A stretch of DNA of 43,774 nt from Bacteroidales bacterium (GTDB lineage Bacteria > Bacteroidota > Bacteroidia > Bacteroidales > UBA932). Each line of letters begins with the position of its first letter. Position 1 is the stretch's first letter. The stretch spans positions 1-43,774 of the forward strand of contig JAFWPA010000050.1 in the NCBI GenBank assembly GCA_017509685.1, given 5' to 3'. The notes under the pieces are model-generated. The model was not told the origin of the DNA. It saw only the letters and a program-made list of their open reading frames with translations, and made no database searches. The position numbers and the translations under genes were made by a program. Below are positions 1 to 43,774 of this stretch, one piece after another.

Positions 1-605
1 AACCATTCGTTGGACTCGATGTCCTGGTGGTTGGTGGGTTCGTCCAGCAGCAGGACGTCGGGGCCCGCCAGCAGGATCTTAGCCAGTTCGATGCGCATGT
101 TCCAGCCCTGGCTGAAGGTTTCGGTGAGGCGGTCCAGTTCGTCGGCCTTGAATCCCAGGCCGAAAAGGACCTTCTGCGCCTGGGCCTTCGGGGACAGTCC
201 CGTTTCCAAAGCGAGACGGTCGTTCAGCTGATTCATCCGTTCAATTAAGGCTGCGTATTCCTTTGACTCATAGTCTGTACGCTCGCTTAATGTAACAGCG
301 ATATCGGCCAGTTCGGCCTCCATGTCGTGCAGATAATCGAACACGGTGAGCACCTCTTCCATCACGCTGCGTCCCCGGTGGTGCTCCATAATCTGGGGCA
401 GGTAGCCGATGCGCACGCCAGCCGGTTTTTCAATGCTTCCGCTGGTAGGCGCCTGCTCTCCCGTGATGAGTTTCATCAAGGTACTCTTCCCCGCCCCGTT
501 CTTCCCCACCAGGCCTATCTTGTCGCCGTCGCTGATATGGAAGTTAATGCAGTCCAGAAGGTTCCAGCTGCCAAAGGATACGGTGACGTTGTTGATGGAG
601 ATCAT
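1..605 (-). CDS. ABC-F family ATPase, N-terminal part (cut by window edge)
   Basis: About 201 residues of a soluble ABC-F protein are present; the gene runs off the left edge. Read from the ATG at 605, the Walker A motif is GKNGAGKST near residue 36. A degenerate signature (FSQGWNMR) and a Walker B followed by DEPTNHQDIES come late in this part. The DEPTNHxD signature separates ABC-F proteins from transporter ATPases. ABC-F proteins act on the ribosome in translation control or antibiotic protection; which subtype this is cannot be told without the linker and second domain. Its ATG overlaps the tatC stop as ATGA, so it is the last visible gene of the valS-tat operon. Confidence 0.9.
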   Translation of the reverse strand, partial: MISINNVTVSFGSWNLLDCINFHISDGDKIGLVGKNGAGKSTLMKLITGEQAPTSGSIEKPAGVRIGYLPQIMEHHRGRSVMEEVLTVFDYLHDMEAELADIAVTLSERTDYESKEYAALIERMNQLNDRLALETGLSPKAQAQKVLFGLGFKADELDRLTETFSQGWNMRIELAKILLAGPDVLLLDEPTNHQDIESNEW

Positions 606-1354
606 ACGGCTTCCTCCTCCTTTTTACACAGCACGATAGACAGTTCGTACAGCCCGTACAGCGGGATGGCCAGCACAAACATGGAAAAGGGGTCGCTGGG
701 GGTGATGAGGGCCGCCAGCACCAGCACCGCAACAACGGCGTAGCGCCGGCCCTTGCGCAGCACTCCCCGGTTCACGATTCCCAGGCTGGAAAGCACCAGG
801 ATCACGGCCGGGAACTCGAACAGCAGGCCGATGAGGAACACCATGGAGGTGAAAAGGCTCATATAGGAGCTCAGGGAGATGGTGTTCACAATGGCGTCAC
901 TCACAGAGAAGTTCACAAAGAACATCAGGCACACCGGCAGTACCACGAAATAGCCCGTGGCTACGCCCATGTAAAACAGCCCGGAAGACAGCAGGAAGCC
1001 CTTCCGGACGGCTTTTTTCTCCTGCGGGTAAAGAGCCGGGGAAACGAACTTCCATATTTCCCATATAATATAGGGAAAAGCCAGCACCAGGCCGCACAAA
1101 AGGGATACCTTCATATAAGTGAAGAACTGGGCGCTCAGCTCAATGTTAATCAGGCTCATGGAGAAATCCACGCCCGGTAACCGGTACAGCGGAAAATCGG
1201 GCTGTGTGGGCCAGAGAACGGCCTTGAAGAGGTTTTTAGGGATGGCCAGGAAGATGACGGACAGGAGCGCAACGGAGAGCACCGAACGGAACAGGGTCCC
1301 CCTCAGTGCTTCCAGATGATCCCAGAAGGACATTTCACTGTCCTTCGCCGTCAT
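602..1354 (-). CDS. tatC: Twin-arginine translocase subunit TatC
   Basis: A 250-residue polytopic inner-membrane protein, the usual TatC length. The N-terminus has the family pattern [11 protein letters not shown], followed by six hydrophobic segments; the conserved [16 protein letters not shown] stretch lies in the middle. TatC recognises the twin-arginine signal peptide and, with TatA, exports folded proteins. The start overlaps the end of tatA by 20 bases and the stop overlaps the ABC-F start, so translation is probably coupled. No TatB gene is seen, as in many Bacteroidota that use a two-part TatA/TatC system. Confidence 0.95.
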
Positions 1355-1529
1355 CCTCTTTGATTTCCTTCTCCACTTCGTTCATTCCCTGCTTGAAGCT
1401 CTTGACGCCTTTACCAAGGCCCTTCATGAGCTCGGGAATCTTTTTGCCGCCGAAAAGGAGGAGCACCACGGCTACGATGAGTACGATTTCCCAGGTTCCA
1501 AAAACAAGGAGAGGTAAAACGGTAAGCAT
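1335..1529 (-). CDS. tatA: Twin-arginine translocase subunit TatA/E
   Basis: A 64-residue protein with one N-terminal membrane helix (about residues 5-25). It is followed by the [16 protein letters not shown] hinge and amphipathic helix typical of TatA, then a short acidic tail. It would oligomerise to form the translocation site with TatC. It lies one base after the thioesterase stop and overlaps tatC, so the tat genes sit inside the valS operon. TatA and TatE cannot be separated by sequence here. Confidence 0.94.
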
Positions 1530-1530
1530 A

Positions 1531-1947
1531 TTATCGGTCGTTTAAATGTTCTTCAAAAAGGGCAACCATGGGCTCCGGGCAACGTGTGGGCCGGAAAGTG
1601 GTCTTGTTGATGAAGCCCAGCGTCACCACGCCGTCGGCGCACAAAACGCCGTCCTGGTTGTACACGGCCTGCTTTACGGGCAGTTTGGCCATGGGCACTT
1701 TGTCCACCGTGGCCACGGCCGTGAGGACGTCTCCCATATGGGCCGGATGATGGTAGTGGCATTCCACGCTCACGATGGGGATCTGCACGCCCAGCTCCTG
1801 TTCGCAGCGCTGGATGGGGAAACCCAACTGCACCAGCATTTCGTCCCGCGCTATCTCAAAATAGCGGATGTAGTTGGAATGGTGCACGATACCCATCTGG
1901 TCGGTCTCGTAGTACCGTACGGGGAACGATGTCTTGAACGTGGCCAT
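1531..1947 (-). CDS. Acyl-CoA thioesterase, 4HBT/YbgC-FadM family
   Basis: A 138-residue hot-dog-fold protein. The N-terminal pattern [21 protein letters not shown] contains the catalytic Asp of the 4-hydroxybenzoyl-CoA thioesterase family (D in ETDQMG) and the usual HHSNY segment. It should hydrolyse short or medium acyl-CoA thioesters in the cytoplasm; the actual substrate is unknown. Three bases separate it from valS and one base from tatA. YbgC homologues often sit beside envelope genes, which fits the tat context, but a functional link is inference. Confidence 0.88.
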
Positions 1948-1950
1948 AAC

Positions 1951-4593
1951 CTATTTCTTCAGCTGCGCAATCTTGGCCTCCAGGGTCTCTATCTTGGAGA
2001 GGGCGTCGGCCTCTTTCTTGCGCTCGTTCTCAATCACCTGCGCCGGAGCGTGGGCGGTGAATTTCTCGTTGGAAAGCTTGGCGCGTACGCCCTGCAGGAA
2101 GCCTTTGAAGCGTTCCAGTTCCTTGGTGGCCTTCTCCAGTTCCTCCTGCACGTTCACCAGGCCTTCCAGCTTCACGAACATTTCCGTGGTGCGTACCAGG
2201 AAGCCAACGCCCTGGGCGTCGTCCAGCCCGTCCACCAGTTCCACCGTCACGCCGGCCATCTTTTCGATGAGCGGGATGCAGGGGAAGGCGGCGGCCTTGA
2301 CCTTGAGGTTCAGTTGCTCCTTGGGGCCGATATTGCGCTGCGCGCGCACGCCGCGAACGCCGTTCACGGCCTCGGCGGCCAGGGCGAAGTTCTCCAGCAC
2401 GGCGGGATCGAAAGCTTCGGCCTTGGGCGTGGGAGCATACATGATGGTCTCCCCTTCCTTCCTTTCGGCGATGTCCTGCCACAGTTCCTCCGTGATGAAG
2501 GGCATCACCGGATGGATGAGCTTCAGGAGGGACTCGAAGAAGGCCAGCGTTGCCTTTTGTGTGGCGGGGTCCACGGGCTGGCCGTAGGCGGGTTTGATAG
2601 CCTCCAGGTACCAGCTGCAGTAGTCGTCCCAGAACAGCTTGTAAATGGCCATCAGGGCGTCGGAGATGCGGAATTTACTATAGTGGTCTTCCACCTGGGC
2701 GATGGTCTCGCTCAGTTTGGCGGCGAACCACTCGATGGCCAGCTTGGCGGCGGGCGTCTGGGGGATATCGGCCACCTGGAAACCCTTCACCAGGCGGTAG
2801 CTGTTCCATATCTTGTTGCAGAAGGCGGCGCCTTGCTTAATCTGGGCTTCGTCGTAGAAGATATCGTTGCCGGCGCTGGAGCACAGGAGCATGCCGATGC
2901 GCACGGCGTCGGCGCCATACGTGTCAATCAGGTCCAGCGGGTTCGGGGAATTGCCCAGCGTCTTGGACATCTTGCGGCCAATCTTGTCGCGCACGATGCC
3001 CGTGAAATACACGTTGGAGAAGGGCTCCTTGCCCATGAACTCCTCGCCGGCCATGATCATGCGGGCCACCCAGAAGAAAATGATGTCCGGTCCCGTGACA
3101 AGGTCGTTGGTGGGATAGTAGTAGGCCAGGTCCTTGTTGGGCTGGTGCTCGGGATGACCTGGCTTCTCTGGATCGAATACGGAAATTGGCCACAGCCAGC
3201 TGCTGAACCAGGTGTCCAGCACGTCCTCGTCCTGCTTCAGGTCTTCGGCCTTGATGGCGGGATTGATGGCCTGGGCGGCCTTCAGCGCCGCTTCGGGCGT
3301 AGCTTCCACCACGAAGGAGCCGTCCGGCAGGTAATAGGCCGGGATGCGCTGGCCCCACCACAGCTGACGGGAGATGCACCAGTCGCGGGCGTTCTCCATC
3401 CAGTGGCGGTAGGTGTTCACGTATTTCTCCGGAATGAAGTTGGTGCGGCCGCTGAGAACCGTCTCCAGGGCCGTGGCGGCCAGGCTTTCCATCTTCAGGA
3501 ACCACTGGGCGCTCAGTTTGGGCTCGATGACGGCGTCGGTGCGCTCGCTGTAACCCACGGGGCTGGTATAGTCCTCCACCTTCACCAGATTGCCGGCTTC
3601 CTCCAGCATCTTCACAATCTTCTTGCGGGCCACGAAACGGTCCTCGCCCACCAGGATCTGGGCTTTCTCGTTCAGTTTACCGTGGTCGTCGATGATTTCC
3701 AGCACGGGCAGGTTGTGCCGCAGGCCGATTTCATAGTCGTGGACGTCATGGGCGGGGGTCACCTTGAGGCAGCCCGTACCGAAGTCCATCTCCACGTAGT
3801 CGTCTTCGATCACGGGGATTTCCCGGTTGATGAGCGGGATGAGCACCTTCTTGCCCTTGAGCCAGAAGTGGCGCTCGTCCTTGGGGTTTACGCAGATGGC
3901 TGCATCGGCCATGATGGTCTCCGGACGCGTGGTGGCAATGACCAGGAACTTGTCCGTGGGGTTGCCGTTGCCGTCGGAGATGTAGTAGCGCAGGTGGTAG
4001 AAATGGCTCTGGGTGTCCTTGTGAATCACTTCGTCGTCGCTCACGGCGGTGAGGGCCTCGGGGTCCCAGTTCACCATGCGCACGCCCTTGTAAATCCAGC
4101 CTTTCCTGTAAAAATACACGAAGGTGTTGATCACGGCTTCGCTCAGCGCCGGCTCCATGGTGAAACGGGTGCGGTCCCAGTCACAGGAGCAGCCTAACTT
4201 CTTGAGCTGCTGCAGGATAATGCCACCGTGCTCCTCTTTCCACGCCCAAGCGTGCTTGAGGAATTCCTCGCGGCCGATGTCCTCCTTGCGGATGCCCTGC
4301 TCCCTGAGCTTGGCCACCACCTTGTTTTCCGTGGCGATGGAAGCGTGGTCCGTGCCGGGGACCCAGCAGGCGTTCTTGCCGTCCATGCGGGCCTTGCGGA
4401 TGAGGACGTCGTTCAGGGTATTGTTGAGCACGTGTCCCATGTGCAGGATACCCGTCACGTTGGGCGGCGGGATCACAATGGTATACGGCTGTTTTTCATT
4501 GGGTTCACTGTGGAAGAATTTGTGGGCCAGCCAATAGGCGTACCACTTGTCCTCCACTTCCTTCGCACTATACTTTGCAGCTAATTCTTTCAT
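1951..4593 (-). CDS. valS: Valyl-tRNA synthetase
   Basis: 880 residues, the usual ValRS length. It charges tRNA-Val with valine. The class I signatures are clear: the HIGH box reads HMGH within PNVTGILHMGHVLNN near residue 52, and the KMSKS loop reads KMSKT (in GRKMSKTLGNSPNPLD). An editing domain lies between them, including TTRPETIMAD. A C-terminal anticodon-binding domain and a coiled-coil arm rich in Lys and Glu complete the protein. It is first in the operon with the thioesterase, tatA, tatC and ABC-F genes; its promoter lies just upstream. Confidence 0.98.
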   Translation of the reverse strand: MKELAAKYSAKEVEDKWYAYWLAHKFFHSEPNEKQPYTIVIPPPNVTGILHMGHVLNNTLNDVLIRKARMDGKNACWVPGTDHASIATENKVVAKLREQGIRKEDIGREEFLKHAWAWKEEHGGIILQQLKKLGCSCDWDRTRFTMEPALSEAVINTFVYFYRKGWIYKGVRMVNWDPEALTAVSDDEVIHKDTQSHFYHLRYYISDGNGNPTDKFLVIATTRPETIMADAAICVNPKDERHFWLKGKKVLIPLINREIPVIEDDYVEMDFGTGCLKVTPAHDVHDYEIGLRHNLPVLEIIDDHGKLNEKAQILVGEDRFVARKKIVKMLEEAGNLVKVEDYTSPVGYSERTDAVIEPKLSAQWFLKMESLAATALETVLSGRTNFIPEKYVNTYRHWMENARDWCISRQLWWGQRIPAYYLPDGSFVVEATPEAALKAAQAINPAIKAEDLKQDEDVLDTWFSSWLWPISVFDPEKPGHPEHQPNKDLAYYYPTNDLVTGPDIIFFWVARMIMAGEEFMGKEPFSNVYFTGIVRDKIGRKMSKTLGNSPNPLDLIDTYGADAVRIGMLLCSSAGNDIFYDEAQIKQGAAFCNKIWNSYRLVKGFQVADIPQTPAAKLAIEWFAAKLSETIAQVEDHYSKFRISDALMAIYKLFWDDYCSWYLEAIKPAYGQPVDPATQKATLAFFESLLKLIHPVMPFITEELWQDIAERKEGETIMYAPTPKAEAFDPAVLENFALAAEAVNGVRGVRAQRNIGPKEQLNLKVKAAAFPCIPLIEKMAGVTVELVDGLDDAQGVGFLVRTTEMFVKLEGLVNVQEELEKATKELERFKGFLQGVRAKLSNEKFTAHAPAQVIENERKKEADALSKIETLEAKIAQLKK

Positions 4594-4621
4594 AATTAGG
4601 TCTTATTCCTTTTATAACTCA

Positions 4622-4629
4622 CAAAGTTA
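4622..4629 (-). promoter_or_regulatory. -7 element for the valS operon
   Basis: On the minus strand this reads TAACTTTG, matching the Bacteroidota -7 consensus TAnnTTTG, about 30 bases before the valS ATG. The -33 element is weak. It is back to back with the plus-strand promoter at 4652-4659. Confidence 0.6.
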
Positions 4630-4651
4630 GTCTTTTTTCTGGAAAAATCCC

Positions 4652-4659
4652 TAAATTTG
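4652..4659 (+). promoter_or_regulatory. -7 element for the secreted phosphatase operon
   Basis: TAAATTTG matches TAnnTTTG and lies 20 bases before the ATG at 4680. The valS and phosphatase operons therefore diverge from an 86-base intergenic region. Confidence 0.6.
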
Positions 4660-4679
4660 CATAGCTAACCTGTAGTAAC

Positions 4680-5810
4680 ATGAAACGTTTCGTCCTTTTG
4701 CTGGCTGTGTTTCTAATGTCGGTCTGCGGCTTTGCCCAGGGCATCCAGGCGGGTCCCTGGGTGACGGACGCCTCGGATTCCACGCTTACCATCCTGTGGA
4801 CCAGCGAGGTACCGGGCCTGGCTTACGTAGAGCTGGAGGACGGCCGGGCGGTGTACGACGTCTTTGCCGGCCGCCGCGTTTTCCGCCGCCTGCACAGCAT
4901 TACCCTGAAGGGCCTTCAGCGGGGCCAGACCGTGAAATACCGCGTGTGCGGGGTCAATATCAAGGACGACAGCAATGCGCGGGATCCCAAGTTCGGGGAC
5001 GCCTATCAGGGTTCCTGGCTGCAGACGCACACGCTGGACAGTCAGGCGTCTTCCTGCCGCTTCTCCGTGTTCAACGACACCCATATGAAGGTGCGCAAGT
5101 ACGCCAAGCTGGCGGCGCAGGTGGATGCATCGGCCACGGATTTCCTCTTCCTGAACGGAGACATCGTGTCGGCCGGCAACTATGTGTTGGACACGCTGGT
5201 ACGCTATGCCATCGAGCCCATGGGCGGCCTCTGCGCGCAGGTTCCGCTCTTTTTCGCCCGCGGCAACCACGAAGGACGCGGCAAGGATCCCATGCTGGTG
5301 GCCGATGTCTTCCCGCACGCCTCCCCCGCCCCCTTCTACTATACCTTTCGGCAGGGGCCGGTGGCCTGCATCGTCTTCGACGCCGGGGAAACCAGCGACC
5401 GCCGCAGCCGGGACTATGCAGGAGCGGCCGTCTTCGAGGAATACCTGCAGGAGCAGATTGACTGGGCCGCGAAGGCGCTGAAGGAATCGGCCTTCCAGAG
5501 CGCTCCGGTCAAGATTTGCCTGATTCATGTGCCCATGATCGACCATCCCGACAAGACGGACTACCTGCTGCAACGGTGGCTCAACGTGCATATGGTGCCC
5601 ATGCTCAACGAGGCGGGCGTGGACCTGATGATTGGCGCAGACCTGCACGAATTCATGTACTGCGAGGCCGGGACCATGGGAAACGACTTCCCTATCCTGG
5701 TGAACGATAACGTCCGCCGACTGGAATTCGAGTGCGGTCCGGACCTCCGGATGCACGTGAAAACCTTCGACGACGAAGGCAAACTGGAATTTGAAAAATG
5801 GTTTAAGTAA
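4680..5810 (+). CDS. Secreted calcineurin-like metallophosphatase
   Basis: 376 residues. A signal peptide (about residues 1-20, ending near GFAQ) is followed by a beta-rich, FN3/purple-acid-phosphatase-like N-terminal domain (GPWVTDASDSTLTILWTS). The metallophosphoesterase core follows, with metal-binding motifs in order: DTH (FNDTHMK), GDIVS, GNHE, a His in CLIHVPM, and GADLHE in place of the common GHxH. It should hydrolyse a phosphoester in the periplasm or outside the cell; the substrate is not predictable. The stop overlaps the start of the next gene as TAATG, so the two are translationally coupled. Confidence 0.85.
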   Translation: MKRFVLLLAVFLMSVCGFAQGIQAGPWVTDASDSTLTILWTSEVPGLAYVELEDGRAVYDVFAGRRVFRRLHSITLKGLQRGQTVKYRVCGVNIKDDSNARDPKFGDAYQGSWLQTHTLDSQASSCRFSVFNDTHMKVRKYAKLAAQVDASATDFLFLNGDIVSAGNYVLDTLVRYAIEPMGGLCAQVPLFFARGNHEGRGKDPMLVADVFPHASPAPFYYTFRQGPVACIVFDAGETSDRRSRDYAGAAVFEEYLQEQIDWAAKALKESAFQSAPVKICLIHVPMIDHPDKTDYLLQRWLNVHMVPMLNEAGVDLMIGADLHEFMYCEAGTMGNDFPILVNDNVRRLEFECGPDLRMHVKTFDDEGKLEFEKWFK

Positions 5811-6475
5811 TGAAACGGATTCTTCTCTTACTGTGTGTCCTGGCCACTCCCCTTCTTATGCAGGCGCAGGGCCCCGGCCGTCCCCACGGCGGCATTCCTG
5901 ATGACGTCTATTACCTGATGCCGTCCTTCGCCGACGGTTATGTCTATTTCCGCGGGCAGATGCCGGCGCAGGGCAAACTGAACATCTGCGCCCTGGACCA
6001 TTCCCTGCGGTTCATCGCCGAAGACGGCCAGGAACTGGAAGCCTCCAACCCCGAAAGCGTGGTCAAGGTGATGATTGACACGGTTTTCTTCCTGCACTGC
6101 CAGGATCTGTTCTACCGGATGTATCCCGTATCGGCCGATATGGGCGTGGCGCTGGAGCGGAAGGTGCACATCATCCGCGGCGCCAAGGAAGGGGCCTACG
6201 GTGCCAGTACCCAGACGTCCTCCATCCGGGAGTACAGCACGTATATCTCCGAGGGTTATTCCTATGATCTGAAAGACGGCAAGGACGTTCCCTTTGAGGT
6301 GAACGAGAACGTATGCATCTATAAGGGAGACACCGTGTTCCCTTTCAACAAGAGGAACCTCCGCAAGCTGTTCCCGGCCAAGAAGGCCGAGATTGACGCC
6401 TGGTTCAAGGCCGGCCACTCCCTCCCCAGGAATGTGGAGGACGCCCGGGAAGTGCTCCGTTATTTCAACCAGTAG
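5810..6475 (+). CDS. Secreted protein of unknown function
   Basis: 221 residues with a clear signal peptide (MKRILLLLCVLATPLLMQAQ). I do not recognise a domain. The mature part is mixed alpha/beta with a run VVKVMIDTVFFLHCQDLFYRM and a Lys/Arg-rich stretch near KRNLRKLFPAKK. It starts inside the stop of the phosphatase gene and ends three bases before the next gene, so all three are probably one transcript of exported proteins. The similarly placed signal peptides suggest all three work in the periplasm; that is inference. Confidence 0.75.
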   Translation: MKRILLLLCVLATPLLMQAQGPGRPHGGIPDDVYYLMPSFADGYVYFRGQMPAQGKLNICALDHSLRFIAEDGQELEASNPESVVKVMIDTVFFLHCQDLFYRMYPVSADMGVALERKVHIIRGAKEGAYGASTQTSSIREYSTYISEGYSYDLKDGKDVPFEVNENVCIYKGDTVFPFNKRNLRKLFPAKKAEIDAWFKAGHSLPRNVEDAREVLRYFNQ

Positions 6476-6478
6476 ATT

Positions 6479-7150
6479 ATGCGTAAACAGGCCCTTATAC
6501 TTCTGTTTCTGGCTTTAGGGGCATCGGCCCTGGCCCAGCCGCGCCTCACGGTGCGGGAGTTTCTCAAGCTGTCCCCCTCGGACACCACCAGCTACCTGGT
6601 CTCCGGCGTAGTGGAAAAGGTGCGCAGTACCTCCAGCGGCAGTTTCTACCTGAAGGACGCCACCGGAACCCTGCTGGTGTACGGCCTGGCCGATCCCGCC
6701 CACCCCGGCCGCAACTTCAGCCAGATGGATATCGTGAAGGGCGACACCCTCACGGTCCTGGGCCGCTTCACCATCTATGGCGGCAACACGCTGGAAATGA
6801 AGGACGGACGCCTCATCTCCAACCACCACGGCCCGGAGCACAATATGTCTTTCTATGACCGTCTGGACCGCCGCCCCGTATTCCAGGGTAAAGAAGGCCA
6901 CGAAGGCCTGGAAGCCTTTAAACAATGGGTCCAGTCTCACCTGAAGCCCCAGGGTGCCCACGGCACCGTCACCGTTCGCTTCGTTGTTGGCCGCAACGGC
7001 GGTGTCCAGGAAGTCCAGGTCACCCGTAAAGCCGTTCCCGCCCTCGATTTAGAAGCCGAACGCGTGGTGAAGAGCTCCCCCAAATGGAAACCCGCCCTCT
7101 CTGACGGCCAACCCGTTAGGATGCCCTATACTATTGAGGTGAAGTTCTAG
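6479..7150 (+). CDS. Secreted OB-fold protein with TonB C-terminal domain
   Basis: 223 residues with a signal peptide to about residue 19 (ALAQ). Residues 25-115 look like an OB-fold nucleic-acid/ligand domain (YLVSGVVEKVRSTSSGSFYLKD, then DTLTVLGRFTIYGGN). Residues 140-223 match the TonB C-terminal fold seen in energy transducers: VTVRFVVGRNGGVQEVQV, then ALDLEAERVVKSSPKWKPA and a final beta strand. Unlike true TonB it has no inner-membrane anchor or proline-rich spanner, so it cannot transduce ExbBD energy by itself. A periplasmic adaptor role is possible. Last gene of the three-gene operon. Confidence 0.75.
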   Translation: MRKQALILLFLALGASALAQPRLTVREFLKLSPSDTTSYLVSGVVEKVRSTSSGSFYLKDATGTLLVYGLADPAHPGRNFSQMDIVKGDTLTVLGRFTIYGGNTLEMKDGRLISNHHGPEHNMSFYDRLDRRPVFQGKEGHEGLEAFKQWVQSHLKPQGAHGTVTVRFVVGRNGGVQEVQVTRKAVPALDLEAERVVKSSPKWKPALSDGQPVRMPYTIEVKF

Positions 7151-7162
7151 TTTTGCTTCCAG

Positions 7163-7180
7163 GCCCCGAGGGGCGTTTCT
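7163..7180 (+). terminator. Rho-independent terminator after the phosphatase operon
   Basis: GCCCC at 7163-7167 pairs with GGGGC at 7170-7174, followed by the T-rich run GTTTCTTTAT. It lies 12 bases after the stop of the third gene. Confidence 0.55.
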
Positions 7181-7286
7181 TTATAAATCGCTGATTATCA
7201 ATACTATAAGAAATTTTCTTTATCCCCGTGGGGATAAAGAAAAAAACTTAAAGTGTTATAAACCAGGCTGTTACGCCGGAATGCCC

Positions 7287-10200
7287 CTAGTAGCTCTTGA
7301 ACGCGTTCCAGTCTGCATTAGCTTCTGCGCTGGTTTGGAGGCTGGATGACAGGTTGGAGAAAAAGTCAAAGCCAGTCCATTCTTCAATTTGGTCTACGGT
7401 GGTAACAAACGGGAGGTAGTTGGTGCCGCCGGTGTCATAGTTGTCCCGGTGCTCCAGCCAGAAGCCCACGGTGGAGGCGCTGGAGACGGTCTTGCCGCTC
7501 CACTTCACCTTGAGCAGTACCTTCCAGTAGTAATTGGGAACGGGCAGGACCTTACCGTCGCGTGTGCTGGTAATGGTCTGGATGGTTTCGTTACCGCCCT
7601 TCTTGCGGAAAGCGGCGCCAGTGACCACATACACTGTGTCGGCGTTGTCCTTGATGACACTTCGTACAGCCTCTTCCAGATTGGCCCATACTCCCCCGTT
7701 GAAGCCGTGCTGCAACTGCGGCGTCATGTTGGTGGAATAGTAGGTCTGGGCCATCATTTCGTCTACGCCGTTGCGGTCTGCGTTTGGTAACTGATGACCG
7801 CGGGCATAATGCTGGTTGTTATATTTGGCCGATGGCACGTTTACGCCATATCCCTTGAAAACGGCTGTCTGCTTGGCCTGGGGAACGATGGGGTCGTAGT
7901 CCCAGTCTTCCTCACGGCCGGCTCCCAGATGGTCCCGGCACAGCGGATAGGCCACCCAGTAGGAGGCAAATACCTCCGGGTCATAAAGGAAAGAATAATT
8001 GCGCGCCTTGTCACCGTGCATGGTGGCGTAGTGCGTGATGGCGTACAGGTCGGCCAGGGCTGATTCCGTGGTACCGGCCATGGCTGCAGTGGTGTAGGAA
8101 GGCATTTCAAGCCATCCGCCGGGCTCGAAGCTGGCCTTGGCAAGGGTGGTGAAGGACATGATTTCTCCGTAATGCTCTACATAGGTCTGGGAAACGGAAT
8201 CGAATTCCAGGACATAGGCCTTATAATAGTAAGTAGTAAGTTCGGACAGGGAGCCCAGTTTGCAAGTGAAGTTCCCGGAGGTATTGTTGGAACCGTCGGT
8301 GGTGACCACCTGATCAGGATGGGCCAAGGCCTGCAGGTCGGATTGTTTGGTATCCCAGTAGAAGCCGGCCTCGTAGATACCGTCGGTAGCGCCGGAGTAG
8401 GAACCGTTGAGCGTGGCCTCGGTGGCCTTTACGTCATCGTGGCCCAGCGTAATGACCGAAGCCACAGGAAGAGCGGCATTAGCCCATTCCACGCGGATTT
8501 CTGCCACATAAACGGCTCCGCCGCTGGAGCGGACGGCAAAATGCGTATAATTGTCGGCCAGTATAATCTTCTGTTTTACTACCGTGGAACCATTGCCGCT
8601 CACAGAACCAATTTTGGTTCCTTGATTGTTCCAAAGGTCGTCGACGGAGGCATAGGCTGCATTCTTGGCATACACGTCCACGGTATTGGTGGTATTGGCG
8701 GTAAGGGTGACGGTGATGCTCCTGAGGTAGCCTCCGGAAGTGGTGGTATACAGGCCGTAATGGCTACCGGTATTCATCTGGATGGCGTTGCTGCCTTTGG
8801 CGGTTTTACCCGCATATACGGCCGTATTCACCTTTTTGTCTGACCATGCCGTGTAAGAAGTGGTGGTGACCCCAGTCAAGGCTACGTCAATCACATCCAC
8901 GGTGAGTCCGGCAGGCTGTGCGCCGGTAGTCAGCGGCGCCGCGTTAACGGCCGAAGAATTCTTGCTGAAGTACTCATCGGCGATGGCCGTGATGGTGAAA
9001 GTGTAGGGTTTGTCATACTCCAGACCGTCCAGATCCTGCTGCATCTTAGCGGTTTCATCGGCCTCTACAAGCACGCTGGAAGTGCTTCCTCCTTCCGGCG
9101 TGTAATTTATTTGGTAGTACGCTGCATCCGGAACGGTATTCCACTCCAAGTGCACCAGGTTGTTTACCCGGGTGTCCAGAGTGCCCGAATAATTAGCGGG
9201 CTCTTCCAGGGCTTCTCGGCTGTCATTTTTGCCAACGACAGCCACTTTCATGATGTAGGCTGCGGCTCCGCTGACTCGTAGATAGGCCTGGGAGACGTCG
9301 GAGGCAGTCAAATCAAAGGTATATATTGTCTGGTCGGCCAAGGTGGTGAGCGAAGCAACGTCTCCCTCCGTTCCATTGGCGGTAGAGGAAAGGAAGAGCG
9401 TTTTACCGGCTGCCATGGCCTGGGAAAGCGTGACGGTGACGCTGGCAATGCCGTTTTTGAACTTGGGCAGCAACAGGTAGGAATCGTTGGTGCCGTTATC
9501 GCAGCGCCGGATGCCGAATCCTCCGCTGTCGTTATTCACTTTACCAGTCCAGGAATCTCCGTATATCTTAAGATAGGGCTCGATGACAGTATAAGTATTG
9601 GTAGTAATCCCCTTCCCGCGCACATCCTGGACCGTGAATTCGGCATAATTACCTTCATAGGTGTTGTCCGTGACAACGGCATCGGCCATATTGACGCCGA
9701 ACTTGGTGAGTTTGCCGTGCTGGAAAGTAAGGCTACGGCCCAGACTGGCCAGGTCTACGGTTTTTGTATAGGTCTTGGCGTCGGTCCTTACGATGACGGT
9801 AAAGTTGTCGGACAGGGTGACTTCGGCAAGGCGGAACCATACCACGATATTGCCGGAATAGGTGGTGGAGGCGGCCGGAGTGAGCTGAATGTTCTTGCTG
9901 AGGCTGGCCCTGAGTTCATCTGTAAGGCCACCTGTGGCTGGATCCAGGTAGTAGGAGCCCACGATGTTGGCCTCGGTGGTGGAGAAACTGATTCTCTCAA
10001 TGCGCTCGGTGGTGGTGGGAGCCTGAATCACCAGGCGGACCGTACCGCCCAGGCGGGCGAAAGCCGGGCTGACGGAAGTGGGACGCTCCGTGGGGAAAGC
10101 CAGGTGCTCGGAAACCAGAACATCGGAATCGATATCGAAGCTGTTGGGAGCAAAGGTCTGGTTGGACGGAATGGTCACCAGGTACTTGTCACCCTTTTTG

Positions 10201-10562
10201 GATAGGGCCGATGCCGGATATACGAAGGTATAGTGATACGGGGCTTCCGCCTCACCGGAAAGGGTGATGCCGAAGGTGGCACTGGCGCCAGGGGCGGTGA
10301 GCGGGTCGCTCTCGGCCTTGGTCTGGATGACGCCATTCCCTACTTCAAACACGCCCAGCTTGTCACCGGCCTGCCAGAGGATGTTGAAATGGCTTTCGTC
10401 CTGCTCGTCGATGACAGTTTTGGTGGCCGTGCCATCGGCCTTTACTTCCATCCGGAAAGCAGGTTTTTCGGGTAGGGTTTCCCGCACGGGGTCTTCATAT
10501 TCCCTTGAGCAGGATGCCAGCAGTACGGAGCCGGCGAAGAGAAGATAAGCAATTCTTTTCAT
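7287..10562 (-). CDS. Surface lipoprotein with fimbrillin-like N-terminus, FN3 domains and NUC1-type nuclease domain
   Basis: 1091 residues. The signal peptide ends in the lipobox LLASC and is followed by an acidic stretch (SREYEDP) like the Bacteroidota surface-export signal. The N-terminal 300 residues resemble fimbrillin/Mfa-like modules (ATKTVIDE, WQAGDKLGVFEV). The middle holds repeated beta-sandwich and fibronectin type III segments. The last 250 residues are a DNA/RNA non-specific endonuclease domain: ARGHQLPNADR near residue 918 carries the catalytic His, and the Asn/Glu part is TNMTPQLQHGFNGGVWANLE. It probably degrades extracellular nucleic acid at the cell surface. It follows the 50-residue peptide gene, with which it likely shares a promoter. 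Confidence 0.85.
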   Translation of the reverse strand: MKRIAYLLFAGSVLLASCSREYEDPVRETLPEKPAFRMEVKADGTATKTVIDEQDESHFNILWQAGDKLGVFEVGNGVIQTKAESDPLTAPGASATFGITLSGEAEAPYHYTFVYPASALSKKGDKYLVTIPSNQTFAPNSFDIDSDVLVSEHLAFPTERPTSVSPAFARLGGTVRLVIQAPTTTERIERISFSTTEANIVGSYYLDPATGGLTDELRASLSKNIQLTPAASTTYSGNIVVWFRLAEVTLSDNFTVIVRTDAKTYTKTVDLASLGRSLTFQHGKLTKFGVNMADAVVTDNTYEGNYAEFTVQDVRGKGITTNTYTVIEPYLKIYGDSWTGKVNNDSGGFGIRRCDNGTNDSYLLLPKFKNGIASVTVTLSQAMAAGKTLFLSSTANGTEGDVASLTTLADQTIYTFDLTASDVSQAYLRVSGAAAYIMKVAVVGKNDSREALEEPANYSGTLDTRVNNLVHLEWNTVPDAAYYQINYTPEGGSTSSVLVEADETAKMQQDLDGLEYDKPYTFTITAIADEYFSKNSSAVNAAPLTTGAQPAGLTVDVIDVALTGVTTTSYTAWSDKKVNTAVYAGKTAKGSNAIQMNTGSHYGLYTTTSGGYLRSITVTLTANTTNTVDVYAKNAAYASVDDLWNNQGTKIGSVSGNGSTVVKQKIILADNYTHFAVRSSGGAVYVAEIRVEWANAALPVASVITLGHDDVKATEATLNGSYSGATDGIYEAGFYWDTKQSDLQALAHPDQVVTTDGSNNTSGNFTCKLGSLSELTTYYYKAYVLEFDSVSQTYVEHYGEIMSFTTLAKASFEPGGWLEMPSYTTAAMAGTTESALADLYAITHYATMHGDKARNYSFLYDPEVFASYWVAYPLCRDHLGAGREEDWDYDPIVPQAKQTAVFKGYGVNVPSAKYNNQHYARGHQLPNADRNGVDEMMAQTYYSTNMTPQLQHGFNGGVWANLEEAVRSVIKDNADTVYVVTGAAFRKKGGNETIQTITSTRDGKVLPVPNYYWKVLLKVKWSGKTVSSASTVGFWLEHRDNYDTGGTNYLPFVTTVDQIEEWTGFDFFSNLSSSLQTSAEANADWNAFKSY

Positions 10563-10574
10563 AGCCTGTCCCGT

Positions 10575-10727
10575 TTAAAAGATGATTCCACCGTCGATGA
10601 TATCGCCGTTACCGAAACCGGTTCCGGGGGCGCCGGGGGTGCCGAAGTTGCTTAATTCGAGGATGCAGTCGTGGCTTTCCAACTGCAGGACTTCCACCTG
10701 GGGCGGAACATATAGGCTATTATTCAT
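10575..10727 (-). CDS. 50-residue Gly-rich peptide upstream of the nuclease lipoprotein
   Basis: An ATG at 10727 opens 50 codons ending in TAA. The product starts MNNSLYVPPQVEVLQLES and ends in a Gly/Pro/Asn-rich tail (GTPGAPGTGFGNG). The N-terminal YVPPQVEVLQL pattern is common in tiny Bacteroidales genes placed just before large surface lipoproteins. There is no signal peptide. The stop is 12 bases before the lipoprotein ATG, so they should be co-transcribed. The function is unknown; a leader or processed peptide role is possible. Confidence 0.7.
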   Translation of the reverse strand: MNNSLYVPPQVEVLQLESHDCILELSNFGTPGAPGTGFGNGDIIDGGIIF

Positions 10728-10746
10728 TATGCATTTGTGATTGGTC

Positions 10747-10778
10747 TTGCGAAGATAACGATATTTTTGCTAAATTTG
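10747..10778 (+). promoter_or_regulatory. Promoter of the DUF3467 gene
   Basis: TTG at 10747-10749, then 21 bases, then TAAATTTG at 10771-10778, 20 bases before the ATG at 10799. Confidence 0.55.
10750..10757 (-). promoter_or_regulatory. -7 element for the peptide-nuclease operon
   Basis: On the minus strand the sequence is TATCTTCG, a common variant of TAnnTTTG, 22 bases before the small gene. It overlaps the -33 of the opposing promoter. Confidence 0.5.
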
Positions 10779-10798
10779 TGCAATTGAAACGATTAATT

Positions 10799-11146
10799 AT
10801 GGATAACAATACGCCCAAACAACCCCAGAACCAGCTGCAGCTGGAACTGAATCCCCAGAACACCAAAACCTCCTATTCCAACCTGGCCATCATCTCGCAT
10901 TCCCGCAGCGAGTTCATCATCGATTTCGCCGCTACCCTCCCCGGCCTGCCCAAGGCCATGATCAGCGACCGCATCATCATGACGCCGGAACATGCCAAAC
11001 GCCTGATGAACGCCCTGTTTGACAATGTGTCCAAGTACGAGGCCCAGTTCGGGGTCATCGACCTCTCCGGCGGCAAGGGCCCCCAGCCCGGGTCCACCTT
11101 CAACCTGGGAGACTTCGGCCCCATCGGCGGAGGCAACAAATCATAA
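10799..11146 (+). CDS. DUF3467 family protein
   Basis: 115 residues from the ATG at 10799; a GTG at 10778 would overlap the -7 element, so the later start is preferred. The core reads YSNLAIISHSRSEFIIDF, then MISDRIIMTPEHAKRLMNAL, the pattern of the small DUF3467 proteins widespread in Bacteroidota. The N-terminus is Gln/Asn-rich and the C-terminus Gly-rich. The family has no established function. It is a single-gene unit followed by a strong terminator. Confidence 0.85.
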   Translation: MDNNTPKQPQNQLQLELNPQNTKTSYSNLAIISHSRSEFIIDFAATLPGLPKAMISDRIIMTPEHAKRLMNALFDNVSKYEAQFGVIDLSGGKGPQPGSTFNLGDFGPIGGGNKS

Positions 11147-11174
11147 AAAAACCGGCGTTGAAGCCGGTTTTTTT
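11145..11174. terminator. Bidirectional terminator between DUF3467 and citF
   Basis: ACCGGC (11151-11156) pairs with GCCGGT (11163-11168). It is flanked by A7 on the left and T8 on the right, so it can terminate transcription from both converging units. Confidence 0.85.
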
Positions 11175-11175
11175 G

Positions 11176-12582
11176 TTATTGGATGTTGTAGATTTTGTCC
11201 AGTACGGAACCGTCCCGGTTCATCACCACGCCCACCACTTTGTCGCCGAAAGGCAGCGGGTCCGGTTTGCCGATGATGGAGGACGCCTTGGCGGCCAGTT
11301 CTGTAATGGGAACCACCTTGAGGCCGGCTTCTTTCAGCCGCTGGGCAATTTCCGGGCGGCCGGGATTCACGGCAATGCCATATTCGGTAACCACCACGTC
11401 CACGGAAGGGCCGGGGGTGATGAGGGTGGTCACGTGCGGCACCACGCAGGGGATGCGGCCGCGCAGGAGCGGGCACACGATGATGGACAGGGCGCTGTCG
11501 GCTGCCGTATCCTGGTGACCGCCGATGGCCCCGCGGATAATGCCGTCGGAACCCACCAGCACGTTCACGTTGAAGTCCGTATCCACCTCCAGGGCGCTCA
11601 GGATGACGATATCCAGCGCGTGCGTGGCGCTGCCCAGGTGCTGCCCGGAGGCGTATTCCACTGCGGAAACCTCCCGGTGCGCAGGATCTACGGCAATGGA
11701 TTCGGCCGCCACCTTGTCGAAGGACTGGACATCGATGAGGGTGCCGATAAGACCTTCCTGATGCAGTTTCACCATATGTGCGGTGATGCCGCCCAGGGCG
11801 AAGGAGGCCTTGATGCCACGGTTGATCATTTCCTCCCGGATGTATTTGACAGCCGCCAGGGAGGCACCGCCGGTACCCGTCTGGATGCTGAAGCCATCCT
11901 GGAAGTAACCGCTGTTAATAATCACTTTAGCAGCCTGTTTGGCCAGCAGAATATCACGCGGGTTCTTGGAATCACGGATGGCGCCAGCGGCAATCTTGGT
12001 GCTGTCTCCCACGCTGTCCACCACCACAACGCTCTCTACGTCGGCGGCCGATATGGACTGCGGCATATTGGGATAGGCCACCAGGTCGTCGGTGAGCACC
12101 ACCACATGGGAGGCGTAACGGGCGTCGGGCAGGGCGTAGCCTAAGGAGCCGCAGATGCTGTTGGCACCGTGGCCCGTAGCGTTGCCCAGTTCGTCGGAGG
12201 AACAGGCGCCCAGGAAAGCCACGTCAATCTTGAGTTCCCCATTGGCAATGGCGCTGCCGCGTCCGCCGTGGGAACGGAAGACCACGGGTTCCTCCATCAG
12301 GCCGTGGGAGATGGCATCGGCCAAAGCGCCGCGAAGGCCCGATGTGGAGATGCCGGTGATGACGCCGTTTTTGATGTGCTCTACCAGCGGAGCGTGTACG
12401 TCGGACAGGCTGGAAGCGGCCAGTTTCAGGTCCTTGAAGCCCATCTGGGCCAGTTTGTCCACTACCATATTCACCACCTTGTCTCCACCGCGGAAATGGT
12501 GGTGGAAACTGATGGTCTGGCCATTCTGCAGTCCGCTGCGGCGGATGGCCTCTTCCAGGGATACTACTTTGGAGTTTCTCAT
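11176..12582 (-). CDS. citF: Citrate lyase alpha subunit (citrate CoA-transferase)
   Basis: 468 residues. CitF moves the acyl carrier protein from acetyl-ACP to citrate, the first step of citrate cleavage to acetate and oxaloacetate. Family features include the N-terminal SFHHHFRGGDKVVN, ITGISTSGLRGALA, FRSHGGRG and GACSSDELGNATG, and the C-terminal VVTEYGIAVNPGRPE. It is a little shorter than the enterobacterial protein, mainly at the N-terminus. Its ATG overlaps the citE stop by four bases. It is the last gene of the pdxB-DUF4301-citDEF operon. Confidence 0.95.
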   Translation of the reverse strand: MRNSKVVSLEEAIRRSGLQNGQTISFHHHFRGGDKVVNMVVDKLAQMGFKDLKLAASSLSDVHAPLVEHIKNGVITGISTSGLRGALADAISHGLMEEPVVFRSHGGRGSAIANGELKIDVAFLGACSSDELGNATGHGANSICGSLGYALPDARYASHVVVLTDDLVAYPNMPQSISAADVESVVVVDSVGDSTKIAAGAIRDSKNPRDILLAKQAAKVIINSGYFQDGFSIQTGTGGASLAAVKYIREEMINRGIKASFALGGITAHMVKLHQEGLIGTLIDVQSFDKVAAESIAVDPAHREVSAVEYASGQHLGSATHALDIVILSALEVDTDFNVNVLVGSDGIIRGAIGGHQDTAADSALSIIVCPLLRGRIPCVVPHVTTLITPGPSVDVVVTEYGIAVNPGRPEIAQRLKEAGLKVVPITELAAKASSIIGKPDPLPFGDKVVGVVMNRDGSVLDKIYNIQ

Positions 12583-13469
12583 AGCGCTTCCTCCTCACTG
12601 ATTACGCCGGCGGCTACGGCCAGGGCGATGGTACGCTCTGCGCGCAGCACCACCGGACGGTCTACCATCTTGCCGTTCACGGCAATGACGCCGGAGCCCT
12701 TGGCCTGGGCCTCTTTAATGGCGGCCACCACGGCGCGGGCCTTGTTGATTTCTTTCTCCGTGGGTGTAAACACCTCGTTCACAACCTCAATCTGGCGCGG
12801 GTTGATGATAGATTTTCCGTCAAACCCCAGCGTCTTGATCAGTTCCACTTCCTTCCGGAAGGTCTCCATGTCGTCCAGGTTGGAATACACCGTATCGAAG
12901 CAGCAGATGCCGGCAGCGCGGGCGGCCACCACAATCTGCTCGCGGGCCAGCAGCAGTTCTGCGCCCCCGGGCGTACGGTTGGTTTTGAGGTTGGCGCTGT
13001 AGTCTTCGGCACCCAGGGCAATACCCATCATACGGGGAGAGGCCGTGGCAATGGCATAAGCATTAACGATACCCAGGGCGCTCTCGATGGCGGCCATAAT
13101 CCTGGTCTCCCCCACCCGGCCGATTTCGGTTTCCACCTTCAGGATCTCGGCTTCCAGTTCACGGACCTCATCGGCCGTTTCTGTCTTGGGCATACGGATG
13201 ACGTCTACGCCGGCTTTCACCACGGCTTCCACGTCCTTTTTGCCGTACGGGGTGTTCAGCGGATTGATGCGCACCACCATCTCTGTTTTACCGTAATCGA
13301 TGGTCTTGAGGGCGTTGTGCACCAGCAGGCGCGCGGCGTCTTTCTCGGCCATGGTCACGGAATCCTCCAGGTCCAGCATAATGCTGTCGGGGCCGTAGAT
13401 GTGGGCATCGGCCATCATTCCGGGATTGTTGCCCGGAACGAACATCATGGTTCTCCTTAATCTTTCCAT
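12579..13469 (-). CDS. citE: Citrate lyase beta subunit (citryl-ACP lyase)
   Basis: 296 residues from the ATG at 13469; an upstream in-frame ATG at 13526 would add 19 residues unlike the family and lie deep in citD. The HpcH/HpaI aldolase fold is shown by RTMMFVPGNNPGMM, the LDLEDSV motif carrying an acidic metal ligand, VVRINPLNTP, and IESALGIVNAYAIA. It splits citryl-ACP to acetyl-ACP and oxaloacetate. It overlaps citD by 13 bases and citF by 4, typical of tightly coupled subunits. Confidence 0.95.
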   Translation of the reverse strand: MERLRRTMMFVPGNNPGMMADAHIYGPDSIMLDLEDSVTMAEKDAARLLVHNALKTIDYGKTEMVVRINPLNTPYGKKDVEAVVKAGVDVIRMPKTETADEVRELEAEILKVETEIGRVGETRIMAAIESALGIVNAYAIATASPRMMGIALGAEDYSANLKTNRTPGGAELLLAREQIVVAARAAGICCFDTVYSNLDDMETFRKEVELIKTLGFDGKSIINPRQIEVVNEVFTPTEKEINKARAVVAAIKEAQAKGSGVIAVNGKMVDRPVVLRAERTIALAVAAGVISEEEAL

Positions 13470-13726
13470 ACGTCCTTCCCTGTTGCGCGGACCGCCGCCG
13501 CCGTGACGCGGGCCCGGATAGTACAATCCAATGCACCCTTGTCAATGGCCTCTACGCAGGCATCCTTGATGCCCAGGCCCTCCAGGGTGTCCGTAATGAC
13601 GGCCTTGATCTGCCGTCCGAACTGTGCGGCCACGGAGCTCTGCAGATTCACCTGCAGCCCTTCCCCAGGGCCGATGTTAATGAGAATGTCGCCGGACTCG
13701 AGGGTTCCGGCCGTTGCGTTTTTCAT
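13457..13726 (-). CDS. citD: Citrate lyase acyl carrier protein (gamma subunit)
   Basis: 89 residues. The N-terminal AGTLESGDI contains the Ser (residue 11) expected to carry the phosphoribosyl-dephospho-CoA prosthetic group. The C-terminal half has KGALDCTIRARVTAAAVRA, matching the KGALEC-RARV pattern of CitD. It begins six bases after the DUF4301 gene. The attachment (CitX, CitG) and acetylation (CitC) genes are not in this window, so they must lie elsewhere if the lyase is active. Confidence 0.93.
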   Translation of the reverse strand: MKNATAGTLESGDILINIGPGEGLQVNLQSSVAAQFGRQIKAVITDTLEGLGIKDACVEAIDKGALDCTIRARVTAAAVRATGKDVWKD

Positions 13727-13732
13727 ACTTTA

Positions 13733-15223
13733 TTATCCTTGATGTGCGGGTCTTAAGAGATCCAGCACTACCTTAACGGGGTTGAAGGTTTCAATGGGAA
13801 CTTCCACAAAGATGGTGTTCCAGTCGCTCATGGCGCCGTTCCACAGGCCGGGGAGTTCCAGGGCCTTGAGTTCGCGGCCTTCGAAGCTCTTGGAACTCAT
13901 GAAGCCGGCGTCGGGGTCTACGTATTTGAGCAGGTCGAAGTGCTGGCCCTTGTAGTCATAGAGGCAGCAAACCAGGTCTACGGGGTTGAAGTGCGTGGCG
14001 TGGGACATGGCTTCCATGGCGCCGGCATCGGCCTTGTTGATCTGGACGCTTTCCAGGATCTGGAGGCTGGTGGAACGGTCCTTTCCGGCAATCACGTACG
14101 GGCCGCCGCCGGGTTCGCCTTCGTTCTTCACCATGCCGCAGGCGCGGATGGGACGGTTCAGCTTGGCGCGCAGGATCTTCACGCGTTCCTCGTGGTTACG
14201 GGCCAGCGGAAGCTGGATGCACAGTTCCTTGTCCAGAAACTTCTCTATCTCGTTGCAAAGCTGTACGGAAGGATCCTGGTCCAGTTTGCGCAGATAATCG
14301 AAGATCTTGTCCCGCAGCTGCAGGGCCACGCCCATCAGAACCTGCTTGTACTGCGCCGTAACGGGCAGGAGTTTCTCGTGGGCCACATTGTCGATGTTCT
14401 TGATGCTCACCAGTTCATCCTGCACCTTGTTCAGGTTGTAGATGAGGACGCCGTGACCGGCGGGGCGGAACAGCAGGGTGCCGTCGGCCTTGCGGAAAGG
14501 CTTGTTGTCCATATCCACGGCCAGGGTGTCCGTAGCCTTGTCCTGATAGGTGAAATGGATGTTGTACTTGACGCCGTAGCGTTTTTCGAATTCCGGAAGG
14601 ATGCTGCCGATGGCTTCCTCGAAGAGTTCCTTGTGCTCCGGGGAGATGGTGACGGTGAGGTTGCAGGTGCCGTCGGCGTTGCGCATATATTCCTGGGCTT
14701 CCACCAGGTGCTCGGCGATGGCCGTGCGCACCTCGTTGGGATAACGGTGGAATTTAAGAACGCCCTTGGGTTTGCTGCCGTAGGCCAGGCCGGGCTCCTT
14801 CAAGAGCTTCTTGAGGGTGTCCTTGCGGTAGGCGGCGCTGTCTTCGGGCTGGCCGAAGAGTTCAGGCGTATAGAAGGCAAAGTCCTTGATGTGTGCGGCG
14901 AGCTTGGCGCCAGGGGCATCGGCCGGAAGGTCTTCCCCGCTCTCCAGCTTCTCCAGGCCGCCGAACATATCCTTGAACATACGGGAAGCGGCGCCGGAGG
15001 CCGGCACAAACTTGCTCTTGCCCTTGATGTCGGCCTTCTTGTAATAGTTCACGGCGGCCTCCACGGCCTGGGCGTCCAGCACCTTGATACCGCGCTCGGG
15101 GGTAGCGGGCCCCACGATCTTCATCCAGGGGAAACCGTTCTTGAACTGCTCGATCTGAACTTTTACCTGTTGCAGAGAAGCTCCGCGCTCCTCGATCTGC
15201 TTAATGTCTTTTGGGCTTAACAT
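13733..15223 (-). CDS. DUF4301 family protein
   Basis: 496 residues, soluble, no signal peptide. The N-terminus (MLSPKDIKQIEERG, then FPWMKIVGPATPERG, then FVPASGAASRMFKDMF) is characteristic of DUF4301, a Bacteroidota family with a nucleotidyltransferase-like look (the PASGAASRMFK loop) but no assigned reaction. It sits between pdxB and citDEF in one operon with gaps of 18 and 6 bases. A link to citrate or cofactor metabolism is suggested only by position. Confidence 0.88.
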   Translation of the reverse strand: MLSPKDIKQIEERGASLQQVKVQIEQFKNGFPWMKIVGPATPERGIKVLDAQAVEAAVNYYKKADIKGKSKFVPASGAASRMFKDMFGGLEKLESGEDLPADAPGAKLAAHIKDFAFYTPELFGQPEDSAAYRKDTLKKLLKEPGLAYGSKPKGVLKFHRYPNEVRTAIAEHLVEAQEYMRNADGTCNLTVTISPEHKELFEEAIGSILPEFEKRYGVKYNIHFTYQDKATDTLAVDMDNKPFRKADGTLLFRPAGHGVLIYNLNKVQDELVSIKNIDNVAHEKLLPVTAQYKQVLMGVALQLRDKIFDYLRKLDQDPSVQLCNEIEKFLDKELCIQLPLARNHEERVKILRAKLNRPIRACGMVKNEGEPGGGPYVIAGKDRSTSLQILESVQINKADAGAMEAMSHATHFNPVDLVCCLYDYKGQHFDLLKYVDPDAGFMSSKSFEGRELKALELPGLWNGAMSDWNTIFVEVPIETFNPVKVVLDLLRPAHQG

Positions 15224-15241
15224 GGTTATTATAGTGTGTGG

Positions 15242-16276
15242 TTATTCCAAATAAAATTCCCGCCGATAGTTGTATTCGCTGCGCAGGCGCTCGAAACTGT
15301 CGGGGCTGCTGCGGAACAGGAAATCATCCGTGAAAATGGGATAATTGTACTGCAGGATGGCGGCGATTTCCCCCTGCGTCTTGTCCTTGAGGTTGATGCT
15401 CACGGGTTTCAGGCTCTCGTCTTCGGTGGCGGGGCGGAAGTTCATCAGCTCTTCGATGCCGAAGTGGCAGGCTACCGCCTGCACGGCCTGCGCGGTGCCG
15501 TTCTGCTTGCCCTGGTAGGAGTACCCGGCAATATGCGGCGTGGCAATGTCGCAGAGCTCAATGAGGTTGGGATTGGGGTTGGGCTCGTTGCACCAGGTGT
15601 CCAGCACCAGTGCGCCCAGCTTGGGACGGGCGTGGATGAGGGCGGCTTCGTCCACCACCTCCCCGCGGGAGGCGTTGATGAAGATGGAGCCCGGCTGCAT
15701 GGCTTCGAAGAAGTCGTGGCCCGCCATCCCGCGCGTGTCTTCATCCAGCGGAACGTGGAGGGTGACGATGTTGGCCTGCCGCAGCAGTTCCTCCAGGGGC
15801 ACGAAGGCGTCGGGGCCCTCTTTAAGCGCCCGCGGAGGGTCGCAGAGCAGGACGTTGAAGCCCAGGCTGCGCGCCATGGCCTCCACCTTCTTGCCCACGT
15901 TTCCTACGCCGATAATACCGATGGTGGCCTCATCCAACTTGATGGCCCGCCGGGAGGCGATGCCATAGAGGGCGCTGAAGACGTAATCGGCCACGCCGCC
16001 GGCATTGCAGCCTTCGGCGTTCTGTACGTCTATCCCATGCGCGGCGCACCACGGCAGGTCGATGTGATCCATGCCGATAGTGGCGCTGGCAATCATCTGC
16101 ACCTGCGTCCCGGAAAGGGTTTCCTCGTTGCACTTGGTGCGCGTACGGATAATGATGGCATCGGCGTCTACCATGGCAGCGTGGTCAATGGACCGGCCGT
16201 CCAGGTAAACTACCTCTGCGTAAGGCTCCAGTACGCCTTTGAGAAAGGGTATGTTGGTGTCTGCTACAATTTTCAT
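15242..16276 (-). CDS. pdxB: 4-phosphoerythronate dehydrogenase
   Basis: 344 residues. PdxB oxidises 4-phosphoerythronate in the de novo pyridoxal-phosphate pathway. The D-2-hydroxyacid dehydrogenase fold is clear: Rossmann motif GIIGVGNVGKKVE near residue 118, then INASRGEVVDE, LDTWCNEP and the active-site His in TPHIAGYSYQGK. The N-terminal KIVADTNIPFLKG and the short C-terminal domain after HFGIEEL are PdxB-specific. It is the first gene of the operon leading to citF, with a strong -7 element upstream. Confidence 0.92.
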   Translation of the reverse strand: MKIVADTNIPFLKGVLEPYAEVVYLDGRSIDHAAMVDADAIIIRTRTKCNEETLSGTQVQMIASATIGMDHIDLPWCAAHGIDVQNAEGCNAGGVADYVFSALYGIASRRAIKLDEATIGIIGVGNVGKKVEAMARSLGFNVLLCDPPRALKEGPDAFVPLEELLRQANIVTLHVPLDEDTRGMAGHDFFEAMQPGSIFINASRGEVVDEAALIHARPKLGALVLDTWCNEPNPNPNLIELCDIATPHIAGYSYQGKQNGTAQAVQAVACHFGIEELMNFRPATEDESLKPVSINLKDKTQGEIAAILQYNYPIFTDDFLFRSSPDSFERLRSEYNYRREFYLE

Positions 16277-16299
16277 CGGCAGGGTTTCAGTACGTCACA

Positions 16300-16307
16300 C
16301 AAAGATA
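16300..16307 (-). promoter_or_regulatory. -7 element for the pdxB-cit operon
   Basis: On the minus strand TATCTTTG, a perfect match to TAnnTTTG, 23 bases before the pdxB ATG. No clear -33 TTG is seen. Confidence 0.6.
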
Positions 16308-16366
16308 ATAAAAAGTACGACATTCTGTATCTATTAATGTGAGTCCAGAAAAAAAATGTAAAAAAC

Positions 16367-16397
16367 TTTGCAGATTCAAAAAATTGCATTACCTTTG
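16367..16397 (+). promoter_or_regulatory. Promoter of tRNA-Ala
   Basis: TTTG at 16367-16370, a 19-base spacer, and TACCTTTG at 16390-16397: a full Bacteroidota housekeeping promoter, 22 bases before the tRNA. Confidence 0.8.
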
Positions 16398-16419
16398 CAA
16401 TCCCAAAACGGGAAAACAT

Positions 16420-16492
16420 GGGGTATTAGCTCAGTTGGTAGAGCGTTTGAATGGCATTCAAAAGGTCAGGAGTTCGATTCTCCTATGCTCCA
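16420..16492 (+). tRNA. tRNA-Ala (anticodon GGC)
   Basis: 73 bases fold as a cloverleaf. The acceptor stem is GGGGTAT paired with ATGCTCC (with wobble pairs), the D arm contains AGCTCAGTTGGTAGAGC, and the T arm contains GGTTCGA-like AGTTCGATT. The anticodon stem TTTGA/TCAAA holds a loop ATGGCAT with GGC at positions 34-36, which reads GCC (Ala). CCA is not encoded. An integrase gene follows in the same direction, so the 3' end of this gene is the likely attachment site of the mobile element. Confidence 0.95.
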
Positions 16493-16854
16493 CTCCTTAA
16501 ATGATTGAAAATCAATCAGTTAGAAAGGCTCTAAGCGTTGAAACTTAGAGCCTTTTTTAGTGTGTTTACGGTAAAGTTCGAGCTTTTTTCGAACCTTTTT
16601 CTCGAAAAGTTTGAAGAATGCTTGAAGAAAATGGGAGGCGTAAGTATTTGATTATCAGTATTGCCATCGTTTTGGGCTTTCAACTGCTTCAAAAACTTGC
16701 AACGGCTATCCCGGGATGAAAAAACGGCCAGTATTCAGCGAGTCAAAAGCCATGTTACCCCGTTTTGTTACCCCAATTTTGGCGTAAAGCATCCTTCAAA
16801 TTATGGGACCAGAACCTATATGTTTAACCATTATTTGAAAAATGCTTGAAGAAA
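16493..16854. other. Putative attachment/regulatory region between tRNA-Ala and integrase
   Basis: 362 bases without a convincing gene. It holds the terminator at 16525-16558 and a 13-base sequence GTGTGTTTACGGT (16560-16572) that recurs at 18154-18166 just beyond the integrase gene. A 17-base sequence AATGCTTGAAGAAAATG occurs at 16617-16633 and 16841-16857, and two GTTACCCC units lie near 16752-16773. Repeated short direct repeats beside a tRNA and integrase are what integrase arm or core sites look like. A 62-codon frame at 16661-16849 has no family features and was not called. Confidence 0.5.
16525..16558 (+). terminator. Terminator downstream of tRNA-Ala
   Basis: An 11-bp perfect stem, AAGGCTCTAAG (16525-16535) with CTTAGAGCCTT (16544-16554), loop CGTTGAAA, followed by T-rich sequence. 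It probably ends the tRNA transcript; it could lie on either side of the integration junction. Confidence 0.75.
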
Positions 16855-16857
16855 ATG
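16617..16857. repeat. 17-bp direct repeat upstream of the integrase
   Basis: AATGCTTGAAGAAAATG occurs at 16617-16633 and again, identical, at 16841-16857, where it covers the integrase start codon. The copies are 224 bases apart. Possible integrase or regulator binding sites. Confidence 0.6.
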
Positions 16858-18078
16858 AAGACCGTAACTTACACAGTATCAGTCACTCCGGTAGTTCTGG
16901 ACTCGACTTGGAAGAAGAATGGGACCAATTATGTCCGTCTCCGTCTTGGGCTTAAGGGTTCTACGAAGTTAATCAAAACCAGTATTGTAGTTCACAAAGA
17001 GCACTACAAAGGTGGCAAAATCATTTATAAGCCCCTGAAGACCACGCTGGAGGAGCTTGTTCTGGAGACGGAGAAAAGGCTTACAGAGCTCAAATCCGAT
17101 ACGCTGGCCGGAATGTCACTGGACGATGTAGAGCGCTATCTAGCCACCTATGGTAAGGAAGATGAGTTCAAATTAGACTTCTACACCTTTGCCGATGAGG
17201 TTATTGCCCAGAAGAGCGGTCAGTCCCAGAAGACGTATCAATCGGCCCTGAATTCCTTCAAGGCATATATCAACGAGGATACCTTTGATATATCCCGCCT
17301 TACCTCTTCTTTAATGCGGGATTGGGAGCGCTGGCTTAGGAGTAAGTATGGAGACGGAGCTCGTGCGGTAAGCGCGTATACGAACTGCATCGCCTTTATT
17401 CACGGGCAGGCCCGGCTCAAGTACAATGATGAGGAGCTGGGCAATATCCGCATCCGGAATCCTTTCCAATTCTATAAACCACCGCGCCAGAAGGCCTCAA
17501 AGCACCGTGCTGTCGAAGCAGAATTCGTGCAGAAAATGATTGCGATACGGTCGCAGCTCAAGGGCCGGGAGAAACTGGGTGTGGACGTGTTCCTGATCAG
17601 TTTTGCCTTGATGGGCATGAACTGCCCGGATTTGTATTCCTGCAAGCTGGACAAAGATGATGTCCTGCACTACTTCCGTACAAAGACGCGGGGGCGGCGG
17701 GATGACGGGGCCGAGATGTTCGTGCGGATTGAGCCTGCCGTCAAGGAAATCATCGGCGAGTATCTCTCCGACGACAAGGACATGGCGTTCAAGTTTTCCT
17801 CTATGTATACGTCTTATCAGATTTTTGGAGAAAATGTGAATGCCGGGCTTGATAAATTCTGTGAACGGATCAAGGCCCCCAAGGTTACTTTGTACTGGGC
17901 ACGCCATTCCTGGGCTACCATTGCGTATGCTAATGGTGTGACAAAAGGCGTGATCAACGACTGCCTGTGCCATGTTGACCGTGACATGAAAGTGACAGAC
18001 ATCTATGTAAAGAAGAATTGGGCCATCCTGTGGGATGCAAACAAGAAGGTTCTGGATCTGTTTAAGTGGGCGGCATGA
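16855..18078 (+). CDS. Tyrosine recombinase/integrase of the mobile element
   Basis: 407 residues from the ATG at 16855 (a TTG at 16846 is in frame but less likely). Residues 1-95 form an arm-binding-like N-terminal domain. Residues 100-205 match the SAM-like core-binding domain, and the rest is the catalytic domain. The box II segment is WARHSWATIA (Arg-His). LCHVD carries the next His, and the nucleophile is the Tyr of TDIYVKKNW. The place of the first catalytic Arg reads LMGMNCPDLY, so Arg I appears missing, as reported for the Bacteroides integrases IntDOT and IntN1. It should integrate and, with a helper, excise the element at tRNA-Ala. Confidence 0.92.
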   Translation: MKTVTYTVSVTPVVLDSTWKKNGTNYVRLRLGLKGSTKLIKTSIVVHKEHYKGGKIIYKPLKTTLEELVLETEKRLTELKSDTLAGMSLDDVERYLATYGKEDEFKLDFYTFADEVIAQKSGQSQKTYQSALNSFKAYINEDTFDISRLTSSLMRDWERWLRSKYGDGARAVSAYTNCIAFIHGQARLKYNDEELGNIRIRNPFQFYKPPRQKASKHRAVEAEFVQKMIAIRSQLKGREKLGVDVFLISFALMGMNCPDLYSCKLDKDDVLHYFRTKTRGRRDDGAEMFVRIEPAVKEIIGEYLSDDKDMAFKFSSMYTSYQIFGENVNAGLDKFCERIKAPKVTLYWARHSWATIAYANGVTKGVINDCLCHVDRDMKVTDIYVKKNWAILWDANKKVLDLFKWAA

Positions 18079-18080
18079 AA

Positions 18081-18115
18081 AAGGGAGGGCGCCTCTAAGC
18101 ACTTCGCCCTCCCTT
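18081..18115. terminator. Strong hairpin after the integrase gene
   Basis: An 11-bp perfect stem, AAGGGAGGGCG (18081-18091) with CGCCCTCCCTT (18105-18115), begins two bases after the integrase stop. There is no T tract, so it may act as a transcript-stabilising or bidirectional barrier hairpin between the convergent integrase and primase units rather than as a classic terminator. Confidence 0.55.
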
Positions 18116-18186
18116 GAACCGTTCCAAAGTATCTCACGACAGCTTGAAACAATGTGTGTTTACGGTTCCGAGCAATCGGGACCATT

Positions 18187-18471
18187 TTATTTGTCCTTTC
18201 CCAGTTTCCTGAATATCAGCTTGGCCTGCTCCCTTTCTGCAGCGCGTAGGCAGTCCAATTGATGGCGGCTGTATAGTACGCGCCCCCCTACTCTGGCATA
18301 CTTTGCCAGTCCTTCGGCCTTCATTTTTCTGAGCCATTTGATCCCGTACGCCTTGCGGGCCTGGTTCTCGCTGATGTCGTCAGAGTACGGGTTTGTCTTT
18401 CGGATAATCGCTTCCGCGATAAGATTGGAGCAGGATTCCAGCTCCTGCATGATGTCTCTTACGCTTTCCAT
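18187..18471 (-). CDS. Small helix-turn-helix protein, possibly excisionase-like
   Basis: 94 residues. The central part (ISENQARKAYGIKWLRKMKAEGLAKY followed by GGRVLYSRHQLDCL) has the layout of a MerR/excisionase-type winged helix: helix-turn-helix, a wing with a GGRVLY turn, then a final helix. It sits downstream of the primase gene (12-base gap) and converges with the integrase, where directionality factors are often found. A replication-accessory or regulatory role is equally possible. Confidence 0.6.
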   Translation of the reverse strand: MESVRDIMQELESCSNLIAEAIIRKTNPYSDDISENQARKAYGIKWLRKMKAEGLAKYARVGGRVLYSRHQLDCLRAAEREQAKLIFRKLGKDK

Positions 18472-18483
18472 ATCTCTCTCACT

Positions 18484-19371
18484 TTAAGGGGTTAATCGCA
18501 TGTTGGAGGAATAGCCTCGGGAGGCTTTGAGCATGTCGTTCAGATCCTTGTGCTGGCTGTAGAGGTTAGACATGTCGACGACTTCTTTGTCTTTCATGAG
18601 GTCCGTGATGGCCTGGAGGCAACGCTTCCCTGCTGCATCGTTGTCCAAGAAACAGTAGGCGCTGTCGTGGGCGCGGATGTATTCGACTGCTCTGGCGAGG
18701 TTGTTGACGGAGTTGAGCACGACGACGTCGCAGTTGGGTTTTTCGGCCCCCTGCATAACTTGCCAGGACAGGAAGTCCCAGAAGCCTTCGAAGACGGCGA
18801 CCTTCTTGGAGGATGGCTGGGTGGTCATCTTTGCTTCGGTATTGAGGGTGGTGATGCCGGCCACGAAGGAGGATTTGAGGCCGAGAGGGTTGCTCAGGGC
18901 ATAACCGCCAGAGTTGTTGGGGAAGGCTACGGTGAGGTAGTTCCTGCCGTTTTCAGCGTTGTGGATCTGGGCTTCCTTGCAGTAAATGATGGCCAGATTG
19001 AGGGGGATCTTGCGGATTTCCAGATAGCGGGCCAGGTAGTTGCTCCGGAGGGGCTTGACGTAGTTGATGCTCCTTTTAGGGCGTTCCGGTTTCGGCTTTT
19101 CAGTCGGTTGCAAGGCTGGCGAGAGGGATGCAATGAACTTCTCGGCCTCGAACTTGTTGCAACGCAGGGTGAGCATGACCAGTTTGACATTGGTGCCGCC
19201 GACGCCTGCACCGTGGTCGTACCAGACATTTTTCTGCCGGTCTACGTGTAGCGAGGCGTCATCTTCGTTCCGGAAGGGCGAATACCACATGTCCTTCACG
19301 GTCCCCCGCTTAGCGCCCAACGCCTCAAGGACCTTCTCCAGCGGGTAGTTACAAAGCTGTTTGTCAAACAT
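18484..19371 (-). CDS. Toprim-domain DNA primase of the mobile element
   Basis: 295 residues from the ATG at 19371 (MFDKQLCNYPLEKVLEALGAK). A longer frame to 19560 would cross the regulatory region and has no family features. The N-terminal part keeps the shape of a CHC2 domain (WYSPFRNEDDASLHV, WYDHGAGVGG) but lacks the zinc cysteines. The Toprim part has the acidic residue in AVFEGFWDFLSW and the DxD in CFLDNDAAGK. It should prime replication of the transferred strand or of the excised element. It is the first gene of a pair with the small HTH gene. Confidence 0.85.
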   Translation of the reverse strand: MFDKQLCNYPLEKVLEALGAKRGTVKDMWYSPFRNEDDASLHVDRQKNVWYDHGAGVGGTNVKLVMLTLRCNKFEAEKFIASLSPALQPTEKPKPERPKRSINYVKPLRSNYLARYLEIRKIPLNLAIIYCKEAQIHNAENGRNYLTVAFPNNSGGYALSNPLGLKSSFVAGITTLNTEAKMTTQPSSKKVAVFEGFWDFLSWQVMQGAEKPNCDVVVLNSVNNLARAVEYIRAHDSAYCFLDNDAAGKRCLQAITDLMKDKEVVDMSNLYSQHKDLNDMLKASRGYSSNMRLTP

Positions 19372-19396
19372 CGTCAAAAAAATTTTGTCTTTTTTC

Positions 19397-19443
19397 TTGT
19401 TTCTTCGTTTTTTTCTCTTTACCTTTGTCCAAGAATTTTGGAC
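19397..19443 (+). promoter_or_regulatory. Promoter with palindromic operator for the HTH regulator gene
   Basis: TTG at 19397-19399, a 20-base spacer and TACCTTTG at 19420-19427. The palindrome GTCCAAGAATTTTGGAC (19427-19443, 6-bp arms) begins at the last base of the -7 element, ideally placed for repression. The 20-base block starting TTTGTCC closely matches the block after the -7 element of the mob promoter (23981-24000 on the minus strand). Confidence 0.6.
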
Positions 19444-19558
19444 TAAGACAGAAATATTCTTAATACAACTATAACAAATTTGTCGCGAGACGAAATTGTT
19501 TGTCAAAGGCAAAGAAAAGACTGTCTTTCCAAAAAAACAAATTTTGAGACAACGAATC

Positions 19559-19873
19559 ATGAAAACTAACGAAGATCAAAAGGGCGCAAAAAAGGCCCAA
19601 GAGGCTTCTGAGAAGCCGATTTTACGCAATGTTCGCCGTGTACTCCCGGGCAAAAAGAAGGGTATGCGTCTGCGCCCGTTCTTCGACATTTTGGTGGACA
19701 ACAACATGTCCATCGCCGAACTTGCCCGCCGCTGCGGAATGGCCAAGCAGAGCATGAGTACCCGCTTTGCCGTGGATGACTGCCGCTGCTCGGATATGGA
19801 GGAGATGGCTGAGGCCCTCGGCTACAAGTTCGTCTGGTATCTGGAACCCAAAGAGGAAGAGACTGAAGCTTAG
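19559..19873 (+). CDS. XRE-like helix-turn-helix regulator
   Basis: 104 residues from the ATG at 19559. The first third is Lys-rich and disordered. Residues 40-90 form a helix-turn-helix: FDILVDNNMSIAELARRCGM, then AKQSMSTRF, then MEEMAEALGYKFVWYLEP, as in small lambda-repressor-like proteins. It is the only plus-strand gene in the module and converges with the coupling-protein gene, overlapping its stop by two bases. Its own promoter carries the palindrome also seen at the mob promoter, so it is the best candidate for a shared repressor of transfer genes (inference). Confidence 0.75.
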   Translation: MKTNEDQKGAKKAQEASEKPILRNVRRVLPGKKKGMRLRPFFDILVDNNMSIAELARRCGMAKQSMSTRFAVDDCRCSDMEEMAEALGYKFVWYLEPKEEETEA

Positions 19874-21765
19874 ACATCAGGATTATTAAGTTCAAACTGC
19901 AAGAAATCCGCCACGTCCTGGCGGATTTTTTGGTAATTGCGCTCCACCAGCGTGTTCATTTGTTCGTCTGTGAGGTCGGTCAGGCGGGGAACGCACTCCT
20001 GGCTTTTGGGCGGCGCACCGGCGTCTACTTCCCCGCAGAAGATCTTTGGATGTATCTTTTGCTTATAGGTATCGGCCACGTAGCCGCAGAAGCTGCCTTG
20101 CGAGAGGGCTTCTATCTTGTCCGGCGGCAGGAGGTCCCTTAATTCGAAGTCCAACGTCAGCTGGTCGTTGGTGTCGCTCTGCATGAGTGAATAGGTGGGA
20201 TGGTCCACCTTGCCAAAGGATCGGCTCAAATCCTCGGCCGTGTCCCCTTTCACGGAACCTGCGAAGACGTTGCCGACGGTGTTGAAAATGACATCAGACT
20301 CTTTTGTGTCATAGTCACGGACCAGCTGGGACTTGTCCTGGGCGCCGATGACGACGGCGACTTTGTTGCTGCGGGCCGTATCGATAAGGTTGTCCAGCCC
20401 CTTCAGATAGATGGTAGGGAGCTCGTCGATGAGGATGCCGCAGTGGTTCTTGCCCGGAACATTGACTTCTTTGAAGAGCTGGGACATCATGAGCGCGAGG
20501 GTGGTCCCATAGACGCTCTGGCGGCGCGGATTGTTGGCGATGCAGATGATTTTGGGCTCGTCTGGGTTATTGATATCCAGTGAGAAATCATCCCCTGAAA
20601 GCACCCAGTAGAGGGTTTTGGAGGCGAATCGGTTCAGGGGCACGCGGGCCGAGGCAATCTGTCCCTGGAGCTGCTCGAAGGCTTTGTCCTTCATGGCATC
20701 GGCAAAGGTGTTGCGCTTGACTTCCAGCTCCGGGAACTTCTCCAGCACGTCGAAGACGTTGCGGTAATCCTGGCCCATGAGCTCGATGAGGTGCGGGAAG
20801 GTGCAGTATCGGCCGCCTTGATAGATTTTTAGGAACCAGATGAGCAGGTCTACGTAGCAGCGGGCACTCATGGAGAAGAAGTCCTCCCCTTTCTCGGAGC
20901 CCCGGTTGGCGTTTTTGAGGATAAGCTCGGCGATTTCCGTGGAATCCACCGGATCCTTCAGGTAGCGTGGGTGGATGGGGTTAAAGCGGTGGGAATAGGG
21001 CGGATTGTCGAAGTTGACTACATACATATGCGGCTTCGGCCCTTTATAGCTGTCATAGTTGTCCATGAGCTCGTTCAGGACGCGATGGGTCAGGTCCGGC
21101 GCCTTGTAGTCGTAGACGCAGAGCGAATAGCCTTTCTGGATCATTCCTCGGATGAACGGACCGTAGATGCTGTAGGATTTTCCGGAGCCAGGCGTTCCCA
21201 GAATCATACAGCCGCGCTGCGGGGAAACTACATTGATGTAGCCCCTGTGGCGTTTGCCTTTATATTGATAGGTCATGGGGATGTTGACGCTGTCTTCGTT
21301 CTCGATGAGATCCTCGCATTGCGGGAAGGTGTCGAAATAGTCAGGGAGGTTTCCGTCGAAGCTGTGGTACAGGCGTCCCAGCGCGATGGCGCCGATCAGA
21401 TAGAAGATGAACCCGGCCAGCGTAAAGAGAACAAAGACGACGCCGGCGCCCATCAGCGGAGCGGTGAAGAAGAGCGCCAGGCCAATGGCCATCGGCAATA
21501 CTATTTGCATCCAGCCGGTCTTTTGGCCGCTGCCGCTGCGCACGATGACCGAGAGGGTGCAGAAAAAGAGGCAGACTCCCCTGACTGACCATTGCGAGCG
21601 GAAGGCGCCGGATTGGTAGAATCCCTTGATGAGCGAATCCGTAAGGGCGCATCTCACCCCCAGCGCCACCCACATCGGATACGCATAATAATAAAGGATA
21701 AACGCCAGGATCACCCCTGCAAAGAGGAGAAACATGGAAAATATGGGTTTGGTCTGTACTTCCAT
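19870..21765 (-). CDS. Type IV coupling protein (VirD4/TraG-like)
   Basis: 631 residues. The N-terminus has several membrane segments (residues 10-130). The ATPase has Walker A MILGTPGSGKSYS near residue 187 and Walker B GILIDELPTIYLKGLDN, followed by GAQDKSQLVRDY, the usual TraG/VirD4 order. It hands the relaxase-DNA complex to a mating pore. The start is two bases after the relaxase stop, so the two genes are co-transcribed. No other mating-pore gene is present, so the element would use the pore of a resident conjugative element. Confidence 0.92.
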   Translation of the reverse strand: MEVQTKPIFSMFLLFAGVILAFILYYYAYPMWVALGVRCALTDSLIKGFYQSGAFRSQWSVRGVCLFFCTLSVIVRSGSGQKTGWMQIVLPMAIGLALFFTAPLMGAGVVFVLFTLAGFIFYLIGAIALGRLYHSFDGNLPDYFDTFPQCEDLIENEDSVNIPMTYQYKGKRHRGYINVVSPQRGCMILGTPGSGKSYSIYGPFIRGMIQKGYSLCVYDYKAPDLTHRVLNELMDNYDSYKGPKPHMYVVNFDNPPYSHRFNPIHPRYLKDPVDSTEIAELILKNANRGSEKGEDFFSMSARCYVDLLIWFLKIYQGGRYCTFPHLIELMGQDYRNVFDVLEKFPELEVKRNTFADAMKDKAFEQLQGQIASARVPLNRFASKTLYWVLSGDDFSLDINNPDEPKIICIANNPRRQSVYGTTLALMMSQLFKEVNVPGKNHCGILIDELPTIYLKGLDNLIDTARSNKVAVVIGAQDKSQLVRDYDTKESDVIFNTVGNVFAGSVKGDTAEDLSRSFGKVDHPTYSLMQSDTNDQLTLDFELRDLLPPDKIEALSQGSFCGYVADTYKQKIHPKIFCGEVDAGAPPKSQECVPRLTDLTDEQMNTLVERNYQKIRQDVADFLQFELNNPDV

Positions 21766-21767
21766 AG

Positions 21768-23066
21768 CTAGTATTTCCTGCGTGGTCCGGTTTTTCTGTA
21801 GCTTCGCTTATAGACATCGTCGTCGTGCCGGCGGTTCCTTCCATGGGAGAAGATCTCCAGTATATCCTCCAGGTCATCCAGGAACTGGGAGTTCTTCTTT
21901 TCTTCTTCATCCTTTGCAGGAGGCTCGCCCCAGCGCTCCACCCTTGCCTTCTCGAACTCCGCTGCCCCAAGGCCCATTCCTTTAAGCTCATTGCTCCGAA
22001 ATACGCACCTTGTCTGATGGTCGACGAGGGTGACGTCTTCTATCCTTCCCCCCTTGGCTTTGTTCAGCACCACCGAGATGTTCATCTTTGCCAGAATCTT
22101 CCGGCAGTCCTTTTCCGAAGTGCCGTGGTTCAGCGCGATGCGGAGGGCATTGCAGACGCGGGTTTTATCTTCGTAATGCGGCTTTTCCTGGCAATGCTCC
22201 ATGTGCAGGGAAATTGCCTCCGGATTGGGCACGTTGAGTTTGGTGGAATGCATTTTCTCCGTACAGCGCTTGCCGGTCTTGGGGTCCAGTCCGGCGAAAG
22301 TGACGTACAGGCTCAGCCCCTTGCGCTGGAATTCAACCTCGATGCGGAAGCTTCGCATCATGTCTTTGAACTGCTTGATGTCCCTGAAGTCATACTTCAT
22401 AGCCTGCTCCATAATCTCCTCAATCTGATGAGCATACTCCCCTTTCTTGGGGTCAAACTTCTTGTAGCGGACGCGTTCCGTGATGACCGCATCTTCCGGG
22501 ATTCCTTCCGGAGGCGGGTTGTCCTGCAGCCATTTCTCAAAGAGTTCCGGGTCCAGGAAATGGGCGGCCGCCTTGGAGGTAAATGCCTTCCCGTCTATAT
22601 CGGCTTCCTTCTTCTCGCCCTTACCGATAGTGAAACCGTATTTGGCTGCCAGTTTCTTCATGAGCGCCTGGCATCTCCGTTTTTCATTGGAATCGTTGAT
22701 TTTCTTCCCTTCCTTGTCCACACGGACCGACACTACGTGATAATGCACGCGACCCGTATCCATGTGCTTGTAAATGATGTAGGGCTGGTTCCCGTAGCCC
22801 AGCCCTGCCATCAGTTCCTTGGCAAATTCCACGACCTGCTCCTCGCTCATCCCGTCCGTGTCAGAAGGGTTGATGGACATGTGAAAAGACGTTTTCTCAC
22901 AGCGCAGGCTTCCACGCTCGTAGCGTTCCAGCGTTTCTACGGGATTGTCCGGATCATCTACATTGGCTACATACAAGATGGTGGCCACTCCCCCTTCTAC
23001 CTTTAATTGGTTATAGAGGAAGGCGCTTGCACACTGCGTTGCAGGAGGGTTAATCTTTACTACCAT
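21768..23066 (-). CDS. Relaxase/mobilisation nuclease
   Basis: 432 residues. The relaxase domain covers about residues 1-170. It shows SFHMSINPSD, then the histidine triad region IIYKHMDTGRVHYHVVSVRV with the HxH pair, then KKINDSNEKRR. This is the MobP/Bacteroides MobB style (Relaxase PF03432). The nicking Tyr is probably one of those near residues 18, 32 or 48. The C-terminal part is charged and lacks further known domains. It would nick the origin of transfer and pilot the strand. It lies between ssb and the coupling-protein gene. Confidence 0.9.
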   Translation of the reverse strand: MVVKINPPATQCASAFLYNQLKVEGGVATILYVANVDDPDNPVETLERYERGSLRCEKTSFHMSINPSDTDGMSEEQVVEFAKELMAGLGYGNQPYIIYKHMDTGRVHYHVVSVRVDKEGKKINDSNEKRRCQALMKKLAAKYGFTIGKGEKKEADIDGKAFTSKAAAHFLDPELFEKWLQDNPPPEGIPEDAVITERVRYKKFDPKKGEYAHQIEEIMEQAMKYDFRDIKQFKDMMRSFRIEVEFQRKGLSLYVTFAGLDPKTGKRCTEKMHSTKLNVPNPEAISLHMEHCQEKPHYEDKTRVCNALRIALNHGTSEKDCRKILAKMNISVVLNKAKGGRIEDVTLVDHQTRCVFRSNELKGMGLGAAEFEKARVERWGEPPAKDEEEKKNSQFLDDLEDILEIFSHGRNRRHDDDVYKRSYRKTGPRRKY

Positions 23067-23110
23067 GGTGCTCAGAGTTTACTCAGGTCAATGGAGTACA
23101 TCTTCAGGAT

Positions 23111-23416
23111 TCAGCCCTCTTTGCCCATGGGTGCCAGATCCAGGTTCAGGACCCAGACATCCAGGTTGACGAAGGTTTTGTCATCTTTGGGGACAACGCT
23201 GACCTTCAGCGAGCCCATGACGGTCACGAAGCGGCCCTTTTTGAGGTAGTCTATCACGCCTGTCTTTTTCATGCGGCAAGTGTAATAGGTGGGCTTTTCG
23301 TCCTTGTCACGGCCATCGTTTACGGCCACGTCGAAACGGAGGAGTTCATTCCCCTCCTTGCTGGTGAGAACCTCGACATCTTTGGCCAGGTTCCCGGTGA
23401 TGATAATAGTCTGCAT
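23111..23416 (-). CDS. Single-stranded DNA-binding protein, short form
   Basis: 101 residues from the ATG at 23416; four earlier codons are possible. The OB fold is recognisable from TIIITGNLAKDVEVLT, LLRFDVAVNDG, YYTCRMKKTG and LKKGRFVTVMGSLKV. The acidic C-terminal tail of chromosomal SSB is absent, as in many mobile-element SSBs. It would coat the transferred strand. It lies in the mob operon between the MobC-like gene and the relaxase gene. Confidence 0.85.
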   Translation of the reverse strand: MQTIIITGNLAKDVEVLTSKEGNELLRFDVAVNDGRDKDEKPTYYTCRMKKTGVIDYLKKGRFVTVMGSLKVSVVPKDDKTFVNLDVWVLNLDLAPMGKEG

Positions 23417-23440
23417 AGCGCAAATCAATTAAGTGAAACA

Positions 23441-23944
23441 TTAGGTATGGGAATCCCCGCTGACGGGAGACTCATTTACTTGGTTATAGATTTCGTTGAC
23501 CTTCTCCACCATGCCATCCATCATGTGCTTCATCTGCATCATGTCGCGGTCGATATCGGCGGCATTAATGATGGGACGTCCCCTTTTGTCACGGAGCTTG
23601 GCAAGGGTATTCAGGGCTTTGACCCTCTGATTATAGTTAACGCCAATGTGCTTGAGTTCTGCCCGGAGCAGCTCAATCTGTTTAATCAGCGTAGCCTCAT
23701 TTCGGCCATAATACCTGCGCTGAATGCGTACGGCAATGGCCCTTTCACGGATGTATTTTGAACGGTTTCTGTATCCCGAAAGCCGCATCTGGAGCAAGAG
23801 TTTCTCCAGTTCTTCGTCGGAAAAACGTACGTTGATGTAATGTTTTCTAATCTCTCTCACAATCCAACTCAAATTACAGTTCAACAGGGCCAGTGGGGTG
23901 TAAAACCGCCCGTCAGGGCGAGTGTTCGTGACACGAACACACAT
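23441..23944 (-). CDS. MobC-like relaxosome accessory protein
   Basis: Up to 167 residues. The segment INVRFSDEELEKLLLQM looks like a ribbon-helix-helix and LRAELKHIGVNYNQRVKALN matches the end of the bacterial MobC domain. It would bind the origin of transfer and help the relaxase. The start is uncertain: the ATG at 23944 makes the first 28 codons read through two inverted repeats. A GTG at 23860 (139 residues, just before KHYINV) is in frame and better fits family length. First gene of the mob operon. Confidence 0.75.
   Translation of the reverse strand: MCVRVTNTRPDGRFYTPLALLNCNLSWIVREIRKHYINVRFSDEELEKLLLQMRLSGYRNRSKYIRERAIAVRIQRRYYGRNEATLIKQIELLRAELKHIGVNYNQRVKALNTLAKLRDKRGRPIINAADIDRDMMQMKHMMDGMVEKVNEIYNQVNESPVSGDSHT
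23907..23940. other. Paired inverted repeats at the mob operon start: candidate oriT or relaxosome site
   Basis: GTGTTCGTGACACGAACAC (23922-23940) is a perfect palindrome with 9-bp arms. Immediately beside it, 23907-23920 reads CGCCCGTCAGGGCG, a hairpin with 5-bp arms followed on the minus strand by TTTTAC. The pair lies directly before the mob genes, where oriT is usually found, and overlaps the annotated start of the MobC-like gene. An attenuator in the leader is the other reading. Confidence 0.5.
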
Positions 23945-23980
23945 CTTGCTTTTTGAGTTATCTCAAAAACGGTACTCCTA

Positions 23981-24037
23981 TCCCAAAGACCTGGGACAAA
24001 TGTAAGTATTGTTTTTATTAAGTCCAAACTTTTGGGA
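23981..24037 (-). promoter_or_regulatory. Promoter of the mob operon with shared operator
   Basis: On the minus strand: TTTG at 24028-24025, a 20-base spacer, TACATTTG at 24004-23997. The downstream palindrome TCCCAGGTCTTTGGGA has TCCCA/TGGGA arms and is the same block that follows the -7 of the HTH-gene promoter. A second related inverted repeat, GTCCAAACTTTTGGGA (24022-24037), covers the -33 element. Two operator copies around one promoter suggest tight repression. Confidence 0.6.
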
Positions 24038-24099
24038 ATTAGTCAGAGAAAATTTGCCTATTTATGGAAGAGTCGCTATGTTTGCATTGCCATGATGCG

Positions 24100-24187
24100 A
24101 TATGGCGATATTACCATATGGCGAATTGACCATTTAGCGATTTAGCGAAATGACTATTTGGCGATAATACTGCATGACGATATTGCC
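24100..24187. repeat. Iteron-like array of tandem 16-bp repeats
   Basis: Five 16-base units: ATATGGCGATATTACC (24100), ATATGGCGAATTGACC (24116), ATTTAGCGAAATGACT (24140), ATTTGGCGATAATACT (24156) and GCATGACGATATTGCC (24172). An 8-base half unit ATTTAGCG lies at 24132. The core is AT(A/T)T(G/A)GCGA. The array lies in an AT-rich, gene-free stretch (23945-24262) between the mob operon and a plus-strand gene. Phased tandem repeats of 16-20 bases are typical of replication or partition origins, or of relaxosome binding sites. Confidence 0.65.
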
Positions 24188-24262
24188 AGATGTGGTAATA
24201 TGGTAACATCGTAAAGTAGTCAAGTGGAGAACTAGAATAGTAGAATTGAAGAAATGTAGCGT

Positions 24263-24571
24263 ATGGATCAGTTGGAGATGTTCCGGCGTCAGTTAAGGAA
24301 AAAGCCGGATGAGGAGATTGAGACGGACTCCCCTGCCGTCAGCGAACCTGTAAAGGTGAAGAAGAAAGTGAAGGACCAGGGATACAGCAGTATCCGCCTT
24401 CGGGAGGATGTGCTTCGGAAGGGCCGGCTGCTTTCGGTGTGGCTGGAGGCCAACATGGGACGAAAGGGTGTGTCGCTCGTACAGCTGTTCGAGGAGGCCC
24501 TGGACTGCCTGATAGAGACCAGGTACCCTAAGTTCCAGACGGCGCTCAAGGGCTTCAAGGGGAAGGAGTAA
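24263..24571 (+). CDS. Small basic protein of the mobile element, unknown
   Basis: 102 residues. The N-terminal half is charged (LRRKKPDEE-like, then EPVKVKKKVKDQG). The C-terminal half, YSSIRLREDVLRKGRLLSVWLEANMG followed by SLVQLFEEALDCLI, has the strand-helix-helix look of a ribbon-helix-helix or partition-type DNA-binding protein. It starts 75 bases after the iteron array and diverges from the mob operon, so it is a candidate iteron-binding protein. I do not recognise a named family. Confidence 0.6.
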   Translation: MDQLEMFRRQLRKKPDEEIETDSPAVSEPVKVKKKVKDQGYSSIRLREDVLRKGRLLSVWLEANMGRKGVSLVQLFEEALDCLIETRYPKFQTALKGFKGKE

Positions 24572-24595
24572 TCTCGAAAAACTCTAAAAAGCGTG

Positions 24596-24767
24596 TTATC
24601 CGTTTCAAAAGGGTGTGTGGTTAAGTGCCTGATAATCAATGGAGCATTTTGCAAATAATGCAAAATCCATCCAAAAATGCTGCAATTATCCGTTTAGATA
24701 CCCTTGTAAGACATTGGTAATCAACGAGAAGAAAGTTAAACGTTTCTTTTTGTGATGAAACGGATAA
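24596..24767. repeat. Repeated TTATCCGTTT motifs and an inverted repeat in a 265-base gap
   Basis: TTATCCGTTT occurs at 24596-24605 and 24686-24695, and inverted (AAACGGATAA) at 24758-24767. Between the first two, ATTTTGCA and TGCAAAAT form an 8-bp inverted repeat around AATAA (about 24645-24664). No gene is seen between 24572 and 24836. The arrangement suggests binding sites of a regulator controlling the downstream gene. Confidence 0.5.
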
Positions 24768-24836
24768 TTGTTTATTTATTTGTAGCTCCAAGGGACGCGG
24801 CCGGAGGTCCGGACGTTATCCCCCTTGTCAGCTATT

Positions 24837-25673
24837 ATGAGTGGTGTTGATATTGCCAATGCCGTATTCGAGCTCACCGGCGTAGCCTTTGGCGGAATTC
24901 TGTTCTATTGCGGGGTGAAGTGGGTTATCGGCTTATTCTCCCGCAGACCTAAGCCTCTTGCGAAGGGAAGGTATTATTCAAGGCGCAGGAGACCAAAAGA
25001 GCGTTCCTATGGTTATTCGAACTATAGGAAGGAGCGGTCGTATTCCGGCAGGCCCTGGTTCCGACGACGATATCCGGAGTGGGAGCGATGGACGAAGGGA
25101 CAGACGGACTATCTGGGCGGGATGTTCCATGAGATAGAGATTCGGGGGTATCGGGCGGTGTATTGCATGGACTACTACCCCAAGAACAAGTATCCGGATG
25201 CGGCTTTATCGGCGGAGCAGATTCGGGTGCGGGAGTTTCTGCTGGGGGTGAAGGACGGGCGGTTCGCGGACCGGTCGGCCGATATCCTTGCGCACTATCT
25301 GCTGGGGCATTTCTGGAAGGACGATCTGAAGAAGTGGGCGGTGTGCTATATCCCGGCGGCGACGCAGGAGCGGACGAATCGACGGTACAATGAGCTGGCG
25401 AATAAGGTGCTCTCCAAGGTGCCGGTGGTGGATGGGAGAGGCTGGATTCGGGTAACGCGGGACCGGAGTGCCAGTCGGGAATCGGCCAAGGGGGATGACA
25501 CCACCTGGAATCTGTCTTTCGATCGGGAGAAGATTCAGGGGAAGCGGATATTTCTGGTGGACGATATCACTACGCGCGGGATGTCGTTCGTGCAATGCGC
25601 AAGGAAGCTGAAGGAGAATGGGGCGGCGGATGTGGTGGGGTTCTTTTTCGGAAAGAGTGTTTATAGCGATTAA
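24837..25673 (+). CDS. Membrane-anchored phosphoribosyltransferase-like protein
   Basis: 278 residues from the ATG at 24837 (a TTG at 24825 is in frame). Residues 5-35 form one hydrophobic helix. It is followed by a very basic, Tyr/Arg-rich linker (YYSRRRRPKERSYGYSNYRK), then a globular domain. The PRPP-binding loop signature of type I phosphoribosyltransferases is clear near the end: IFLVDDITTRGMSF, with an upstream CYIPAATQERTNRRYNELA as in ComF-type proteins. ComF proteins act in DNA uptake, so a role in DNA transfer is conceivable, but none is shown. The next small gene begins four bases after the stop. Confidence 0.7.
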   Translation: MSGVDIANAVFELTGVAFGGILFYCGVKWVIGLFSRRPKPLAKGRYYSRRRRPKERSYGYSNYRKERSYSGRPWFRRRYPEWERWTKGQTDYLGGMFHEIEIRGYRAVYCMDYYPKNKYPDAALSAEQIRVREFLLGVKDGRFADRSADILAHYLLGHFWKDDLKKWAVCYIPAATQERTNRRYNELANKVLSKVPVVDGRGWIRVTRDRSASRESAKGDDTTWNLSFDREKIQGKRIFLVDDITTRGMSFVQCARKLKENGAADVVGFFFGKSVYSD

Positions 25674-25677
25674 TTCA

Positions 25678-25887
25678 ATGATTATGAGAACGTTAATTTA
25701 CAAATGGTTTATCAAGTTCTTTGAGAAGGAACTGAAGGAAGAGTTTGATGCGTATGATGGCGGCGGGTACTTGAATGCGCAGATGGATATTGCTAAGAAG
25801 CTTTTGTCCCGGGGTATGGATATGGCCGAAGTGGCGGATGTCGTGGGGATGGATGAGGATGATATAGAGGAGAATTTCGGGAATTGA
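25678..25887 (+). CDS. Small protein resembling an Rpn-family C-terminal tail
   Basis: 69 residues from the ATG at 25678. The first part is amphipathic and basic (IYKWFIKFFEKELKEEF). The last 26 residues, LLSRGMDMAEVADVVGMDEDDIEENF, look like the helical tail that ends many Rpn/PD-(D/E)XK transposase-like nucleases and their small internal products. There is no nuclease domain, so it is either a free-standing tail protein or a remnant. It lies 4 bases after the phosphoribosyltransferase-like gene and is probably co-transcribed. Confidence 0.6.
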   Translation: MIMRTLIYKWFIKFFEKELKEEFDAYDGGGYLNAQMDIAKKLLSRGMDMAEVADVVGMDEDDIEENFGN

Positions 25888-25931
25888 TAGCCTGGCAAAA
25901 GACTGTTTTGTAAACATTTTTATCGTTAAAT

Positions 25932-25963
25932 GGTGGTAAGTTACCACCTTTTTACTATATTTG
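25932..25963 (+). promoter_or_regulatory. fic promoter with palindromic operator
   Basis: GGTGGTAAGTTACCACC (25932-25948) is a perfect palindrome (8-bp arms). It lies where the -33 element should be, seven bases before TATATTTG (25956-25963), a consensus -7. The fic ATG is 15 bases further. A protein bound here would block the promoter. Confidence 0.65.
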
Positions 25964-25978
25964 CAGAAATTACAGACT

Positions 25979-27043
25979 ATGAATTGGGAAGATATATATG
26001 CACAATGGTGCGCCATGCAGCCTCTCTCTGACAGGGACAGAGACCGGTTAAGTCGTAAGTTTACTGTCGAGTTCAACTACAACAGCAACCACATTGAAGG
26101 CAATACTCTGACCTATGGCCAGACGGAGCTTCTGTTGCTTTTCGGCAAGGTGGTTGGGGAAGCCGAGATGAAGGACTTTGAGGAGATGAAGGCCAGCAAC
26201 GTAGGGCTGAAGATGATGCAGGAGCAGAGTACCATCAAGGACACTCCCCTGACACAGACCTTCATCCGCCAACTCCATCAGGTACTGCTACGCGAGGATT
26301 ATACGGTCTATCGCACGCTGCCCGACGGAACCGTGACCAGTTACGTCATTCATGCCGGCCGATACAAGACGCGTCCCAACAGTGTGATTACACGTTATGG
26401 AGACCGCTTCGAGTACGCGTCTCCCGAGGAGACTACGGCCCTGATGACGGACCTGGTAGATTGGTATAACCAGGCCGAGGCATCCGGCGAATACAGCCCG
26501 ATTGAACTGGCGGCTCTCTTCCACTACCGCTATATCCGTATCCATCCTTTCGAGGACGGTAACGGCCGTATTGCCCGTCTGCTGGTCAACTATATCCTAG
26601 CCCGTCACGATTACCCCATGGTGGTTGTGAGGAGCCGAAAGAAAAAGGATTATCTGGAGGCGCTCCATCAGTCCGATCTGGTGGTAGGCCCTGTTCCCAG
26701 CGACGGTTCCCATGCCAGCCTGCGTGAAGCCAGAAACTTCGTGAACTGGTTCAAGAAAATGGTGACCGAAGAGGTCAAGAATGATATAGACTTCGTCCAG
26801 ACCCGTGACGAGAATGTCTGGTGGTACGACGGCCAGCGGATTGCATTCCGCAGTGCAAACTCCGGGCGTATCCTGAATATCCTGATGAGCGAACCTGGTG
26901 TCACGATTGCCTCGCTGGCCAAAACCATCGGAATCAACACGTCAGCCATCCAGAAGCATCTGAAATCGATGACGGACAAGGGGTATATTGCCCGAAGGGA
27001 GAAAGATGGGCAGTGGGATGTGTTCATCATTCCCTCCATCTAA
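25979..27043 (+). CDS. fic: Fic-domain protein (AMPylase-type) with C-terminal winged helix
   Basis: 354 residues from the ATG at 25979. The N-terminal inhibitory helix motif (S/T)xxxE(G/N) is present as SNHIEGN near residue 34, which marks a class II self-inhibited Fic protein. The catalytic loop HPFEDGNGRIARLL is intact near residue 190, including the His and the ATP-binding GNGR. The C-terminal 80 residues form a winged helix (GRILNILMSEPGVTIASLAKTIGINTSAIQKHL). Such proteins transfer AMP to targets and some regulate their own gene. The gene is bracketed by two matching palindromes, suggesting autoregulation through the winged helix. Confidence 0.92.
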   Translation: MNWEDIYAQWCAMQPLSDRDRDRLSRKFTVEFNYNSNHIEGNTLTYGQTELLLLFGKVVGEAEMKDFEEMKASNVGLKMMQEQSTIKDTPLTQTFIRQLHQVLLREDYTVYRTLPDGTVTSYVIHAGRYKTRPNSVITRYGDRFEYASPEETTALMTDLVDWYNQAEASGEYSPIELAALFHYRYIRIHPFEDGNGRIARLLVNYILARHDYPMVVVRSRKKKDYLEALHQSDLVVGPVPSDGSHASLREARNFVNWFKKMVTEEVKNDIDFVQTRDENVWWYDGQRIAFRSANSGRILNILMSEPGVTIASLAKTIGINTSAIQKHLKSMTDKGYIARREKDGQWDVFIIPSI

Positions 27044-27060
27044 GGCATACCACTTTTAAA

Positions 27061-27077
27061 GGTGGTAACTCACCACC
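27061..27077. repeat. Second fic-flanking palindrome
   Basis: GGTGGTAACTCACCACC, 17 bases after the fic stop. Its reverse complement differs from the upstream palindrome (25932-25948) at one position of 17. It may be an operator or the end of a mobile cassette; the stem followed by TTATTT could also terminate transcription. Confidence 0.6.
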
Positions 27078-27099
27078 TTATTTATCCATTTGATAGCCG

Positions 27100-27348
27100 G
27101 TCTGGCGGCTTTTGCCGACAGACGGGCGGAGTGAGGCGCGGCGGTGGAACAGTCTCTGGCGCTTGGGCCTGACGAGGCGTAAGCCCGGCAGACCAAGTGG
27201 CAGAGTCTGTGGAACCGTGAGACTGCTGCGGCGGCTTGCCGACGCAGATGTCTCAAGCGCTGTCCAGCGGAGACGGACTTCACGGCAGTGCAGCGGGCGG
27301 GCGCGCTGTGCCCAGTCCGATGTGCTGACGGAAGTTGGTCGGAGCGGA
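27100..27348. repeat. GC-rich structured repeat, copy A (long form)
   Basis: The 397 bases between fic and the next gene hold no gene; 250 of them are very GC-rich and full of stem-loops, for example GTCTG-GCGGC-TTTT-GCCGA-CAGAC at about 27100-27123. The last 81 bases, from GCGGAGACGG (27267) to GGTCGGAGCGG (27347), are nearly identical to copy B at 28478-28559. Differences are confined to a hairpin loop and a short spacer. No open frame here looks coding. Confidence 0.65.
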
Positions 27349-27373
27349 CTTTTTCCGAGTCGCTGAAAATGGT

Positions 27374-27381
27374 TAAATTTG
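27374..27381 (+). promoter_or_regulatory. -7 element for the lipoprotein/barrel gene pair
   Basis: TAAATTTG matches TAnnTTTG, 59 bases before the ATG at 27441; no clear -33 is seen. Confidence 0.4.
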
Positions 27382-27440
27382 CGTGGCGGATGTTACTTAT
27401 TTACGCTAAGTTGCATCTGTAATAGAGGAAATCTGCTTTT

Positions 27441-27884
27441 ATGAGACATTTTGGAATATGGGCTGCCTTTGCAGCGCTGGTCCTGTTAGGAAGCTCCTGT
27501 AACAGGATTTTGAAGGATGGAGACTGGGATCCTATTAAGATGGACAAGTCGGAAGTGCACTTCACGTCTAACGGTGGCGAGGAAACAGTGACTTCTTTGA
27601 ACTATGGGTCTTGGTGGATTAACGGCGGATACGAAGATTTCCAGATTGTTAACGGGCAAGGTCAATACGTGAATTATATCATGGCCGGTTCCAGCGATGG
27701 TCAAGAAGCGTATACCTACGACATTCTTGACGGCGGTTGGTATCACGCCAGCGTTCCAGAAAAAGGCCGAAGCAATAAGTTAATCATAACCGTCGATCAG
27801 AATTACACGGCCAAACCCCGGCAGGCTACCATAGATATGGAGGCAGGCGATGCGTTCACCAGTGTCAAGATTTATCAGAATTAG
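27441..27884 (+). CDS. Small lipoprotein, BACON-like
   Basis: 147 residues. The signal peptide ends in LLGSSC (lipid Cys near residue 20). The mature domain is beta-rich: EVHFTSNGGEETVTSLNYGSWW, then SNKLIITVDQNYTAKPRQATI and a final strand VKIYQN, the layout of BACON-type beta sandwiches. It is probably on the cell surface or in the periplasm. Three bases separate it from the next gene, which encodes a likely outer-membrane protein, so the two may act together. Confidence 0.65.
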   Translation: MRHFGIWAAFAALVLLGSSCNRILKDGDWDPIKMDKSEVHFTSNGGEETVTSLNYGSWWINGGYEDFQIVNGQGQYVNYIMAGSSDGQEAYTYDILDGGWYHASVPEKGRSNKLIITVDQNYTAKPRQATIDMEAGDAFTSVKIYQN

Positions 27885-27887
27885 GAG

Positions 27888-28409
27888 ATGAAGAAGCTTG
27901 TTATCACAATAATCAGTTTTCTTGTATTATCCAGCCCCCTCTTTTCGCAAGAAATAGAGTATAGGAGCCAGGGCTACAAAGGCAGCGTGACGTATACGAA
28001 TATGATTCTCATGTGGAACGGCATTGACACGTCACATGGGTATATGTTCAATGAGAATCACTACCTGGGTGCTGGATTTGGTTTTTATCTGGTTCCCCAA
28101 CGTGTATCCATGCCCATCATCTTGCACTTCTATCTGGACTATCATGCTTATTGGTTCCAGCGGAAGAGTACACCTGTGGCAGGAATTAAGTTGGGTTACG
28201 CAAGATCAGTGCACCCTAAGGAGGCGAACCCTAATGTCAGCGCATTAGAGATAGAGCCCAACATAGGTTGGAGCTGGGCCATAAAGTCGGGTCAAGGATT
28301 AACGCTTTCGTTGGGGGCCAAGATTATGACCGCGCCCATCAGAATCACAGAAAACAGTTCCCTTCCCGTATCCGTTCTTCCGAACCTAGGGTTCGCATTT
28401 GAGTTCTAG
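27888..28409 (+). CDS. Secreted beta-barrel-like protein, unknown
   Basis: 173 residues with a signal peptide (MKKLVITIISFLVLSSPLFS). The rest is a series of short alternating amphipathic strands with aromatic residues (GAGFGFYLV, LHFYLDYHAYWF, LSLGAKIM) and a final LPNLGFAFEF ending in Phe. This C-terminal Phe is typical of outer-membrane barrels. It is small, about eight strands. It is co-transcribed with the preceding lipoprotein gene. Confidence 0.65.
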   Translation: MKKLVITIISFLVLSSPLFSQEIEYRSQGYKGSVTYTNMILMWNGIDTSHGYMFNENHYLGAGFGFYLVPQRVSMPIILHFYLDYHAYWFQRKSTPVAGIKLGYARSVHPKEANPNVSALEIEPNIGWSWAIKSGQGLTLSLGAKIMTAPIRITENSSLPVSVLPNLGFAFEF

Positions 28410-28427
28410 GACCATTTTGAGTCATGT

Positions 28428-28559
28428 GGGCGGGTCCGTTGGCGCTACTAGCGCCGGCGGTCCCGCTTTGGGTTTTCGCGGAGACGGACTTCACGGCAGT
28501 GCAGCGGGCGGGCGCGAAGTGCCCAGTCCGATGTGCTGACGGGGAGCCGGTCGGAGCGG
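28428..28559 (+). repeat. GC-rich structured repeat, copy B
   Basis: Starts 19 bases after the preceding stop. The first part folds as a long hairpin (28430-28466): GCGGG, a T-T mismatch, CCG, then GGCGC around the loop TACTA, with matching 3' arms. The second part (28478-28559) matches copy A. It contains GGGCGC-GAA-GTGCCC, a 6-bp hairpin whose loop is changed in copy A. The element ends in GGTCGGAGCGG. Confidence 0.7.
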
Positions 28560-28606
28560 TTGTGCCATTCTGTCAGTCCAGGAAGATCGCCATAGTATTT
28601 GCAGTA

Positions 28607-29750
28607 ATGGACAAAAAACCATTTATTATGGCAAGAACAGGATTCAACAAACACGATATCGCACGCGACGCGTGTCAGTTATTCGGCCCGCAGGCCCATC
28701 AGGGCTACGACTGGTGGTGGCATTCGTTTACGGGACATGATGCTGAAACTGGCGAGGAAAAGCCTTTCTTCATAGAATTCTTCCTCTGCAATCCCGCATT
28801 GGGGACCGATAAGCCCGTTTTTCGGCCAAATTCCCGGTAAACCCGCCAAGCCGTCCTATCTGATGGTGAAGGCCGGTGCCTGGGGGTCGGATGCTGCCCA
28901 GCTGCATCGTTTCTGGGGATGGAAGAAGATCAAGGTGGACTGGGATGTCCCCTTCTCCGTAGAGGCCGATGACTGCTTCATCACCGAAGACCACACACAC
29001 GGCAATGTGAAAGTGGAAAACGCAGCTGAACATCCCGAGTGGATGTGCAATGACGGAGAAATGTCCTGGAACCTGAAAATCAGCAAAATCACAGCCTTCA
29101 ACGTAGGTTTCGGGGCCGATGAGGTATTCCGCCACGCCGAGGCCTTCGAGATGTTCTGGCACGCCGAGGGCATGAAGACGGAATACGAAGGCGAGGTCAT
29201 CTGGAATGGCCGCCGTTACATCGTCCGTCCGGAGGACTGCTACGGTTATGCCGACAAGAACTGGGGACGGGACTTCACCTCTCCCTGGGTCTGGCTTTCC
29301 TCCAACAACCTTATCAGCGAAATCACCGGCAAGAAGCTCACCGACAGCGTGTTTGACATCGGCGGCGGACGGCCGAAGATAGGCCACCTGGCACTCCCCC
29401 GGAAGCTCCTGTCGGCCTTCTGGTACGAAGGAAAGCCCTATGAGTTCAACTTCTCCAAAGCCTGGACGCGCGTACATACAGAGTTCGAGTGCAAGGAGAC
29501 CGATACGCAGATTATCTGGCACGTGGAGCAGCGCAGCACCTCCGGCCGGATGATTACCGATGTCACCTGCGAGAAAAAGGATATGTTGCTGGTGAATTAC
29601 GAATCCCCGGACGGCGCCAAACGCCATAACAGGCTATGGAATGGTGGCAACGGGGTCGGTACAGTCCAGCTGTTTGACCGTCACGGGAATCTTGTGGACC
29701 GCATCCACGCGGAGAATATCGGCTGCGAATACGGAGAATATGACAAATAA
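28607..29750 (+). pseudogene. Frameshifted tocopherol-cyclase/lipocalin-like gene
   Basis: Two frames join into one protein of about 380 residues. The first starts at the ATG 28607 (MDKKPFIMARTGFNKHDIARD) and has YDWWWHSFTGHDAETGEEKPFF. It breaks at a run of five T near 28820: removing one T reads GTT-TTC-GGC and continues into the frame ending at 29750 (PSYLMVKAGAWG, YGYADKNWGRDF). The aromatic beta-rich sequence resembles tocopherol-cyclase-like proteins (PF14249), without certainty. Either a recent +1 insertion inactivated the gene or the base is an assembly error; the downstream frame is otherwise intact. Confidence 0.7.
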
Positions 29751-29762
29751 ACCATACACATT

Positions 29763-30335
29763 ATGAAAACAAGTACTAAGATCTGGCTGGCGATTGCAGG
29801 TATCCTGCTCGTAGCCCTTGGCGTGGTTTGCATTACCAAGCCCGCTGCAACCTTATTCACTACCGCCTGGCTTATCGGCCTGTTCACCCTGATCGCCGGT
29901 GTTTCCAAACTGATTTTTACCTTCCGTACGCAGGCCTTCCTGCCCAACAGCGGCACGCGGGCCCTGTCGGCCATCCTGGAGATTATCATTGGCATCATCT
30001 TCCTGGGAAACAACATCTTCCTGGCCTTCTCGCTGCCTGTCATCTTCGCGATGTGGGTGCTCATTGAGAGCGTCATCATCACCGTGAACAGCTTTGACTA
30101 CAAGCGCGTCGGATTCCCCGCCTGGTGGGTAATTCTGCTGCTGGGTGTCTGCGGCATCGTACTCGGTGTCCTGGGTCTTAAGAATCCGGATGTCACCGCC
30201 GCTACGCTGTCCACTCTGATTGGTCTGGGCGTTATTTCCGCCGGTGCAGCCTATCTGTGCGCGCTGCTCGGTATCACCCGCTTTGAGAAGAAGGTGGACG
30301 GCTTCCGTCGGGAGATCGGAATTGACGAGCAATAA
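29763..30335 (+). CDS. DUF308/HdeD-family membrane protein
   Basis: 190 residues with six hydrophobic helices in pairs, each helix about 20 residues (IWLAIAGILLVALGVVCI, SAILEIIIGIIFLGNNIF, WWVILLLGVCGIVLGVLGL). The repeated (L/I)xGxxxxxxG pattern is that of HdeD/DUF308 proteins, some of which aid acid resistance in enterobacteria. A short charged tail follows the last helix. It starts 12 bases after the frameshifted gene and ends 20 bases before repeat copy C. Confidence 0.8.
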   Translation: MKTSTKIWLAIAGILLVALGVVCITKPAATLFTTAWLIGLFTLIAGVSKLIFTFRTQAFLPNSGTRALSAILEIIIGIIFLGNNIFLAFSLPVIFAMWVLIESVIITVNSFDYKRVGFPAWWVILLLGVCGIVLGVLGLKNPDVTAATLSTLIGLGVISAGAAYLCALLGITRFEKKVDGFRREIGIDEQ

Positions 30336-30355
30336 TATTGCAAATAATCAATTAC

Positions 30356-30450
30356 GGGCGGGTCCGTTGGCGCTTTTGCGCCGGCGGTCCCGCTTTCGGT
30401 TTTAGCGGAGACGGAGTGACCGGCTTGTCCGGGCACTTGGTCGGAGCGGA
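30356..30450 (+). repeat. GC-rich structured repeat, copy C
   Basis: Starts 20 bases after the preceding stop. The hairpin at 30358-30393 is the same as in copy B (GCGGG, T-T mismatch, CCG, GGCGC) but has the loop TTTT instead of TACTA. It is followed by TTTCGGTTTTAGCGGAGACGGA and ends in GGTCGGAGCGGA. The middle 40 bases are shorter than in A and B and contain their own CCGGCTTGTCCGG hairpin. Confidence 0.7.
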
Positions 30451-30459
30451 TTATTTTAG

Positions 30460-30590
30460 TATCTTCGCACTAAGACGGAAAAACGACACAGCGGGACGTT
30501 CTTTTGCTATTGCCGAATCGGCATTTGTTCCGTTTGTGATACCGTTCAGGTATGGCCGGAGTCCTCTTTCACGCGGGGCTCCGGTTTCGG
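30460..30590 (+). ncRNA. Possible small transcript next to repeat copy C
   Basis: TTG at 30437-30439 (inside the repeat end), 20 bases, then TATCTTCG at 30460-30467 resembles a promoter with no gene behind it. About 85 bases on, CCGGAGTCC (30556-30564) pairs with GGGCTCCGG (30576-30584, one G-T pair), followed by TTTCGG. This could be a short RNA with its own promoter and terminator. There is no further support. Confidence 0.25.
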
Positions 30591-31220
30591 TTATAGAGAT
30601 TTCTTCAAACTCCAGCTGCCCATTTTGTGGCCGTTGTACTCAATCTCTCGTTCGTCAAAAACCCTGTAACCACGCTTGAGGTAGAAGTTCAGATTCTTCT
30701 GAGAGTTCGTAAAGAACACAATCTGCCTGCCGCCATGTTCACGGACATAATTCTCCCAATACTCGATGAATTTGGTGCCAAGGCCGATGCCCTGCACCGT
30801 GGGGTCAACGGTCAGTGAACTGGCATACCAGATGCCTGGGCCGGTTTTCTGATATTCGTGACAGGGCTGCCCGGCTGCAGTATCCATAGCCAGCCAGTCG
30901 TCAATGCGGTTCCGGTCTCCTGCCTTGTATACGTTCAGCCATCCGTGGAGTACGTAGGATAAGTCGGACGCTTTCTTATAGTCCGGAGCGTTTAGCTGTG
31001 CTGTGGCAACTATCTTCCCATCCATCCTGGCAGCCAGTTGATGCACCTTGTTGAAATTGGTCTTGTATTCGTGCGTGATGATGGATAGTTGTACCCGGTT
31101 CCGTTCTTCTTTTTCAGGGAACCAGTTGGTGAAGTACTCGTAATCATCAAATGCACGGGTTGCCAGCTCCGCCGCCTGGCGGATTTCGCTGCGTTTCAAT
31201 GGTCCGAATTCAAGAGACAT
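30591..31220 (-). CDS. GNAT-family acetyltransferase
   Basis: 209 residues. The acetyl-CoA-binding motif A is LTVDPTVQGIGLGTKFIEYW near residue 140, followed by IVFFTNSQKNLNFYLKRGYRVF (motif B). The N-terminus RSEIRQAAELATRAFDDYEYF is that of the FR47/ATP-grasp-neighbour type GNATs. The substrate is unknown. Its ATG lies inside the end of the truncated kinase gene, so it may use that gene's transcript. Confidence 0.88.
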   Translation of the reverse strand: MSLEFGPLKRSEIRQAAELATRAFDDYEYFTNWFPEKEERNRVQLSIITHEYKTNFNKVHQLAARMDGKIVATAQLNAPDYKKASDLSYVLHGWLNVYKAGDRNRIDDWLAMDTAAGQPCHEYQKTGPGIWYASSLTVDPTVQGIGLGTKFIEYWENYVREHGGRQIVFFTNSQKNLNFYLKRGYRVFDEREIEYNGHKMGSWSLKKSL

Positions 31221-31482
31221 GTACTAGTTCATTAGGAATGACAGGCATGGCGCCTTTCTGGGTGCAGACGTAGGCGGAGAGCTGGACGGCAAGGGCGTGT
31301 TTGTCCAGCTCGGAGATGATGGCGCTTCCCAGCTTGTCCAGGCCGATGGCGCTCACCACGAGGCTCTCGTGGCCGAACTGCGCGGCGTGATAGGCAAAGT
31401 TGGCCGGGGCACCGCCCAGGCGCTTCCCCTTCGGGAACATATCCCACAGGACTTCTCCGAGTCCGACGACAAACTGGCTCAT
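31210..31482 (-). pseudogene. Truncated PfkB-family sugar kinase (N-terminal fragment)
   Basis: 90 residues. The first 76 match the start of fructokinase-like PfkB kinases: VVGLGEVLWDMFP, then RLGGAPANFAYHAAQFG (substrate-binding GGA-N), then SAIGLDKLGSAII. A full kinase has about 300 residues, with the ATP site and catalytic Asp at the far end, so this cannot be active. The last 14 residues (MPVIPNELVHVS) are unrelated and run into the acetyltransferase start. This marks a deletion or recombination junction. Confidence 0.75.
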
Positions 31483-31550
31483 TGGTTATTCCGTTTAAAT
31501 CAATCAAATATAGTGATTTTCGATTAGAAAATGATTATATTCGTACCATC

Positions 31551-31991
31551 ATGAAAACGGTATATGCAAATACGGAGCATCCGGGACTGGTTAAATGGTC
31601 CATCGGGATTGCGATTGCTCTGGGTATCTTCTTGTATATTCTCTATATTTCTTTGGAGGATAAGTATAAACTGCTTCTGTACATAGCTGCATTCAGCTTC
31701 TTGTATGGCGGTATGTTTATTGGGTTTTATAAGCTGAGAGTCTATGAGGTTAATGAAGAGGAGGACACGATAACCGATTACAAGAATAAGAAGTATCCTC
31801 TCCATATATCTAACCTGACCACAGCCACCTATAAGGAAAGCAAGAAAGGAAGATTCCGTTCCCTCTTCTTGCATGACGCAGGAACTGGTTTCATGGATAT
31901 CCGCACCTCCAAGGAAAAGGCCGATAAGATTGTCGCCCAGCTTTTAAGCGTCAATCCTGCCATTGAGGTGAAGCACGCGAATTATCTCTAG
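31551..31991 (+). CDS. Small membrane protein with a PH-like C-terminal domain, unknown
   Basis: 146 residues from the ATG at 31551; the in-frame ATG at 31482 would overlap the likely -7 (TATATTCG near 31534). Two membrane helices (GLVKWSIGIAIALGIFLYILYI and LLLYIAAFSFLYGGMFIGFY) are followed by a beta-rich soluble part with YEVNEEEDTITDYKNKKYPL, reminiscent of bacterial PH-like/YcxB domains. No family is certain. It may form a unit with the two tiny genes that follow (gap 2 bases). Confidence 0.6.
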   Translation: MKTVYANTEHPGLVKWSIGIAIALGIFLYILYISLEDKYKLLLYIAAFSFLYGGMFIGFYKLRVYEVNEEEDTITDYKNKKYPLHISNLTTATYKESKKGRFRSLFLHDAGTGFMDIRTSKEKADKIVAQLLSVNPAIEVKHANYL

Positions 31992-31993
31992 CT

Positions 31994-32185
31994 ATGCAGC
32001 GAGTCCAGTATACGGGAACGAACTATGAGGAGGTGAAGGCGCTATGCGGAGACAAGGTGCTGGCGCCGTATTTCTGCATGGGGTTCACTATGCTGTCGCT
32101 AATGACGGAGGACGGTTTCGTGACGGTACACGAGTGTGACACGATTGTGCTGGACGATGACGGAAGATTTCACGTTGAGAAATGA
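31994..32185 (+). CDS. 63-residue hypothetical protein
   Basis: A short soluble protein (starts MQRVQYTGTNYEEV, contains TEDGFVTVHECDTIVLDDDGRFHVEK). The sequence looks like a small beta-rich fold seen in phage and mobile-element proteins of unknown role. Its stop overlaps the next ATG (ATGA), and it begins 2 bases after the membrane-protein gene, so the three are probably translated from one message. Confidence 0.55.
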   Translation: MQRVQYTGTNYEEVKALCGDKVLAPYFCMGFTMLSLMTEDGFVTVHECDTIVLDDDGRFHVEK

Positions 32186-32391
32186 AGCTTGAGGAAGCCA
32201 TGGTGTACCTGCTGGCGACGAGTCAACATGGAATGAAGACGGAGCAGATTGCCAGGGAACTGGAGATGCGCGGTCTGGTGCCCCGGCGTGCAGGTAGGCC
32301 ACCGCTGGATGGGAGGGTCATTGCGGCTATTGTGTACAAGCATCCGGAGATCTTTTGCTTCAATGAAGGACGTGTGAGGCTGCTGATGTAA
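32182..32391 (+). CDS. Small HARE-HTH-like winged-helix protein
   Basis: 69 residues. LEEAMVYLLATSQHGMKTEQIARELEMRGLV followed by RPPLDGRVIAAIVYKHPEIFCFNEGRVRLL has the order of the HARE-HTH domain: helix, loop with targeting helix, then a strand pair ending in a hydrophobic tail. Such domains often occur in restriction and chromatin proteins. The match is by eye. It is the last gene of the trio; 15 bases later lies repeat copy D. Confidence 0.55.
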   Translation: MKLEEAMVYLLATSQHGMKTEQIARELEMRGLVPRRAGRPPLDGRVIAAIVYKHPEIFCFNEGRVRLLM

Positions 32392-32406
32392 TATACTTAA
32401 ACTATG

Positions 32407-32427
32407 ACGGGCAGGCCCGTTGGCGGG
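32407..32427 (+). repeat. Structured repeat, truncated copy D
   Basis: ACGGGC (32407-32412) pairs with GCCCGT (32415-32420), then TGGCGGG. The start aligns with copies B and C (GGGCGGGTCCGTTGGCG versus GGGCAGGCCCGTTGGCG). The rest of the element is missing, and a GTGAAAAAAG run follows. Between here and 32589 nothing else is evident apart from a GACCTTTG-like -7 near 32530. Confidence 0.5.
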
Positions 32428-32589
32428 TGAAAAAAGTTCGTTTTCTAACTAATTGATAATCAGTACTAGTTTCATTTTGGTGTGTGACATTCATTGAGGT
32501 GCCTTCTTGCAGGTGTGCAGAATTGTTGTGACCTTTGCAGTGCAAAAAAGAAAGCGACTTGCAAAAAGTAACAATTAAAATAGAAAGCA

Positions 32590-33429
32590 ATGAAAAAAGT
32601 ATTAACCCTCTCAACAATTCTGATTATGGCACTCTCTTGCAACACCAAACCCCAGAACCCCAAGTTCACGGAAATTTCCCTTCCCAACGCAACTGTGTAT
32701 GTTTACAATACCGGTGACGCTCTGGGTGATGCCAGCTACATCGTAGAAGGCAAAAAAGGTCTTGTAACTATCGAGACTCCCCTGTTCAAGGAGAACCTCG
32801 TAGAGTTTGAGCAGTTCGTTAAAGAACTTGGTAAACCCGTAGTGGCCGAGTTGGCCAATTATCATGTGGGCGGTACCCACGACCGTCCGGTGGTGATGGC
32901 CGAAGGTATGGGCACCTTTACCAAAGAAGGCGCTTACGCTGCTATGATGGCCGGTTTTCAGCAGGGTTTCGGCGATGCAATTGTGGACCTGCCTACCGGT
33001 AAAGTGACTGAGATTCCGTTTGGCGGAAAGGCCACCTATGCCGGTGTGAATTTCGAGTTCAACCACGGCTCTGCTGCCGATTTCCCTGGCGCAGCCATCC
33101 TGATTGATGGTACAGCACTTCTTACCCACTGGGCACCTGCCAAGGCTCACATGAATAACCTGCAGCTGGGTTCTGCCGCTGCCGTGGATGCCGAACTGGA
33201 TCTTCTCCAGGCCATGAAAGCCTCCGGTGCCAAGTACTTCCTGGGTGGTCACGGTGGTGCAGCCGACGCAGAGGCTCTTGCCTTCAAGACCGCTTATGTA
33301 ACCACGGTAAAGGAACTCCTGGTCCAGTATGACAATGCTGCTGCCTTCGCACAAGCACTGAAAGCTGCTTATCCCGGTCTTCCCGGCGAGGAAGGTGTCG
33401 ATGCCCTGGCCGAAGCCTTGTATAAATAA
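32590..33429 (+). CDS. Lipoprotein with degenerate metallo-beta-lactamase-like fold
   Basis: 279 residues with a lipoprotein-type signal (ILIMALSC). The order of elements fits the MBL fold: VYVYNTGDALGDASYIVEGKKGLVTIETPLF, then an HxxG-type loop in LANYHVGGTHDRPV, and a late FLGGHGG. The classic HxHxDH zinc motif is replaced by YHVGGTHD, so metal binding may be altered. The substrate is unknown. An HxlR regulator gene follows in the same direction with its own promoter; the pair may respond to the same signal. Confidence 0.6.
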   Translation: MKKVLTLSTILIMALSCNTKPQNPKFTEISLPNATVYVYNTGDALGDASYIVEGKKGLVTIETPLFKENLVEFEQFVKELGKPVVAELANYHVGGTHDRPVVMAEGMGTFTKEGAYAAMMAGFQQGFGDAIVDLPTGKVTEIPFGGKATYAGVNFEFNHGSAADFPGAAILIDGTALLTHWAPAKAHMNNLQLGSAAAVDAELDLLQAMKASGAKYFLGGHGGAADAEALAFKTAYVTTVKELLVQYDNAAAFAQALKAAYPGLPGEEGVDALAEALYK

Positions 33430-33442
33430 CCCCAAAACTTAC

Positions 33443-33450
33443 TATCTTTG
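33443..33450 (+). promoter_or_regulatory. -7 element for the HxlR-DUF1848-toxin genes
   Basis: TATCTTTG, a perfect TAnnTTTG match, 22 bases before the ATG at 33473. A TTG at 33418-33420 is three bases too far for an ideal -33. Confidence 0.55.
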
Positions 33451-33472
33451 CGTAACTCTATAAAAGAAAGCA

Positions 33473-33844
33473 ATGGATAGAAAAGAACTTCAGAGCGCAG
33501 TATTTCCGGATTGTCCCATCCGGAATATACTGTCTCGTTTTACCGACAAATGGACTTTACTGGTGCTCTACACCCTGGAACAGAAAGGTACGCAACGTTT
33601 CAATGACTTGCACCGCGGTATCCCTGACATCTCCCAGAAGATGCTTACCATTACGCTGAAGGCGCTCACGGATGACGGATTCCTCACCAGGACGCTCTAT
33701 CCGGCTGTGCCGCCGAAGGTGGAATACAGCCTGACAGACCGAGCAAAGAGTGTTATGCCCTATCTGGACAGCCTGCTCCAGTGGTCCATCGACAACTTTG
33801 ACGCCATCATGGCCGACAGGAAGGCCAATAACGAAAGCAAGTAA
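33473..33844 (+). CDS. HxlR-family winged-helix regulator
   Basis: 123 residues. The family pattern is clear: CPIRNILSRFTDKWTLLVLYTLEQKGTQRFNDLHRGIPDISQKMLTITLKAL with the recognition helix around SQKMLT. Then comes the wing (GFLTRTLYPAVPPKVEYSLTD). The single Cys before the domain is the residue that senses electrophiles in some HxlR proteins. The stop overlaps the next ATG as TAATG, so it is translationally coupled to the DUF1848 gene. Confidence 0.9.
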   Translation: MDRKELQSAVFPDCPIRNILSRFTDKWTLLVLYTLEQKGTQRFNDLHRGIPDISQKMLTITLKALTDDGFLTRTLYPAVPPKVEYSLTDRAKSVMPYLDSLLQWSIDNFDAIMADRKANNESK

Positions 33845-34773
33845 TGATTCTGAACACCGGCGGGCGAACGGATACCGTCCAGTATTACAGCGAGTGGTTA
33901 TTGAACCGCTTCCGGGAAGGTTATGTCCTTTCCCGGAACCCGCTGTTTCCTGAAATAGTGAACCGGATTGAACTGAATCCAGAAACAATTGATGTGGTGG
34001 TATTCTGCTCCAAGGATTACAGCCCCATCCTGGAGCGCCTGTACGAGATCTCAGACCGGTTCAACTGCTATTATCACTATACGATTACCGCCTATGATGA
34101 AGATATAGAGCCGCGTGTGCCTTCTATCGAGAAGAGCATCGACACGCTCAAACGCCTGGCCGATCAGGTGGGGCCGGAGAAAATCGGCTGGAGATACGAT
34201 CCTGTGCTCCTGACGGACAAATATACCATCCAGCGGCATCTGGATACCTTCGGTTGGATGGCTGGGGAGTTGACGCCTTTTGTAGACCGCTGCATTTTCT
34301 CCTTTGTGGAGATGTACAAGAAACTTGAGGTGAACATGCCCGAGTTGAAACCAGTATCGGAAGCCGAGAAACTCACGCTTGCTGAAGGATTGGGCCGGAT
34401 TGCCCGGGAAAACAGCCTCTGGCTTCAAACCTGTGCCACCAAGGAGAACTATGAGCAGTTCGGTATCCACACCAGCGGCTGCATGACTACGGAAATCTTC
34501 AGCAAAGCACTCGGCCTGGACTTCAAGAAAACGCCGCACAAAGGCAACCGGGCCGGATGCCTCTGCATGGAGAGCCGGGGCCTTGGCGACTACAATTCTT
34601 GCCCTAACGGTTGCCGTTATTGCTATGCCAATAAGGATCACAACAAGGCCATGCAGAACTACTTGACGCATGATCCGGATTCTCCCCTGCTGCTGGGACA
34701 TCTTAGGCCGAACGACCGGATTCAGCCTTCAAGGCAGGTTAGTATGCTTAATCGGGAATTGTCGCTGTTTTGA
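33844..34773 (+). CDS. DUF1848 family protein, probable radical-SAM-like Fe-S protein
   Basis: 309 residues. The N-terminus MILNTGGRTDTVQYYSEWL and the middle segments (VDVVVFCSKDY, YYHYTITAYDEDIEPRVP) match DUF1848. Near the C-terminus the Cys cluster CLCMESRGLGDYNSCPNGCRYCYAN contains CxxxCxYC, a likely Fe-S site. The family is related in layout to spore photoproduct lyase-type enzymes; its reaction is not known. It is coupled to the HxlR gene upstream and, through a TGATG overlap, to a toxin-like gene downstream. Confidence 0.85.
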   Translation: MILNTGGRTDTVQYYSEWLLNRFREGYVLSRNPLFPEIVNRIELNPETIDVVVFCSKDYSPILERLYEISDRFNCYYHYTITAYDEDIEPRVPSIEKSIDTLKRLADQVGPEKIGWRYDPVLLTDKYTIQRHLDTFGWMAGELTPFVDRCIFSFVEMYKKLEVNMPELKPVSEAEKLTLAEGLGRIARENSLWLQTCATKENYEQFGIHTSGCMTTEIFSKALGLDFKKTPHKGNRAGCLCMESRGLGDYNSCPNGCRYCYANKDHNKAMQNYLTHDPDSPLLLGHLRPNDRIQPSRQVSMLNRELSLF

Positions 34774-35060
34774 TGTACGAAATCCGTTATACCAAGGGAG
34801 GTGAAAAGGACCGCGTGAAGTTGATGCGCAGCCCTTATGCAGATATTTCAGAGACCATCCTGACCCAGCTCCGGGCAGATCCTTATTCAAACAGCGGAGG
34901 CGGACTGGAGAAAGTGGATGACGGAGATATCTTTTACGTCAGAAGGATAAGTGCCAAGCACAGACTGGTCTATCAGATTGACGAAGACGTGCAGGAAATC
35001 CTCATCTGGGAGATGTGGAACCACTATGACCGGATGGGACAGAAGAAGCGGAAGAGATGA
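34773..35060 (+). CDS. YoeB/Txe-like toxin of the RelE superfamily
   Basis: 95 residues from the ATG at 34773, which overlaps the DUF1848 stop as TGATG. The family features are a basic N-terminus, ISETILTQLRADPYSNSGG, and the C-terminal RRISAKHRLVYQIDEDVQEILIW followed by NHYD. The Arg, His and terminal Tyr positions match YoeB, an mRNA interferase acting in the ribosome. No recognisable antitoxin is beside it: upstream is DUF1848 and the next gene encodes a basic protein. Confidence 0.75.
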   Translation: MYEIRYTKGGEKDRVKLMRSPYADISETILTQLRADPYSNSGGGLEKVDDGDIFYVRRISAKHRLVYQIDEDVQEILIWEMWNHYDRMGQKKRKR

Positions 35061-35102
35061 ATTAGCAACGGAAGGCGTAACATTTGCATCTATAGGCAGT
35101 AA

Positions 35103-35342
35103 ATGATAAACGTTATGAAACCGAAGAGAAAACTGAAGAAGCTGCGAATTACGGTGGCGGACTTTATGCTCGCGAACCGCAGAGCGGCCCGGATGGAAGA
35201 GATATCCGAGCACGGGAGGCCGGTTTCAATGCGATCGGCGCTCCACAAATCGAAAAAGGTCTATGACCGCAAGCGTCTGAAAAGGGCAGGCATCATCAGT
35301 GATGACTGTCCTTCATTTTTATACCGTGTAGATCAGTCTTAG
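35103..35342 (+). CDS. Small basic Bacteroidales protein, unknown
   Basis: 79 residues with many Lys/Arg (KPKRKLKKLRITVADFMLANRRAARMEE, then HKSKKVYDRKRLKRAG). It resembles short basic proteins often found in Bacteroidales accessory regions. There is no known domain. The 43-base gap after the toxin gene contains AACATTTG, a poor -7. It could bind nucleic acid. Its position after the toxin raises the question of an unusual antitoxin, but a basic charge argues against it. Confidence 0.6.
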   Translation: MINVMKPKRKLKKLRITVADFMLANRRAARMEEISEHGRPVSMRSALHKSKKVYDRKRLKRAGIISDDCPSFLYRVDQS

Positions 35343-35370
35343 GAAGTCGGTGCCGAGGGCGATGCTTGTT

Positions 35371-35934
35371 TCATAGCGGGAGCAACCTGGCTGTCATTTC
35401 CTTCCTGAACACGAACATCTCATCGTCCATATTCCAGTTTTCCTCCATTTCCTCCGGAACGGCGGGACCGTGGTGGTGCTTGTTCCAGAATTCGACGATA
35501 TGGAAGCCGCAGCGGTTCACGTAGAAGTGGATGTTGCGCTTCTCGAAGTAAGGGGTAATGGTCTCCCAGACTATAATCTCCGGATGAAGCGCTTCCACGG
35601 CCTTCCAAGCGGCCTGGCCGATGCCTTTACTGTGGCATTCCGGAAGGACAAACAGCAGTTCAAGCTCGCCTTTCGCCGCCTCCTTGTCAATCTGAAGCAC
35701 GACGCCGCCCACCTTCTGGCCGTCTAGGACGATCCGGTAGGTCTCGGCATTCTCTCCGCCGATGGAATTCTCTATCGTCTTACGAGAAATCACCTCTTCT
35801 CCCTCTTCGCAACGTTCGTCCCGCATCCCGAATTCCTGCTGGGCACCATACTTGAACGCCCACTGGTTGTCCAGGATGAACTGCTCCCGGTCCTCGGGCT
35901 GCAAAGGAACTAGTATGACTTCAGGCAGTTTCAT
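35371..35934 (-). CDS. GNAT-family acetyltransferase
   Basis: 187 residues from the ATG at 35934 (MKLPEVILVPLQPEDREQF); an upstream frame to 36114 adds 60 residues that do not fit the fold. Motif A is LLFVLPECHSKGIGQAAWKAVEAL near residue 108, followed by YFEKRNIHFYVNRCGFHIVEFW. A chromosomal acetyltransferase of unknown substrate. It converges with the small basic gene and lies 118 bases after the lipoprotein gene on the same strand. Confidence 0.85.
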   Translation of the reverse strand: MKLPEVILVPLQPEDREQFILDNQWAFKYGAQQEFGMRDERCEEGEEVISRKTIENSIGGENAETYRIVLDGQKVGGVVLQIDKEAAKGELELLFVLPECHSKGIGQAAWKAVEALHPEIIVWETITPYFEKRNIHFYVNRCGFHIVEFWNKHHHGPAVPEEMEENWNMDDEMFVFRKEMTARLLPL

Positions 35935-36052
35935 TAGTGCTGATAAATGTGAATTTACCTTATTTGTTTGAATTCTTTTTCTCCCTATAGTAACTGACAA
36001 AATGCCCCGTGGCCACAACAACACATGCAGAGAAACCAAGAATTTTCCTGCT

Positions 36053-36529
36053 TTATACTCCTGCTTGAGTGCCCTCCCAGACAATTGTCCATAAGTTGTC
36101 TCCAGCATCAACATGCTCTTTGTAATAGGTAAAATCTTTAGCTATCAATACTTCGACAGTGATTCTCCTATTTTCTGTTGATTGGTTTTCCGGAATATCA
36201 AACCAGACACGTAGGCATTGATCATTACGATCATCAGTTATCATTTCCACATTCGGATACTGATTTGCAGTGGAAGGAGACCAATTATTAACAATATACT
36301 GCTCTGCGACAAGACCATCAAAACTAATCCGATACTCAAAGGCCTGATAGATTCCTTCAACATGAATTTTAGTTAGAATCATCGCGACATCAAAAGAATA
36401 ATGGCCACCTCTTGCAGGAATATCAGAGGATATTTTCTCCGATAATTCTACTTCATATTTGGGCGAAGGAAAGCATCCCGTGACACATAAAAAGGTTGCG
36501 ATAAGAATCGTAAAATACTTAATGCTCAT
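36053..36529 (-). CDS. Small lipoprotein, AT-rich, unknown
   Basis: 158 residues from the ATG at 36529; an earlier ATG at 36577 lies on the -7 element and was rejected. The signal peptide MSIKYFTILIATFLCVTGC has a good lipobox (VTGC). The mature part is a beta-rich domain (GGHYSFDVAMILTKIHVEGIYQAF, then RRITVEVLIAKDFTYY) of the Ig-like type seen in Bacteroidales surface lipoproteins. Its base composition is clearly more AT-rich than the genes around, suggesting separate acquisition. Confidence 0.7.
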   Translation of the reverse strand: MSIKYFTILIATFLCVTGCFPSPKYEVELSEKISSDIPARGGHYSFDVAMILTKIHVEGIYQAFEYRISFDGLVAEQYIVNNWSPSTANQYPNVEMITDDRNDQCLRVWFDIPENQSTENRRITVEVLIAKDFTYYKEHVDAGDNLWTIVWEGTQAGV

Positions 36530-36564
36530 AGAAATCTTTTGATGTAAATCTCGATTTAGCGAAG

Positions 36565-36572
36565 CAAAGTTA
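36565..36572 (-). promoter_or_regulatory. -7 element of the AT-rich lipoprotein gene
   Basis: On the minus strand TAACTTTG, matching TAnnTTTG, 35 bases before the ATG at 36529; no clear -33. Confidence 0.5.
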
Positions 36573-36630
36573 CGCATTTTCTGTGAGACGCCGTGCAGGA
36601 TTATTCCACAATAATTCTTGACATTCCATC

Positions 36631-37293
36631 CTATCCCTCCGCCCGCAGATAGCCATGCCGCACCAAGTCTTCCCGGCTACGGACTTGGTTGGTGTAGCCG
36701 TCGGCAATGACAAAGAGGTTGTCTGCAACGGAGGAGATGGCGTCGTAGTTGTGGTCGGTGATAATGATGCCGTGGTCCTTGGCCCGCTCCCGTATCATGG
36801 CCTTCACGTCTTCAATGTTTACAGGATCAACCTGGGTGAAGGGCTCATCCAAAATGTAGAAAGGAGCGTCGCTGTGCAGCACCAGATAGAGTTCGGCCAG
36901 CCTGGCTTCGCCACCGGAGAGTTCATAGATGGGCGAATCGTATTGTCGGGAGAACTTGGGGAAGCGGTTGACAAAGGTCCAGTAGTTCACGCCATACAGG
37001 TCAAATGCCCGGTGCAGTTTCATTCCTTCAGGAATCAGCCTGCCCTGCGGCAGATACTTGATGGAATGGCCTATAATCTGCCGGTTAACCGGCTTCTCAT
37101 CTATACTCACCATCACATTCTCCACCCGCAGGCCGCCCATCAGTGCGCGGAACATACAGGACTTGCCGGCACCGTTCCGGCCCAGCAGACCGGTGACCAT
37201 TCCCGTCTCGGAGGTGATATACCCGCCGGTGAGGACAGTTTTCTCCCCGAAACGGACCACCACGCTATCCACTATGAGCCGATGCTTATCCAT
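36631..37293 (-). CDS. ABC transporter ATP-binding protein
   Basis: 220 residues, single ATPase domain. Walker A is GLLGRNGAGKSCMF near residue 33, the signature is ELSGGEARLAE near residue 125, Walker B is FYILDEPFTQVDP, and the H-loop is IIITDHNYDAI. The overall pattern is that of the LptB/LivF-like group. It overlaps by 8 bases the end of a gene for a 105-residue membrane protein, which may be the partner. Exporter or importer cannot be told. Confidence 0.9.
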   Translation of the reverse strand: MDKHRLIVDSVVVRFGEKTVLTGGYITSETGMVTGLLGRNGAGKSCMFRALMGGLRVENVMVSIDEKPVNRQIIGHSIKYLPQGRLIPEGMKLHRAFDLYGVNYWTFVNRFPKFSRQYDSPIYELSGGEARLAELYLVLHSDAPFYILDEPFTQVDPVNIEDVKAMIRERAKDHGIIITDHNYDAISSVADNLFVIADGYTNQVRSREDLVRHGYLRAEG

Positions 37294-37603
37294 GGAAGAT
37301 AAGGACAGATGTTAACAGGATGGCGAGCGCCAGGAAATCGGCCAGAATTACGCTGATTTCCAGTTTTCTGCGCGAAAGGCCCAGGTTGATGTAGAAGAAG
37401 ATGGCATCCCGGTCCCGGAATCTACTCACCAAATACAGAGTAATGGATGTAACCACTACCTTGATGATGAAGCAATCCACAAAGAATGTATAGGAGATCT
37501 CGCTCAAGAGGTAGTTCATGCATACCAGATTGTACACGGCACCGATGAGCAACTGCGCTCTTCCGTAGCGCAATGTAAGGGATATGCGGTCGAGAAGGGT
37601 CAT
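37286..37603 (-). CDS. Small membrane protein, probable partner of the ABC ATPase
   Basis: 105 residues with about three membrane helices (LLIGAVYNLVCMNYLL, FFVDCFIIKVVVTSITLYLV and VILADFLALAILLTSVLIF) and a basic loop FYINLGLSRRKLEIS that looks like an ABC-permease coupling helix. It is too short to be a full permease unless it forms oligomers. The coding overlap with the ATPase gene supports a two-gene transporter. No known family is assigned. Confidence 0.65.
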   Translation of the reverse strand: MTLLDRISLTLRYGRAQLLIGAVYNLVCMNYLLSEISYTFFVDCFIIKVVVTSITLYLVSRFRDRDAIFFYINLGLSRRKLEISVILADFLALAILLTSVLIFHG

Positions 37604-37863
37604 TGAGGGATAGAATCAATACAGAACGGAGAATACAACAAGAATCAAGCCTGTGCAACATACCCTACATCCATAAACGAAAGAAGCCCCACTTTCGGAT
37701 GGCCTTTTCGTATCAAATATGGTTTAGCTTCTGTAAAAAACTTATTATCAGGTAGTTATTTGAATGTTCAAAAACTCTGGGTATTCACAGGGGAAGTCTG
37801 AGGCCGGCTAATAGCCATTATTTGGCATGATGCCACCTGACTTAACTATCCCAAAGTGCAGGC
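37604..37863. other. Gene-free 260-base stretch
   Basis: No open frame with family features. It holds a weak hairpin near 37685-37712 (AAGCCCC with GGCCTT) and otherwise AT-rich sequence. Confidence 0.4.
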
Positions 37864-38469
37864 TTATTTTGAGAAATACTTATTGTTGGCTTTGACCAGT
37901 TTCTCAAAGAATTGATGCATCCACTCATCAACATTATCCACTCTGAGGCCACTTCCTTTAACAGTATAAAAGGCTACTTCATCGGCATTATCCAGCCACA
38001 GATAGAAGACATAAAGAATCTTATGGTAATCATTCTCTATTGCTGCTCTTGACAGAACTTCAAAACCACTTCTTGCCGTTCTTTCTCCATGGAGGACTTC
38101 ACCCGCTATACTCATCACGTATGAAGAATAAGCTATTTCAGGACTAACTTGGATATCCAATTCCTGAAAAACAGTATCCAGAAGGTTGGCAAAAGCAAAG
38201 GGATTCATGTTCAAATCCTCACCGGCTAACTGAACAATACCAGGAGTTTCAAGTCCATTCTCCATCATATCAACAGCCCAATACTTCCATTCTTTTGAAA
38301 TACCATGCTGCCTGATGTACTTATAAAACATCTTGCCAGTGCCTGGAACTCTTTGCAGAATAGTCTGTAACTTCTCAGAGGGCTCAAGATAGTGCGGTAT
38401 CAAATCATCAGGCACCATAGTTTCCTCTGGTGCAGTCTTGTTTCGGAAAAGTTTCTTTAACAGATTCAT
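37864..38469 (-). CDS. Hypothetical soluble protein, AT-rich
   Basis: 201 residues from the ATG at 38469 (MNLLKKLFRNKTAPEET), which matches the TATCTTTG promoter 21 bases upstream; the longer frame to 38508 was rejected. The sequence is largely helical with repeated aromatic patches (FAFANLLDTVFQELDIQ, YHKILYVFYLWLDNADEV). There is no signal peptide or known domain. Base composition is more AT-rich than the flanks, like the lipoprotein at 36.1 kb. Confidence 0.65.
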   Translation of the reverse strand: MNLLKKLFRNKTAPEETMVPDDLIPHYLEPSEKLQTILQRVPGTGKMFYKYIRQHGISKEWKYWAVDMMENGLETPGIVQLAGEDLNMNPFAFANLLDTVFQELDIQVSPEIAYSSYVMSIAGEVLHGERTARSGFEVLSRAAIENDYHKILYVFYLWLDNADEVAFYTVKGSGLRVDNVDEWMHQFFEKLVKANNKYFSK

Positions 38470-38489
38470 TTGGGCAATTCCTGAATAAA

Positions 38490-38497
38490 CAAAGATA
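38490..38497 (-). promoter_or_regulatory. -7 element of the hypothetical gene
   Basis: On the minus strand TATCTTTG, a perfect match to TAnnTTTG, 21 bases before the ATG at 38469. Confidence 0.6.
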
Positions 38498-38591
38498 CAA
38501 TTTTTCATCCAAAACTTGCTATTCCTCCTCTTTCAATTCGGGAGGACGTCCTTCAAAAATGGGTAGTAATTGGGTGGTTAACAACAGAAAA

Positions 38592-38613
38592 AGCCAGGGC
38601 AGAAACCCTGGCT
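38592..38613 (-). terminator. Terminator of the sigma-factor operon
   Basis: AGCCAGGG (38592-38599) pairs perfectly with CCCTGGCT (38606-38613), loop of 6. On the minus strand it is followed by TTTTTCTG, as expected at the end of a minus-strand operon. Confidence 0.75.
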
Positions 38614-38669
38614 AATATCTACATCTTATTGATTATCAAATCAATACTCTTCCTCATTCCATAACGGGG

Positions 38670-38978
38670 TTATTTGAACGTGAAGATTTCAGTCGGTAGA
38701 AAACCGGGAGGTAGCAAAGATGCAGTTACGGCAGAAAGGATTACTACGGCAACGATGACACCAACTGCCAGGCGGACAGCCCTGAGGTCTCTCCGCGATA
38801 CTTCGAGAACAAGGCGGATGCAATCCTCTTTCTGCCGGTCCGGATTCATGGCCGCGGGAATAGGCATAGCGTTGATTTGGCGGACAACCTCTTTCAAGAA
38901 AGCCCCGCTGTTCTTTACCTCCGGCTTATGCTGCTGGAAGAACTGCTTTATATCTTTATCTTTCACCATTGTGTTCAA
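38670..38978 (-). CDS. Small membrane protein, probable anti-sigma factor
   Basis: 102 residues (an in-frame ATG at 38969 would give 99). The N-terminal 70 residues are charged and helical (DKDIKQFFQQHKPEVKNSGAFLKEVVRQI); then one membrane helix (LAVGVIVAVVILSAVTASLLP) and a short tail. It overlaps the ECF sigma gene by 23 bases, which is typical for co-translated anti-sigma factors. It is not a zinc-binding type by sequence. Confidence 0.65.
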   Translation of the reverse strand: MNTMVKDKDIKQFFQQHKPEVKNSGAFLKEVVRQINAMPIPAAMNPDRQKEDCIRLVLEVSRRDLRAVRLAVGVIVAVVILSAVTASLLPPGFLPTEIFTFK

Positions 38979-39444
38979 GGATTTTCTTCAAGTGTCTCCG
39001 CGCCCTGTGCAGATGTGACCGCACCGTCACAGCAGGCATTCCCAGAATATCAGAGATTTCTTTTGTGGAATAGTCCTCCATATAGAAGAGCAGGACGGCC
39101 GCCTTCTCTGAGGCCGATAACCCATTGATGGCAGCATACAAGGCGCTGTTGTCTTTACCATGATCGTCTTCCGAAGGGATTTGGTTTTCTTTTTCAGTAA
39201 TAGGTTCGGTGTCCAGGATTCTCTTTCCAACATGATTGCAGAAACAACTGTAGCCGATTCTGAGGAGCCAGGTGCTGAAGGAGGAACGCCCCTGGAATGT
39301 CCCGTAATGCAGGTACGCTTTCAGCAAAGTGTCCTGGGCAATGTCATCGGCCAGGAAGACATCACCATGACACATGCCGAGCAGGAACCTCCTTAAGGGC
39401 TCCTGCAAGGTGGAAATTTCGGCTATGAATTGCTCTCTGGTCAT
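38956..39444 (-). CDS. ECF-type RNA polymerase sigma factor
   Basis: 162 residues with region 2 (FLLGMCHGDVFLADDIAQDTLLKAYLHYGTFQGRSSFSTWLLRI, covering the -10-binding and WLLRI segments) and region 4 (LSASEKAAVLLFYMEDYSTKEISDILGMPAVTVRSHLHRARRHL, a helix-turn-helix). Standard ECF size. It is flanked by a DUF6249-type membrane protein gene upstream and the probable anti-sigma gene downstream. It probably transcribes its own operon; no target promoter was identified here. Confidence 0.92.
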   Translation of the reverse strand: MTREQFIAEISTLQEPLRRFLLGMCHGDVFLADDIAQDTLLKAYLHYGTFQGRSSFSTWLLRIGYSCFCNHVGKRILDTEPITEKENQIPSEDDHGKDNSALYAAINGLSASEKAAVLLFYMEDYSTKEISDILGMPAVTVRSHLHRARRHLKKILEHNGER

Positions 39445-39450
39445 CGGCCG

Positions 39451-39912
39451 TTACGCCGTCTTATTCATCCGTTTCTTTTGATTGAAATAGGATACCACGA
39501 ATGCAATTCCAACACCGAGTACAATGGCTGCCACAACCAGCACCAGGGTGACCACCAATGTGATGGGGACTAAGTCATCAACGTTGAAGGTAGATCCATT
39601 TGCTCGTTGTGCGTAGATTCCGTTCAGGTAAACATAGAAAATAATGGTAGCGACGGCGATTACAACCCCTGCGATGCTGAAGATAATTCCGTTGCGAAGG
39701 TTGTTCTGAAGCCGCTGCTCCTCGCTCACTGGATTGGTCAGGGATTTGGCGAGCATCTCGGGATCGACAATGCTTCCTTTCTCAATCTCCTTAAGAAGAA
39801 TCTCCTTTTTAGTTTTGAGAATGTTGCGCTTGTGTAGGTAGTAGAACATGATGGGCAGCAGGATAATCGCTGCGGGAATCAGAGCTTCAAGAAAATTGAA
39901 AAGACGATACAT
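39451..39912 (-). CDS. DUF6249-like membrane protein
   Basis: 153 residues. Three membrane helices (LIPAAIILLPIMFYYL, IIFSIAGVVIAVATIIFYVYL and VTLVLVVAAIVLGVGIAFVV) with a cytoplasmic charged loop (LKTKKEILLKEIEKGSIVDPEML). This is the layout of the small membrane protein that often accompanies ECF sigma modules in Bacteroidales. It lies six bases before the sigma gene and starts the operon. Signal input or membrane sensing is a guess from context. Confidence 0.65.
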   Translation of the reverse strand: MYRLFNFLEALIPAAIILLPIMFYYLHKRNILKTKKEILLKEIEKGSIVDPEMLAKSLTNPVSEEQRLQNNLRNGIIFSIAGVVIAVATIIFYVYLNGIYAQRANGSTFNVDDLVPITLVVTLVLVVAAIVLGVGIAFVVSYFNQKKRMNKTA

Positions 39913-40196
39913 GGGTAATATGGTTTTATTGTTTCAACACCTGTTAGACCGGGTGCGAAGCAAAAATGTTGCACTGCAGCAGATAAAGTTACACTTTTTT
40001 GCCAATATGCCCATTATGCCGATGCCGATGATCAGGGCCGATGGCGCCCAGTTCCAGCGGCAGTGCAATGCCGATGCCGATACCAAAGCGGTCAAGCCCT
40101 CTTCTCTCCGCTAAAGCTTCGTTCAGAATGCTTGGCACAAACAGAAAGAGGCATGGCCTGATGAAACTTTTTGCAAAGCCTGTAAAAAGTGAGACT
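39913..40196. other. Gene-free region upstream of the AbiE operon
   Basis: 284 bases without a called gene. On the minus strand 40010-40130 reads as a short stretch of protein-like codons (start resembling FVPSILNEALAERRGLDRFGIG), possibly a decayed remnant, not identified. Confidence 0.3.
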
Positions 40197-40242
40197 TTTT
40201 CGGCAGAAATATTTGTTTACTGCCAAAAATGTCTTATTTTTG
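40197..40242 (+). promoter_or_regulatory. AbiE promoter with inverted-repeat operator
   Basis: TTTG (40212-40215), exactly 19 bases, then TATTTTTG (40235-40242) before the ATG at 40262. TTTTCGGCAG (40197-40206) and CTGCCAAAAA (40220-40229) form 10-base arms with one mismatch, centred on the -33. AbiEi antitoxins are known to repress their own promoter at inverted repeats, which fits this layout. Confidence 0.65.
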
Positions 40243-40261
40243 TCCCGTGATTATGTGAACG

Positions 40262-40999
40262 ATGACCACAACGGAAAGGATCATACAGTACGCGACCCTG
40301 CAGCAGGGGCCCTTCAAGAAGAAGGACCTTGCCGCCTGGCTGTCCAATGCTTCCGGAGCGGCCGATACAAGCCTGCAGAAGCAGCTGGAGCGCCTGGTCG
40401 CATCCGGTCGGCTCGCCAAGGTAGGATGGGGCGCATATCAGCTCGGCACAGCGTCCAAGCCCCGGTTCTTCCTTACCCTGAAGCCGCAGACCCAGGAGAT
40501 GGGCGCATACCTCCGGCAACGCTACCCGCTGGCCGATTTCTGCATCTGGGACGCCTCCAGCGTTATCCCCTTTATGCTCCATGTGCCCAATATCAACATG
40601 GTCATCGTGGACGTAGAGCGTTTTCTGCAAGAGTCCTTCCCGGACGCCCTCCGGGAGAAATATCCAAACCTGCCGGTCCTTCCCAATCCTACCCGGGAAG
40701 AGTTCTTCAAGTTCGGCAGCACCTCCGGCTGCATCGTCCTGCATACTCTCACCACCGAATCACCGCTGGACAGCTTCGAAGGCGTCCCCGTCCCGCAGAT
40801 GGAGAAAATGCTGGTAGACATCGTCCTCAACCCGGAATTTGACTTCCTCCAAGGCAGCGAACTCAGCCGTGTTTACCGGGAAGCCTTCTCCTCTTACGAC
40901 ATCTCCCGCCCGCGCCTGCTCCGCTACGCCCAGCGCCGCGGGTGCCTGGACAAAATACAGCAACTGATAGACCGTACAACCAACATCAACCATGATTGA
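40262..40999 (+). CDS. AbiEi-like antitoxin (DUF6577 type)
   Basis: 245 residues. The N-terminal winged helix (IIQYATLQQGPFKKKDLAAWL, then LQKQLERLVASGRLAKVGWGAYQL) is the DNA-binding part of AbiEi-type antitoxins. The C-terminal domain has the antitoxin-like DFCIWDASSVIPFMLHVPN. It overlaps the AbiEii toxin gene by 8 bases. Type IV antitoxins neutralise the toxin without binding it directly, and repress the operon. This variant corresponds to the Bacteroidota-type AbiEi group. Confidence 0.8.
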   Translation: MTTTERIIQYATLQQGPFKKKDLAAWLSNASGAADTSLQKQLERLVASGRLAKVGWGAYQLGTASKPRFFLTLKPQTQEMGAYLRQRYPLADFCIWDASSVIPFMLHVPNINMVIVDVERFLQESFPDALREKYPNLPVLPNPTREEFFKFGSTSGCIVLHTLTTESPLDSFEGVPVPQMEKMLVDIVLNPEFDFLQGSELSRVYREAFSSYDISRPRLLRYAQRRGCLDKIQQLIDRTTNINHD

Positions 41000-42059
41000 C
41001 CCCAGAAGCAGAAGCCTGGAATGGATTCAGCAGGCAAAGCAGCATATCCCCGGAGTATCCGACACACCCCTTGTAGAGAAAGCCATCCGCGCCCTCTCCC
41101 TGCTGGAATCCCTTGTCCGTTCCGGCTGCCCCTTCATCTTCAAAGGCGGTACGGCCCTGATGCTCCACCTGGACACCTCCCGGCGACTCTCCATTGATGT
41201 GGATATCGTCTGCCCTCCGGGCACCGACATCACTCAATACCTGGGCAAGTTCGGCCAGGAGTATGGTTTCACCGGCGCCGAGGAGATTGAACGCATTTCC
41301 CGCACCGGCGTCCCTAAATCCCACGCCGAATACCACTACGCTGTCACATACCCGTCGGGCCATCCTACCGACAAGATCCTGCTGGACGTCCTGTACGAAG
41401 ACATACACTACAATCAGGTCGTAAATCTTCCCATCGCAAGTCCGATGCTCATCCAGGACGGCGAGCCCGTTACGGTTCCGTGCCCCAGCCTGGCCGATAT
41501 GCTGGGCGACAAACTCACTGCCTTCGCCCCTCACACCACCGGCATCCCGTTCTTCAAGCACGAAGACCCCTTCTTCATGGAAATCATGAAGCAGCTCTAC
41601 GACATCAGTTCCATCCTGGACCGCATCGACGACCTCTCCGCCGTCCGGAAGACCTACGCCGAAATCGTCCCCATCGAGCTTGGCTACAGGAAGCTGGACC
41701 ATCTCACCCAGGCCGATGTCCTGAATGACACCTATCAGAGCGCGATGAACATTTGCCTGCGCGGCGCCCTGGACCACACCGAATTCAGCTACTATGCCGA
41801 CGGTGCCCGCCGCGTCAACTCCTTCATCATCCCCGAATCTTACAACGCCGATGTCGCCATCCGCGACGCCGCCAAAGTGGCCTACCTGGTCCGCCTCATC
41901 CAAACCGGCGCCAATGAGGTCAAGCACTATAGCCCCGAGATGGACACCGAGCTGGCCGCCGCCCTCATCGAAGACCAGAGCCTGAACAAACTCAACCGCA
42001 TCAAGAAAATCAGCCTCGAAGCCTTCTACTACTGCCTCCAGCTAGAGCAGCTCCAATAA
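40992..42059 (+). CDS. AbiEii-type nucleotidyltransferase toxin
   Basis: 355 residues. The nucleotidyltransferase core has FKGGTALMLHLDTSRRLSIDVDIVCPP near residues 48-75, with the G(G/S)xxL turn and the acidic DVD pair that bind metal. The expected later motifs also appear (LADMLGDKLTAFAPHT with K and D). AbiEii toxins use a nucleotide to block growth, for example on tRNA, and defend against phage. The gene overlaps the antitoxin gene and ends before a terminator-like stem. Confidence 0.88.
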   Translation: MIDPRSRSLEWIQQAKQHIPGVSDTPLVEKAIRALSLLESLVRSGCPFIFKGGTALMLHLDTSRRLSIDVDIVCPPGTDITQYLGKFGQEYGFTGAEEIERISRTGVPKSHAEYHYAVTYPSGHPTDKILLDVLYEDIHYNQVVNLPIASPMLIQDGEPVTVPCPSLADMLGDKLTAFAPHTTGIPFFKHEDPFFMEIMKQLYDISSILDRIDDLSAVRKTYAEIVPIELGYRKLDHLTQADVLNDTYQSAMNICLRGALDHTEFSYYADGARRVNSFIIPESYNADVAIRDAAKVAYLVRLIQTGANEVKHYSPEMDTELAAALIEDQSLNKLNRIKKISLEAFYYCLQLEQLQ

Positions 42060-42088
42060 CCGATTACCGGTGAACCAACCCAATAAAA

Positions 42089-42123
42089 CCGCCGCCCTCC
42101 CATCAGGAAAGCGGCGGCTCTTT
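42089..42123 (+). terminator. Terminator of the AbiE operon
   Basis: CCGCCGC (42089-42095) pairs with GCGGCGG (42111-42117), followed by CTCTTTG. It lies 30 bases after the AbiEii stop. Confidence 0.65.
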
Positions 42124-42160
42124 GATTCCATTGAGCGCCTCGGACAAGGAGTAAGATATA

Positions 42161-43045
42161 TTATGCGTGCAGGGGCTTGGCGTAGTGCGTTTCCTCCTTC
42201 TTTTTGGGGCCTGTCTCCGGCGGGACGGCCCGTTCCGGAAGCTTCTTCGTGTATGCATAAACCAGAAAGCCGATACCCAGCAGCACGAACGGAATACTGA
42301 GGAGCTGGCCCATGTTCAGGACCATATCGGCCTCAAAATCCACCTGGTCGTTCTTAATAAATTCTATGAGGAAGCGGCTGCCGAAGCAGACAATAAGGAA
42401 AATGCCCACAAACGTGCCCCGGTACAGTTTGTCCAGCTTTTTCCAGTAAAGGCACAAGAGCACCAGGCCCAGCAGCAGGTAGGTTCCCGCCTCGTACAAC
42501 TGGGTGGGATGGCATGGAACGGTTTCCCCGTTGCGTTCAAAGATGAAGCCCCAGGGAAGGTCCGTGGGAGCACCGTAAATCTCCGAATTGAAGAGATTGC
42601 CCAAGCGGATAAGACAGGCGGCGAAAGCGATCGGAATCACCAGATGATCCAAAACCCACACATAGTCGAAGCCATTCTTGGGGCCATATTTGTGGGCATA
42701 CCACCATATACCCAGCAGCAGGGCGATAGTACCGCCGTGACTGGCCAGGCCACCCTTCCAGGGCATGAAGATTTCCCAGAATCCTGCCCAGCTTCCCAGG
42801 TAGTAGTCCGGCTGATAGAAAAGGCAATGGCCCAGACGGGCGCCCACGATGGTACAGATCGCGAGCATATTCAACATGGGGTTTAGCAGAGCGGTGTTCA
42901 CCTTCTCCCGCAGAAAGAAACTCTTCATGACATACCAGCCCAGGATAAAACCACTCACGAACAGAAGCGAATACCACCTGAACTGCAACCAGCCGATGTG
43001 CAAAATCGTCGGGTCTATATTCCAATGTACGACCAAATATTCCAT
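42161..43045 (-). CDS. lgt: Prolipoprotein diacylglyceryl transferase
   Basis: 294 residues. Lgt moves a diacylglyceryl group from phosphatidylglycerol to the lipobox Cys of prolipoproteins, the first step of lipoprotein maturation. It has seven membrane helices and the signatures IRLGNLFNSEIYGAPTDLPWG, GGLASHGGTIALLLG and HPTQLYEAGTYL. The N-terminus PTILHIGWLQFRWYSLLF is typical. Several lipoprotein genes in this window would be substrates. It is a core gene, so the accessory island probably ends before here. Confidence 0.93.
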   Translation of the reverse strand: MEYLVVHWNIDPTILHIGWLQFRWYSLLFVSGFILGWYVMKSFFLREKVNTALLNPMLNMLAICTIVGARLGHCLFYQPDYYLGSWAGFWEIFMPWKGGLASHGGTIALLLGIWWYAHKYGPKNGFDYVWVLDHLVIPIAFAACLIRLGNLFNSEIYGAPTDLPWGFIFERNGETVPCHPTQLYEAGTYLLLGLVLLCLYWKKLDKLYRGTFVGIFLIVCFGSRFLIEFIKNDQVDFEADMVLNMGQLLSIPFVLLGIGFLVYAYTKKLPERAVPPETGPKKKEETHYAKPLHA

Positions 43046-43073
43046 CGTTCACATTTTATATAAGAAATGGGGC

Positions 43074-43099
43074 ATCACCACTCAGGGCTCTGTGGTGAT
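43074..43099. repeat. 8-bp inverted repeat upstream of lgt
   Basis: ATCACCAC (43074-43081) and GTGGTGAT (43092-43099) with a 10-base loop, 29 bases before the lgt ATG on the minus strand. It may be a leader hairpin or an operator. The 216-base gap up to 43261 holds no gene. Confidence 0.45.
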
Positions 43100-43241
43100 A
43101 TAACCGTCTCTCAGGACTATCTTCTGACCGGAACCGGACTACTACGCTATCCACGCGGTGTCAATATGGACAGTGGTGGTTTTAACAATAAACTCACCAA
43201 CTGGGATGGCACGAAGAAGAACACCGGTTTGAGTAGAAATA

Positions 43242-43270
43242 GGCAAGTGAAGCCGAAGGTTTTACTTGCC
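43242..43270 (-). terminator. Nested hairpin overlapping the end of the last lipoprotein gene
   Basis: GGCAAGT (43242-43248) pairs with ACTTGCC (43264-43270), with an inner AGCC/GGTT stem. On the minus strand it is followed by TATTTCTAC. The 3' arm covers the stop codon at 43262-43264. Confidence 0.5.
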
Positions 43271-43669
43271 CCTCACAAAATGCCGGTAATCAGAGCCCCA
43301 GGTCCCGACAGAATAGGTCGTTCCCTCCTTCTGCCATTCCATTTCCTTTGATGTCAGTTTCACAAGTTTATAGGTGACATTGCTATCGTCCGACATCGCC
43401 GGATTGATGGTAATAGTGCCCTTGTTGATCAGGTCGATGGCATAGTGGCCGCTGTAGTCGTGCGATTCGCCGCTCAGGGCATCATATACGTGAAGCTGGT
43501 AGCCATTGTTTCCGTCGAAGGTGAACGTCACAGATCCATCCATCGCGAAAACCGTGGGGTCATACTGTTCGGTCCAAGTGCCTTCCAGCTTGTTCACGTC
43601 GATTTTCTCACAACCGCTCAGCCCTGCCACCAGCAGCGCCGCGCAAAGAATTGTCTTCAAAATCTTCAT
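43262..43669 (-). CDS. Small lipoprotein, lipocalin-like
   Basis: 135 residues. The signal peptide ends in LSGC (lipid Cys near residue 20). The mature domain begins LEGTWTEQYDP and continues as short strands (GSVTFTFDGNNGYQLHVYDA, YKLVKLTSKEMEWQ), the lipocalin-like layout common in small Bacteroidales lipoproteins. Unknown ligand. Its promoter would lie in the last bases of the window (43670-43774), where no clear TAnnTTTG was found. Confidence 0.7.
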   Translation of the reverse strand: MKILKTILCAALLVAGLSGCEKIDVNKLEGTWTEQYDPTVFAMDGSVTFTFDGNNGYQLHVYDALSGESHDYSGHYAIDLINKGTITINPAMSDDSNVTYKLVKLTSKEMEWQKEGTTYSVGTWGSDYRHFVRGK

Positions 43670-43774
43670 TGCATTCGTTTTCTTATTAAACGCACAAAAT
43701 GCCGAAATACTGCTTCAAAAATCATTCTTTTTTCCTTCCGCCAGGCAGGATCTTCCCAGGCCCCGCCTGGCATC

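Follow-up and report, generated by a model that had tools for sequence, protein, structure and literature searches.

In type Ib partition systems such as omega/parS of pSM19035 and ParG/parH-OF of TP228, a small ribbon-helix-helix (RHH) protein with a flexible N-terminus serves both as centromere binder and as repressor, according to the excerpts available of three papers (PMC9499535, PMC5016525, PMC7308502). Omega occupies arrays of 7-bp units with a single dimer on each (PMC9499535), and the sites of ParG are described as tetramer boxes with AT-rich spacers (PMC9499535, PMC5016525, PMC7308502). The oriT region of R388 lies between two divergent operons, MOB and stb, and StbA attaches to direct repeats at the promoter from which it is itself expressed; stability depends on StbA but not on StbB, its ParA-like partner, and transfer goes up when StbA is lost (PMC3098194). 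Partition has also been described for integrative elements: SGI1 carries parS mimics and borrows the parABS of its helper (PMC10954446), and srpMRC of SXT/R391 is an actin-type system (PMC4489591). Here we compare with these systems an array of octamers in the leader of a small gene beside a Bacteroidales mobilisation module.

Results

An octamer array between a predicted promoter and a small gene

The window, by which we mean the whole 43,774-nucleotide stretch of DNA analysed, was described in a first-pass annotation, made from its sequence without database searches, as holding mob genes on the minus strand, a 102-aa open reading frame, a primase and a single-stranded DNA-binding protein (SSB). 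All of these proved to be as described. The assignment of the window to Bacteroidales is based on the kind of promoter and the families of its genes. The features of the region are:

16846-18078, plus strand: tyrosine recombinase, near tRNA-Ala (16420-16493)
18484-19560, minus strand: Toprim primase, with a weak CHC2 zinc-finger match
19870-21765, minus strand: coupling protein, Bacteroid MobC-type, below the NCBIfam cut-off
21768-23066, minus strand: relaxase, Bacteroid MobB-type, below the NCBIfam cut-off and above the Pfam Relaxase cut-off
23111-23428, minus strand: SSB
23441-23944, minus strand: MobA/NikA-type relaxosome accessory protein; Pfam match from residue 33, true start perhaps internal
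23922-23950, strand unassigned: oriT candidate, palindrome GTGTTCGTGACACGAACAC (23922-23940), then ACATCTTGC
23997-24028, minus strand: predicted divergent promoter of the mob operon, TTTG-N20-TACATTTG
24053-24084, plus strand: predicted Bacteroidota-type promoter of the 102-aa gene, TTTG-N20-TATGTTTG
24092-24211, plus strand: octamer array, in the leader of the 102-aa gene
24263-24571, plus strand: 102-aa protein, predicted from sequence profiles to be RHH, with strand YSSIRL; proposed octamer reader

The oriT candidate, which we take to resemble P-type nic sites, was aligned across nine loci, eight of which cover it (the stretch from L059 starts too late): CATCT[TC]GC is kept in all eight, and the palindrome is the same or nearly the same in five (the window, L058, L064, L065 and L070) and changed in L067, L071 and L072. 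A search for a second copy of the tRNA-Ala end found none, leaving the right end of the element undefined. Elsewhere the window holds several direct repeats of 19 to 65 nt among cargo genes (27267-30456) and an AbiEii-type nucleotidyl transferase gene (40992-42059).

The phased array runs from ~24092 to 24211 on the plus strand, with ~15 units of 8 bp and a core at 24100-24187. From 24092 onward, units 1-8 read ATGATGCG ATATGGCG ATATTACC ATATGGCG AATTGACC ATTTAGCG ATTTAGCG AAATGACT and units 9-15 read ATTTGGCG ATAATACT GCATGACG ATATTGCC AGATGTGG TAATATGG TAACATCG, giving a consensus of approximately ATATGGCG, with C at position 7 in 13 of the 15 octamers and A at position 1 and T at position 4 in 12 each. 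A repeat search returned a 25-nt reference with six in-register copies, their starts spaced by 16, 16, 24, 16 and 16 bases. The repeat thus lies where it was first reported, as 16-bp units with one exact half unit, but its unit is 8 bp and the supposed half unit is one ordinary unit. Outside the core the 8-bp phase continues on both sides in more degenerate form, and 24106-24119 is 93% complementary to 24198-24211, so that some of the last units are inverted relative to the first. The mean match of the array at lags 8, 16 and 24 is 0.63, a value reached by none of 1000 dinucleotide shuffles of the intergenic gap (periods 5-15; best 0.468), and the best period-8 value among 100 shuffles of the whole window was 0.426. 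Searched as DNA against plasmids and phages, the array region gave no match.

Matches to the Bacteroidota promoter consensus, taken from PMC7366714, number four in the window over both strands, with 0.24 expected. The array begins just 3′ of the plus-strand promoter, at about the predicted transcription start, and makes up the first ~120 of the ~170 bases from there to the start codon of the 102-aa gene, its scored block stopping 74 bases 5′ of that codon. All 24 leaders examined have TAnnTTTG within 330 bases 5′ of the gene; in 19 of them a TTTG stands ahead of it, 20 bases before (17 loci) or 18 (two loci), and in 19 of the 24 the scored block ends at most 9 bases from the start codon.

The 102-aa protein itself matched no Pfam family. 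In comparisons of its family profile with the PDB, the omega repressor was the best match, at E 0.11 and then 0.013 with more sequences, values close to the threshold, with unrelated folds from 0.16; comparison with DUF3408 gave a probability of 3-4%, and one of 12 family members touches DUF3408 (E 0.0083). These matches weakly suggest that the protein is RHH.

The array format follows the small gene

Of 299 family genomes, 27, one of them that of the window, have relatives of the relaxase, and the sister set was built from this search together with a 116-aa relative of the small protein in locus L055. On the upstream side of the mob genes, period-8 scores are at least 0.5 in 11 of 28 relaxase loci and lower in 17, which include the four closest relaxase relatives (L006-L009): L006 has a 17-bp period there, and upstream of mob such an array is lacking in L007-L009, L008 and L009 having another gene in that place. 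L055, from the same genome as L009, has the small gene and an array 5.6 kb from mobA. In these cases the array travels with the small gene and not with the relaxase. The first-pass annotation would have counted its reading as refuted if sisters sharing the mob genes did not conserve the units; taken literally this holds for the unit sequence but not for the format, from which the closest of these elements nevertheless depart. In L029, positions 2674-2769 hold twelve perfect copies of ATCACATA.

As a query, the 102-aa protein found no relatives in genome_contigs, viral contigs, plasmids or phages and, besides itself, only marginal matches in 299 family genomes. Of 151 genus genomes, 12 held a total of 15 matches to the 116-aa relative from L055, and a small-protein profile gave 32 matches in 28 of 300 genomes. 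Our survey consists of 30 loci from the profile search, 29 of which, the window included, have upstream DNA; many of its places are those of the 116-aa search, and the two sets are not summed. The first 13 small-protein genes had 12 periodic leaders, 11 of period 8/16 and one of 17, and in the survey a period of 8 or 16 came out on top, above all 200 shuffles each, at 23 of the 29 loci, the window among them. The exceptions above shuffles are L115 (period 17) and L126 (period 10); L110, L118, L125 and L130 have no periodic upstream array, and their upstream DNA looks like coding sequence. Gene starts in L127 and L128 are estimates from partial matches. The box sequences differ from element to element, so that the format is kept and the sequence is not. 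The leader shared by the entries L066 and L115 has a period of 17 instead of 8, and that of L056, a 132-aa candidate gene, has no array.

The format also extends to loci with ParA. In the inspected ICE loci, ParA and DUF3408 genes lie downstream of arrays; ParA is present in the ICE relatives L040-L042, L044, L045 and L050, and DUF3408 is the second gene in six of six scanned loci, L074 and L075 carrying the annotation too. The ParA of one ICE, used as a query, gave 24 matches in 13 of 295 genomes of the order. Period 8 or 16 is on top, above all 60 shuffles, in 17 of these 24 leaders (L088 does not differ from L089, and L085 has its peak far upstream); other periods exceed the shuffles in L086 and L099 (12) and L092 (17), and L091, L097, L102 and L103 show no periodicity. 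Long near-identical repeats of other lengths occur in the leaders of L099 and L092. For the window element, no ParA was found among the scanned genes downstream of the 102-aa gene, and the same query, which matches other genomes, found none in the 79%-complete genome.

Seven named ICE-type records were fetched and six tested (L077 was left out). Period 8/16 is present in L074, L075 and L079, the hosts with an array being Parabacteroides distasonis, Prevotella nigrescens and Phocaeicola massiliensis; a period-8 array was not found in L073 (where period 10 exceeds the shuffles), L076 (where period 8 leads, yet 25 of 100 shuffles reach it) or L078, the hosts here being Bacteroides ovatus, B. fragilis and Chryseobacterium. 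A scan of 328,565 bases, comprising the window and 28 fetched loci chosen for their mob genes, found 16 places with a period-8 score of at least 0.5, several of them close relatives; 15 lie directly 5′ of a small RHH-like or ParA-type gene, and in the sixteenth, L039, the array runs off the contig end. The same scan at periods 7, 9, 10, 11 and 12 gave 1, 0, 1, 2 and 5 places.

Units are gained and lost, and columns are unequally conserved

Repeats of this kind could be a drifting minisatellite that serves no function, or the leader could act as RNA. L028 lacks 80 bp of perfect octamers that L029 has, and the rest of the compared stretch is identical; this is a gain or loss of whole octamers, which indicates that slippage is active. 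We analysed gaps in 17 pairs of related leaders, some of which share events. Four pairs are free of gaps, six have gaps solely in multiples of 8 (8, 8, 16, 8, 24 and 80), and seven have other gaps: 8 and 16 inside the array with small ones outside (L081/L082); 8 inside the array and 4+4 at its end (L082/L074); 4 and 4 outside the array (L088/L096); offsetting gaps of 3+3, 1+1 and 12+12 inside it (L088/L095); 8, 7, 1, 24, 8, 15, 1, 2, 16 and 8 (L028/L027); 17 (L094/L100); and 27 mixed gaps (L080/L093). In these alignments whole units are frequently gained or lost.

Drift alone fits poorly with the finding that unrelated sequences nevertheless keep the same position and phase in many elements, and that strong period-8 sites in the scanned DNA occur only at such gene leaders. 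Nor are the columns of the arrays equivalent: they are unequally conserved in 11 of 17 arrays (p<0.05, uncorrected), equality not being rejected in the other six, and a test of variable columns by phase in the L088 group was suggestive (p 0.095). Unequal conservation is expected of a box plus a spacer. The co-variation of box and protein described below likewise argues against a functionless repeat. For an RNA-level role, the fold of the window leader has a z of -2.14, with 5 of 200 shuffles as good, and z is negative in 13 of 13 leaders tested (-0.2 to -4.1); against it, Rfam gave nothing up to E 1 and the leaders do not share a strong fold, and having examined this function we do not favour it. 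We consider it unlikely that the array is either a functionless minisatellite or an RNA leader.

The box changes with the small protein's predicted strand

We compared boxes with the predicted DNA-reading strands of the small proteins for 22 arrays, a set that leaves out loci without a period-8/16 array, L127 (whose strand is not aligned) and loci of the 116-aa search that repeat survey places or fall outside the survey (L068). Box distance correlates with strand distance (Mantel rho 0.33, reached in 0 of 2000 permutations, which ignore shared ancestry); the partial rho is 0.30 for the strand given the rest of the protein and 0.01 for the rest given the strand. Mean box distance is 0.16 for pairs with similar strands (n=18) and 0.62 for unlike pairs (n=185). 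When 97 six-residue segments along the protein were scanned, the best eight started at residues 38-46; in a 17-sequence set, ranks 2 and 4 of the strand segments go to those that start at residues 26-27.

The same comparison bears on another reading: the first-pass annotation had offered an unusual relaxosome array, which at oriT would be bound by the MobA-type accessory protein. The oriT candidate is ~140 bp away from the array, and the families that the MobA-type protein matches, MobC_2 and NikA-like, are themselves ribbon-helix-helix. MobA was found in 17 of 21 loci (L113 was left out), and its strand does not follow the box: rho is -0.12, with 859 of 1000 permutations as high, against 0.24 (6 of 1000) for the small-protein strand at the same 17 loci. 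One MobA strand, Y[IV]NVRF, occurs in 9 of the 17 loci across four different boxes, and in L055 the array and small gene stand well away from mobA. With the MobA-type strand constant while boxes change, we regard a relaxosome array as very unlikely. What the box co-varies with is the DNA-reading strand predicted for the 102-aa family.

An iteron origin is not supported

The first-pass annotation had also raised a plasmid-like replication origin; on that reading the units would be iterons to which a Rep initiator binds on the excised circle. Such an origin would suit an AT-rich gap that holds tandem repeats and has a primase and an SSB nearby, as well as the Rep3 genes present in two related mob loci, L047 and L052. 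The units, however, are short (8 bp) and differ in sequence among elements. A cognate Rep initiator encoded by the element, as an iteron origin would have, was not found in a search for Rep_3 (PF01051), the one Rep family searched, which gave 0 matches in the 79%-complete genome and matches in 2 of 14 control genomes. L047 provides a direct comparison: 24-nt iteron-like repeats spaced by 22-32 bp lie beside its Rep3 gene (3202-3332, with two more copies at 3548-3612), and its octamer array is separate, at ~4644. An SSB also occurs in a mob module without such an array upstream (L054). The iteron reading is not supported by these observations, and we hold it to be extremely improbable.

Discussion

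We think it likely, from sequence comparison, that this array serves the 102-aa predicted RHH protein as a cooperative multi-box operator, possibly partition-like, close to a candidate oriT. RHH dimers would sit side by side, one per octamer, and cover the leader, and this coverage would repress the protein's own gene. The resulting nucleoprotein patch near oriT might also act in a partition-like manner, as with ParG and omega, or in the manner of StbA, helping to keep the excised element and tuning transfer. In the related ICEs, ParA of the same operon could serve as motor, and these relatives would fit a full partition cassette; the window element, for which no ParA was found, would act motor-free or borrow a motor. 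A partition site with the 102-residue protein as the suspected binder was among the first-pass proposals. Both the site and the suspected binder fit better than the other first-pass options: the format recurs 5′ of the protein's relatives, and the box co-varies with the predicted strand.

More tentatively, and as less likely than not, we raise the possibility of a partition and incompatibility code common to the ICEs and mobilizable elements of Bacteroidales, under which each element's own RHH protein reads its own octamer, strand and box co-evolve, and box identity decides which elements can reside together, those without ParA either borrowing the motor of a helper ICE or being motor-free, StbA-like anchors.

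If these proposals are right, many mobile elements of the group carry an undescribed operator or centromere format beside their transfer origin, the natural pairs of box and strand amount to a specificity code for RHH proteins that predicts the compatibility of co-resident elements, and the way in which excised Bacteroidales ICEs and IMEs are kept becomes directly testable. In the open-access literature searched, we did not find a description of this 8-bp format of leaders, of how far it has spread among the group's ICEs and IMEs, or of the co-variation of box and reader.

The type of mechanism, on the other hand, is already known. Type Ib systems have short direct and inverted units at the promoter region of a small RHH-protein gene, and the window element likewise has its short-box array at an operon promoter and leader; ParA in the operon is a further likeness of related ICEs. 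The units differ in being of 8 bp and element-specific, where pSM19035 has the 7-bp WATCACW, and the array here starts at the predicted transcription start; a ParA in the same operon, characteristic of type Ib partition, was not found for the window element. ParG sites are built of 4-bp boxes that alternate with 4-bp spacers. With R388, the locus shares an operon diverging from the MOB and candidate oriT region, headed by the gene of a small protein, here predicted to bind DNA, and direct repeats at its promoter; the stbDRs are 9-bp units spaced by 2, compared with an 8-bp array here, and the 102-aa protein has no Pfam match and belongs to an integrated element of another phylum. SGI1 and SXT/R391 offer the likeness of partition functions on integrative elements. 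SGI1 mimics the sites of its helper and SXT/R391 uses an actin-type system, whereas here each element seemingly carries its own box and its own reader.
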